Source: Bugulina stolonifera (taxonomy: Eukaryota > Bryozoa > Gymnolaemata > Cheilostomatida > Bugulidae). Taken from it: a stretch of 64,000 nt of DNA. Both the position numbers and the translations under genes were made by a program. Below the pieces are notes generated by a model that saw only the letters and a program-made list of their open reading frames with translations, was not told the DNA's origin and ran no database searches. How positions within the stretch are numbered: position 1 is the first letter of the stretch; each line of letters opens with the position of its first letter. The stretch lies in assembly GCA_935421135.1 (NCBI GenBank), contig OW285194.1, forward strand, positions 1,448,501-1,512,500. Direction: 5' to 3'. This document shows, piece after piece, positions 1 through 64,000 of the stretch.

Positions 1-336
1 TTATATTTTTTATTATATTATTTTTTCATTAGGTTTCACTATGCATAGAATTCTTTTTGATCATTATAACCCAGCTGGATGTAGACTTTATTTCATCAAA
101 GGAGTCATTACTGTATATGCTTTGCAACTGTATGTTACTGTTAATACTAGAATATATTATTGCAAGGAAAATTGAAGAGAAATCATATCGGATTTGGCGC
201 AGCCTGGGTCAACAACGCCCGCCACTGGGGTTGAATAGCAGGATCTCAACAGAAATATGTTGCTTCTGAGGGAAGCAGAACGTGAAAGCAAAGTGCAAAA
301 GGACAGCTAGATAAAAAGGAACCAAAACACAGAGTA

Positions 337-774
337 ATGAGAGTGGGTACACTGAACGTAGGAACCGTGACCAGAAAGAGAAGTGAACTCGTGGACTTAT
401 TGGAGAGGAGGAAAGTAGACATACATGTACTATGCGTGCAGGAAATTATATTCTAGGGAAGTAAGGTGAGAGATATAGGTAAAGGATTCAAGCTGTACTA
501 TTATGGAACAGACGGAAAGCGAAACAGAGTTGGAATAGTAATAGGAGAAGACCTGACTATGAGTGCACTGAAAATTAAAAGAGTCTCTGATAGGGTAATG
601 GGAATGAGGATGGAGATAGGTGGTGTGCTGCTTAGTATTACACGTGCCTATGTGCCACAGGTAAGATGTAAGCAGGAAGAGAAAGAGAAATTCTGGCAGG
701 ATGTGGACACATTATTGGAGGGAAAACCTAAGGAGGGAAATTCTTGGGGCAGATTTTTAATGAACACATTGTGA
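337..774 (+). pseudogene. LINE endonuclease (EEP domain) remnant
   Basis: The ATG at 337 opens a frame reading MRVGTLNVGTV then ELVDLLERRKVDI and VLCVQE, the usual start of an AP-type endonuclease of this LINE class. A TAG at 454-456 interrupts it, and the same frame resumes with GSKVRDIGKGFKLYYYGTDG and later RAYVPQVRCKQEEKEKFW. After the TGA at 772 the frame degenerates, with only short fragments (e.g. KGMKWMKKFWQRMDLDS) to 860. The N-terminal metal-binding and catalytic half of the endonuclease is recognisable. The C-terminal half is lost. It cannot encode a working enzyme. Confidence 0.75.
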
Positions 775-1231
775 AGGGAATGAAATGGATGAAGAAGTTT
801 TGGCAAAGAATGGATTTGGATAGTATAAAATGAAGGACAGAGTCTAGTGGATTTACAGAGAAGTTCATGGAAGAAGTGAGGAAAAGCCTGAAGGGTAACA
901 CTGGCTTCCTGAGGCTTGGAAAACAACAGCTGAGCTGAGAAGTACAGGTGAGAACTTACTAGGTAAATAAAATGGCAAACTGAAAAAAAGGGAGGAGATA
1001 TGGTGATAGAGCGAGGAGATGTAGAAGAATATCAAAAAGAAGAAAGATGCAAACAAGGTGCGGGATTTACAGCAAGATCAGGACAGTGAGATTGAATATA
1101 GGAAGAAAGGAGGAGTGTACCTAGAGCAGTGGTAGAAGCAAAGGGAGTGATATACAAATAATTATATTATGACCTTGTAGGGGAAAACAAACTATCACGA
1201 GTTTCAAAACAAAAGGAGAGAGCTGGGCAAG

Positions 1232-1739
1232 TCATCCAACATGTAAGGTGATTAAGGACGCTGACGGAAAACCCCTGGACAAATGCAGATGAAGATGAAG
1301 TGATGAAAAGAGTATTTTCAGAAACTCGTGAAGGAGGAAATGAAACGGATATGAGAATAGAGAAAGCTGAGGTAACACATGAAATAGTGGAGGAAAGTAG
1401 AAGAGAAGAGGTGTGGAAAGTATTGAAGAAAGCAAATATGGGAAAGTCAGTCAGGCCAGATGGCCTACCAGCTGAAGTATGAGAATGCCTTAGGGAAGTT
1501 GCTGTAAAATTTCTAACAAAACTGTTCAACCAAATGCTGCAAGGGGTAGACTGCCAGAGGAGTGGAAGAAAAGTGCGCGAGTGCCAATTTTTTAGGAGTA
1601 AAAGGAGATGAACAGAGCTGTGGGAATTACAGAGTTATTAGGTTGATGAGCCACACTATGATTTTGTAGGAGAGGGTTGTGGAGATTAGGTGGTAGAAAT
1701 TAGTGAACAGCAGTGTGATTTAATGCCAGGGAGAAGTAC
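1232..1739 (+). pseudogene. LINE reverse transcriptase, N-terminal part
   Basis: Reading with frameshifts gives VIKDADGKPLDK, then EEVWKVLKKANMGKSVRPDG, EVAVKFLTKLFNQML, NYRVIRLMSHTM and a broken GRST. This is the order of reverse transcriptase motifs 0 to 2 in this LINE class (usual forms GKAVGPDGIP and CGNYRGIKLMSHTMK). Several stops are present. The segment ends where the solo LTR was inserted. Confidence 0.7.
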
Positions 1740-2189
1740 TGTGATGGTTTTTGAGTTTTGGTGCGGTCGTCCTGAGACGACACCCGAGTCCAAAATGAAG
1801 TGCCTATGAGTGGTGCTAGGCCTTCCCATTACATGAAAGAGGAAATTCCGGTAAAAAGGCCGACGTAGTGTCGGGAAAAAACGACGTAGGGTCGTCCGGA
1901 AACTGCACAACAACATGGCGACCGGAAGCCCAATGGCCGACCCAAAATGGGTCGGGTTATGACAAAAGATGCTTAGAATCATCTAGATCATATGCAAAAT
2001 CAATATCAAGTAATTCTGAGAGGTCGGGCCTCGTTAAATGGGTATAAAAAGCAGTATAATGACTCAGTTATGCTACATTCAGGTATGCAAACAATATTCA
2101 ACTAAGTAACAATGAATACAAGCAGATATACACATGGATACGCATATAGTTAATGTCAGATGGTTGGGAGACTGTGCGCAACCATTACA
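1740..2189 (-). repeat. Solo LTR inserted in the LINE
   Basis: A 450-bp block begins TGTGATGG and ends CCATTACA, and is the reverse complement of the LTR type seen at 42999, 49023 and 62419. Shared words include GGTGCGGTCGTCC, CGACGTAGTGTCGG and the block around GGGTCGG. It is flanked by a perfect 4-bp duplication GTAC (1736-1739 and 2190-2193). Removing it rejoins the LINE reading frame. It is shorter than the 663-807 bp LTRs elsewhere, so it carries internal deletions; the TATA-box-to-R region is largely missing. Confidence 0.85.
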
Positions 2190-2690
2190 GTACTTTAGAT
2201 GCTATATTTGTCCTAAGGGTGGTGATGGAGAAGCACAGGGAAGGGCAAAGTGATCTCCAGAGGGTTTTTGTGAATCTGGAAAAGGCATGTGAGAGGGTAT
2301 CAAGGGAAGAGATATGACACTGTTTAAGATCATCAGGTGTACCAGAGGTATATGTGTGAGGAAAGTATGACATCAGTAAGGAGTTCGGTGGGTATTAGAG
2401 AGTGCTTCAATGTAAAAGTGGGTCTACTGAGCTATTTGCAATATTGACGGACAGGCTAATTGATGAGGTGAGAGAGGAGCCCCCTAGAACATGATGCTTG
2501 CAGATGACATTGTTATTTGCAAACAGAGTAAAGAGCAAGCTGAAGTCAGTCTAGAGAGTTGGAGGTCTGCACTGTAGAGGAGGAGAATAAGAGTAAGCAG
2601 GGCCAGAGTATTCGTGGTTGAATGAAAAGGAGGCTGAGTTAGAAATTGCTGAACTAGGAATACTTAGGTTTGCATTGGGGGTCACAAGAC
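2190..2690 (+). pseudogene. LINE reverse transcriptase, C-terminal part
   Basis: After the solo LTR the frame continues as LDAIFVLRVVMEKHREGQ, then VFVNLEKACERVSREEI (usual form VFVDLEKAYDRVPREELW), LTDRLIDEVREE and LADDIVICKQSKEQAE. This is the palm region with the first catalytic aspartate replaced by asparagine (VNLEKA) and the second motif altered to LADD. Stops are frequent. Homology fades near 2690, 140 bp short of sulfotransferase exon 3. Confidence 0.75.
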
Positions 2691-2830
2691 TTGATAAGAT
2701 AAGGGATTATACACATTAATATGTATTACATGCTCTCACGTACCGACCTATGTGCATTCATTTAACCCTCCCCAGCCTGTATTGCTTCATATACAATGTA
2801 CATGTACATGTAATACCTGTACTGTAATAC

Positions 2831-3038
2831 CTGTATGGTGGCATGAAGTCCACAAATGATATGAACCACTTGACAGGTTCTCTGATGGATGTTATATACA
2901 CAGTCTGGTTAGAAAAGTTTTTAGTGAAGAACTTGTGATTGTATCTGGCATGTTGTTCTAGAATATGAGGATTACTTCTGTCTGGTCCTATATCCCATGA
3001 CTCTCCTGGATCCATCTCCCTTGTGTTCACTATGGATT
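2831..3038 (-). CDS. Gene A exon 3: sulfotransferase 3'-phosphate-binding region
   Basis: This 208-nt exon is bounded by an acceptor TTCTTGCAG at 3039-3047 and a donor CAG|GTATTACAG below 2831. The frame enters in phase 1 and exits in phase 2. It encodes ESIVNTREMDPG, HARYNHKFFTKN, VYITSIREPVKWFISF and DFMPPYR. IREPVKWFISF fits the sulfotransferase 3'-phosphate (3'-PB) motif, in which an arginine and a downstream serine contact the 3'-phosphate of PAPS. The partner exon in gene B (50159-50366) has the same length and differs at about six of 70 residues. Confidence 0.85.
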
Positions 3039-4318
3039 CTGCAAGAACAATTTTTTAAGCTATTATGTAATAGACAATTTTGATTTTTGTTTGTTGTTTT
3101 TTGATGTTATCATTATGAGTGGAAATTAAATAATATGAAATCGAAGGAACTACTCTCATATGCTAGATAGATCAGAGTGCTGTGGGCATGTTGAATTGTT
3201 AAGTGTAGTAGCAGCATAGATTAATGATACAGAATTGTGAGCCTGCTTCCAGGATAGCCATACCTCCCCCACCCATACCTATAGATTCTTTTGCCTAATA
3301 TTTCCTTTACTAATTTCCTTTACTTGATTCAACTAGCTCTGCTATCATACATGTATATCAGATTTACAGCCATGACTGACTACTCTACCAGCCAATCCTT
3401 GACACCAGCCATATGTATTACATATTACATAACGCTACTTTGAAGTTTTGTAACGCCTTGTACAAACAAGCTAGTCCAGAACATTAACTTTGGTGTCTGA
3501 AACAGAAGTGTTAGAGGTGATGGAATACAAGTATATTGCGAGAGTACCCTGGTAGTATCAAACATGAACATTCACTTTGATGCCTGAGATGGAAGATTTA
3601 GAGATGGTGGCTTACACGTATAATAATTTTATGAAAATGCCCTGGTAGCATTGGTTGGTATAAAATCAGTAACAGAAAGACATTAAACAGAGAATAAAGC
3701 AAGGACTCTTCATCGAGCTGCCGACAATTCTTATCCTTGATCTATAATGGTAGACTATTATATAATAACATAAAGGGCTCGACGGCCTTAAGGGTCGTCG
3801 GCTAGCAAACAGACTGGGGTCGTCTATTACACCATGTGCTCTGCTAAAGGGCTCTATGGCTATGCCAAGGTTAAAGGCTTGCGGTCTTGTGAATGAATGA
3901 ATAATTATTTTTTACGAATAGTTATTTATACCAAGGAATAAATTATAAGTGCAAGAGTAAAAGTAGTGAACAGTTGAATCAGGTGAATCAATTTGTAAGT
4001 CACTGCTATCCATGAGGTTGTTCCTTCCCTGTGACTGACTACGAGCAGATGCATGAAATTTAATTCCAATATTATTTTGGCTTTCAAATATTTGTGATTT
4101 ATTCTTTTAATATAATTAAAAGTGTTTGCATTCATTTTGGTTATTCATTCTAGCCATTGCCATTCTACTGACAGCTACTACTCTACTGCTACATTCACTA
4201 CTAACAACTAAATATGTATTGTAAAGAAAAAACACTAATTTGAAATCAAAATAATATTAATATGACAATTACAATAATAATATAATTAGATATTTTAATT
4301 TTGAATTTATATATAATT
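3039..4318. other. Intron 2 of gene A, distal part; mostly unassigned
   Basis: No coding sequence is supported. A short stretch at 3741-3832 (ATAATGGTAG to GTCTATTACA, with ACGGCCTTAAGGGTCGTCGG) resembles the 3' end of the LTR group found elsewhere in the window. The rest is AT-rich without recognised features. Confidence 0.5.
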
Positions 4319-4650
4319 GTTAGGTCTTCGAATGGTCACGTGGTGATCGTGGTGACCTGTGGTCACGTGGTAATCGGGACGCTTGCGCGTGGATTGGGAA
4401 AGCAGCGAGTGGGCTGCGGTCAGTTGCACAAACGTATTTGTGCGGAGTGGAAGTCTCGTTTTGTCTGTGATCACATTATTCAATTCTTATTATCTATTTG
4501 TGCTAATTGTGTCGTGCTCTGGTAGGCAACACGTAAGTGGCGTAGGTAGTGGCTAAAGGGAGGTTGGAGAGCCATCGTCGAGCAGTTTGGTACTGCGTAC
4601 TTATCATTATATCTTTCTTTACTGTAACTGTGCTGTTCAGTAAGACTACA
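4319..4650 (+). repeat. 5' LTR
   Basis: Begins TGTTAGGTCTTCGAATGG and ends GTAAGACTACA. It pairs with 7169-7501 over its full length. It contains the inverted words GGTCACGTGGTGATC and GGTCACGTGGTAATC. Confidence 0.8.
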
Positions 4651-4752
4651 AGCTATTTCGGCACTTTTCCTTATTTAATTACATTAATGTAATTTATTTT
4701 GCTTTCATTTTGTTAAAAATGGGTAAGTCTGGCTTAAAAGCTGATACTTCTG

Positions 4753-7136
4753 GTGAGTCATCAAGTCATCAAGGACAAGGTTTGTCCAGTCATGGATTAC
4801 CGTGAACTGAATAACTATGTTGAGTGTCGTACGGGCGATGACATGGTTGCTGTTTGTGGGGACAAACTGAGGAAATGGCGACAGCTGCAAGGGGAGCTCA
4901 AAGTCGTCGATCTAAAGTTGGCATACTTGCAGATACATGTCGCTGAGGATCTCTGGAAGTATCAGGTAGTTAGGTATAAGGGTGTGAATTATGCCCTGAC
5001 CAGGCTAGGTTTTGGCCTGTCCTGTGCACCGAGGATCATGACATCGATCCTTAGCAAGCTTCTCTCGTTGGAAGAATCTGTTCGCCGTGAGACTGATCAC
5101 TATATTGATGATATAATGGTTCAAGAATCTGTGGTCAGTGTTGAAAAGGTACGATCGCACCTAGAAATGTATGGGCTTGTGACAAAGGAGCCAGAGAGCC
5201 TTGATGGAGGCCGCCTGTTGGGAGTCGCACTGCGACGGGGTTCTAGTAGATGTCTGGAGATGTCGAGAGGAACAACTCTCACCGAAGTGAGTCTTGACCC
5301 GGGTAAATTAACCAAAAGGGAGCTGTTTTCCTTGTGTGGCCGACTGGTGGGACATTACCCGGTTGCGGGGTGGCTACGTCCCCACTGTAGTTTTTTGAAG
5401 CGCCTGGAGTGCAGTGGTCCTTGGGACGAGCAGGTTGAGCCTGATGTTTGCACCCTAGCAGTAGAACTACTAGCCCGGGCTAGACGGGAGGACCCTGTCA
5501 AGGGCTCCTGGATGGGGAACCCCGGTGGTTCTGTCACAGTGTGGACAGATGTTAGTTCTCTTGCCATGAGTGTGGCCCTGGAGGTCGATGGCAACATTGT
5601 GGAGGATGCGTCATGGCTCCAAAAGGAGTCTGATTGCATGCATATCAATGTTGCTGAGCTGGAAGCTGTGGCTAGAGAGATCAATTTGGCCATCGTGTGG
5701 GGATTTAAGGTCTTCACCTTAGCTGTTGATTCAATGACTGTTGTCAATTGGATAGCAAATGCTATTGACAAGCGCAGCCGGGTGCGCACCAAAGGTGCCG
5801 CTGAGATGTTGGTTAAACATCGATTGGTGGTGGTTCGTGAGACAATTGCCGAGTACGGCCTAAATGTGTCGGTACGGTTTGTACCTACGGTAGAAAATAA
5901 AGCTGATCGCATGATTAGGGTCCCGAAGCGCTGGCTAGAACATCGTGAACCGAGCGGTTCATCGGCAGAGGTAGCTGCTGTTATACTCACTGGGCAAGAC
6001 CTCAAGGATGTAATTTGTGCTGCACGCCTGCCGCATCACTTGGGTGTTGACAGGACCCTGTATCTTGCCCGACAGATTTGTGGCGACCTGTCTCGCGAGC
6101 AAGTGCGTCGGGAGCTGATGAGCTGTGAGGCTTGTCAATGCATCGACCCTGCCATGCGAAGTGAGAGCATGGTGCCTCGTGGAAATCTAGCTGTAGAGAA
6201 CAATTGGTGTCGGGTTGCAGCTGACATAACCCACTATGGACACCAGGTTTTGCTATCTGGAAACGGTCGCCGAATGAGTCGGCAACGCAGATTGTTGCTC
6301 AATTGCGAACTATAGTAATTAAGCGCGGGCTGTGGGATGAGTTGTTAGTGGGCAACTCGACTGCGTTCCGGTCAGCGGCTGTAGAACAGTTCGCTGACAA
6401 GTGGGGTATTTCCCTGCGATTCTGAGCCGCGTACGCCCCGAGTGGCAATGGAATCGTGGAAAGAAACCACAGGACAATCAAGAGGATTGCAGAACGGGGT
6501 AAGATTTCACTCTAGGAGGCTACTTTTTGGTATAACGTAATGCCTCGAGAGGAAACGGAAGCCAGCTCTGTTTCTTCCCGTGTGCTCTTCAGGTACCGCT
6601 GGCGAGTACCTTTTGATGTCAGCATACAGAAATCTGATGAAGACACTAGATGCAGTTTTTTTATTGGAGATGAGGTGTGGGTCAAGCCTAACCCGCCCTC
6701 GTGCACTGAACAGTGCGTACTCGGTAAAGTTACGAGGGTCGTGTTATGGCATACGGTGTGTGTAAATGGCATGCCACGGCATGTGTGAGACATTAGAAAG
6801 CGTCGACGGGGCCATGATCTGGGATCAATGCCCGACAACCAGTGCACAGTCACAGATGACTGGGCTGTATCTGACCGGGATCATTCCAGTGACCTGATGC
6901 CGTAGGCAGTATATCAGGATGCTACAGAAGCGGACAGTGTCTCTACCGATCCAGTCGCTAGGCCAGCGTCGCCTCACAATGCAGGTGACAGTGACGAGGT
7001 GGCACAGCAGTAGGACATCGTTGAATCCCCTGTTCAGGAGGCCGAAGTGGCGCCTGTTCAAGTAAAGCATTCACAGCGGGCGCGACAGTGTCCTGCGCAT
7101 TTGGACGATTATGTTACTTAGCCAGTAGCTAACGTC
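4753..7136 (+). pseudogene. pol remnant: RT, RNase H, integrase
   Basis: The frame open from 4753 to 6315 encodes RT motifs (PVMDYRELNNYV, VVDLKLAYLQIHV, RLGFGLSCAPRIM, active site YIDDI near 5101), RNase H (VTVWTDVSS, NVAELEAV, LAVDSMTVVNWI) and the start of integrase (GVDRTLYLARQICGDLS, CEACQC, VAADITHYGHQV). A stop at 6313 and others at 6423 and 6786 break the integrase core, which continues as GNSTAFRSAAVEQFADKWGI and YAPSGNGIVERNHRTIKRIA. The first of these replaces the aspartate expected before the NGTAF-type motif. The C-terminal tail fades by 7130. No functional polyprotein is possible. Confidence 0.8.
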
Positions 7137-7168
7137 GTGTGGTGAGCTTCTTGAGAAGCTGGGGGAGA

Positions 7169-7501
7169 TGTGAGGTCTTTGAATGGTCACGTGGTGATCG
7201 TGGTGACCTGTGGTCACGTGGTAATCGGGACGCATGCGTGTGGATTGGGACAGCAGCGAGTGGGCTGCGGTCAGTTGCACAAACATATTTGTGCGGAGTG
7301 GAAGTCTCGTTTTGTCTGTGATCACATTATTCAATTCTTATTATCTATTTGTGCTAATTGTGTCGTGCTCTGGTAGCCAACACGTAGGTGACGTAGGTGG
7401 TGACTAAGGAGAGGTTGGAGAGCTATCGTAGAGCAGTTTGGTACTGCGTACTTATCATTATATCTTTCTTTACTGTAACTGTGCTGTTCAGTAAGGCTAC
7501 A
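7169..7501 (+). repeat. 3' LTR
   Basis: Begins TGTGAGGTCTTTGAATGG after a purine-rich stretch GAAGCTGGGGGAGA (7153-7166) that fits a polypurine tract. Ends GTAAGGCTACA. Matches 4319-4650. Confidence 0.8.
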
Positions 7502-8384
7502 ACATACTATTAATATTATCTTAGCTTTAATAGGCTACTACACTTTTCTTGCAAAGATATTTATTTTAATGCATTTGATTTTAAATAATTAATTTATAAT
7601 GACAATAGTTGTTAATCAGCTATTAAAAGTTGAAAATTTTAATTTATAAAATACACTTGCGCCTATGGACTCTTTGTAAAAAGATACAATCATGTGGTAT
7701 TGTAGTTATTATAAAATTCTACAGGCTAGTAATAGTACTGTACCATTTTCACTCTTATTGTAAGTTGTAGTAACAGAAGTAGTAATGAGTACTTGTAGCA
7801 TGCTGCTATGTCTAATGTTTGCACTTCAGAGAGTGAGATTTGAAAATTTTCCGCTGCGCGGGCACTTAGGAGGGTGCCCGCACCCCACCCCCCGCACCCC
7901 CCTCCTACCCAACTTTGTGCCTCTCCACTCAAGTATTCTAACCTACGCCCCCCCCCCACCCCGTTAGTATATCACATATGAGAAATAGTTTTAGTCATCC
8001 ATTGTGCCTATGCCTGTAGGCATTGTGACATCACATACAGTCAGTTCTTTGTCTGCCTACTTGTAACATTCACCTAACCACATAATGTGGTTTTGTATTC
8101 AATTGGTATCCCATTGCACATCCTACTGCTATGTTGGTGTCCCAAACAGCCCAAAGTTTGTACGCAGATCACCGACCACTAGCAAGCGTTGTAGAGCGGC
8201 TACCTAACCTTAGCCGACCATGTGCCTCAACAGCCTCAAGCTTGTAGTTATGCCTTAACCAGTTATTGCACCAGCATAACCCCAGAAATGTAAGTATATA
8301 CATATAAGCATAAGTACATTTAATGATCCTTACTGCTTGAAAGTATAAGAGCAACTGCACTGTATAACAGTATCCTGGTCTCTT
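7502..8384. other. Intronic spacer with a C-rich tract
   Basis: AT-rich flank to about 7840, then a GC-rich patch (7845-7965) containing GGGCACTTAGGAGGGTGCCC, able to fold on itself, and a run of nine cytosines near 7950. No gene is supported. The short frames here are fragments. Confidence 0.5.
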
Positions 8385-8643
8385 TTGTAATGGAAAAGAA
8401 CAAAGAAGATGGGCAGCTATTTTTGACGAGTTTCCGGACGACTACTACTATCCCGTCAAAGAAATGGACGATCCATGCTAAGACCCGTCCTCTGCTATAT
8501 AAGTCTGAATATACAAGGCGTTACTGTAATTGCTTCACATTCAATGAAGACGTTCACAGTGTAAAACAGCTTTATGATATAATATAATTAAAGCAACGAC
8601 TTAAGGGCTGTTGAGACACAAACGAACCGGGGGTCGTCCATTA
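8385..8643 (+). repeat. Short solo LTR-like element
   Basis: Begins TGTAATGG and ends GTCCATTACG, the terminal signature of the LTR group in this window. Internally it shares TTCCGGACGAC and a TATA-like GCTATATAAG with those LTRs, in the same order, but is only about 260 bp. The assignment rests on these shared words. Confidence 0.5.
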
Positions 8644-8672
8644 CGCTACTACATGTACTTCTATATCATTGA

Positions 8673-8905
8673 GTTTCCATTGTTCGAACTAGCTTACAGC
8701 TCACTGGGTTTCAACAGTTTGAACTCAGTGCAGTCTAAGCTCAGCTCGAGCCATGGAATGACTCAGCCCGCACTCATTTAGCGAGCTCGGTCAGTGCGTA
8801 CTCTCAGTAAGCCGGTGCGGGCTATTACTAGTTCATGGAGTGGCTTAGCACTGATAACCACAGCTGTTATTAGTGGAGCTGTAAGCTAGTTCAAACAATG
8901 GAAAC
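8673..8905. mobile_element. Foldback (MITE-like) element
   Basis: The left end GTTTCCATTGTTCGAACTAG and onward through CTTACAGCTC is matched in inverted orientation by the right end (GAGCTGTAAG to ATGGAAAC, 8877-8905), giving arms of about 33 bp with one or two mismatches. Inner pairs (CAGCCCGCAC with GTGCGGGCT) extend the hairpin. Adjacent sequence to 8960 carries a further inverted copy of the CCACAGCTGTTATTAG region. No coding capacity. The superfamily is not assigned. Confidence 0.65.
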
Positions 8906-8973
8906 GTAGTGACTAATAATAGCTGTGGTTAACAGTGAATACTAAGCCATTCCATGAGGTACATAATATTAAT

Positions 8974-9714
8974 AGGGTAATGGCCAGGGCATTTGTTAGT
9001 ACTGTCTCAGTCTACCTAATGGGCATTGTTGCCTGTAGTAGTTGTCATTGCTCAACTCACACTCGCCCAATTACTCTTGTACTTACTGTATATTCATGCA
9101 TATACCTACACTTATTCATGTACTTCTATGTTATGTACTACTTAAACTATATACATGTATATCATAATTACTAAGTATAATAATACCCTTTTTATACCCA
9201 TGTAACTAGGGCCGACGTCTCAGAATTGGATGTAATTAATTTTGCACATATTTTGTATGTTTTTAAACATATTTTGTTGCTGGGCCTCGGCCTTCCGGCT
9301 GCCATCTTGTTGCGCAATTTCTGGATGACGATACGTCGACCTTTTACCAGAACCTTTTTCTGGAAGTTCAAACTATATAAAGTGGATGTTTTATACTGTT
9401 ATTGTCTCAGTTGATGTTTGGATCTCAAAAAGACACATCTAGTGTATATTACTTACACAGAGTCTTCTCTTGTAGCAAAGGTTAGTTCAAGCTGATAAGA
9501 TCTTACGACCTTGCTGCCAGAACAACCTACTAGGACTGAACATACTCTTTCTCAAGTATAGCATATAAGCAATGACTCAGGACCACATGGGTCGTCTTGG
9601 TCAACACTATAATCACAAGTACCTGCCAATTTTTCATGTAATGCAGAAGGCCTAGCACCACTCATATGCTCTTCACTTGTGAAAGTAGGTCGTCCCTCTC
9701 ACAGCGCAAATTCA
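8974..9714 (+). repeat. Diverged solo LTR
   Basis: It follows the LTR layout of 62419-63225: the word TATACCCATGTAACTAGGGCCGAC, CTTCCGGCTGCCATCTTGTT, a TATA box in CTATATAAAG near 9377, GTCTCAGTTGATG, and a 3' part with CTTTCTCAAGTATAG, GACCACATGGGTCGTC and TTTTTCATGTAATG. Terminal bases are eroded, so borders are approximate and no target duplication is seen. Confidence 0.7.
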
Positions 9715-9829
9715 CTAATAATTTCTTATACAATTTACTAAAACATCAGCGCACGGATGATACTAAAGCGTCTTGAAAAAATTTGCCTTTCAAGCGCCAT
9801 CAAAGAAAAATGTTAATATCATGACATGC

Positions 9830-9949
9830 AACCTATAATATCAAACTCCATCAATGCTTGAACCCTAACTTAGATACTGTAACATCATACATTTAACATC
9901 ACGATATCACATGTCTAATATCATCACATTTAATATCATGACATCATAC
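9830..9949. repeat. Short degenerate repeat at the start of gene A intron 2
   Basis: Imperfect units of about 20 bp (plus-strand core TTTAATATCATGACATCATA). On the sense strand each resembles the exon 2 donor AAAG|GTATGATGTCATGATATT. Gene B carries a clearer version at 50725-50871. Confidence 0.55.
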
Positions 9950-10148
9950 CTTTAATTGTTGACATCATCATATTCAGCTTATGTCTGTAACCATAGGACG
10001 AGAATATATTTGAGAATGTAGAACTTCCTGTCTTTGGTACTTTGATGTAAACAAAATAATCCTGTCTGGACCCTGAAGGGTTTGATGACATCCTATGATT
10101 ATCCACATTATTGTTATTCAGGCTTCTCATGATGAAGTCTAGTTTAAG
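9950..10148 (-). CDS. Gene A exon 2: PAPS 5'-phosphosulfate-binding region
   Basis: A 199-nt exon with acceptor TTGTTTTAG and donor AAAG|GTATGATG. It enters in phase 0 and leaves in phase 1. It encodes a variable stem segment (LKLDFIMRSLNNNN) followed by VYIKVPKTGSSTFSNIFSSY and GYRHKLNMMMSTI. PKTGSSTFSNIF fits the 5'-phosphosulfate-binding (5'-PSB) loop of sulfotransferases. The exon 2 core is nearly identical to gene B, while the stem region has diverged strongly in sequence and slightly in length (66 versus 65 codons). Confidence 0.85.
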
Positions 10149-10508
10149 CTAAAACAATGTTCTACGTTTATATAGATACATGTATATAAATATCGCAGTG
10201 CCCTCATTCTAAATACTGTGCATATCGTGTTAATGGACAATAGAGGTAAACCTTGAAAAAATAGACTGAAATTCGAATCACAAAGCAATGCGATTGTCTT
10301 ATTGGTATTAGATAATGTAATGGTGTAATACATTTACTGTATCACTATGTTAAAATTGTAGTTGTAGTGCAGTGTGTTGACTGGGAGAGTTATGTCTATG
10401 GGGGAACACTGCGTGACATGTTGGGCTGAAGGAAAGGTTTTATTAATGCCATCTGTTGTTGCAGGCCCAATATAGCCTTTTGTTAACTTCCTGTGGCTCT
10501 GTACGGGA
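10149..10508. other. Unique intron 1 sequence before the satellite
   Basis: 360 bp between exon 2 of gene A and the satellite array. No repeat or gene seen. It includes the polypyrimidine/acceptor region of exon 2 at its left end. Confidence 0.6.
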
Positions 10509-13500
10509 ATAGTAATACTTACACTACAGTATATATTGTAGTAGTAATACTTACACTACAGTATATATTGTAATAGTTATACTTACACTACAGTATATAT
10601 TGTAGTAGTAATACTTACACTATAGTATATATTGTAATAGTAATACTTACACTACAGTATATATTGTAATAGTAATACTTACACTACAGTATATATTGTA
10701 ATAGTAATACTTACACTACAGTATATATTGTAGTAGTAATACTTACACTATAGTATATATTGTAATAGTTATACTTACACTATAGTATATATTGTAATAG
10801 TAATACTTACACTACAGTATATATTGTAATAGTAATACTTACACTACAGTATATATTGTAGTAGTAATACTTACACTACAGTATTATATTGTAATAGTAA
10901 TACTTACACTACAGTATATATTGTAATAGTAATACTTACACTATAGTATATATTGTAATAGTAATACTTACACTATAGTATATATTGTAATAGTAATACT
11001 TACACTACAGTATATATTGTAATAGTTATACTTACACTACAGTATTATATTGTAGTAGTAATACTTACACTACAGTATATATTGTAATAGTAATACTTAC
11101 ACTATAGTATATATTGTAGTAGTAATACTTACACTACAGTATATATTGTAGTAGTAATACTTACACTACAGTATATATTGTAATAGTTATACTTACACTA
11201 TAGTATATATTGTAATAGTAATACTTACACTACAGTATATATTGTAGTAGTTATACTTACACTATAGTATATATTGTAATAGTAATACTTAAGCTACAGT
11301 ATATATTGTTATAGTAATACTTACACTACAGTATATATTGTAATAGTAATACTTACACTACAGTATTATATTGTAATAGTAATACTTACACTACAGTATA
11401 TATTGTAATAGTAATACTTACACTATAGTATATATTGTAATAGTAATACTTACACTACAGTATATATTGTAATAGTAATACTTACACTATAGTATTATAT
11501 TGTAATAGTAATACTTACACTACAGTATATATTGTAGTAGTAATACTTACACTACAGTATATATTGTAATAGTAATACTTACACTACAGTATATATTGTA
11601 GTAGTAATACTTACACTACAGTATATATTGTAATAGTTATACTTACACTATAGTATATATTGTAATAGTAATACTTACACTACAGTATATATTGTAATAG
11701 TAATACTTACACTATAGTATATATTGTAATAGTAATACTTACACTACAGTATATATTGTAATAGTAATACTTACACTATAGTATATATTGTAATAGTAAT
11801 ACTTAAGCTACAGTATATATTGTTATAGTAATACTTACACTACAGTATATATTGTAATAGTAATACTTACACTACAGTATATATTGTAGTAGTAATACTT
11901 ACACTACTAACAGTATATATTGTAGTAGTAATACTTACACTACAGTATATATTGTAATAGTAATACTTACACTACAGTATATATTGTAATAGTAATACTT
12001 ACACTATAGTATATATTGTAATAGTAATACTTACACTACAGTATATATTGTAGTAGTAATACTTACACTACAGTATATATTGTAATAGTAATACTTACAC
12101 TACAGTATATATTGTAATAGTAATACTTACACTACAGTATATATTGTAATAGTAATACTTACACTGCAGTATATATTGTAATAGTAATACTTACACTATA
12201 GTATATATTGTAATAGTAATACTTACACTACAGTATATATTGTAGTAGTAATACTTACACTACAGTATATATTGTAATAGTAATACTTACACTGCAGTAT
12301 ATATTGTAATAGTAATACTTACACTATAGTATATATTGTAATAGTAATACTTACACTACAGTATATATTGTAGTAGTAATACTTACACTACAGTATATAT
12401 TGTAATAGTAATACTTACACTGCAGTATATATTGTAATAGTAATACTTACACTACAGTATATATTGTAGTAGTAATACTTACACTACAGTATATATTGTA
12501 ATAGTAATACTTACACTACAGTATATATTGTAATAGTAATACTTACACTGCAGTATATATTGTAATAGTAATACTTACACTATAGTATATATTGTAATAG
12601 TAATACTTACACTATAGTATATATTGTAATAGTAATACTTACACTACAGTATATATTGTAGTAGTAATACTTACACTACAGTATATATTGTAATAGTAAT
12701 ACTTACACTGCAGTATATATTGTAATAGTAATACTTACACTACAGTATATATTGTAATAGTAATACTTACACTACAGTATATATTGTAGTAGTGATACTT
12801 ACACTACAGTATATATTGTAATAGTAATACTTACACTACAGTATATATTGTAATAGTAATACTTACACTACAGTATATATTGTAATAGTAATACTTACAC
12901 TGCAGTATATATTGTAATAGTAATACTTACACTACAGTATATATTGTAGTAGTAATACTTACACTACAGTATATATTGTAATAGTAATACTTACACTATA
13001 GTATATATTGTAATAGTAATACTTACACTATAGTATATATTGTAATAGTAATACTTACACTATAGTATATATTGTAATAGTAATACTTACACTATAGTAT
13101 ATATTGTAATAGTAATACTTACACTGCAGTATATATTGTAATAGTAATACTTACACTATAGTATATATTGTAATAGTAATACTTACACTACAGTATATAT
13201 TGTAGTAGTAATACTTACACTACAGTATATATTGTAATAGTAATACTTACACTATAGTATATATTGTAATAGTAATACTTACACTACAGTATATATTGTA
13301 ATAGTAATACTTACACTATAGTATATATTGTAATAGTAATACTTACACTATAGTATATATTGTTATAGTAATACTTACACTACAGTATATATTGTAGTAG
13401 TAATACTTACACTACAGTATATATTGTAGTAGTAATACTTACACTACAGTATATATTGTAATAGTAATACTTACACTATAGTATATATTGTAATAGTAAT

Positions 13501-16500
13501 ACTTACACTACAGTATATATTGTAGTAGTAATACTTACACTACAGTATATATTGTAATAGTAATACTTACACTACAGTATATATTGTAATAGTTATACTT
13601 ACACTACAGTATATATTGTAGTAGTAATACTTACACTACAGTATATATTGTAATAGTAATACTTACACTGCAGTATATATTGTAATAGTATTACTTACAC
13701 TACAGTATATATTGTAATAGTAATACTTACACTACAGTATATATTGTAATAGTAATACTTACACTATAGTATATATTGTAGTAGTAATACTTACACTACA
13801 GTATATATTGTAATAGTAATACTTACACTACAGTATATATTGTAATAGTAATACTTACACTATAGTATATATTGTAGTAGTAATACTTACACTACAGTAT
13901 TATATTGTAATAGTAATACTTACACTACAGTATATATTGTAGTAGTAATACTTACACTACAGTATATATTGTAATAGTTATACTTACACTACAGTATATA
14001 TTGTAGTAGTAATACTTACACTACAGTATATATTGTAATAGTAATACTTACACTACAGTATATATTGTAATAGTAATACTTACACTACAGTATATATTGT
14101 AGTAGTAATACTTACACTATAGTATATATTGTAATAGTTATACTTACACTATAGTATATATTGTAATAGTAATACTTACACTACAGTATATATTGTAATA
14201 GTAATACTTACACTACAGTATATATTGTAGTAGTAATACTTACACTACAGTATTATATTGTAATAGTAATACTTACACTACAGTATATATTGTAATAGTA
14301 ATACTTACACTATAGTATATATTGTAATAGTAATACTTACACTATAGTATATATTGTAATAGTAATACTTACACTACAGTATATATTGTAATAGTTATAC
14401 TTACACTACAGTATTATATTGTAGTAGTAATACTTACACTACAGTATATATTGTAATAGTAATACTTACACTATAGTATATATTGTAATAGTAATACTTA
14501 CACTACAGTATATATTGTAATAGTAATACTTACACTACAGTATTATATTGTAATAGTAATACTTACACTATAGTATATATTGTAATAGTAATACTTACAC
14601 TATAGTATTATATTGTAATAGTAATACTTACACTACAGTATATATTGTAGTAGTAATACTTACACTACAGTATATATTGTAATAGTAATACTTACACTAC
14701 AGTATATATTGTAGTAGTAATACTTACACTACAGTATATATTGTAATAGTTATACTTACACTATAGTATATATTGTAATAGTAATACTTACACTACAGTA
14801 TATATTGTAATAGTAATACTTACACTATAGTATATATTGTAATAGTTATACTTACACTACAGTATATATTGTAATAGTAATACTTACACTATAGTATATA
14901 TTGTAATAGTAATACTTACACTACAGTATATATTGTAATAGTAATACTTAAGCTACAGTATATATTGTTATAGTAATACTTACACTACAGTATATATTGT
15001 AATAGTAATACTTACACTACAGTATATATTGTAGTAGTAATACTTACACTACTAACAGTATATATTGTAGTAGTAATACTTACACTACAGTATATATTGT
15101 AATAGTAATACTTACACTACAGTATATATTGTAATAGTAATACTTACACTGCAGTATATATTGTAATAGTAATACTTACACTATAGTATATATTGTAATA
15201 GTAATACTTACACTACAGTATATATTGTAGTAGTAATACTTACACTACAGTATATATTGTAATAGTAATACTTACACTGCAGTATATATTGTAATAGTAA
15301 TACTTACACTACAGTATATATTGTAGTAGTAATACTTACACTACAGTATATATTGTAATAGTAATACTTACACTACAGTATATATTGTAATAGTAATACT
15401 TACACTGCAGTATATATTGTAATAGTAATACTTACACTATAGTATATATTGTAATAGTAATACTTACACTATAGTATATATTGTAATAGTAATACTTACA
15501 CTACAGTATATATTGTAGTAGTAATACTTACACTACAGTATATATTGTAATAGTAATACTTACACTGCAGTATATATTGTAATAGTAATACTTACACTAC
15601 AGTATATATTGTAATAGTAATACTTACACTACAGTATATATTGTAGTAGTGATACTTACACTACAGTATATATTGTAATAGTAATACTTACACTACAGTA
15701 TATATTGTAATAGTAATACTTACACTACAGTATATATTGTAATAGTAATACTTACACTGCAGTATATATTGTAATAGTAATACTTACACTACAGTATATA
15801 TTGTAGTAGTAATACTTACACTACAGTATATATTGTAATAGTAATACTTACACTATAGTATATATTGTAATAGTAATACTTACACTATAGTATATATTGT
15901 AATAGTAATACTTACACTATAGTATATATTGTAATAGTAATACTTACACTATAGTATATATTGTAATAGTAATACTTACACTGCAGTATATATTGTAATA
16001 GTAATACTTACACTATAGTATATATTGTAATAGTAATACTTACACTACAGTATATATTGTAGTAGTAATACTTACACTACAGTATATATTGTAATAGTAA
16101 TACTTACACTATAGTATATATTGTAATAGTAATACTTACACTACAGTATATATTGTAATAGTAATACTTACACTATAGTATATATTGTAATAGTAATACT
16201 TACACTATAGTATATATTGTTATAGTAATACTTACACTACAGTATATATTGTAGTAGTAATACTTACACTACAGTATATATTGTAGTAGTAATACTTACA
16301 CTACAGTATATATTGTAATAGTAATACTTACACTATAGTATATATTGTAATAGTAATACTTACACTACAGTATATATTGTAGTAGTAATACTTACACTAC
16401 AGTATATATTGTAATAGTAATACTTACACTACAGTATATATTGTAATAGTTATACTTACACTACAGTATATATTGTAGTAGTAATACTTACACTACAGTA

Positions 16501-19500
16501 TATATTGTAATAGTAATACTTACACTGCAGTATATATTGTAATAGTATTACTTACACTACAGTATATATTGTAATAGTAATACTTACACTACAGTATATA
16601 TTGTAATAGTAATACTTACACTATAGTATATATTGTAGTAGTAATACTTACACTACAGTATATATTGTAATAGTAATACTTACACTACAGTATATATTGT
16701 AATAGTAATACTTACACTATAGTATATATTGTAGTAGTAATACTTACACTACAGTATTATATTGTAATAGTAATACTTACACTACAGTATATATTGTAAT
16801 AGTAATACTTACACTATAGTATATATTGTAATAGTAATACTTACACTACAGTATATATTGTAGTAGTAATACTTACACTACAGTATATATTGTAATAGTA
16901 ATACTTACACTGCAGTATATATTGTAATAGTAATACTTACACTATAGTATATATTGTAATAGTAATACTTACACTGCAGTATATATTGTAATAGTAATAC
17001 TTACACTACAGTATATATTGTAATAGTAATACTTACACTGCAGTATATATTGTAATAGTAATACTTACACTATAGTATATATTGTAATAGTAATACTTAC
17101 ACTACAGTATATATTGTAGTAGTAATACTTACACTACAGTATATATTGTAGTAGTAATACTTACACTACAGTATATATTGTAATAGTAATACTTACACTA
17201 TAGTATATATTGTAATAGTAATACTTACACTACAGTATATATTGTAGTAGTAATACTTACACTACAGTATATATTGTAATAGTAATACTTACACTACAGT
17301 ATATATTGTAATAGTAATACTTACACTGCAGTATATATTGTAATAGTAATACTTACACTATAGTATATATTGTAATAGTAATACTTACACTACAGTATAT
17401 ATTGTAATAGTAATACTTACACTGCAGTATATATTGTAATAGTATTACTTACACTACAGTATATATTGTAATAGTATTACTTACACTACAGTATATATTG
17501 TAATAGTAATACTTACACTATAGTATATATTGTAGTAGTTATACTTACACTACAGTATATATTGTAATAGTTATACTTACACTATAGTATATAGTGTAAT
17601 AGTAATATTTACACTACAGTATATATTGTAGTAGTAATACTTACACTACAGTATATATTGTAATAGTTATACTTACACTATAGTATATAGTGTAATAGTA
17701 ATATTTACACTATAGTACATGTATATATTGTAATAGTTATACTTACACTACAGTATATATTGTAATAGTAATACTTACACTACAGTATATATTGTAATAG
17801 TAATACTTACACTATAGTATATATTGTAATAGTAATACTTACACTACAGTATATATTGTAGTAGTTATACTTACACTATAGTATATATTGTAATAGTTAT
17901 ACTTACACTACAGTATATATTGTAGTAGTAATACTTACACTACAGTATATATTGTAATAGTAATACTTACACTACAGTATATATTGTAATAGTAATACTT
18001 ACACTACAGTATATATTGTAATAGTAATACTTACACTATAGTATATATTGTAATAGTAATACTTACACTACAGTATATATTGTAATAGTAATACTTACAC
18101 TACAGTATATATTGTAATAGTAATACTTACACTATAGTATATATTGTAATAGTAATACTTACACTGCAGTATATATTGTAATAGTAATACTTACACTACA
18201 GTATATATTGTAATAGTTATACTTACACTATAGTATATAGTGTAATAGTAATATTTACACTACAGTATATATTGTAGTAGTTATACTTACACTACAGTAT
18301 ATATTGTAATAGTAATACTTACACTACAGTATATATTGTAATAGTAATACTTACACTATAGTATATATTGTAATAGTAATACTTACACTACAGTATATAT
18401 TGTAGTAGTAATACTTACACTACAGTATATATTGTAATAGTAATACTTACACTATAGTATATATTGTAATAGTAATACTTACACTGCAGTATATATTGTA
18501 ATAGTAATACTTACACTACAGTATATATTGTAATAGTAATACTTACACTACAGTATATATTGTAATAGTAATACTTACACTATAGTATATATTGTAATAG
18601 TAATACTTACACTACAGTATATATTGTAGTAGTAATACTTACACTATAGTATATATTGTAATAGTAATACTTACACTACAGTATATATTGTAATAGTAAT
18701 ACTTACACTACAGTATATATTGTAATAGTAATACTTACACTATAGTATATATTGTAATAGTAATACTTACACTACAGTATATATTGTAGTAGTTATACTT
18801 ACACTACAGTATATATTGTAATAGTAATACTTACACTACAGTATATATTGTAATAGTAATACTTACACTATAGTATATATTGTAATAGTAATACTTACAC
18901 TACAGTATATATTGTAGTAGTAATACTTACACTACAGTATATATTGTAATAGTAATACTTACACTATAGTATATATTGTAATAGTAATACTTACACTGCA
19001 GTATATATTGTAATAGTAATACTTACACTACAGTATATATTGTAGTAGTAATACTTACACTACAGTATATATTGTAATAGTAATACTTACACTATAGTAT
19101 ATATTGTAATAGTAATACTTACACTGCAGTATATATTGTAATAGTAATACTTACACTATAGTATATATTGTAATAGTAATACTTACACTATAGTATATAT
19201 TGTAATAGTTATACTTACACTATAGTATATAGTGTAATAGTAATACTTACACTACAGTATATATTGTAGTAGTAATACTTACACTACAGTATATATTGTA
19301 ATAGTAATACTTACACTACAGTATATATTGTAATAGTAATACTTACACTATAGTATATATTGTAATAGTAATACTTACACTACAGTATATATTGTAGTAG
19401 TAATACTTACACTACAGTATATATTGTAATAGTAATACTTACACTACAGTATATATTGTAATAGTAATACTTACACTATATTATATATTGTAATAGTAAT

Positions 19501-22500
19501 ACTTACACTACAGTATATATTGTAATAGTAATACTTACACTATAGTATATATTGTAATAGTTATACTTACACTATAGTATATAGTGTAATAGTAATATTT
19601 ACACTATAGTACATGTATATATTGTAATAGTTATACTTACACTACAGTATATATTGTAATAGTAATACTTACACTACTAACAGTATATATTGTAATAGTA
19701 ATACTTACACTACAGTATATATTGTAATAGTAATACTTACACTACAGTATTATATTGTAATAGTAATACTTACACTACAGTATATATTGTAATAGTAATA
19801 CTTACACTGCAGTATATATTGTAATAGTAATACTTACACTATAGTATATATTGTAATAGTAATACTTACACTACAGTATATATTGTAGTAGTAATACTTA
19901 CACTACAGTATATATTGTAATAGTAATACTTACACTATAGTATATATTGTAATAGTAATACTTACACTACAGTATATATTGTAGTAGTAATACTTACACT
20001 ACAGTATATATTGTAATAGTAATACTTACACTGCAGTATATATTGTAATAGTATTACTTACACTACAGTATATATTGTAATAGTATTACTTACACTACAG
20101 TATATATTGTAATAGTAATACTTACACTACAGTATATATTGTAATAGTAATACTTACACTGCAGTATATATTGTAATAGTAATACTTACACTACAGTATA
20201 TATTGTTATAGTAATACTTACACTACCGTATATATTGTAATAGTAATACTTACACTACAGTATATATTGTAATAGTTATACTTACACTATAGTATATAGT
20301 GTAATAGTAATATTTACACTACAGTATATATTGTAGTAGTAATACTTACACTACAGTATATATTGTAATAGTTATACTTACACTATAGTATATAGTGTAA
20401 TAGTAATATTTACACTATAGTACATGTATATATTGTAATAGTTATACTTACACTACAGTATATATTGTAATAGTAATACTTACACTGCAGTATATATTGT
20501 AATAGTATTACTTACACTACAGTATATATTGTAATAGTATTACTTACACTACAGTATATATTGTAATAGTAATACTTACACTATAGTATATATTGTAATA
20601 GTAATACTTACACTGCAGTATATATTGTAATAGTAATACTTACACTACAGTATATATTGTTATAGTAATACTTACACTACCGTATATATTGTAATAGTAA
20701 TACTTACACTACAGTATATATTGTAATAGTTATACTTACACTATAGTATATAGTGTAATAGTAATATTTACACTACAGTATATATTGTAGTAGTAATACT
20801 TACACTACAGTATATATTGTAATAGTAATACTTACACTATAGTATATATTGTAATAGTTATACTTACACTATAGTATATAGTGTAATAGTAATATTTACA
20901 CTATAGTACATGTATATATTGTAATAGTTATACTTACACTACAGTATATATTGTAATAGTAATACTTACACTACAGTATTATATTGTAATAGTAATACTT
21001 ACACTACAGTATATATTGTAGTAGTAATACTTACACTACAGTATATATTGTAATAGTAATACTTACACTACAGTATATATTGTAATAGTAATACTTACAC
21101 TATAGTATATATTGTAATAGTTATACTTACACTATAGTATATAGTGTAATAGTAATATTTACACTATAGTACATGTATATATTGTAATAGTTATACTTAC
21201 ACTACAGTATATATTGTAATAGTAATACTTACACTACAGTATATATTGTAATAGTAATACTTACACTACAGTATAAATTGTAATAGTAATACTTACACTA
21301 CAGTATATATTGTAGTAGTAATACTTACACTGCAGTATATATTGTAATAGTAATACTTACACTACAGTATATATTGTAATAGTAATACTTACACTACAGT
21401 ATAAATTGTAATAGTAATACTTACACTACAGTATATATTGTAGTAGTAATACTTACACTGCAGTATATATTGTAATAGTAATACTTACACTACAGTATAT
21501 ATTGTAATAGTAATACTTACACTACAGTATATATTGTAATAGTAATACTTACACTACAGTATAAATTGTAATAGTAATACTTACACTACAGTATATATTG
21601 TAGTAGTAATACTTACACTACAGTATATATTGTAATAGTAATACTTACACTACAGTATATATTGTAATAGTTATACTTACACTATAGTATATATTGTAAT
21701 AGTAATACTTACACTACAGTATATATTGTAATAGTAATACTTACACTACAGTATATATTGTAATAGTAATACTTACACTATAGTATATATTGTAATAGTA
21801 ATGCTTACACTATAGTATATATTGTAATAGTAATACTTACACTACAGTATATATTGTAATAGTTATACTTACACTACAGTATATATTGTAATAGTAATAC
21901 TTACACTATAGTATATATTGTAATAGTAATACTTACACTACAGTATATATTGTAATAGTAATACTTACACTACAGTATATATTGTAATAGTAATACTTAC
22001 ACTATAGTATATATTGTAATAGTAATACTTACACTACAGTATATATTGTAATAGTAATACTTACACTACAGTATATATTGTAATAGTAATACTTACACTA
22101 CAGTATATATTGTAATAGTAATACTTACACTACAGTATATATTGTAATAATAATACTTACACTACAGTATATATTGTAGTAGTAATACTTACACTATAGT
22201 ATATATTGTAATAGTTATACTTACACTACAGTATATATTGTAATAGTTATACTTACACTACAGTATATATTGTAATAGTAATACTTACACTATAGTATAT
22301 ATTGTAATAGTAATACTTACACTACAGTATATATTGTAATAGTAATACTTACACTACAGTATATATTGTAATAGTAATACTTACACTACAGTATATATTG
22401 TAATAGTAATACTTACACTACAGTATATATTGTAATAGTAATACTTACACTACAGTATATATTGTAATAGTAATACTTACACTACAGTATATATTGTAAT

Positions 22501-25500
22501 AGTAATACTTACACTACAGTATATATTGTAATAGTAATACTTACACTATAGTATATATTGTAATAGTTATACTTACACTACAGTATATATTGTAATAGTA
22601 ATACTTACACTACAGTATATATTGTAATAGTAATACTTACACTACAGTATATATTGTAATAGTTATACTTACACTACAGTATATATTGTAATAGTAATAC
22701 TTACACTACAGTATATATTGTAGTAGTAATACTTACACTACAGTATATATTGTAATAGTTATACTTACACTACAGTATAAATTGTAGTAGTAATACTTAC
22801 ACTACAGTATATATTGTAGTATTAATACTTACACTACAGTATATATTGTAATAGTAATACTTACACTACAGTATATATTGTAGTAGTAATACTTACACTA
22901 CAGTATATATTGTAATAGTAAGACTTACACTATAGTATATATTGTAGTAGTAATACTTACACTACCGTATATATTGTAATAGTAATACTTACACTACAGT
23001 ATATATTGTAATAGTTATACTTACACTATAGTATATAGTGTAATAGTAATATTTACACTATAGTACATGTATATATTGTAATAGTAATACTTACACTACA
23101 GTATATATTGTAATAGTAATACTTACACTACAGTATATATTGTAATAGTAATACTTACACTACAGTATATATTGTAGTAGTAATACTTACACTACAGTAT
23201 ATATTGTTATAGTAATACTTACACTACAGTATATATTGTAATAGTAATACTTACACTACAGTATATATTGTAATAGTAATACTTACACTACAGTATATAT
23301 TGTAATAGTAATACTTACACTACAGTATATATTGTAATAGTAATACTTAAGCTACAGTATATATTGTTATAGTAATACTTACACTACAGTATATATTGTA
23401 ATAGTAATACTTACACTACAGTATATATTGTAATAGTAATACTTACACTACAGTATATATTGTAGTAGTAATACTTACACTACAGTATATATTGTAATAG
23501 TATTACTTACACTATAGTATATATTGTTATAGTAATACTTACACTACAGTATATATTGTAATAGTAATACTTACACTACAGTATATATTGTAATAGTTAT
23601 ACTTACACTACAGTATATATTGTAATAATAATACTTACACTACAGTATATATTGTAATAGTAATACTTACACTACAGTATATATTGTAATAGTAATACTT
23701 ACACCATAGTATATATTGTAATAGTAATACTTACACTACAGTATATATTGTAATAGTAATACTTACACTATAGTATTATATTGTAGTAGTAATACTTACA
23801 CTATAGTATATATTGTAATAGTTATACTTACACTACAGTATATATTGTAATAGTAATACTTACACTACAGTATATATTGTAATAGTTATACTTACACTAC
23901 AGTATTATATTGTAATAGTAATACTTACACTACAGTATATATTGTAATAGTAATACTTACACTATAGTATATATTGTAATAGTAATACTTACACTACAGT
24001 ATTATATTGTAGTAGTAATACTTACACTACAGTATATATTGTAATAGTAATACTTACACTATAGTATATATTGTAATAGTAATACTTACACTACAGTATA
24101 TATTGTAGTAGTAATACTTACACTGCAGTATATATTGTAATAGTAATACTTACACTACAGTATATATTGTAATAGTAATACTTACACTACAGTATATATT
24201 GTAATAGTTATACTTACACTACAGTATTATATTGTAATAGTAATACTTACACTACAGTATATATTGTTATAGTAATACTTACACTATAGTATATATTGTA
24301 ATAGTAATACTTACACTACAGTATATATTGTAATAGTAATACTTACACTATAGTATATATTGTAATAGTAATACTTACACTACAGTATTATATTGTAGTA
24401 GTAATACTTACACTACAGTATATATTGTAATAGTAATACTTACACTATAGTATATATTGTAATAGTAATACTTACACTACAGTATATATTGTAATAGTTA
24501 TACTTACACTACAGTATATATTGTAATAGTAACACTTACACTACAGTATATATTGTAATAGTAATACTTACACTACAGTATATATTGTAATAGTAATACT
24601 TACACTATAGTATATATTGTAGTAGTAATACTTACACTACAGTATATATTGTAGTAGTAATACTTACACTACAGTATATATTGTAATAGTAATACTTACA
24701 CTACAGTATATATTGTAATAGTAATACTTACACTACAGTATATATTGTAATAGTAATACTTACACTATAGTATATATTGTAATAGTAATACTTACACTAC
24801 AGTATTATATTGTAGTAGTAATACTTACACTACAGTATATATTGTAATAGTAATACTTACACTACAGTATATATTGTAATAGTAATACTTACACTATAGT
24901 ATATATTGTAGTAGTAATACTTACACTACAGTATTATATTGTAGTAGTAATACTTACACTACAGTATATATTGTAATAGTAATACTTACACTACAGTATA
25001 TATTGTAATAGTAATACTTACACTACAGTATATATTGTAGTAGTAATACTTACACTACAGTATATATTGTAATAGTTATACTTACACTATAGTATATAGT
25101 GTAATAGTAATACTTACACTATAGTATATATTGTAATAGTAATACTTACACTATAGTATATATTGTAGTAGTAATACTTACACTATAGTATATATTGTAA
25201 TAGTAATACTTACACTACAGTATATATTGTAATAGTAATACTTACACTACAGTATATATTGTAATAGTAATACTTACACTACAGTATATATTGTAGTAGT
25301 AATACTTACACTACAGTATATATTGTAATAGTTATACTTACACTATAGTATATAGTGTAATAGTAATACTTACACTACAGTATATATTGTAATAGTAATA
25401 CTTACACTACAGTATATATTGTAATAGTAATACTTACACTACAGTATATATTGTAGTAGTAATACTTACACTACAGTATATATTGTAATAGTAATACTTA

Positions 25501-28500
25501 CACTATAGTATATATTGTAGTAGTAATACTTACACTATAGTATATATTGTAGTAGTAATACTTACACTACAGTATATATTGTAATAGTAATACTTACACT
25601 ACAGTATATATTGTTATAGTAATACTTACACTACAGTATATATTGTAATAGTAATACTTACACTACAGTATATATTGTAATAGTAATACTTACACTACAG
25701 TATATATTGTAATAGTAATACTTACACTACTAACAGTATATATTGTAATAGTTATACTTACACTACAGTATATATTGTAATAGTAATACTTACACTATAG
25801 TATTATATTGTAATAGTAATACTTACACTACAGTATATATTGTAATAGTAATACTTACACTACAGTATATATTGTAATAGTAATACTTACACTACAGTAT
25901 ATATTGTAATAGTAATACTTACACTATAGTATATATTGTAATAGTAATACTTACACTATAGTATATATTGTAATAGTAATACTTACACTACAGTATATAT
26001 TGTAATAGTAATACTTACACTACAGTATATATTGTAGTAGTAATACTTACACTACAGTATATATTGTAATAGTAATACTTACACTACTAACAGTATATAT
26101 TGTAATAGTAATACTTACACTATAGTATATATTGTAATAGTAATACTTACACTACAGTATATATTGTAATAGTAATACTTACACTACAGTATATATTGTA
26201 ATAGTAATACTTACACTACAGTATATATTGTAGTAGTAATACTTACACTACAGTATATATTGTAATAGTTATACTTACACTATAGTATATAGTGTAATAG
26301 TAATACTTACACTATAGTATATATTGTAATAGTAATACTTACATTATAGTATATATTGTAGTAGTAATACTTACACTACTAACAGTATATATTGTAATAG
26401 TAATACTTACACTATAGTATATATTGTAATAGTAATACTTACACTACAGTATATATTGTAATAGTAATACTTACACTACAGTATATATTGTAATAGTAAT
26501 ACTTACACTACAGTATATATTGTAATAGTAATACTTACACTACTAACAGTATATATTGTAATAGTTATACTTACACTACAGTATATATTGTAATAGTAAT
26601 ACTTACACTATAGTATATAGTGTAATAGTAATACTTACACTACTAACAGTATATATTGTAATAGTAATACTTACACTATAGTATATATTGTAATAGTAAT
26701 ACTTACACTACAGTATATATTGTAATAGTAATACTTACACTACAGTATATATTGTAATAGTAATACTTACACTACTAACAGTATATATTGTAATAGTAAT
26801 ACTTACACTATAGTATATATTGTAATAGTAATACTTACACTATAGTATATATTGTAATAGTAATACTTACACTACAGTATATATTGTAATAGTAATACTT
26901 ACACTACTAACAGTATATATTGTAATAGTAATACTTACACTATAGTATATATTGTAATAGTAATACTTACACTACAGTATATATTGTAATAGTAATACTT
27001 ACACTACAGTATATATTGTAATAGTAATACTTACACTACAGTATATATTGTAATAGTAATACTTACACTACTAACAGTATATATTGTAATAGTTATACTT
27101 ACACTACAGTATATATTGTAATAGTAATACTTACACTATAGTATATAGTGTAATAGTAATATTTACACTATAGTACATGTATATATTGTAATAGTAATAC
27201 TTACACTACAGTATATATTGTAATAGTAATACTTACACTACAGTATATATTGTAATAGTAATACTTACACTACAGTATTATATTGTAATAGTAATACTTA
27301 CACTACAGTATATATTGTAATAGTAATACTTACACTACAGTATATATTGTAATAGTAATACTTACACTATAGTATATATTGTAATAGTAATACTTACACT
27401 ACAGTATATATTGTAATAGTAATACTTACACTACAGTATATATTGTAATAGTAATACTTACACTACAGTATATATTGTAATAGTAATACTTACACTACAG
27501 TATTATATTGTAATAGTAATACTTACACTACTAACAGTATATATTGTAATAGTTATACTTACACTACAGTATATATTGTAATAGTAATACTTACACTATA
27601 GTATTATATTGTAATAGTAATACTTACACTACAGTATATATTGTAATAGTAATACTTACACTACAGTATATATTGTAATAGTAATACTTACACTACAGTA
27701 TATATTGTAATAGTAATACTTACACTACAGTATTATATTGTAATAGTAATACTTACACTACTAACAGTATATATTGTAATAGTTATACTTACACTACAGT
27801 ATATATTGTAATAGTAATACTTACACTATAGTATTATATTGTAATAGTAATACTTACACTACAGTATATATTGTAATAGTAATACTTACACTACAGTATA
27901 TATTGTAATAGTAATACTTACACTACAGTATATATTGTAATAGTAATACTTACACTACTAACAGTATATATTGTAATAGTAATACTTACACTACAGTATA
28001 TATTGTAATAGTAATACTTACACTATAGTATATATTGTAATAGTAATACTTACACTACAGTATATATTGTAATAGTAATACTTACACTACAGTATATATT
28101 GTAATAGTAATACTTACACTACAGTATATATTGTAGTAGTAATACTTACACTACAGTATATATTGTAATAGTTATACTTACACTATAGTATATAGTGTAA
28201 TAGTAATACTTACACTATAGTATATATTGTAATAGTAATACTTACACTATAGTATATATTGTAGTAGTAATACTTACACTATAGTATATATTGTAATAGT
28301 AATACTTACACTACAGTATATATTGTAATAGTAATACTTACACTACAGTATATATTGTAATAGTAATACTTACACTACAGTATATATTGTAGTAGTAATA
28401 CTTACACTACAGTATATATTGTAATAGTTATACTTACACTATAGTATATAGTGTAATAGTAATACTTACACTATAGTATATATTGTAATAGTAATACTTA

Positions 28501-31500
28501 CACTACAGTATATATTGTAATAGTAATACTTACACTACAGTATATATTGTAATAGTAATACTTACACTACAGTATATATTGTAATAGTAATACTTACACT
28601 ACAGTATATATTGTAGTAGTAATACTTACACTACAGTATATATTGTTATAGTAATACTTACACTACAGTATATATTGTAGTAGTAATACTTACACTACAG
28701 TATATATTGTAATAGTAATACTTACACTATAGTATATATTGTAGTAGTAATACTTACACTATAGTATATATTGTAGTAGTAATACTTACACTACAGTATA
28801 TATTGTAATAGTAATACTTACACTACAGTATATATTGTTATAGTAATACTTACACTACAGTATATATTGTAATAGTAATACTTACGCTACAGTATATATT
28901 GTAATAGTAATACTTACACTACAGTATATATTGTAATAGTAATACTTACACTACTAACAGTATATATTGTAATAGTTATACTTACACTACAGTATATATT
29001 GTAATAGTAATACTTACACTACAGTATATATTGTAATAGTAATACTTACACTATAGTATATATTGTAGTAGTAATACTTACACTACAGTATATATTGTAA
29101 TAGTAATACTTACACTACAGTATATATTGTAATAGTAATACTTACACTACAGTATATATTGTAATAGTAATACTTACACTACAGTATATATTGTAATAAT
29201 AATACTTACACTACAGTATATATTGTAGTAGTAATACTTACACTACAGTATATATTGTAATAGTAATACTTACACTACAGTATATATTGTAGTAGTAATA
29301 CTTACACTACAGTATATATTGTAATAGTAATACTTACACTATAGTATATATTGTAATAGTAATACTTACACTACAGTATATATTGTAGTAGTAATACTTA
29401 CACTACAGTATATATTGTAGTAGTAATACTTACACTACAGTATATATTGTAATAGTAATACTTACACTACAGTATATATTGTAATAGTAATACTTACACT
29501 ATAGTATATATTGTAATAGTAATACTTACACTACAGTATATATTGTAATAGTAATACTTACACTACAGTATATATTGTAATAGTAATACTTACACTACAG
29601 TATTATATTGTAATAGTAATACTTACACTACAGTATAATATTGTAATAGTAATACTTACACTATAGTATATATTGTTATAGTAATACTTACACTACAGTA
29701 TATATTGTAATAGTAATACTTACACTACAGTATATATTGTAGTAGTAATACTTACACTATAGTATATATTGTAATAGTAATACTTACACTACAGTATATA
29801 TTGTAATAGTAATACTTACACTACAGTATATATTGTAATAGTTATACTTACACTATAGTATATATTGTAATAGTAATACTTACACTATAGTATATATTGT
29901 AATAGTAATACTTACACTACAGTATATATTGTAATAGTAATACTTACACTACAGTATATATTGTAGTAGTAATACTTACACTATAGTATATATTGTAATA
30001 GTAATACTTACACTACAGTATATATTGTAATAGTAATACTTACACTACAGTATATATTGTAATAGTTATACTTACACTATAGTATATATTGTAATAGTAA
30101 TACTTACACTATAGTATATATTGTAATAGTAATACTTACACTACAGTATATATTGTAGTAGTAATACTTACACTACAGTATATATTGTAATAGTTATACT
30201 TACACTATAGTATATATTGTAATAGTAATACTTACACTATAGTATATATTGTAATAGTAATACTTACACTACAGTATATATTGTAATAGTTATACTTACA
30301 CTACAGTATATATTGTAATAGTAATACTTACACTGCAGTATATATTGTAATAGTAATACTTACACTACAGTATATATTGTAATAGTAATACTTACACTAC
30401 AGTATATATTGTAGTAGTTATACTTACACTACAGTATTATATTGTAATAGTAATACTTACACTATAGTATATATTGTTATAGTAATACTTACACTACAGT
30501 ATATATTGTAATAGTAATACTTACACTACAGTATTATATTGTAATAGTAATACTTACACTATAGTATATATTGTTATAGTAATACTTACACTACAGTATA
30601 TATTGTAATAGTAATACTTACACTACAGTATATATTGTAATAGTAATACTTACACTACAGTATATATTGTAATAGTAATACTTACACTACAGTATATATT
30701 GTTATAGTAATACTTACACTACAGTATATATTGTAATAGTAATACTTACACTATAGTATATATTGTAATAGTAATACTTACACTACAGTATATATTGTAG
30801 TAGTAATACTTACACTACAGTATATATTGTAATAGTAATACTTACACTACAGTATTATATTGTAATAGTAATACTTACACTATAGTATATATTGTTATAG
30901 TAATACTTACACTACAGTATATATTGTAATAGTAATACTTACACTACAGTATATATTGTAATAGTAATACTTACACTACAGTATATATTGTAATAGTAAT
31001 ACTTACACTACAGTATATATTGTTATAGTAATACTTACACTACAGTATATATTGTAATAGTAATACTTACACTATAGTATATATTGTAATAGTAATACTT
31101 ACACTACAGTATATATTGTAGTAGTAATACTTACACTACAGTATATATTGTAATAGTAATACTTACACTACAGTATATATTGTAATAGTAATACTTACAC
31201 TACAGTATATATTGTAATAGTAATACTTACACTATAGTATATATTGTTATAGTAATACTTACACTATAGTATATATTGTAATAGTAATACTTACACTACA
31301 GTATATATTGTAATAGTAATACTTACACTACAGTATATATTGTAGTAGTAATACTTACACTATAGTATATATTGTAATAGTAATACTTACACTACAGTAT
31401 ATATTGTAATAGTAATACTTACACTACAGTATATATTGTAATAGTAATACTTACACTACAGTATATATTGTAATAGTAATACTTACACTACAGTATATAT

Positions 31501-32615
31501 TGTAATAGTAATACTTACACTACAGTATATATTGTAATAGTAATACTTACACTATAGTATATATTGTAATAGTAATACTTACACTACAGTATATATTGTA
31601 GTAGTAATACTTACACTACAGTATATATTGTAATAGTAATACTTACACTACAGTATATATTGTAATAGTAATACTTACACTACAGTATATATTGTAATAG
31701 TAATACTTACACTACAGTATATATTGTAATAGTAATACTTACACTACAGTATTATATTGTAATAGTAATACTTACACTACAGTATATATTGTAATAGTAA
31801 TACTTACACTACAGTATATATTGTAATAGTAATACTTACACTATAGTATATATTGTAATAGTAATACTTACACTATAGTATATATTGTAATAGTAATACT
31901 TACACTACAGTATATATTGTAATAGTAACACTTACACTACAGTATATATTGTAATAGTAATACTTACACTACAGTATATATTGTAATAGTAATACTTACA
32001 CTACAGTATATATTGTAATAGTAATACTTACACTACAGTATATATTGTAATAGTAATACTTACACTATAGTATATATTGTAATAGTTATACTTACACTAC
32101 AGTATATATTGTAATAATAATACTTACACTACAGTATATATTGTAATAGTAATACTTACACTACAGTATATATTGTAATAGTAATACTTACACTACAGTA
32201 TATATTGTAATAGTAATACTTACACTATAGTATATATTGTAATAGTTATACTTACACTACAGTATATATTGTAATAGTTATACTTACACTATAGTATATA
32301 TTGTAATAGTAATACTTACACTACAGTATATATTGTAATAGTAATACTTACACTACCGTATATATTGTAATAATAATACTTACACTACAGTATATATTGT
32401 AATAGTAATACTTACACTACAGTATATATTGTAATAGTAATACTTACACTACAGTATTATATTGTAATAGTAATACTTACACTACAGTATATATTGTAAT
32501 AGTAATACTTACACTACAGTATATATTGTAATAGTAATACTTACACTATAGTATATATTGTAATAGTAATACTTACACTACAGTATATATTGTAATAGTA
32601 ATACTTACACTACCG
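10509..32615. repeat. 22.1-kb array of a 32-bp minisatellite
   Basis: About 690 head-to-tail units. The plus-strand unit joins AGTAATACTTACACTACAGT to ATATATTGTAGT. Variation is confined to few sites: CTACAG/CTATAG/CTGCAG, TGTAATAG/TGTAGTAG/TGTTATAG and AGTAATAC/AGTTATAC. Rarer forms are CTACTAACAG, GTACATGTATATATTG and a one-base-longer GTATTATATTG. On the minus strand, the sense strand of gene A, each unit reads GTAAGTATTACT, a consensus splice donor. CTACAGTATATATTGTAG is nearly palindromic. The array fills intron 1 of gene A and ends 20 bp from the exon 1 donor. Blocks of several units recur in order, showing internal segmental duplication. Confidence 0.98.
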
Positions 32616-32642
32616 TAAGCACCATAATTTAGTTGTACTTAC

Positions 32643-32765
32643 TTGAGTAGGAAGAATTGAAATTCCATATACGTAAAGTAGTAAGTAGATCGAGAGGCCG
32701 ACACCTATCACAGATATCAATCTGGTAGGGTGACGAAATACCTGTAGACCGAAGCCCAGCACCAT
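32643..32765 (-). CDS. Gene A exon 1: cytoplasmic tail and signal anchor
   Basis: From ATG (32763-32765) this exon gives 41 codons, beginning MVLGFGLQVFRHPTRL and followed by a hydrophobic segment (ISVIGVGLSIYLLLYVYGI). That is a short basic N-terminus plus one membrane span, as expected for a type II Golgi sulfotransferase. The donor is CTCAA|GTAAGTAC, phase 0, matching exon 2. The counterpart in gene B aligns only loosely (shared IYLLL), so this exon diverged faster than the catalytic exons. The exon was found by reading upstream of the satellite, and the start codon is the only ATG in the frame close to the donor. Confidence 0.7.
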
Positions 32766-33275
32766 CTTTAAACCAGTGCATTAATAGCAGGTACTAGGTG
32801 TGGTTCAGGTAATATATATATATAGCCTTTCCTACTGCAGTGCGGTATGTAAAGAAATGAGTAGCAGTTACTGCCTATCAACACTCCCTAAAACAATGAG
32901 TTGGCTCTCAAGGGCATTGATGCTAACTAATTACACTTAGTGGCATGCATTGTACATGTATGTACCTTGTTATCCACGCCATGGGACCCTACTAAATGAA
33001 CACTCAAGCTTTAGTACGCTTTTGCTCTTTCATAAACTATTTTTGCATGAATTGCTCTTTTGTACTTTGTATAAAAGGATTTCTCATTCTATTTGACTGC
33101 TTCACAATTTTTAAAAGTGTTTTGTGTGTATTGTTTGAAGCAATGTTATTGTAACTCAAGTTTGAATGGGTGATACACGCTACAGTATATAATAATATTG
33201 TGGTAACGTATTATACATGTATTATGTACATTATGATACTGTGGTAACGTATATACATGTACATGTATATAATAT
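32766..33275. other. Upstream region of gene A
   Basis: Intergenic sequence upstream of the gene A start. A TA-rich run (TATATATATATA, 32812-32824) lies about 50 bp upstream of the ATG and could act as a TATA element for a minus-strand promoter. This is only suggestive. Near 33190-33262 there are two copies of a CTGTGGTAACGTAT-containing word. No gene seen. Confidence 0.4.
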
Positions 33276-34082
33276 TGTAATGGTCAAAACATTCGCTTAT
33301 ACGACCTCATCTTGCCTGATTGACCTTATAGCACCCTAAGTGCTAAGTAGTTGTCACAGCTCTACTTGTTTAGTCCTTAACACTCTGCACTTGGCTGCAT
33401 CATGGACTCATACCTACATGTACATGTACATTGTTATGCAAGTTTTAACCATACTTTTATAATTACTGTGTGTTATAATGTATACTTATATTGTGCATTA
33501 ATGAGAAATTATAGCCTTTTTATACTCATGTAAAGAGGGCCGGCCTCTCAGAATTACTTGATACTTATTTTACACATGAATTAGTGATTTTAAGCATCTT
33601 TTGTTGAACCCGACATGTTATGGGTTGGGCATCGGCCTTCCGGCCGCCATCTTGTTGTGCAATTTCCGGACAAGACTACGTCGGCTTTTTACGACACTAC
33701 GTGAGCCTTTTACCGTAAGTTCTAATAGTATATAAAGCACATTGTTTTTATGTTCATTGTCTCAGTTGATGTTTGGATCTTAATAAAAACACTTCTACGC
33801 TACTTATACATAGTTTTCACTTCGTAGTATTGGTCGTTCCGGTTGTCAAGGTCCTCGACCTTGCTTCCCGAACTCCCTGCTAGGTCGAAACATACTCTTT
33901 CTCAGTATAGCAAGTAAGCATTGACTCGGGACCACATGGGTCGCCTCGAGTAGTCATTGGACTATTAGTACCTGTTGACCTTTCATGTAATGAGAAGGTC
34001 TAGCACCACTGACAGGTTCTTCATTTTGGACATGGGGGGGGGGGTGTCTTAGGACGACAGCACAACCCTCCAAAACATTACA
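33276..34082 (+). repeat. Solo LTR, 807 bp
   Basis: Begins TGTAATGG and ends ACATTACA, flanked on both sides by ATAT (33272-33275 and 34083-34086). It has the LTR landmarks: GGGCCGGCCTCTCAGAATT, CGGCCTTCCGGCCGCCATCTTG, TATATAAAG near 33734, TTAATAAAAAC near 33780 and CATGTAATGAGAAGG. Its length equals that of the 5' LTR at 62419-63225, so it represents the longer LTR version. A run of eleven guanines lies near 34035. No internal sequence follows, so it is a recombination-derived solo LTR. Confidence 0.85.
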
Positions 34083-34107
34083 ATATGTATATTATGATAC
34101 TGTGGTG

Positions 34108-36138
34108 AGTCATATGATGCAACGTTACAAGAGGTCAAAGACCGAAAACAGCGTTATGGAATTTGCCTGCAGCTGTTACTGAAATAATTCATTTTTTATT
34201 TAGATTATTGCATAATATTGTTAAATATGCATGAATGTTTACCGAAGCTGGTGTTATGAAGAGATAAAATAAAATAATGGCCTCCTAGAACTCTTTCTTA
34301 TGCTGGCTTTTTTCCTGTAAAACCTTGTCCAAGTTTTGTTTTATTTGTAGAATAAATTCTTTCCCATAAGATAAACTAGCATGTGCAGGTGTTTCTATTA
34401 GAGGTGGAACAAGACAGCATTTTTGGATTAGAGACGAGATTCGAGACACTACTTCTATAAAATTTGAGACGAGACTGGGTTTTAGAATTCAAGAGAATTT
34501 TCCTAAAGTTTGCCAAATTTTACATGTCTACATATTAGAGCTCCAATAGTTTCAATTGCTACTCTGTAAACTTTGTATTTTATCATTATGCATTTCAATA
34601 AAAGGTGAACAGAAGACTGTGAAATATATTGCACATGTATTCCATGTACATTACATTGCATGTACATGTACATGGGTACTAAAATAATAATGTAATTTGA
34701 CAAATTAGTATGGAGTTATGTTTCCTTTAATGAAATAATCTCAAGAGTAGACAACTTTTGGTAAGGACATAACATTGCATTATGGGAGTGGTGATTGACA
34801 GTCGTTAGTAATTCTGTATGACTTGTAGTGATCGACTAGTAGCTCAGCGTTAGCTGCAATGCTATTACTAGGAAATCAGTGCTGGGAATGTACATGTAGG
34901 TAGTATTACTAAATAATTTGAATAATAATTTTCTATTTGATAGATTTGTTGTTGATTAGCAATTAATTGTATCATAATTATTAATTTATTATAAATAAAA
35001 ATTATTAGCTGCTATTTGTTTTCTAGTGTCGAATACTAATTGACATCTCGAGACGACTTTCGAGACAAGACAAGTCGATACGAGACTTGAGAAATCTCGA
35101 GTCTCATTCCACCTCTAGTTTCTATAAGTATTTAGGAACAGGTAGGATAGTATTAGACTGCAAGGCACATATATCGTGTGAAGTTATCCACTCCCGATTT
35201 TGGCCAATTTACGTTGCGTTATTCACATTACTTTGGCGTCAACCATCTCACTTCACTTTGCAGTAGTAGCCAATTTATTAATAGTTTTAGCTCAATTGAA
35301 GCATGAAGAAGCGGGCTTATCTTTGATTAGCTATTTGGCTTTGTGGATGCTTCAAAAACTCTGGGAAATCCTTTTTTTGAACCACTATCAAAATTAAAAT
35401 TAGCAGCTTTTGGCGTTAACTACAGCGAAATAAAGCAGCATTTACTCAGATATCTAACCAAATCCATTTTCAGCAAGCTTTCATCATGCGGGCTACATAT
35501 AAACAAATCCTTAATAATTCAAATAAAGCTCTTAATAAAGTAGATTTAAAATACTTGTTCAAATTTGAGAAAATAAAACAATAATTTGCTAATTTAATTT
35601 GACACGCAGCTATTTAAAAGAAGCTCTATAGTTTAAAAGGTTTTATAGTACCGGTGGTACTATATCCCATTGCAAAATTAATAAATATTTAACATCAACT
35701 CATTCTAATGCTGCTAACTGGTTTAAAAACATCAACTTTTCTATTTCTCCAAGCCATTTTGTTGTTATGAATGGAGGTAGGCGGAGGTTCCGGAACCTGT
35801 CAGTTGCTTAGCAGCAAGATTTTCCCTTACTTATAAGGTAGGATAACTCCTAGTAAACTGTGCATATAATTGCCATTTAGTCCACCACAGAGTTGCAAAC
35901 TGTACATGTAATTATTCAATATAAAATTTATGATCAAATCATTGCTTTTTTATATATTTTTTTATGTGTTGGCTTTTAGACTGTCACTAGCTGCTGCTAA
36001 ACAACCCAACAGACATATCTAGTAGAATAACTGCCCTTATTATTTCCTAGAATAGTTGATATATGTATTTTATAAGAGTATGCACCACACATATGTTTTG
36101 CATTGGATATTACATATACAAAGACAGAAAAAAACTTG
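34108..36138. repeat. Tandem segmental duplication, copy 1
   Basis: Starts GTCATATGATGCAACGTTAC and ends ACAGAAAAAAACTTGTT. It matches 36238-37540 at roughly 90 percent or better once the 719-bp hAT insertion and one 8-bp target duplicate are removed (about 1305 versus 1303 bp). Short open frames at 35200-35543 recur in the second copy but match no protein I recognise and overlap in different frames. Confidence 0.8.
34399..35117. mobile_element. Non-autonomous hAT element, 719 bp
   Basis: Terminal inverted repeats TAGAGGTGGAACAAGAC and GTCTCATTCCACCTCTA bound the insertion, flanked by a perfect 8-bp duplication GTTTCTAT (34391-34398 and 35118-35125). The paralogous copy at 36520 has a single GTTTCTAT, the empty site. 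An 8-bp duplication and TAGAGGTGG ends are typical of hAT transposons. The interior is AT-rich with GAGACGAGA-type subterminal words and no transposase frame, so it depends on a transposase supplied elsewhere. Confidence 0.88.
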
Positions 36139-36142
36139 TTAA

Positions 36143-38099
36143 GGTTATGTAACTGGGGTCTGAATTTTCTCTCGAAAATTTTCACACATGTTTAACCATG
36201 TCTGAAAGGGCCTGAACAGCTTTCAGTGTTAGCATTAAGTCACATGACGCAACGTTACAGGGGGTCAAAGACCGAAAACAGCGCTATGAAGTTTGCCTGC
36301 TGTTACTGGAATAATTTATTTTTCAGTTGAATTATTGCATAATATTGTTAAATATGCATGAATGTTTACTTAAGCTGGTGTTATGAAGAGATAAAATAAA
36401 ATAATGGCCTCCTAGAACTTTTTCTTATGCTGGCTTTTTGCCTGTAAAACCTTATCTAAGTTTTGTCTTATTTGTAAAATAAATTCTTTTCCATAAGGTA
36501 AACTAGCATGTGCAGGTGTTTCTATAAGTGTTTAGGAACAGGTAGGATAGTATTAGACTGCAGGGCACGTATATCATGTGAAGTTATCCCCTCTTGATTT
36601 TGGTCAATTTACGTTGCGTTATTCACATTACTTTGGCGTCAACTATCTCACTTCACTTTGCAGTAGTAGCCAATTTATTGATAGTTTTAGCTCAACTGAA
36701 GCATGAAGAAGGGGGCTTGTCTTTGATTAGTTATTTGGCTTTGTGGATGCTTCAAAAACTCTGGGAAATCCCTTTTTTGAACCACTATCAAAATTAAAAT
36801 CAGCAACTTTTGGCGTCAACTACAGCGAAATAGAGCAGCATTTGCTCAGATATCTAACCAAATTCATTTTCAGCAAGCTTTCATCATGGGGGCTACATAT
36901 AAACAAATCCTTAATAATTCAAATAAAGCTCTTAATAAAGCAGATTTAAAATACTTGTTCAAATTTGAGAAAATAAAATAATAATTTGCTAATTTAATTT
37001 GACATGCAGCTATTTAAAAGAAGCTCTACAGTTTAAAATGTTTTATAGTACTGGTGGAATGATATTCCATTGCAATGTTACTAAATATTGAACATCCACT
37101 CATCCTAATGCTGCTAACTGGCTTAAAAACGATCAACTTTTCTATTTCTTATAGCCATTTTGTTTTTATGAATGAAGGTAGGCGGAGCTTCCGGAACCTG
37201 TCAGTTGCTTAGCAGCAAGGTTTTCCCTTAATTAAAAGGCGGGATAACTCCTAGTAAACTGCGCATATACAAGCCATTTAGACCACCACAGAGCTGCACA
37301 CTGTACATGTAATTATTCAAATATGAGATCTAGGATCAAATCATTGTATTTTTTGCATATTTTGTTTTGTGTTGGCTTTTAGACTGCCACTAGCTGCTGC
37401 TAAACAACCCAACAAACATATCTAGTAGAATAACTGCCCTTATTATTTCCTAGAATAGTGGATATATGTATTTTATAAGAATATACATCACACATATGTT
37501 TTGCATGGGATATTACATATACAAAAACAGAAAAAAGCTTGTTAAAACACGCATTATATGTTAGCCATACACCATATAGTACTATGTCAACAAGATTGAT
37601 TATTCTTCTGCATCTGTAACATTGTGTCATGCCTTCACGACGGAGTTCCCTGTCTAGCCATTTCATTCATAAAATTGGAGCTGTAGTAAACGGACCCCAA
37701 AATTACTATGGGCCATAACTTGAAAAATATTTCTTAGACCTTCCCAATTTTTTTCTTATGCTTTTCCAGGTAGTAATGGCTATATAGTGTTAAAAGGAAT
37801 TTTATTTTTGAGAACCCCAGTTACATAACCTTAAAACATGCATTATATGTTAGCCATACACCATGTAGTACTATGTCAATGCTATTGATTATTCTTCTGC
37901 ATCTGTAACATTGTGTCATACCTTCACGACGGAGTTCCCTGTCTAGCCATTTCATTCATAAAATTGGAGCTGTAGTAAATAGACCCCAAAGTTACTATGG
38001 CCCATAACTTGAAAAATATTTCTTATGCCTTCCCAGGTAGTAATGCCTATATATAGTGTTAAAAAGAATTTTATTTTTGAGAACCCCAGTTACATAACC
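36143..38099. mobile_element. TTAA-flanked TIR element with internal duplication
   Basis: The left end GGTTATGTAACTGGGGT and right end ACCCCAGTTACATAACC are perfect inverted repeats of 17 bp, each bordered by TTAA (36139-36142 and 38100-38103). TTAA target duplications are used by piggyBac and Kolobok transposons; which of these applies is not settled. Inside lie copy 2 of the segmental duplication and a tandem pair of about 290-bp units (37541-38102), the first of which also ends in the TIR. No transposase frame is recognisable. A diverged inverted copy of the left 110 bp lies at 51530-51650. Confidence 0.65.
36238..37540. repeat. Tandem segmental duplication, copy 2 (empty hAT site)
   Basis: Starts GTCACATGACGCAACGTTAC. 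Parallel to 34108-36138 throughout, without the hAT insertion. Few small differences. Confidence 0.8.
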
Positions 38100-38102
38100 T
38101 TA
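37541..38102. repeat. Tandem pair of ~290-bp units
   Basis: Both units begin AAAACA(C/T)GCATTATATG and end CCCCAGTTACATAACCTT. They share CATCTGTAACATTGTGTCAT and CTTCACGACGGAGTTCCCTG. The second unit lacks about 20 bp near the end. Confidence 0.85.
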
Positions 38103-38103
38103 A

Positions 38104-38545
38104 TACTTCATGTATAAGCTACCTTTTTACTTGGTTTTATAGAGCCGAGGCCCCTCTAATGACTAGCAACCAGTTAATTATTATACCTATATCATTATGT
38201 GCATTTTCTGTACATGACCGGCCTTAAGAGGTCGGCCCTCGTACCTTTTCCACCATTTTGATGCGGATTACTAGTGCCGATACTCTATCGTGCCTTTACC
38301 GGAAACTTTTACCAGGAACGCAATAGTATATAAAGTGTGTGCTGTTTTTATTGTGAATCAGTTGATGCTTGGACCCCAATAAACACACATCTAGTTCAAG
38401 ATAGAACATACTCTTTCAAGATTTGTTCTAAGCATTAACTTGGACCGTATGGGTCATACATTCAATTCGGTTCATTAATACCATACAAGCACTGTTAACT
38501 CTTTATGTAATTGGAAGCAAGCCTGCTCAGCCACTCCTAGTGAAA
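38104..38545 (+). repeat. 5'-truncated diverged LTR
   Basis: Retains GAGCCGAGGCCCCTCT, CGGCCTTAAGAGGTCGGCC, a TATA box (GTATATAAAG near 38328), AATCAGTTGATGCTTGG, CCAATAAACACAC near 38375 and CTCTTTATGTAAT. It abuts the TTAA element on its left and the 3' region of gene B on its right. Its CTTTATTCTATC word near 38568 could supply a minus-strand AATAAA for gene B, about 345 nt past the stop; that role is a guess. Confidence 0.6.
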
Positions 38546-38913
38546 GAATGAGTTACATGTAAGTACCTTTATTCTATCAGTAACATCATAACACTGAAAT
38601 CATCAAACATCATGAGAGATCATATACACGTATATCATTGTAATCCTTTGAATGTTGCCATTAAATAGGCTCAATATGGCGCATGTCTACTTTCATCTGC
38701 TGTGCTACTCTCACAGTCAATGGCTCTGGCATCTGGGCAATAAGACTGTGAACTAAGAAAAAATTTGCCTAGAGGCCATGATCTAAGATTGTTACACATG
38801 TATACGTACACAAATATACTACAATTATTGTACATGATATACACTAGACTGAATACATGGCTGTATTCAGTGTAAACTTGGTAAAGTTAGTTCATCTGAT
38901 ATTTTGTCAAATT

Positions 38914-39029
38914 TTAATAGTCAAGTTGATACTTCATTTTACTGGAACGAGAAGGAATGTACTTGTCTAGAGCAGCTGAGAATTCCAAGTTTTGTCCATC
39001 CTGAACTCTCATTGCTAGACAGTCTCTCT
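38914..39029 (-). CDS. Gene B exon 8: C-terminus
   Basis: A terminal exon with acceptor TTGTACTTTAG, entering in phase 1. It encodes ERDCLAMRVQDGQNLEF, then AALDKYIPSRSSKMKYQLDY and a TAA at 38914-38916. Phase agreement with exon 7 and a hydrophilic end of family-typical length support it. Confidence 0.8.
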
Positions 39030-39149
39030 CTAAAGTACAAATACATCCACTATAACTACATGTATGATAAATTGGCGTTAGCTTCATACAGCAGGATTCT
39101 AGTGTAAATACGTGTAGATATGTGTACAGTACTGTATAATATACAATGT

Positions 39150-39495
39150 ACATGTGACTTACATACGGTGCTATACATACAAGTGACCTACATACAGCAC
39201 TATATATACAAGTGACCTACATACAGCTCTATATATACAAGTGACCTACATACAGCACCATATATACAAGTGACCTACATACAGCACTATATATACATGT
39301 ACAAGTGACCTACATACAGCACTATATATACAAGTGACCTACATACATGTACAGCACTATATATACAAGTGACCAACATACAGCACTATATATACATGTA
39401 TATGTGACCTACACGTACATACAGTGCTATACATACAAGTGACCTACATACAGCACTACATATACATGTATATGTGACCTACATACAGTACTATT
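39150..39495. repeat. 29-bp minisatellite in intron 7
   Basis: About 11 units with core GACCTACATACAGCACTATA then TATACAAGT, some with added TACATG words. Confidence 0.85.
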
Positions 39496-39504
39496 TATAC
39501 ATAT

Positions 39505-40615
39505 GACATAATATGTCACATGTACATGTACAATGTATAGTACTATGAATATGTCACATATACAATGTATAGTACTATAAATATGTCACACATACAATGT
39601 ATAGTACTATAAATATGCTACATATACAATGTATAGTACTATAAATATGTCACATATACAATGTATAGTACTATAAATATGCTACATATACAATGTATAG
39701 TACTATAAATATGTCACATATACAATGTATAGTACTATAAATATGTTACATATACAATGTATAGTACTATAAATATGTCACATATAAAATGTACAGTGCT
39801 ATAAATATGTCACATATACAATGTATAGTACTATAAATATGTCACACGTACAATGTATAGTACTATAAATATGTCACATATACAATGTACAGTACTATAA
39901 ATATGTCACATATACAATGTATAGTACTATAAATATGTCACATATATAATGTATAGTACTATAAATATGCTACATATACAATGTATAGTACTATAAATAT
40001 GTCACATATACAATGTATAGTACTATAAATATGCTACATATACAATGTATAGTACTATAAATATGTCACATATACAATGTATAGTACTATAAATATGTCA
40101 CATATACAATGTATTATAGTACTATAAATATGTCACATATACAATGTATAGTACTATAAATATGTCACACGTACAATGTATAGTACTATAAATATGTCAC
40201 ATGTACAATGTATTATAGTACTATAAATATGTCACATATACAATGTATTATAGTACTATAAATATGTCACATATACAATGTATAGTACTATAAATATGCT
40301 ACATATACAATGTATAGTACTATAAATATGTCACATATACAATGTATAGTACTATAAATATGTCACATGTACAATGTATAGTACTATAAATATGTCACAT
40401 GTACAATGTATAGTACTATAAATATGTCACATATACAATGTACAGTACTATAAATATGTCACATATAAAATGTACAGTGTTATAAGTATGTCACATATAC
40501 AATGTATAGTACTATAAATATGTCACATATACAATGTATAGTACTATAAATATGTCACATGTACAATGTACAGTACTATAAATATGTCACATATAAAATG
40601 TACAGTGCTATAAAC
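39505..40615. repeat. 32-bp minisatellite in intron 7
   Basis: About 34 units with core TCACATATACAATGTATAGT then ACTATAAATATG. Variants GCTACATATAC, CACGTACAAT and GTATTATAGTAC recur. The unit length equals that of the big satellite but the sequence differs. Confidence 0.9.
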
Positions 40616-40647
40616 ATGTAAATCATGTACATGATGAGCGAATCTAC

Positions 40648-40774
40648 CTTCAAAATAGAAAGGTTGGCTCTCCCAGCGAGTAAACAATTCCATTTTCAGG
40701 GATTTATCAGCTTTTAATTCTGCACTAAAACAGAACTCTTGTACCTTGGGGTTGAGTTCTCTAAACACCTTTAC
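40648..40774 (-). CDS. Gene B exon 7
   Basis: A 127-nt exon, acceptor GTCACACAG, donor TTTGAAG|GTAGAT, phase 0 in and 1 out. Encodes VKVFRELNPKVQEFCFSAEL and on to TRWESQPFYFE. C-terminal part of the catalytic domain; charged and without recognised motifs. Confidence 0.8.
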
Positions 40775-41141
40775 CTGTGTGACAAATTGTATGCATAAAG
40801 TTTTAACTGACTCCTGTTGTACATGTACTTCATTGACCAGTTACCTCTGATTCAATGGATAGACCATGCTCCATGATAGTAATAAACAGCATTGAGTAAC
40901 TGATGCATCCACAGTAATTGACAAAAACTGCATGATAATTGTATAACATCAATTACATGTACAGTGTACAATCATGTACATGTATTTTGGAGTTGCCCAA
41001 TCAGTGACCATCATGTGTAAGAGGGGACAACTCCACAGATTTAGCATAGATAATATCAACTACAACTGTTTGTACATGTACATTGCACAATGTATTATGA
41101 AATGACAACTATTAATTATTGATGTCTGCATGTTTTTATAC

Positions 41142-41317
41142 CTCATCAAAGAACTCGGGCTGCTGAGAGACTTTCTCCCAGAAAGATTTATTAAAATGTT
41201 GATAGAGCATCCAATCTCCAAGATTGTGTTCACTATCTAATAGCTTTTCCCTCTCCTGTTGTGTAAACACGGTTCCACTTTTCTTCGTCGCTTCATTAGC
41301 ATAGGAATAGAATATAT
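41142..41317 (-). CDS. Gene B exon 6
   Basis: A 176-nt exon, acceptor TTTTTTACAG, donor GATGAG|GTATAA, phase 1 in and 0 out. It encodes IFYSYANEATKKSG, REKLLDSEHNLGDWMLYQHF and NKSFWEKV. The (D/Y)xHFNxxFW pattern is characteristic of the C-terminal part of Gal3ST proteins. Confidence 0.88.
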
Positions 41318-42066
41318 CTGTAAAAAATCGGTATGCAAGTAAGTAAAAAATATACATTGTAATGATTTATACTGCCATTGTTTAATAGCGTTCAGCATTG
41401 AGTATGAACAGACATGAACTTAGTCAGCTTCTCATTGGCTAGTATGAAATTCAATTCTATGATAATGTGTAGGACGCTGGCAGTCAACTTATATTTATAC
41501 AATTGTGTGACTAAGTATGGCAAACTCCTCAAATGTATTTTACATCAAAATTTGACTGCAGCAGAATAAGGTTATGCACCTGCATGTAAAGGTCAAACCT
41601 TATGCACTTGACTTGAGCTGTAAAGGAATTGTGTTCTCACTAAACTTGCCCAAGCAACCCTAATAAAGGAATGTTCACCAAGGAACCCATTGTATTATGA
41701 GTTATTTGATTCTCAACCATTCCCAATGAGCTAGAGCAAGAACTAATATTTTAGCTCCATTAGAAGCGCACATTTACATGTAGGTGATGCAAATACCAGG
41801 CTGAATTGCTTTCTGTCAAAAAATAAAGTGAACATAGTACGCTCTTTTATCTTTCAGGAGTGAAAGAGTAACCATGTTCAGAAGGTTGATGATATAGGCG
41901 TTTGGGAGATGTGTGCTCACTAAAATGCCACTTGAAGCTTTTCCCAAACCACCTGGTTATTCATTTCTTGCTCAATGCAACACAGAAGAAAATATGAGAT
42001 GCTTACTTACATGGAGTGCTCCTAAAACACACAATGACTATCTATCTGGTTACAATCATGTCTAAC

Positions 42067-42213
42067 CTGCCATTGACCAGTTCATCAATCTCCTTAGCAG
42101 AACTAGAGATTCATCAAAGTACTCTGTAATCATGACAAGCATGAACCTCCTGTCAACAAATTCTATGTAGTCCTTGATAGCTTGTATATCATCCGATGTG
42201 TAGACATCAAAAC
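42067..42213 (-). CDS. Gene B exon 5: EYFDESLVLLRR signature
   Basis: A 147-nt exon, acceptor TTGCCACAG, donor ATGGCAG|GTTAGA, phase 1 in and out. It encodes FDVYTSDDIQAIKDYIEFVD and RRFMLVMITEYFDESLVLLR. The EYFDESLVLLRRL sequence is a strong, family-defining block of galactose-3-O-sulfotransferases. Confidence 0.92.
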
Positions 42214-42299
42214 CTGTGGCAATACCATTACTAAGTACATGTGACCGGTACATAACACTAGCTCAGAGAGCACCCTTGTAGTGAGTCCAGCTAACATTT

Positions 42300-42500
42300 C
42301 AGTGTCATGTGTCATAATGTGTCATAGTGTGTCATCATGTGTCATAGTGTGTCATCATGTGTCATCATGTGTCATAGTGTGTCATAGTGTGTCATAATGT
42401 GTAACAATGTGTTATAGTGTGTCATAGTGTGTCATGGTGTGCCGTAATGTGTCACACTGTGTCACAATGTGTCATAATGGGTCATAATGCGCCATAATGT
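42300..42500. repeat. 10-bp repeat in intron 4
   Basis: About 20 tandem copies of a TGTGTCATAA/G word with TCATCATGTG and TCACAATGTG variants. Confidence 0.85.
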
Positions 42501-42793
42501 GTTATGATGTAACCTGAACATCTACGTGTATGCCGAGTAGAGTAGCGTTGTACTAGTGCAGCCATTGAACTTGAATCCTATGATATCAAAGTGTAATGCT
42601 TGTGCATATCATGCTATATCTGGAGTCCACCCAATCATATTTAGGAGCTAAGGCTAAAGCAGATAAGATTTGGTGAATGCGTGACAGGGAAGAAAATATT
42701 ATTAATTATGTAGCAATAGCACACTTAGAGGGTTGGTTGGAGATGGTTGTAGCATTACTACATGACTTGTAGACTGTAGACTGCATGACTTAC

Positions 42794-42903
42794 CCAGCCA
42801 CTGGAGAAAGTTGTTATGAACTTGTCTCTGCATTCCTGTAATATAGCTTCTTGACTTGTAAAAGAGCTTGTTAGAATTTAGCACTTGTCTAGGAGAATTC
42901 TCT
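42794..42903 (-). CDS. Gene B exon 4
   Basis: A 110-nt exon with acceptor CACAATCTTTTAG and donor CTGG|GTAAGTC, phase 2 in and 1 out. Encodes ENSPRQVLNSNKLFYKS, then GMQRQVHNNFLQWLG. The first base completes the arginine of MPPYR in exon 3. The region between the 3'-PB motif and the EYFDES block is variable in the family, so support comes from splice sites and phase. Confidence 0.75.
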
Positions 42904-43334
42904 CTAAAAGATTGTGTAGGTAGTTAAATGTTGTGCTAATAAATCTATTTGTTGGGGCAATAACCATTTCTCCTTCTGATGAACCACCATTATAATATTG
43001 TGATGGTACGCCGAGTCGTACCTTACATCTGACACTCATTATTGTGTGCATACATGTATATATCTGCTTGTACTTTACTCTTATATTGTTGTATATGATT
43101 ATATGATTATATCTAAGTCTTTTAATGCCTTTTATACCCATGTACAGAGGCCCGACCTCTCAGAATCCATTGATATTCATTTTGTACATGAATTGGACCA
43201 TTATAAGCAACTTTTGTAGAACCCGACCTATTTTGGGTCGGCCGTCGGGCTTCCGGCGGCCATCTTGTTGCGCAACTTCCGGACGACCACACGTCGTCTT
43301 TTCCCGACGTCACGTCGGCCGGAAGTCCTTATAC

Positions 43335-43343
43335 TATATAAAG
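43335..43343 (+). promoter_or_regulatory. LTR TATA box
   Basis: TATATAAAG at the expected position between the hairpin-rich U3 and the R region. The same word recurs at 49359-49367 and in the 62419 LTR. Confidence 0.75.
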
Positions 43344-43387
43344 GGCACTGTTTTACTGTTCACTGTCTCAGTCTACACTTGGCTTTC

Positions 43388-43393
43388 AATAAA
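43388..43393 (+). terminator. LTR polyadenylation signal
   Basis: AATAAA within TTTCAATAAAGACAC, 45 bp past the TATA box. It would act in the 3' LTR copy (49412-49417) to end the transcript. Confidence 0.6.
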
Positions 43394-43662
43394 GACACAT
43401 CTATACTTGATACAGAGACTTTCTCTTCCTTTTACTAGGTCATTCGCTTAGCGAACCGCCTACTAGGTCGAACTACTCTCTTTCATTGTATAGTCTGAAG
43501 GTCAGACTTGGGACCAGATGGGTCGTCTTGGGTAGTTCTTGGGCTACTGAGACCGCTCAATCTTTCATGTAATGCGAAGTCCTATTACCACTCATAGGCA
43601 CTTCATTTCTGGGTCGATAGTCGTCCAAGGACGACCGCACCAAATCACAGAAACCATTACAT

Positions 43663-43682
43663 TGGTGGCAGCAGTGGGATTC
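43663..43682 (+). other. Primer-binding site (tRNA-Leu type)
   Basis: TGGTGGCAGCAGTGGGATTC begins one base after the LTR end. It is complementary to the 3' end of a leucine tRNA (TGCCACCA end with a T-arm reading GAATCCCAC). The copy at 63227 has CGG in place of CAG, closer to the known tRNA-Leu(AAG) end. Confidence 0.8.
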
Positions 43683-43996
43683 TAAGGTCGTACTCTTACG
43701 ATACGAAGCGAAGGAAGGTGACCTCGGCCTCGGGTAACCCGACCGACCTCATTCTTCGATACTTCTACGGCGATTAAGGACTCGGACCCGGGAACCTTGG
43801 ATACGAGAAGGTGACAAACGCTAAAGTGCACCCATAATTCTCGTGGTTCCGCTGGATGTAGCCCGACCTACGCCGGATCTTCAATCAAAGACCGACCTCG
43901 GATCCAGAACAGATTGACGGTACTCAGTACGTCGACTAGGCCGACACGGCCTAACAAATCAAAGAAGTTTTACTCACTACCCGACACCCTACCGAC
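43683..43996 (+). other. Untranslated leader of the LTR element
   Basis: About 310 bp between the primer site and gag, nearly identical at 63247-63520, so it is conserved between the two elements while the gags differ. It is rich in CGACC/GGTCG words. Packaging signals would be expected here; none is identified. Confidence 0.6.
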
Positions 43997-45265
43997 ATGG
44001 ACCGAATAAGGAACCTGCTTCAGCAGGTGATGTACCAAGCCGAGCAGGACCTCAAAACACTCAGCTACAATGGACAAGAGGACGTAGAACTCTTCATAGA
44101 AGACTTCACCGCTATGGCAGAGCGTTGCAACCGGAATGACAGAGCACGCCTCATACGGCTTAGAGCCGCCCTACACGGGCCCGCACAAGAATGCGGACGA
44201 CCCCGATCAGTCGAAGGGATATTTTCCCGACTGAAGGAACAGTATGGACTATCTGCCAGAGAAGCCCGATGGAAGCTGTCCGCCCTGGAACAGCCAGCCC
44301 ACACGTCACTCAGAGACTATGCAGCTCTCATCCGTAGACTGATGGCAACAGCCTTTAAAGGAGCACCCCCTGCATCTTTGGAAGAGTGGACTGTCGAGAA
44401 GTTCTGCCTCACAGTCCACAACCGCGGCCTACGCTGGTACTACACATGGTTACAGCCCGATGATATGGAGGAAGCACTGGAAACCGGAACAGCCTTCCTA
44501 CGCAACAAGGATGGCAAGGCCAGCCCTCCAAAACCACAAGAGGAGCTTCCCGCCGACCTCCTACGGAAAGCCCTACATACCCTTCTACAGAAATGTCAAG
44601 AAGCGGATGACGGACCAACGGTCACACCGGAACCCGTCCCAGTAGATGATCACATTCCTACTGCAGCCGACACAGACGACAACCCAGGAGAAGGTGGACT
44701 AAACCACAATGGTCGTCCACAGAGGCCGACGGACACATCAGAACCCGTCCCAGTAGATGAACACATTCCTACTGGAGCCCAGCAAGGAGAAGGTGGACTG
44801 CACCACAATGGTCGTCCACCAAGGCCGACGGACACATCAGGACCCGTCCCAGTAGATGAACCCATTCCTACTGAGGCCAAACCTAAGAAGAGTGGACCAA
44901 ACCACAATGGTCGTCCACCAAGGCCGACGGACACATCAGGACCCGTCCTAGTAGATGAACACATTCCTACTGAGGCCAAACCTAAGAAGAGTGGACCGAA
45001 CCGTAATGGTCGTCCACAGAGGCCGACGGACACATCAGAACTCGTCCCAGTGGAAGAACCTATACCCACTAGGCCTAAAGACAAGAGTAGCCACTCCAAA
45101 CAGAAAACCCCACGGGTAACTAGCCCATCACACTCCAGGCCGACGGTGTCACCCACACCCGTCACAGTGGATGAACCTATACCCACTAGGCCAAAACCAG
45201 GCAAGAAACGACTCCACTCAAAGCCGGACACAACCGAAGTGACCACAGATCACCCCCAAGGCTGA
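43997..45265 (+). CDS. gag: gag (422 aa), capsid domain plus VDEPIPT repeats
   Basis: Residues 1 to about 175 look like a retrotransposon gag domain: YNGQEDVELFIEDFTAMAER, LRAALHGPAQECGR, GIFSRLKEQYGLSAREAR and ALIRRLM. The C-terminal half has no CCHC zinc knuckle. Instead it has about six tandem units of roughly 30-37 residues, each starting P-V-x-V-D/E-E-x-I-P-T and ending with N-G-R-P-x-R-P-T-D-T-S. The ATG at 43997 follows a long leader and starts just before the conserved domain. The TGA at 45263 is followed in the same frame by a further 146 open codons. The protein should form the particle in which the RNA is packaged. The gag of the element at 63616 aligns over the capsid part. Confidence 0.88.
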   Translation: MDRIRNLLQQVMYQAEQDLKTLSYNGQEDVELFIEDFTAMAERCNRNDRARLIRLRAALHGPAQECGRPRSVEGIFSRLKEQYGLSAREARWKLSALEQPAHTSLRDYAALIRRLMATAFKGAPPASLEEWTVEKFCLTVHNRGLRWYYTWLQPDDMEEALETGTAFLRNKDGKASPPKPQEELPADLLRKALHTLLQKCQEADDGPTVTPEPVPVDDHIPTAADTDDNPGEGGLNHNGRPQRPTDTSEPVPVDEHIPTGAQQGEGGLHHNGRPPRPTDTSGPVPVDEPIPTEAKPKKSGPNHNGRPPRPTDTSGPVLVDEHIPTEAKPKKSGPNRNGRPQRPTDTSELVPVEEPIPTRPKDKSSHSKQKTPRVTSPSHSRPTVSPTPVTVDEPIPTRPKPGKKRLHSKPDTTEVTTDHPQG

Positions 45266-45706
45266 AAGGACGACTCACAAGTCCCGCCCAGTCGGACCAG
45301 ACCTCACAAGGCAAACCCGACCTGTCCTCAACTCGGAAGGACCAACAGGATCTGGCCACGTCCAGACCCGACACTAATCAGCAAAATTCAGTATACCCCG
45401 ACGGACGACTTATTGTGTGTAGAACTGCCAGACACTACAGTCCAAGTCCGCGGCTTGAGGATCGTCACGGAGCAAACCGTGCTGGACCAGACAGAAGAGC
45501 TACCTCTGAACCTCTCAAAGAATGTTCAAGTTTCAATAGCCCGACATGATCCAGAGGACGCGAAGTATCGCGTAGCCGACCTCCATGACATAATCCCTAC
45601 GACGGAGATACAGTCTATACTGCCAGCAGTTCAAATACAAAGAGCGAAAAGTTCTTTTACGGAATTCAGTATTGCCAAACAAGTTCAGCCGAAGATACAG
45701 ATGTAA
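45266..45706 (+). CDS. In-frame extension after gag stop
   Basis: Same frame as gag, separated only by TGA (45263-45265), open to a TAA at 45704-45706. It contains LLCVELPDTTVQVRGLRIVT and VSIARHDPEDAKYRVADLHD. No protease active-site motif (DTG/DSG) is seen, although it lies where protease would begin. It may be reached by stop readthrough, may be the 5' remnant of a deleted pol, or may be chance. The codon content looks protein-like up to about 45650. Confidence 0.45.
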   Translation, partial: KDDSQVPPSRTRPHKANPTCPQLGRTNRIWPRPDPTLISKIQYTPTDDLLCVELPDTTVQVRGLRIVTEQTVLDQTEELPLNLSKNVQVSIARHDPEDAKYRVADLHDIIPTTEIQSILPAVQIQRAKSSFTEFSIAKQVQPKIQM

Positions 45707-47119
45707 AGAATGACAAACATAACTTCATAGACATTATCTTACAGGAGAGAATAACTCCAAAGTAACACTCCAGAACAGACAAAAGATCTTACAGGAGAGA
45801 ATAATTCCAAAGTAATACTCTAGAAGAAACAACTATAAAACTCAAGAATAGACAACTCCAAACCAAAGTGAAAGCAACTTCTACATGGACGAAACACCCA
45901 ACAAGAAACAACTCTTCAACTACCAGTACAACAGTACAGACTATAACCACAGACCAATAGACCACAAGTCACGCCCCTACCATATAGTATAGCCATAAAG
46001 ATGTACCAGAACTAACAGTAACTATTATCTAGTAAACTGCAGTGTTTTCCTTAGCTAGCCAATAGAAATTAAATAGACAACCAAGCTCCCTATGACAGAT
46101 TGATATAACTGATGTTTTATTGTGTATGAATATTTTAGCCAATTAGAAATAAGTTTGATATTGTAATATAGTATCACAAAAAGTATAAAAAGAAAGGACA
46201 TCATATTATTAGATGCTTACTGAGTCACTTACTTACTTAACTTGTTTATTGAGCGGTGAGCGCTTAACGCTTACTGATTTTGTATTTTACTCTAGTAAGT
46301 CATGAATATTTTACCTAGTTAACTTTGTATTTTAATGTGTGTATTTTTGAGTATAATCCCTGTTGTTATTAAATAGATTGTGATTTGAGTAATTAAATAG
46401 AATAAGGGATATGAAAGGAAATCAAAGTGGATTTATATTGAGTATACGTATATAAGGTATAGATAAACGTGAAACGTGAAGTAGTATATTGATGCTTGAG
46501 CTAGCGATATATTGATATAGATAAATTGAAGTGATAATTAGTATATTGTGAATTAGATATACAAGTGGATAATTAGTAATTGAACTTGGAACTCTTGGAA
46601 GCGAATTGTGTAATACTTGTTGAAGTAATTGTGGTAACCTTGGATATTGATACGCTTTAAGTGACATTGTAGTGTATGATATAGTGTGGATAATTCAGTG
46701 GATAATTTACGTACAGTGATTTGTGATTGGTGAATTGCGTATAATTGAAATAATCTTGAGATAGATATTGGTTAATAATACGTGGTGAATAGTACAGTGA
46801 GATTTACATGAATAGTGCATATAATCATATCATAGCTGTACACTCTTTAGTAGCTTGTTCGTCTGGCCAGTGAGCCGCCATTGTATTATTTAGAATTACT
46901 TATTTAGTCGTACAGGTTGCTGGTCGTCCTTTAGTTGCCCCATCTTATCATATACACACAGTGTTGTTTGCATATATATATATCCTGACTTATTCGACCG
47001 CTCGGACCTCCTAGAGAACCCACGCCGTTACCTCCCTTGACAAATAGTTGATGGAGTGAGAGTGGTGTGTCACATCAGACCTACAACAACCCATATACAT
47101 ATTACCTACATACATATAA
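45707..47119. other. AT-rich non-coding middle of the LTR element
   Basis: No frame of useful length in either strand and no reverse transcriptase or integrase motif. Base composition drops sharply from the GC-rich gag. Features are a duplicated ATCTTACAGGAGAGAATAA word (45736, 45787), a TATA-like GTATAAAAAG near 46180 and a repeated GAGCGGTGAGCGCTTAACGC. It resembles host intergenic or promoter-like sequence occupying the position of pol. Confidence 0.6.
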
Positions 47120-49009
47120 TACATCCTACACATACCCACATCATACACCCACGGGGGTTCCATCACACAGATTGCCGAACTCTCGAAATCCCATGAAGCG
47201 GATAAGAAGCAATCGAAGGCAACTATTGCCGTGTTCCCGCGCTTATTTGACGAGTCGAACAAAGAAAATGTGCCTGAGGCATTGCCTACAATTGAGCCAA
47301 TAGCTCATCCCTCGGCTAGTATAAATACGACAGCTCACAGACGAGTAGTCCTTTCTCGTCCAGCACTTCACCGAAGCACATGTATCCCTACATGTGACAA
47401 CCTCTGCACTCTTGCTGGTGCCTCTGGTGAAACTAATAGCAGCACTCGTATCCTTTCTCATTCTCGTATGGATGAGACGGCTACTCCTTCCAGTACGGAT
47501 CATTCCAATCAGCCTGTCTTCACAGCTGAAGGTAAGCAAATCTCAGTGTTACCAGTAAGGACCAAATCAGAATTAGAGGTACAATCAACACCTGTGGGAC
47601 TGTCAGGCATGAATTCTCTCTCCCTCCCCACTCGGCATAGACCAGTTGGGACAGAGGAGGATTCCCCTGAACATTTCCACAGGAAAGAGCATGAGTTAGA
47701 AGGCGGAGGATACACATCAAATGAATTGTGTGTTGTAGACGCATCTCCTCTACGGAAAACGCTCACGCCAGACGGCACGCCTCCACCTACTCCACCTCCT
47801 GTTACCTCTACCCTGAAGCTAGCTACAATTAAGCTGCACAAACTCACTGACAAGCTGCCCATAGAGTCGTCTCAGCATTCCGGAGCCACTAAGCCGTGGA
47901 TTAGTACCTTCACTCAACAAGCCCGAGACGACTTGGCTAGAAGGAGTCAACCTAACCTCAAATGTGCAAAGTGTGGCTTCTCCGGCACCCTCAAGAGACT
48001 GAACATACATATTTGGCAACACTTTGCCCGCTTCTACTGTCGCTGCGGACGCAGCTCAGTTAGCCGTGATGCTCTAGGCCATCACTTCAGTCAGAGATCC
48101 AGTATCTGTGGGAAACGTCTCTTCCTCACAGACGGGCCCAGCTATGGGGCCCTCATGGAATGGTGGGGCGTAAAAGATCCCCCACCATTCCTACCATGTC
48201 GTCCTACCATGGACGGACAGTCGAGGACAAATAAGCCAGTCTACCTGCCTAGCACCTCCTCCGCAAGGAAGCGACCTCCCAAAAGACGGCACAGTCCTTC
48301 TCCATCTCCAGAACGGACACCCGACTCCGCACCTTCTGATGCTACCTCCTCCTCTTCCTCGTTGCCTACCACTCCTGCTGGACCTTCTCCCTGGCGACCC
48401 CCTGCTAGTACCTCCGCTGTAAGTGTCGGTCCCCCTGGCCGACGCGGACGTCTACCCTCTTGGAAGACAAGGCCTGCTCCAAGGAAGAGTATGCCTGCTG
48501 CTCAGCCAGGCACTCTCTACGAAGGCTCTCCACCCAAGGTCTCATGTGCAGCTTCTTGTACAGCTTCCCCGGTTCTGCTAATCGAGCCATTGCAGTCTAG
48601 GCCAACGCTAGAGGTCTCACCACACTGCTCTCCTTATGTACCTGTCAGGGACCTACTCCGAGCCTCTCCAGCCTCTCCTGCCGTCCAGTCCCCACCTCCT
48701 GCATCTCCTGTATTAACTCAGCCAAATGCCACACGTCCTGCATCTCCGGATCCGTCATTCATGCAACAACTTGCTGAACTCAAACCACGGATTCACTACC
48801 TTGCCAGCCGTCAACAGGTGGGGGACACTCTACGCCAACACCTGGAACCTCTCTATGCTCGAGAAATAGCTCTTCGCGAACTAGCCAACCAGCATCTAAA
48901 CCACCCCCAACAGCTCCAGCTCGTACAAGCAGACTTGGATATAGTATCCAGAGAATCTACACTGTACCGTACCCTTCTTAACTTGACACTAGAGACACCC
49001 ATGACCTAG
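47120..49009 (+). CDS. Accessory ORF with paired zinc-finger-like motifs (592 aa from GTG; open from 47120)
   Basis: The frame is open from 47120 to a TAG at 49007-49009. The first in-frame GTG is at 47231 and the first in-frame ATG comes later, so translation may start from an upstream exon: an acceptor-like CATCACACAG precedes 47171 (IAELSKSHEADKKQ). Around residue 248 (from 47231) is CAKC-x11-H-x3-H, then CRC-x11-HH and a further Cys, i.e. one C2H2 finger followed by a degenerate second one. The middle is rich in Pro and Ser. The C-terminal 90 residues (LRQHLEPLYAREIALRELAN) are helical and charged. No envelope features (signal peptide, transmembrane span) are seen. The protein family is not recognised. 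Confidence 0.75.
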   Translation, partial: YILHIPTSYTHGGSITQIAELSKSHEADKKQSKATIAVFPRLFDESNKENVPEALPTIEPIAHPSASINTTAHRRVVLSRPALHRSTCIPTCDNLCTLAGASGETNSSTRILSHSRMDETATPSSTDHSNQPVFTAEGKQISVLPVRTKSELEVQSTPVGLSGMNSLSLPTRHRPVGTEEDSPEHFHRKEHELEGGGYTSNELCVVDASPLRKTLTPDGTPPPTPPPVTSTLKLATIKLHKLTDKLPIESSQHSGATKPWISTFTQQARDDLARRSQPNLKCAKCGFSGTLKRLNIHIWQHFARFYCRCGRSSVSRDALGHHFSQRSSICGKRLFLTDGPSYGALMEWWGVKDPPPFLPCRPTMDGQSRTNKPVYLPSTSSARKRPPKRRHSPSPSPERTPDSAPSDATSSSSSLPTTPAGPSPWRPPASTSAVSVGPPGRRGRLPSWKTRPAPRKSMPAAQPGTLYEGSPPKVSCAASCTASPVLLIEPLQSRPTLEVSPHCSPYVPVRDLLRASPASPAVQSPPPASPVLTQPNATRPASPDPSFMQQLAELKPRIHYLASRQQVGDTLRQHLEPLYAREIALRELANQHLNHPQQLQLVQADLDIVSRESTLYRTLLNLTLETPMT

Positions 49010-49010
49010 T

Positions 49011-49020
49011 GTGAGGGGGC
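49011..49020 (+). other. Polypurine tract
   Basis: GTGAGGGGGC immediately before the 3' LTR and 2 bp after the stop of the accessory ORF, as expected for plus-strand priming. Confidence 0.65.
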
Positions 49021-49022
49021 TA

Positions 49023-49685
49023 TGTGATGGTACGCCGAGTCGTATCTTACATCTGACACTCATTATTGTGTGCATACATGTATATATCTGCTTGTACTTT
49101 ACTCTTATATTGTTGTATATGATTATATGATTATATCTAAGTCTTTTAATGCCTTTTATACCCATGTACAGAGGCCCGACCTCTCAGAATCCATTGATAT
49201 TCATTTTGTACATGAATTGGACCATTATAAGCAACTTTTGTAGAACCCGACCTATTTTGGGTCGGCCGTCGGGCTTCCGGCGGCCCTCTTGTTGCGCAAC
49301 TTCCGGACGACCACACGTCGTCTTTTCCCGACGTCACGTCGGCCGGAAGTCCTTATACTATATAAAGGGCACTGTTTTACTGTTCATTGTCTCAGTCTAC
49401 ACTTGGCTTTCAATAAAGACACATCTATACTTGATACAGAGACTTTCTCTTCCTTTTACTAGGTCATTCGCTTAGCGAACCGCCTACTAGGTCGAACTAC
49501 TCTCTTTCATTGTATAGTCTGAAGGTCAGACTTGGGACCAGGTGGGTCGTCTTGGGTAGTTCTTAGGCTACTGAGACCGCTCAATCTTTCATGTAATGCG
49601 AAGTCCTATTACCACTCATAGGCACTTCATTTCTGGGTCGATAGTCGTCCAAGGACGACCGCACCAAATCACAGAAACCATTACA
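49023..49685 (+). repeat. 3' LTR (663 bp)
   Basis: Same length as the 5' LTR with five substitutions noted. Followed by ATATT. Confidence 0.95.
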
Positions 49686-50158
49686 ATATTACTAAAGCAC
49701 TAAGTCCTGTTACTTGAGCATACTTGGCTATATAACAACAGCATACTTGCCAAGGAACAAATGCCAAAATACCTGGTGCTATTTAAAGAGGAGGGAAATC
49801 CAAAATTGACCAAAAACCAATCAAAAAGATGAATAGCTCATTCGATAGTACTATACTAAAGCTATTCAAAAGGTTTGCCAGAACAAGAGCAGAAATCTTT
49901 CCAAGGTAGAAGAATCTCTATGAACAGACAATCAGTCACTCTAAGATTTTAACAATATTTCTCAGCGCAATTCCCCAAATTTTCACAATTGAGCCTCAAC
50001 ATTCTCATGAAGGATAACGATTTGCATGAACCCAATATCAGCCATATTTACCTGGTACCACAGTGTTATAGTCTAAGCATTATCATGCACTCAGCTTAAA
50101 AATGCCTATGTCTATGTAATAGGCATGCCTCTACACCTCAATGCTGCTCGTATAATAC
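49686..50158. other. Intron 3 of gene B, proximal part
   Basis: AT-rich, no repeat or gene recognised apart from the donor of exon 3 at its right end. Confidence 0.5.
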
Positions 50159-50366
50159 CTGTATGGTGGCATGTAGTCTACAAATGATATGAACCACTTG
50201 ACAGGTTCTCTGATGGATGTTATATACACAGTCTGGTTGGGAAAGATTTTAGTGAAGAACTTGTGATTGTATCTGGCATGTTGTTCTAGAATATGAGGGT
50301 TACTTCTGTCTGGTCCTATATCCCATGATCCTCCTGGCTTCATCTCTCTAGTGTTTACTAAGGACT
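50159..50366 (-). CDS. Gene B exon 3: 3'-phosphate-binding region
   Basis: A 208-nt exon, acceptor GGTATTATAG, donor CCATACAG|GTATTA, phase 1 in and 2 out. Encodes ESLVNTREMKPG, DRSNPHILEQHARYNHKFF and VYITSIREPVKWFISF. The equivalent of gene A exon 3. Confidence 0.92.
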
Positions 50367-50724
50367 CTATAATACCAACACAAGGTGGAACTTAAAAAAT
50401 ATTTAAACTGCGGACTGTTGAGATTCATAGGAACTTTAAAACCACTTTTGATTAATTTCTTTAAATTTTTTTGAACTCACACTTCATTGTTGCAATGCTA
50501 TCTAGAATTTTGCCACCAGAAAAAGACCTCCGATTGTCAGAGTTGCACTAAAGAGTAGCTTACACTTTGCATATCCTGATTTACTACTGTATATTAGATA
50601 TCATAAAATTCTGCCCTAGATCTTGTGGTGGATTATAAATATATTATTATATATGCAGATGTACTACACATTTGCATATAAAAAGATTTGATGCTAAATT
50701 GTTTTTGTCTTATTAGACTGTGCC

Positions 50725-50871
50725 TTTAATATCATGGCATCATACCCTTAATGTTATGACATCATACCTTTAGTATTATAACATCATGACATCATACCCT
50801 TCATGTTATGACATCACACCTTTAGTATTATAACATCATGTCATCACACCTTTAATATTATGACATCGTAC
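50725..50871. repeat. ~22-bp repeat at the start of gene B intron 2
   Basis: Six to seven imperfect units. On the sense strand each reads about AAAGGTATGATGTCATAATATT, and the first unit is the exon 2 donor itself (GAAG|GTACGATGTCATAATATT). Confidence 0.8.
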
Positions 50872-51067
50872 CTTCAATTGTCGACATCATCATATTCAGG
50901 TTGTGTCTGTAGCCGTAGGATGAGAATATATTTGAGAATGTTGAGCTTCCTGTTTTTTCCACTTTGATATAAACAACATGGTCTTTCCTGGGTCCTGGTG
51001 GTTTTAAGGCATTCTTGCTATTGAAAGGTTCATTTCGACTTGGACTTTCTTCTGTGTCTTCATTCAA
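50872..51067 (-). CDS. Gene B exon 2: PAPS-binding loop
   Basis: A 196-nt exon, acceptor AATTTACTCTAG, donor TTGAAG|GTACGA, phase 0 in and 1 out. It encodes a variable stem (LNEDTEESPSRNEP), then VVYIKVEKTGSSTFSNIFSS and YGYRHNLNMMMSTI. KTGSSTFSNIF is the 5'-PSB loop. The usual proline before KTG is glutamate here (proline in gene A), a change at the edge of the loop. Confidence 0.92.
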
Positions 51068-51257
51068 CTAGAGTAAATTCAGGTGTATAAATGATGCTAT
51101 ACATGCATATTATGTACTACATGTTCATACACACACATGTGATAATATACATGTACATAGTAGGCATATCTCACCAAAGTATGATTTTTTCATTTCAGTA
51201 ATTCACTAATTCCTAAGCTAGTATAAGATAACATTGTAAGTGTATTAATAGCTATAC

Positions 51258-52959
51258 CAGGGCTGGTCAAAGTTATTTTGAAGTCGGCAGCATATGAAAT
51301 TCTCATACTTGAGTTGGGCCACTTTATTCTTGTTTCAAATAAATATAGTTGAACATAAAATTAAGTGGTGGAATTGTTGATATTTGCTTGCTCATTCAAC
51401 AGAGGACAAACAAAAAGAGCAAATGACTCAGCATTAAAATATGATTTGACCTGCTAGTATTTAAAAATAGTGACAGAAAAATCTCTATCTTATTACACAG
51501 GTGTGTTTTAAGTACATGTACATACAACTTAAAAGTTGCGTCATATGACTTAATGCTATCACTGAAAGCTGTCCAGGCCCTTTCAGGCATGGTTAAATAT
51601 GTGGGAGAAATTTCGAAAGAAAATTTAGACCCCAGTTACATAACCTGAAGTACACATAATATGAATGCTCTGAGAAGTGGATGTGTATGTGCATGTGTGC
51701 GTGTGTATAGGTGCACGTTGAGCTGTGGGTGTAGAGGTAGCTGTGGGTGTACGCGTAGCTATGGATGTAGGTGTAGCTGTGGGTGCACGTGTAGCTGTAG
51801 GTGCGCATGTAGCTGTAAGTTTACGTATACATGTAGCTGTAGGTGTAGGTGTAAGTGTGGTGAATGTGTATGTGTACGTGTACGTGTAGCTGTAGGTGTA
51901 GCTGTATATCTGTATGTACAGTAGCTGTAGGTGTAGGTGTGCGTGCAGCTGTAGGTGTAGAGATGGTGGCAAAGAGACATTTTGAAAAAGACAGTTCAAA
52001 ACAAGACGTTTTACTACCGGACAGCTCAAAACCGGACAGTTCATGGTATTCATGTAGTTGTAGGTGTAGGTGTAGCTGTATAGGTGAGTTGTACGTATAA
52101 CTGTACGTGTAGGTATAAACAGTTGTAAATGTATGTGTAGCTGTATGTGTAGGTAGGTGTAGGTGTATATGTTGCAGTAGGTGCAGTGTAACAGTGGGTG
52201 TATGTGTAGCTGTAGGTTTAGCTGTAAGTGTGCATGTAGCTATGAGTTTGCATGCAGCTGTAGGTGTACATGTACGTGTAGCTGTAGGTGTATGTGGCAA
52301 ATGAGAAATTCTGATTTACTAGTCATTATGACCTCATAGTTAGGCTCTAAGTGTGTACCTGACATCCTTAGTAGTTCATGCAAGGGCTGTTGGATTGAGA
52401 CTTGATCTGAATTTACTGTTTATGAAGTTTTGGTTTGAGAAAGCAGATTTGTAATGGTAAGTTACTGCAAACACCGTGAGTACATGTAGATCTTTCTACA
52501 CTTGTCGACTGGGGTACTGTCCCGCAGTAGTGGTCTTTGCCAAACGTCTTCGATGTTGACCATTTCGAATTCTGCTGATTGAGATTACACAATTTCACTT
52601 GCATTGCAGACACTGAAATTCTTTGTAAACAGTTTCAACGTATCCCTTTCATTCCCCAAGTGGTTCAGCTGGCATTGAACACTTAATCAGCTAAGTTAGC
52701 TTAAAATATGTAAATTTCTGAACGGGTCAAACCGCGGTTCAAATTCTAATTGCACGTTTTGCATTTCTATTTATGTTGCATGGTGCAGAGTTCTAGGATG
52801 CTTGAGACAATATTATCGGGTTTCTGCTGTATGAACTCATCTGTTTGCTGCACCAAAAAAATACTAAAAATTCTAATCTTTACACAAAGCTCAAGTGGGC
52901 CACCAAAAATTAGCAAGTGGGCCACAAGTGGCCCACGGGCCACAGTTTGGCCAGGCCTG
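51258..52959. mobile_element. Non-autonomous hAT element, 1.7 kb, with internal minisatellite
   Basis: The ends CAGGGCTGGTCAAA and TTTGGCCAGGCCTG are inverted repeats of the common hAT CAGGGNTGGNCAA type. Flanking 8-mers AGCTATAC (51250-51257) and AGCGATAC (52960-52967) match at seven of eight. Near the right end GTGGGCCAC words repeat. Inside are an inverted fragment of the TTAA element (51530-51650) and a minisatellite (51660-52290). No intact transposase. It lies in intron 1 of gene B. Confidence 0.75.
51660..52290. repeat. GTAGCTGTAGGT-type minisatellite
   Basis: Degenerate 6/12-bp units (GTAGCTGTAGGTGTA) interrupted at 51965-52055 by a non-repeat segment with CAAAACAAGACG and CAAAACCGGAC. 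Several long frames across it are simple-repeat translations and are not genes. Confidence 0.85.
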
Positions 52960-53035
52960 AGCGATACAATACTAATCTGTAAAATTGCATGCACCATGTA
53001 CCCACCTCATTTGTTCCATTTCGACCACTGCCTGC

Positions 53036-53379
53036 ACTACAGTATATATTGTAGTAGTTATACTTACACTACAATATATATTGTATAATAGTAATACTTA
53101 CACTACAGTATATAATTATTGTAATAATAATACTTACACTACAGTATTATATTGTAATAGTAATATTTACACTACAGTATATTATATTGTAATAGTTATA
53201 CTTACACTACAGTATATATTGTAATAGTAATATTTACACTGCAGTATAAATTATATTGTAATAGTTATACTTACACTACAGTATTATATTATAATAGTAA
53301 TATTTACACTACAGTATATAATTATTGCAATAGTAATACTTACACTACAGTATATAATTATTGCAATAGTAATACTTAC
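53036..53379. repeat. Short, diverged array of the 32-bp satellite in gene B intron 1
   Basis: About ten units of the 10509-32615 repeat, with more substitutions and indels (TATAATTATTG, TATATTATATTG). On the sense strand the array starts with the exon 1 donor: AGT|GTAAGTATTACT. Confidence 0.92.
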
Positions 53380-53499
53380 ACTGTAAGGCACACCAAATAC
53401 GGCCAGTAGTAGGTAGATGGCCAAGGAGATGCTGACCACAAATATCAGTTTGGAATGGAGGCGGAAGATTCGTACAGGGAAGACTGCAGTGATCGGCAT
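53380..53499 (-). CDS. Gene B exon 1: signal anchor
   Basis: Forty codons from ATG (53497-53499): MPITAVFPVRIFRLHSKL followed by a membrane span (IFVVSISLAIYLLLAVFGV), a type II signal anchor. The donor is the first satellite unit, phase 0. Two bases upstream of the ATG is an acceptor (GCTTTACAG), so the message probably has an earlier untranslated exon, not located. Confidence 0.85.
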
Positions 53500-53602
53500 A
53501 TCTGTAAAGCAAAGTGTTAGAAGTTAACAGACAACAGAATGAAAAAGTCTTAAAAAAGTGCAGCAGACTAAAATAATTTAGGTTTAGCACACATCTGGGT
53601 TA

Positions 53603-54047
53603 CAAGCGCAGTGGTAACAGGGTGGTTACAAGTATAGTGGTAACAGAGTGGTTACAAGTACAGTGGTAACATGGTGGTTACAGGTACAGTGGTAACAGGG
53701 TGGTTACAAGTACAGTGATAACAGGGTGGTCACAAGTACGGTGGTAACAGGGTGGTCACAAGTACAGTGGTAACAGGGTGGTCACAAGTACAGTGGTAAC
53801 AGGGTGGTTACAAGTACAGTGGTAACAGGGTGGTTACAAGTACAGTGGTAACATGGTGGTTACAAGTACAGTGGTAACAGGGTGGTCACAAGTACAGTGG
53901 TAACAGGGTGGTTACAAGTACAGTGGTAACAGGGTGGTTACAAGTACAGTGGTAACAGGGTGGTTACAAGTACAGTGGTAACAGGGTGGTTACAGGTACA
54001 GTGGTAACAGGGTGGTCACAAGTACGGTGGTAACAGAGTGGTTAAAT
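53603..54047. repeat. 26-bp minisatellite upstream of gene B
   Basis: About 17 units of ACAGGGTGGTTACAAGTACA plus GTGGTA, very homogeneous, with GGTCAC/GGTTAC alternation. Probably within the 5' untranslated intron of gene B. Confidence 0.95.
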
Positions 54048-54514
54048 CACTTTAAACTTGGCTCTAACTTAATTTGTAAGACATGGGTGCTTATAAGACT
54101 TAGGGAAGGTGGCCCAACTGGATGCTGGCAACCTGACAGGAAAGTCTAATGTGCTGTCGTAGATAAACAATGACAACCCGGTGCTAAACAGACACTCAGC
54201 ATAAATATATATACCAAGTGGCTATCAAAACTCTCGTTCAACCTTTCACACCTTTTAAATTCGCTTTGCTGTGAAAGGCATGTTTCTGAGCTGCATTGAT
54301 AAGGTGTTAAACAGACCAGAAACAGTATACTGTCTGCTCAGATTGGGTATAATATTATTAATTTGTATTTACATATCATATAATATCCTAATGAAACTCT
54401 CCCTTGTCTCTCGGACTCTCTCGTATATGACTGCATATACAGATAGACTGATTGCACTTTGCTGGTTTCATATATAAGTCATGTATACATGTACTTGTAT
54501 GTAAATGCATGGTT

Positions 54515-54995
54515 GTATAGGGCCGAGTGCCCCGTTTTATGTTAATTATTATTATACTTCATGTATTAGCAATATTTTGTACTGTTTTTGTATTATGCCC
54601 GACCTAGGGTCGACCTTATCCTTTTTCTTGTTATTATGCAATACTTAAAACCAAGTGACGGTCGTACTTTATATCTGAAGCCACCGAGAGTGAAATAGTG
54701 TGAAAGGTGAGTGATTTCTATTAGTAAGTCAGTTGTTATTTAGAGCTCAATGAAGGCACAACTGCGTGATACAAAGACTCTCAAGGAGCTATTTCTTCTA
54801 AACTAGCATACTCTCAGCTGAAGTACCAGAAGCCCAGCATACTAGGTTAGCATTAATGAACACATGTTATCTCAAAGCGTTTATTAGCGACACGAACCTA
54901 TGGAGCAACACTCATGCACAGCCAGCTAGGTCACCATAATCTCAGTGTAATTGAAGGAGAGTCTAATGGACCACTCATAGACTTCTCCTGGGCTC
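54515..54995 (+). repeat. Diverged, 5'-truncated LTR
   Basis: Has GGGCCGAGTGCCCCG, CCCGACCTAGGGTCGACC, GTCGTACTTTATATC and, near the end, TAATGGACCACTCATAGACTTC, matching the LTR order. TATA region eroded. Borders approximate. Confidence 0.45.
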
Positions 54996-55254
54996 ATACA
55001 TGTACATCATAACAAACAGGCAAACATTACAATGTATCGGTTCTACAAACCAGGCATTACGGCTGGTTATACTAGTTTCTAGTAATACAGCTGTCTATAC
55101 TGCAAGAATAAACACAATGATGGTACAGTACGAAACTATACACACGTAATACATGTATATACAATGTACGTACATATGCGCACGTATACGCACATGCGCG
55201 TATATACACATGCGCGTATATACAAATGCATGCCAAGGTTATACTGTACATGTA

Positions 55255-55500
55255 TGTACCTTACTGTGATATCGGTTATATTATGTAACTTACTGTATCT
55301 ACTATTCTAGCACTCTCTAAATATATTCCACTCCATTAGACTATCAATCAATAAATCCACTCAGAAACCAAGTCAATTTTTTAAATGTACTTCGTAACTA
55401 TTTACTTTGGTTCACTGTGCAATCAATTATGTTTACCCATGCCACTATGATATCACATTAAGCCTATTGAATGATAGTTATTGAGTGTCTGTATTGTCTC
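55255..55500. repeat. Diverged direct repeat, copy 1
   Basis: Shares AACTTACTGTATCTAC, GACTATCAATCAATAAA, TTTACTTTGGTTCACTGTGC-like and CATTTGAATG-like words in order with 56935-57180. Contains AATAAA. Nature unknown; possibly a duplicated 3' end or MITE. Confidence 0.55.
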
Positions 55501-55741
55501 ATATTACAGACTTGGTTGTATTACTGATGTGTCAGTATAATGTACTACCATCATAAGGGGTTTAAAACCAAGACCAAGTGTGTATATATGTAAGTGCTTT
55601 TGTTACTAGTAAACTACATGTACGTATGATGCGCCATGTTATGAGCATGGGACATGATCCTTTCCTATCACCAAATCTGGATAAAGTATACCTTTTAACT
55701 CGTACACATTATATTTATAAATCTTTTGTATAGTGTACATT

Positions 55742-56200
55742 AAGGTGCGATTACACTGCGGGTTGCATGCAACTCCGACTGCAACTAAGCTGCAACTAGT
55801 TACACGCAAGTTGCAGTCGCATTTATACTGCTGCAACTCAATAAAAACTACCAGAATGCGACAAATTTTACAGCTAATAGAAACACGAGTATGTCTACAT
55901 GCGCGGTATTACTGCGATGCTATTTCCTGTTAATCCCACCCTTCACTCCTACTCTCCTTGCACCCTGTCGCTTCAACCCGGACTTCCCTCACGCGTTTGT
56001 TGTTTCATTGACTGTAGCTTTTGGCCACGCCCTCCAACCTGTTGCTTCAACCTGGCACTGCTGTATTGCTGAAACTCAAACTTCGATCCCGTTGCAGCTG
56101 CAGATTCCGACAACGATTCATGTTCACACTACTCAGACTCCGACATTGCAACCTCAGACAGGTTGCAATAGAAAGAGTTGCAGCAGTGTAAACGCACCTT
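55742..56200. mobile_element. TIR element with TGCAAC subterminal repeats (459 bp)
   Basis: Inverted ends AAGGTGCGATTACACTGC and GCAGTGTAAACGCACCTT (one mismatch). The first 80 bp and last 150 bp carry about ten TGCAAC/GTTGCA words in both orientations, as seen for transposase-binding subterminal repeats of DNA transposons. The interior has CCAACCTGTTGC words and no intact protein. Target duplication unclear. Confidence 0.7.
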
Positions 56201-56934
56201 CATGATAGCTTATGGTAAATTCTCTGTACTTCAATGCAATCAGTGAAAGTGATGTTACCAAATTTAGCCTTATCTCGACCAGTAGTAGTTATAATGAGTG
56301 TAATATATTATAGATATGCAATCCTTTGATACATCGGGTGAAATGCTTTAGAGGTAAATGAACTCTCGGTGATGCCATTAATATTTATATTTCAGGATTA
56401 TCAAGACTGAAAGGCTGCAAACAACCATATTACATGTATATACATAGAATACTATACATACTAGGCATATACATAGTACATACATGTAGAATGTACTTTA
56501 GAATCATGAACTCTTGCTCATAGTCTGACTCTCCTGACTGAGCGGAATAACACTACCACTATAATATTTACTGACCAAAATGTTTAATTGTGGAGTCATC
56601 CCCCTGTTCCCTGCATTATTAGGATTAATCTCCTCTGTGTTTCCTGTATGATTAGGAATTATGTCCTCCTTGTCACTAATAGCTTCTATTCAGAATACGT
56701 TGATTGAAGGTGGACAATTCAACTAATAATTTTTCACAGTTCATTTTAACTGAATAAATTTCACTTACTGAGTTGTTGCTGTCCATCATATGTTAAATTT
56801 GGTTTCTTTCCGAGCTCAACAGCTTAATCAGCACATCAAGGTAGGTCCCAGACCAACGGAGTCTAGCACTCTGTCTAACATAAGCATACAAAGTACAATG
56901 TACGTGTACATATAAATACATGTACATCCTAAGT

Positions 56935-57180
56935 TTATAACTTACTGTATCTACACGTACTCCTCCAGTTGTTTGTAACTTTCTTCTAATCTACTGGACT
57001 ATCAATCAATAAAGTTTCTATGAATACTGAACTATTTTCTACAAATAATGTGCTTTGTAATGGTTTACTTTTGCTAGCTGTACAATTAATTACATGTATG
57101 TGTGTTTGGCTTTGCCACTCCGGTCCATCAAGTCTATTGAACATCTTCATTTTATTGTTTGAATTGTCTAACGTTCCTGT
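56935..57180. repeat. Diverged direct repeat, copy 2
   Basis: Partner of 55255-55500 at 1.68 kb distance, same orientation. Confidence 0.55.
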
Positions 57181-57689
57181 TCCAGACTGATATCAAAGTA
57201 TTTACTACAAAAGGGTGGGCCAGAGAGGCTCATGAGTAGTGGAAAGAATTGTTCCAAGCTAGCATACTATTACGCTCCTACCAGTGACGTCTCACACATT
57301 GTAAAAGCCTCACACTAATGTCTCGTTGGTGACGATTAGCTATAACATGCATATACTTTCACATGCACTAGCTGTACATTGTACATGTACAATGTATATA
57401 CCAGTGTACATAATACTTTTGTATATACCATGCCTATTATATATTACCCTACATCACTACAATCATGTATATTGATAATATATAGTCTTCTGCTGGCTAG
57501 AGATGTCTAAAGTGCTAAGAATTAATACTAAAATATTCCTCAGTTTCAAACCCCTATAAGTAGTCTCCACCCCTGGCATCTTCTCCCCTCCTCCTCGCAG
57601 CATACTTACATGTACATGACTGTATAAGTACTTTATATTATGGACTGTGTTGAAGTGTTGCAATGCAATGCATGATTCGGCTACATATA

Positions 57690-57785
57690 CATGTAGGTAG
57701 TACATATACATGTAGGTAGTACATATACATGTAGGTAGTACATATACATGTAGGTAGTACATGTACATGTAGGTAGTACATGCAA
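57690..57785. repeat. 19-bp repeat
   Basis: Five copies of CATATACATGTAGGTAGTA. Confidence 0.9.
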
Positions 57786-58420
57786 GCCCAAAATACAAAT
57801 TCAAATAGATGAGAAAAATTAGTTTTAACGGGAGTTGATTGCATAGTGCTACATCCGCCCCTGCAGGCAGGCCACCACCCAAACCTTAGAATGGTGTCTC
57901 CAGCAAATGTCACTTGTAATGTGCTCTAGTCAAATTTGGTATCCTATTAATTATTATAATGTACTCGTACATGTACTTATCCACTACCACACAGCAACAG
58001 AGGTCATCCAAGGTTACACAATCCGTTCAACACTGTTTTATTTTTGAAGAACAAAGTAATAAATGTCATTAGCATCTCTGTATAAACTAGTGTCCATCAG
58101 CAAACAGCACTACATGTATCGATGTATGTTGTACCTGTGGGCCTCAGGCTAGGGGACTTGATTAGCACTATGTATACAAACACACTTTAGATAGACTGCA
58201 GATTGTGAAATATATACTATTCACATACATGTAGCTAATACGTAGTGATGCTATGCGTATAAACTAAACAATGGCATACAGAGCTACATGCTGCTGAGTT
58301 TGAAAACATCAACAAATAAAAATAGAGCGAATCTCTCTACAATTATTATTCAGTATAATATACAATGTACATGGTAGCTTTGAGCAAAGTAATACTAATA
58401 ACATATTATATAAACTGAGC

Positions 58421-58555
58421 TCTAGACATTATTTAGGTCAGCCATAGACAGCTCTAGACATTATTTAGGTCAGCCATAGACTGAACTCTAGACATTATTT
58501 AGGTCAGCCATAGACTGAGCTCTAGACATTATTTAGGTCAGCCATAGCAGAGCCT
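58421..58555. repeat. 32-34 bp repeat made of the tropomyosin stop-codon region
   Basis: Four copies of TCTAGACATTATTTAGGTCA + GCCATAG starting at 58421, 58453, 58487 and 58521. The rightmost overlaps the last codons and stop of gene C; the other three lie in its 3' untranslated region. Confidence 0.9.
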
Positions 58556-58641
58556 AGAGAAGTTAAGAGGTCCTTGTACTTCTGCTCCATGTCTGCCACT
58601 GTCTTCTCTAAGTTCTCATTCTCCATCCTCATCTTATTCAC
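58522..58641 (-). CDS. Gene C last exon: tropomyosin-like C-terminus
   Basis: A 120-nt exon with acceptor CTACAAACAG, phase 0, ending in TAG (58522-58524). Encodes 39 residues including ENENLEKTVADMEQKYKDLL and MADLNNV. It parallels the tropomyosin end (LEKTIDDLEDEL ... HALNDMTSI), with hydrophobic heptad positions. Other coiled-coil proteins cannot be ruled out, but three consecutive 39-residue exons and the terminal DLNNV favour tropomyosin. Confidence 0.75.
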   Translation of the reverse strand: MNKMRMENENLEKTVADMEQKYKDLLTSLGSAMADLNNV

Positions 58642-59194
58642 CTGTTTGTAGGAGGAGATAACCTTAATACACACCAACTCACACGCGCATAATAACATGC
58701 AGATAGAAGACAACTACTTTAGGGGCAGTAAGGAGGAGGTGGTATTTGTTCAGTCTGGCGTTATGAAGAAAAAGGTGAGAAAAGGGTTGAAACCCCATGT
58801 TATCTTGGCTAAAAGCCAATCTTTGTAGGGCACTTATTTCGGTTGGATAAATGGCCACTTAACAATTTTAATCAAGTTGACATGTGAATAAATTGTTCTA
58901 ATAAAAAAGCACCCTGTATATAAATACAAAGTAATTCCTTGCACTTATGTGTCAATTGCAGACTAGAAATTTAAAAGTTAAAAATATATGCAAGCCGCTT
59001 TACTCCTACCAGCTTTCATTTCATACCCAAATAATATGTTTCTAAATTTTTATTATGAATATTTTGAGTATGAATGTATGCACATGTATTTGATTAAAAT
59101 AGCAATATCTGGTTAAATTTGTTAAATGTGAAAAGTATCTTGAAATTAGGCTGAAAAAATAGCTAATTTGAGGTAATTCCCCTCATTTCTCAGT

Positions 59195-59455
59195 AAGTGA
59201 GAACTAGTGAGTCCCAGTGAGAACCAGTGAGTCCCAGTGAGAACCAGTGAGTCCCAGTGAGAACCTAGGAGAGCCAGTGAGAACCGGTGAGAACCATAGA
59301 GAACCAGCGAGTTCAGTAAGAACCAGTTGGAACCAGTGAGAACCAGTGAGAACCAGTGAGAACCAGTGAGAACCAGTGAGAACCAGTGAGAGCCAGTGAG
59401 AACCATTGAGAACCAATGACAACCAGAGGGAACCAGAGAGAACCAACTCTGCAGC
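59195..59455. repeat. 10-bp GAACCAGTGA repeat
   Basis: About 25 tandem copies with GTCCCAGTGA variants. Open frames on the minus strand across it (SHWFSLVLTG units) are repeat translations. Confidence 0.9.
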
Positions 59456-59564
59456 TCCAGTCTCAAGACTGTGATATTTGTGGGATATACATGTAATTGC
59501 TTCCACTCCTTCTACAACTCCTTGATAGAAGGCCATTCTGAGACACCCAACGCAAGTATGAGAG

Positions 59565-59700
59565 TTATTTTCTACCTGTAGACATACATATTAGAGTTAA
59601 TTTCTACCTGTAGACATGCATATTAGAGGTAATTTCTACCTGCAGACATACATACACATTGGAGTTATTTTCTACCTGCAGGCATACATATTAGAGTTAT
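59565..59700. repeat. ~33-bp repeat
   Basis: Four units with core TTTCTACCTGTAGACATACA then TATTAGAGT. Confidence 0.85.
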
Positions 59701-59854
59701 GATTGCTATACTCATCAACTTATACTCCTTGGCGTTACCAGTGCCAGGTGCCAGTGCTGACCAACTCCCGTGAGAAAGGCCCACATTTATAAGAATTATA
59801 AATGTCTATTTGGTGTAATACACAGTATGCATGCAAAGGAGAGAGAAGGTAGCT

Positions 59855-60005
59855 CTTATACAACAGAGATAAAATAACTCTTATATAAACACAGAGAAGG
59901 CAACTCTTATATAAACAGAGAGAAGGCAACTCTTCTACAAACAGAGAGAAGATAACTCTTATATAAACAGAGAGAAGATAACCCTTATATCAACAGAGAG
60001 AAAAC
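59855..60005. repeat. ~24-28 bp repeat
   Basis: Six imperfect units with core ACAGAGAGAAGGCAACTCTT then ATATAA, ending next to the GC donor of gene C. Confidence 0.85.
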
Positions 60006-60021
60006 AACTGCTGTTACTTGC

Positions 60022-60138
60022 CTCTCTTTCAAGTTCACTCGACTTGTTTTCTTCAGATTCCAACTTCTCTTTCAAGTCCTTAATACCTTCCTCAAGGTTA
60101 GCTTGTGTGGTGAATGCGTCCCCTTCCACTTGCTGCAG
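60022..60138 (-). CDS. Gene C exon n-1: tropomyosin-like
   Basis: A 117-nt exon (39 codons), acceptor GATATACAG, phase 0. The donor is GAGAG|GCAAGT, a GC-type 5' splice site with otherwise perfect consensus. Encodes LQQVEGDAFTTQANLEEGIK, then KLESEENKSSELERE. The RKLxxxEGD and CSELEEEL-like order matches the tropomyosin coiled coil. Confidence 0.78.
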
Positions 60139-60379
60139 CTGTATATCACAGACATTGCATGTGTACGCATTATAGTACAATGTATTTACCTTGTAAACTA
60201 CTACAGTATTGCCTAATAATAATATTATGAACATGCCTATGTACCTACCGGTACTACGCTGTGCATATAAGGTAGACATGTATATGTGGTCTTCCAAGTT
60301 ACTGTGGATCAACGGCTAACTTGCTAAACTGTGGGGGAGAGGCTAGCACCAAGCCCCTCTCTATGGCAAGTGTACATGT

Positions 60380-60605
60380 ATGTACTGTACATGGTGCACA
60401 CATGTATTATACACACACAATGTACAGTACATGGTGCACACATGTATACACACACAATGTACATTGTGCACACATGTATACACACCTATACAAACACATG
60501 TATACACACACATGTATACACACATACAATATACATATAAATGGAACACACATACATGCACACATGCTGTGCACATGGTGCGCATACGTATACATACATA
60601 CAAAG
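60380..60605. repeat. Imperfect CACACATGTATACA microsatellite
   Basis: Alternating purine-pyrimidine tract within an intron of gene C. The frames across it are not genes. Confidence 0.85.
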
Positions 60606-60625
60606 TATAACTATCTAGTACTCAC

Positions 60626-60743
60626 CTTACGCTCGACTTCCTCTCTCTTTGTCGTCTCGGCTTCCAGAGCATCTGATTTATCTTTCAGAGATTGTTCCAG
60701 CTGCTCTGCTCTGTCTGCTGCGTCTGATGCCTCGTTCTTCAAC
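60626..60743 (-). CDS. Gene C exon n-2: tropomyosin-like
   Basis: A 118-nt exon, acceptor GTTTGTTTGTTCAG, donor CGTAAG|GTGAGT, phase 2 in and 0 out. Encodes LKNEASDAADRAEQLEQSLK, then SDALEAETTKREEVERK with clear heptads. Upstream exons are not identified in the window; 60744-62418 contains none that I can support. Confidence 0.72.
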
Positions 60744-61427
60744 CTGAACAAACAAACAGAGGAAATTGGTAAACTGGTCTGTAGCAGTGTTACAAGTGGA
60801 GCCAGAGGGCATTGGTAGACTGGTCTGTAGCAGTGTTACAAGGGGAACAAATGAGCTTGGTTCATTCCACCCAAACTTTAAGGAAGTACCTATTGGCGTA
60901 CATATATAATTGGACCAACCGTAGCCGGTAGGTATATCATTCTCATGTTTTCATGCGTACCCTCACTTCTACGGTAGATCTATTCTGTGGGTACAAGCAG
61001 ACAGGCTGTGTAGCACCAGGTAGACTATGTTTAATGTTATATAGTGAAGTACTAGATGCATTGTATGATTTTTATTCTTTATACATGTATTTTGTATTTT
61101 GATATTAGTCTTAGTATGATGGCAAAACTTTTCTTGCCTCAACTGCCATAGGGTAAGCTAACTCAAGCCTATAGTAATTGCTTTTTAGCTCAGTTAGAAA
61201 GCAGTAAGGCATGAATAGAAGTAGACTCAGGTACGATTCCAACTAGATGCTTGTTTATCACAGAAAAATAAACGATAATGGGGGGAACAACTTCAAATTA
61301 TTTACAAATCACTTCTACACTGTGTTAGCTATTATTATTTATTGATTTTTCTCCTGCTGATTGTTGGGATTACAGAAAGGCTAAATTTTCCTCCGCCGTT
61401 CGGGACCATCTGGGAACACTGTCTGGG

Positions 61428-61818
61428 ACCACCGTCTGAGACTACCGTCTGAGACTCCTGTCTGAGATTCCCGTCTGAGACGCCCGTCTGAGACTACCGT
61501 CTGAGACTACCGTCTGAGACTACCGTCTGAGACTACCGTCTGAGACTCCCGTCTGAGACTACCGTCTGAGACTCCCGTCTGAGACTACCGTCTGAGACTC
61601 CCGTCTGAGACTACCGTCTGAGACTACCGTCTGAGACTACCGTCTGAGACTACCGTCTGAGACTACCGTCTGAGACTACCGTCTGAGACTACCGTCTGAG
61701 ACTACCGTCTGAGACTACCGTCTGAGACTACCGTCTGAGACTACTATCTGAGACTACCGTCTGAGACTACTATCTGAGACTACCGTCTGAGACTACCATC
61801 TGAGACTACCATCTGAGG
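61428..61818. repeat. 13-bp GTCTGAGACTACC minisatellite
   Basis: About 30 copies, with GAGACTCCC and ACTATC variants. The unit contains the self-complementary GTCTGAGAC. Confidence 0.95.
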
Positions 61819-62418
61819 CCATTGGGGTACCATTACACCACTGGTATGATTGGTACTAGGATAAATATAGAAATATAAGGAATCAAAAATCATACAATGC
61901 ATCTAGTACTACATTGTATTGTATATCATTAGACTAATTAATCCACATCAACAACTTCCAATAGACTATAATGTCTGTAGGTAACAGTTGGAATATATGC
62001 ATGTAAATATATCCAACAGAGTACTGCTTACTATTCAGACTATTCCTATTTGTAACCATAACGTCTTGTAGCGATGCAGTGGGCAGTTTTACTTCCCATT
62101 GTATGAACATTTTAAAAATATCTATAGTACAAAATTTCTTGCTGAAGTGTACTTTTGTTAAAAGTCTGCATGATTGTAGACTATTGTACTAGAAATAGTA
62201 ATAATATACATTCGATCACCTGTATATTGACAATAACACCTGCTTCCAAATACAGTTGTGCTGCACTTTATTTGTCAAGCGGTTTACAAAACACCGGGCT
62301 GATCGCCACATGCTTTCTCTACCAACTTTTTATCAAGAGGAGAAAACTATTATCTCAGACTGTAAAATTCAAACATAGCATTCATATATTGCACTTTCAT
62401 AATTGTATTCACTAATAT

Positions 62419-63225
62419 TGTGATGGTACAGGACATTTGTATACGACCCCAACTCCCGGACGAAGCTCCACCGCACCCTAAGTGCCTAGTAGTTGTTACA
62501 GCGCTACTCACCTGACACTAACATTCTCACAATTAGTGCTCGTATACTTACCTTTAACTGCATTGCATGTTCAAAGTACTTAATTACCGTCTATATACAT
62601 GTCTCCATGTGTTTATGCTCATTCCTTATTCATGTATCTTACTATATGTTGTTGTACATAGTCACATGAATGTTACTAAGTCCTTTTTATGCCTTTTATA
62701 CCCATGTACAGAGGCCCGACCTCTCAGAATCCATTGATATTCATTTTGTACATGAATTGGACCATTATAAGCAACTTTTGTAGAACCCGACCTATTTTGG
62801 GTCGGCCGTCGGGCTTCCGGCGGCCATCTTGTTGCGCAACTTCCGGACGACCACACGTCGTCTTTTCCCGACGTCACGTCGGCCGGAAGTCCTTATACTA
62901 TATAAAGGGCACTGTTTTACTGTTCATTGTCTCAGTCTACACTTGGCTTTCAATAAAGACACACCTATACTTGATACAGGGACTTTCTCTTCCTTTTACT
63001 AGGTCATTCGCTCTGCGAACCGCCTACTAGGTTGAATTACTCTCTTTCACTGTATAGTCTGAAGGTCGGACTTGAGATCAGATGGGTCGTCTTTGGTAGT
63101 ATTTGGGCTACTGAGACCGCTCGATCTTTCATGTAATGCGAAGTCCTATTACCACTCATAGGCGCTTCATTTCTGGGTCAATAGTCGTCCAAGGACGACC
63201 GCACCAAATCACAGAAACCATTACA
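62419..63225 (+). repeat. 5' LTR (807 bp)
   Basis: TGTGATGG to CCATTACA, preceded by ATAT. From about 62690 it is nearly identical to the 663-bp LTRs. The first 270 bp differ and are longer, with CCCTAAGTGCCTAGTAGTTG shared with the solo LTR at 33276. Confidence 0.9.
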
Positions 63226-63226
63226 T

Positions 63227-63246
63227 TGGTGGCAGCGGTGGGATTC
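63227..63246 (+). other. Primer-binding site (tRNA-Leu)
   Basis: TGGTGGCAGCGGTGGGATTC, the complement of a leucine tRNA 3' end including CCA. Confidence 0.82.
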
Positions 63247-63615
63247 TAAGGTCGTACTCTTACGATACGAAGAGAAGGAAGGTGACCTCGGCCTCGGGTG
63301 ACCGACCGACCTCATTCTTCAATACTTCTACGGCGATTTAGGACTCGGACCCGGGAACCTTGGATACGAGAAGGTGACAAACGCTAAAGTGCACCCATAA
63401 TTCTCGTGGTTCCGCTGGATGTAGCCCGACCTACGCCGGATCTTCAATCAAAGACCGACCTCGGATCCAGAATAGATCGACGGTACTCAGTACGACCATC
63501 AGGCCGACCCGGCCTGACAAACCACAGTAGTTAAACTAACTACCCGACACCCTACAGACATCAAACCGAGGACGACACGTCCCCTTCACCAAAGAGGCTC
63601 CATCTATACTCAGCA

Positions 63616-64000
63616 ATGGCTAGCGATATAGACAGGCTAGTAGAGGTAATCGGACAGTACATAGAAGTAGCTCGACCTCAGCCGCCTCAACCCTCTTTCA
63701 AGACACCACAGTTCGACGGACAAGGAGACGTCGAGTTCTTTATAGAACAGTTCCTGACCATAGCCGAGGCAAACGACTGGAGCCCGGCAGCCATGTACCT
63801 TCACCTAAGAGAGGCCCTCAAGGGACTGGCACAAGAATGTGGCCGACCCGGCACCTCAGAAGGGATCTTCGAGGCTCTACGCGCCCGATACGGGTTAACT
63901 GATAAAGAAGCTAGACTCCAGCTCATACAGCTGCGGAAAGATCCCGGCATGTCATTACAAGAACATGCCACCTTAGTCAAGAAACTTGTACATGTGGCTT
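63616..64000 (+). CDS. gag: gag, N-terminal 128 codons (cut by window edge)
   Basis: Open from the ATG at 63616 to the end of the window. Begins MASDIDRLVEVIGQYIEVAR, then FDGQGDVEFFIEQFLTIAEA, LREALKGLAQECGRPGTSEG and LRARYGLTDKEARLQLIQLR. It aligns with the gag at 43997 (YNGQEDVELFIEDF, GPAQECGRP, EQYGLSAREAR), about 40 percent identical by eye, with a longer N-terminus. No lesion visible, so this copy may be coding-competent. Confidence 0.85.
   Translation, partial: MASDIDRLVEVIGQYIEVARPQPPQPSFKTPQFDGQGDVEFFIEQFLTIAEANDWSPAAMYLHLREALKGLAQECGRPGTSEGIFEALRARYGLTDKEARLQLIQLRKDPGMSLQEHATLVKKLVHVA

What the first reader, a model, noticed from the sequence alone, without database searches (positions are those of the whole stretch)
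10509..32642. Intron 1 of a sulfotransferase gene is a 22-kb satellite in which every unit is a consensus splice donor
On the sense (minus) strand the roughly 690 units each contain GTAAGTAT, the ideal U1-binding sequence, and the array starts 20 bp downstream of the true exon 1 donor (CAA|GTAAGTACAACTA, 11 of 13 bases like the unit). The transcript would carry hundreds of tandem perfect 5' splice sites. That could titrate U1, protect the long intron from premature polyadenylation, force alternative donor use, or be tolerated because no acceptor lies between. I know of no described intron of this kind.
Basis: partly seen in the sequence, partly recalled or inferred. Interest (0 to 1): 0.88.

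Follow-up and report, generated by a model that had tools for sequence, protein, structure and literature searches.

The report
A satellite grown from a splice site
In what is very likely a moss animal (bryozoan), the predicted first intron of a sugar-sulfating enzyme gene is 98% one 22-kb array of 687 copies of a 32-base repeat, nearly all carrying a splice-start signal (GTAAGT); a neighbouring sister gene has the same repeat starting exactly at its own predicted splice-start site, so the array likely grew out of that site and would normally be cut out as one inert intron.

Summary
The array is real: 687 units of 32 bp at window 10508-32617, 671 with GTAAGT on the sense (minus) strand. It fills 98.3% of a predicted 22,494-nt intron 1 in an intact 8-exon, 401-aa Gal3ST-type sulfotransferase gene. 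The main discovery lies outside the reported interval: a tandem paralogue (399 aa, same exon phases) has ten units of the same repeat at 53035-53379, and the first unit's GTAAGTATT is its predicted exon-1 donor. Genome-wide, 649 units match within 3 mismatches (no indels); my counts place 639 in this array, 2 in the paralogue and 8 at one chromosome-2 locus, so no dispersed satellite was found. Best reading: a donor-seeded minisatellite that amplified hugely in one paralogue. Distinct variants show no extra constraint on the donor motif, which favours hitchhiking over selection. Human IFI6 has a known small donor minisatellite, so this is a giant new variant of a known kind. No RNA evidence could be examined.

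The parts
32643..32765 (-). Gene 1 predicted exon 1: ATG and hydrophobic type-II signal-anchor-like segment (MVLGFGLQVFRHPTRLISVIGVGLSIYLLLYVYGISILPTQ), phase 0
32632..32642 (-). Predicted gene 1 exon-1 donor CAA|GTAAGTACAAC; its first 13 intron bases equal the start of one unit of the chromosome-2 array
10508..32617 (-). 32-bp satellite, 687 units, sense unit GTAAGTATTACTATTACAATATATACTGTAGT; 671 carry GTAAGT, 668 carry AGTGTAAG
10149..32642 (-). Predicted intron 1 of gene 1, 22,494 nt, 98.3% array
9950..10148 (-). Gene 1 predicted exon 2 (KVPKTGSST motif, sulfotransferase-like by recall)
2831..3038 (-). Gene 1 predicted exon 3; exons 4-8 continue outside the window at C8:1440495-1448294
53380..53499 (-). 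Gene 2 (tandem paralogue) predicted exon 1, ends TACAGT at the first array unit
53035..53379 (-). Gene 2 copy of the repeat, ten units of 32-37 nt; unit 1's GTAAGTATT is the predicted exon-1 donor; units 1 and 2 are 36 nt and open in frame
50872..51067 (-). Gene 2 predicted exon 2
50159..50366 (-). Gene 2 predicted exon 3
42794..42903 (-). Gene 2 predicted exon 4
42067..42213 (-). Gene 2 predicted exon 5
41142..41317 (-). Gene 2 predicted exon 6
40648..40774 (-). Gene 2 predicted exon 7
38914..39029 (-). Gene 2 predicted exon 8 with stop codon

Best explanation
The 22-kb array fills a predicted first intron and likely arose when the 5' end of that intron, donor site included, was duplicated in tandem in an ancestor of two neighbouring sulfotransferase genes and then amplified to 687 copies in one of them; nearly every unit would be a splice donor because the founder was one. 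Inferred: founding at the donor, and growth by unequal exchange or slippage, including multi-unit block duplication. Predicted: the transcript is normally spliced from the exon-1 donor to exon 2 in one 22.5-kb step; the units bind U1 to some degree but are mostly unproductive decoys, disfavoured by a poor exonic side (U at -1) and because using any of them in gene 1 would put an in-frame stop into the message; the array is kept by neutral tolerance.
For: Gene 2's exon 1 ends TACAGT|GTAAGTATTACTATT and the array runs on from that base. Both paralogues have 8 predicted exons with identical phases and full-length frames of 401 and 399 aa, 73.6% identical, dN/dS about 0.25 (0.178/0.726). Unit census: the genome count of 649 equals 639 + 2 + 8 counted locally. 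Gene 1's first 13 intron bases equal the first 13 of one chromosome-2 unit. Substitution types shared with the main array: 5 of 7 for gene 2 (p 0.005) and 10 of 18 for C2 (p 0.0005); mutation bias ignored. Young amplification: 687 units fall into 43 types, and exact runs of 40 units recur 89 units apart. No special constraint on the donor motif by distinct variants or in the smaller arrays. Using unit 1's donor in gene 1 puts TAG in frame.
Against: The third paralogue (gene 0, no array; its exon 1 is a weak call, E 0.075) has an intron 1 beginning GTAAGTGTTAC, but its likeness to the unit beyond the donor is not significant (13 of the 189 other background GTAAGT sites score as well), so no single-copy ancestor is shown. 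The chromosome-2 array (10 full and 2 partial units, 7.5% changed from the consensus, no recognisable sulfotransferase exon nearby) has the same consensus and could be the source; gene 2 and C2 share only 3 variant types (p 0.12). Raw per-copy counts in the main array show the motif five-fold less changed than the rest (0.5 vs 2.7%), although copies are not independent. U1 pairing energies rate 669 of 686 unit junctions above gene 1's own donor, which makes inert decoys less obvious. The census misses units with indels or more than 3 mismatches, as it misses 8 of gene 2's 10. No RNA data were examined.
Confidence: 0.58

Rival explanations
1. The minisatellite came from elsewhere (the chromosome-2 locus or its ancestor), was copied into intron 1 of an ancestral sulfotransferase gene, and its donor-like unit then took over as the exon-1 donor.
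For: The chromosome-2 array has the same 32-bp consensus and the most changed units (26 of 348 positions); it lies beside an LTR-like repeat. Gene 0 lacks the array.
Against: Starting exactly at the predicted first intron base of gene 2 (intron of 2,312 nt) and 34 nt from the gene 1 donor would be a coincidence; no other locus was found genome-wide within 3 mismatches.
Confidence: 0.22
2. Several units are used as alternative donors, as in human IFI6; in gene 2 using unit 2 or unit 3 would add 12 or 24 residues (VSITIAIIIYCS, once or twice) next to the membrane anchor.
For: The first two gene 2 units are 36 nt, in frame and stop-free; IFI6 precedent (introduction passage).
Against: In gene 1 every array donor would add a stop codon; by a small local donor model units score low (median 0.69 against 4.22 for the gene 1 donor and 7.66 for the median of 12 other donors), though gene 2's own donor scores the same 0.69. 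No RNA evidence.
Confidence: 0.12
3. The array has a selected role as a U1 platform: it protects the intron from premature polyadenylation or titrates U1.
For: The genome's U1 genes begin ATACTTACCTG in 3 of 3 read, of 15 found; 669 of 686 unit junctions pair with it more strongly than gene 1's own donor (-7.0 kcal/mol), most at about -8.9 through a bulged register (inserted bases left out). Raw copy counts favour the motif.
Against: No excess conservation of the motif by distinct variants or in the smaller arrays. The array holds no AATAAA or ATTAAA on the sense strand to be protected against, although 664 AATATA occur. Only one of the three tandem paralogues has a large array.
Confidence: 0.05
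4. Assembly artefact (false expansion or misplacement).
For: The array is likely longer than many HiFi reads (recalled); long exact internal repeats exist.
Against: The matched assembly used 52-fold HiFi reads and hifiasm (passages of PMC10213821); no N in the 104 kb read; the same repeat sits at the homologous place in the paralogue. Copy number may still be off.
Confidence: 0.03

Closest known systems
[quoted passage not shown] title seen in reference lists, paper not held)
   Same: Tandem repeat whose units carry donor sites at an exon-intron border; two downstream units are used as donors according to the introduction of PMC4526556 (passage).
   Different: IFI6 is a small array of short units (recalled: 12 bp, about 26 copies) with donor use reported; here 32-bp units, 687 copies, filling a 22-kb intron, with a short sister array in a paralogue; donor use untested.
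Drosophila Y-linked gigantic introns of kl-3 and kl-5 filled with simple satellite DNA (PMC6508621, abstract read)
   Same: Satellite makes up nearly the whole intron and would be transcribed.
   Different: Megabase introns of simple repeats; the abstract does not describe the units as splice donors.
Polyubiquitin UBC, a tandem array of dual-specific AGGT splice sites (PMC10809524, abstract read)
   Same: A tandem repeat in which each unit carries a splice-site motif.
   Different: Coding repeat with AGGT usable both ways; here intronic, with AG-T-GT, not AGGT.
Intron gain by tandem duplication (PMC2891723, PMC4974935; search listing with start of abstract)
   Same: Tandem duplication that includes splice-site sequence.
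   Different: Those make a new intron; here an existing intron's donor end was likely multiplied.
TERT intron 6 VNTR6-1, 38-bp unit (PMC11830802; search listing with start of abstract)
   Same: An intronic minisatellite tied by its title to splicing of its gene.
   Different: Tens of copies; the listing does not say that the units are donors.

Membership tests
IFI6-type donor minisatellite | Repeat array abuts or overlaps the exon-intron boundary | tested here: met
   Gene 2: array begins at the predicted first intron base; gene 1: 34 nt downstream
IFI6-type donor minisatellite | Each unit carries a donor-like sequence | tested here: met
   GTAAGT in 671 of 687 units in gene 1; 7 of 10 in gene 2; 8 of 11 units covering these positions at C2
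IFI6-type donor minisatellite | More than one unit is used as donor in mRNA | not testable with these tools
   No RNA reads available; gene 2 units 1 and 2 are in frame without stops
Satellite-filled giant intron (kl-3, kl-5 type) | Satellite makes up nearly all of the intron | tested here: met
   98.3% of 22,494 nt
Satellite-filled giant intron (kl-3, kl-5 type) | Megabase scale | tested here: not met
   22 kb
Recursive-splicing (ratchet) site array | AG and GT directly joined (zero-length exon; rule recalled) | tested here: not met
   668 AG-T-GTAAG with one base between
Introner or dispersed intron-borne repeat | Many copies in many unrelated introns | tested here: not met
Galactose-3-O-sulfotransferase (host gene) | PF06990 above curated cut-off | tested here: met
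   122.3 bits against cut-off 27 for the earlier 352-aa model that missed two exons; with it the best hits are Watersipora subatra and Bugula neritina
Galactose-3-O-sulfotransferase (host gene) | Enzyme activity | not testable with these tools
   none

The most novel reading that the evidence does not exclude
The array is a chain of about 670 back-to-back splice sites: each unit has a usable-looking acceptor (TATATACTGTAG) one base before its donor, so the intron could be removed by repeated hops inside the satellite, each hop rebuilding a donor next to exon 1 and leaving one base. It would be an intron whose length is free to drift because splicing consumes it piece by piece.
Probability: 0.08. 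Interest if true: 0.9.

Novelty: new variant of a known kind. Interest (0 to 1): 0.62.

Why it matters
It is a natural experiment on how a spliceosome finds one real 5' splice site in front of 671 near-identical competitors, with sister genes carrying ten copies and none as built-in controls. It also suggests a birth route for a satellite: a functional splice site is the seed, so the repeats inherit its motif without selection. A large array of U1-matching sites in a real gene would let decoy-site, U1-titration and polyadenylation-protection ideas be tested directly.

Tried and rejected
1) Local folding hides the decoys while the real donor stays open: rejected. Predicted openness of the 8-nt site is 0.001 for the real donor against a mean of 0.009 for the 167 GTAAGTAT units of the 6-kb piece tested; 164 of 167 are more open than the real one.

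2) Selection keeps the donor motif: not supported by distinct variants or in the smaller arrays. The raw copy count in the main array goes the other way (0.5 vs 2.7% changed), but copies are not independent.

3) Gene 0's intron start as the single-copy ancestor: not significant (13 of the 189 other background sites score as well; shuffle p 0.11). The gene 1 donor stretch is weakly better (7 of 190; shuffle p 0.009).

4) Dispersed satellite, virus or introner: no exact copy in viral contigs; no other locus within 3 mismatches in the genome. Rfam gives 0 matches in the window at gathering thresholds.

5) A search with exons 1-3 found no solved structure. The first gene model (352 aa) missed two exons and was replaced by the 8-exon models; the Pfam and homology searches were not repeated with the new model. 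A review opened for further donor minisatellites gave none (PMC11506328, passages).

6) Sister-species DNA and RNA reads were out of reach with these tools; the order of branching of the three paralogues was not resolved (exons 3 and 5 are 93-94% identical between genes 1 and 2 and the others 63-81%, which suggests gene conversion).
Full report
WHAT IS THERE. The array runs from 10508 to 32617, period 32, 686.8 copies. On the minus (sense) strand the unit is GTAAGTATTACTATTACAATATATACTGTAGT. Dissected with a wrap-around alignment there are 687 units, the last one partial, of 43 types counting insertions; 671 begin GTAAGT and 659 carry GTAAGTAT. Multi-unit blocks recur exactly: runs of 40 units are repeated 89 units apart, so the array grew recently and partly by block duplication (inference).

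THE HOST GENE. Exons were predicted from homology and joined with GT...AG borders. Gene 1 (minus strand) has eight, 32765-32643, 10148-9950, 3038-2831 and five more just outside the window (read from L010), with an open frame of 401 aa. It belongs to the galactose-3-O-sulfotransferase family (PF06990, E 3.2e-35, found with an earlier 352-aa model). With that model the best hits are from the bryozoans Watersipora subatra (61% identity over 64%) and Bugula neritina (72% over 44%). Total length (234,951,659 bases) and six contig lengths, C4, C5, C8, C9, C10 and C11 (20.48, 20.27, 16.40, 16.36, 16.13, 14.31 Mb), match the chromosome table of Bugulina stolonifera tzBugStol2.1 (passages of PMC10213821); the held genome has 27 contigs and the paper lists 30 scaffolds. 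Intron 1 is 22,494 nt and 98.3% of it is the array.

THE PARALOGUES. Upstream on the same strand lies gene 2 (53499 to 38914), eight predicted exons with the same phases, 399 aa, 73.6% identical. The pair is under purifying selection as a whole (dN 0.178, dS 0.726), less clearly in exon 1 (0.525, 0.849). Gene 2's intron 1 (2,312 nt) begins with ten units of the same repeat, 32 to 37 nt long (53379-53035), and the GTAAGTATT of the first is the predicted exon-1 donor. A third tandem paralogue, gene 0, has exons 2-8 and a weakly called exon 1, and no array in its intron 1. The PF06990 search gave 41 exon-level or gene-level matches in the genome, the window's own included. Ten further stretches around some of them were fetched. 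A loose scan of 46 of the 54 loci then held (the eight left out overlap the arrays already known) found no array outside L013, only isolated matches with 7-9 edits. The genes were not covered in full.

HOW WIDESPREAD. With up to 3 mismatches and no indels the genome holds 649 units, all on the minus strand (the listing shows only the first 100 places, and the tool calls such counts lower bounds). Local counting gives 639 in the main array, 2 in gene 2 and 8 at C2:24956816-24957162, which uses up all 649. Units with indels are missed: 8 of gene 2's 10 and 48 of 687 in the main array are not counted, so scattered diverged copies are not excluded. The C2 array has the same consensus. It lies between an LTR-like repeat and the 5' side of an NDUFB3-like gene (name recalled). 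A short frame ending ...EEEEQ, followed by GTAGGACC, lies 25 nt before its first partial unit on the same strand; whether this is an exon is unknown.

DONOR QUALITY. The genome's U1 genes start ATACTTACCTG in 3 of 3 read, of 15 found. The unit pairs perfectly at +1 to +8 but has U at -1; the duplex program pairs the exonic AG with a bulged U, -8.9 kcal/mol for the commonest form, against -7.0 for gene 1's real donor. 669 of 686 unit junctions come out stronger than the real donor (inserted bases left out). A position model from the other 12 donors of the two genes says the reverse: units 0.69 (median of 671), gene 1 donor 4.22, gene 2 donor 0.69, the others 7.66 (leave-one-out median). With 12 training sites this is rough. 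The two measures disagree, so the donor strength of the units is open.

ACCEPTORS. By a 14-site acceptor model their median score is 3.47; 5 of the 14 real acceptors score lower (leave-one-out), and 12.1% of 1,771 other intronic AGs score as high. Stepwise splicing cannot be excluded, but the extra base between AG and GT is not the ratchet-site rule (recalled).

SELECTION OR HITCHHIKING. In the two smaller arrays the motif changes as fast as the rest. In the main array distinct variant types are as frequent inside the motif as outside (6 of 24 vs 15 of 72), although raw copy counts favour the motif (0.5 vs 2.7%). The neutral reading fits best: the units are donor-like because the founder was.

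ORIGIN. For donor seeding: position at base 1 of gene 2's predicted intron and 34 nt from the gene 1 donor, the 13-base match of gene 1's donor to a C2 unit, shared variants (5 of 7 and 10 of 18), and no other locus found. Against: no single-copy ancestor could be shown, and the C2 array could be the source.

LITERATURE. Searches were run on the topic. The IFI6 donor minisatellite is the nearest precedent (title in two reference lists and one introduction; the paper itself is not held). None of the titles and abstract starts listed by those searches describes an intron-filling satellite of splice donors; the library lacks most subscription papers, and I read only abstracts or passages of the papers cited.

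Noticed in passing
39520-40619: A second 32-bp-period array (34 copies, different unit) begins 28 nt after gene 2's predicted exon-7 donor and, with the repeat block at 39149-39503, fills most of that 1.6-kb intron; its unit does not contain the donor.
   Followed up: partly
L013 6816-7162 (C2:24956816-24957162): Only other place found with the repeat; lies between an LTR-like repeat and the 5' end of an NDUFB3-like gene, behind a possible exon on the same strand.
   Followed up: partly
gene 1 and gene 2 exons 3 and 5: 93-94% identical DNA while the other exons are 63-81% identical: looks like gene conversion between the tandem paralogues.
   Followed up: no
4738-6315 (+) and 43955-45265 (+): Retroelement-like frames inside gene 1 intron 2 and between gene 2 exons 3 and 4 (DUF7047 above cut-off with RVT_3 just under its cut-off; Retrotrans_gag just under its cut-off).
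   Followed up: partly
43107-43451, 49131-49475, 62680-63030 (+): A near-identical 114-116-aa frame occurs three times; a similar frame lies in the LTR-like repeat of L013 (6303-6635), and related repeat DNA lies in gene 0's intron 1.
   Followed up: no
L010 8316-9483: 41-bp tandem array, 28.5 copies at 98% match, inside gene 1's predicted intron 4.
   Followed up: no
C2:20372001-20757115: Eight of the 15 U1 genes found lie within 0.4 Mb on C2, in groups of 3, 2 and 3.
   Followed up: no
L050 9331 (+): GTAAGTTGTTGTTATTATAATATTACTATTAGT beside another Gal3ST-like gene on C10 was the best-scoring background GTAAGT site against the unit; possibly chance.
   Followed up: no
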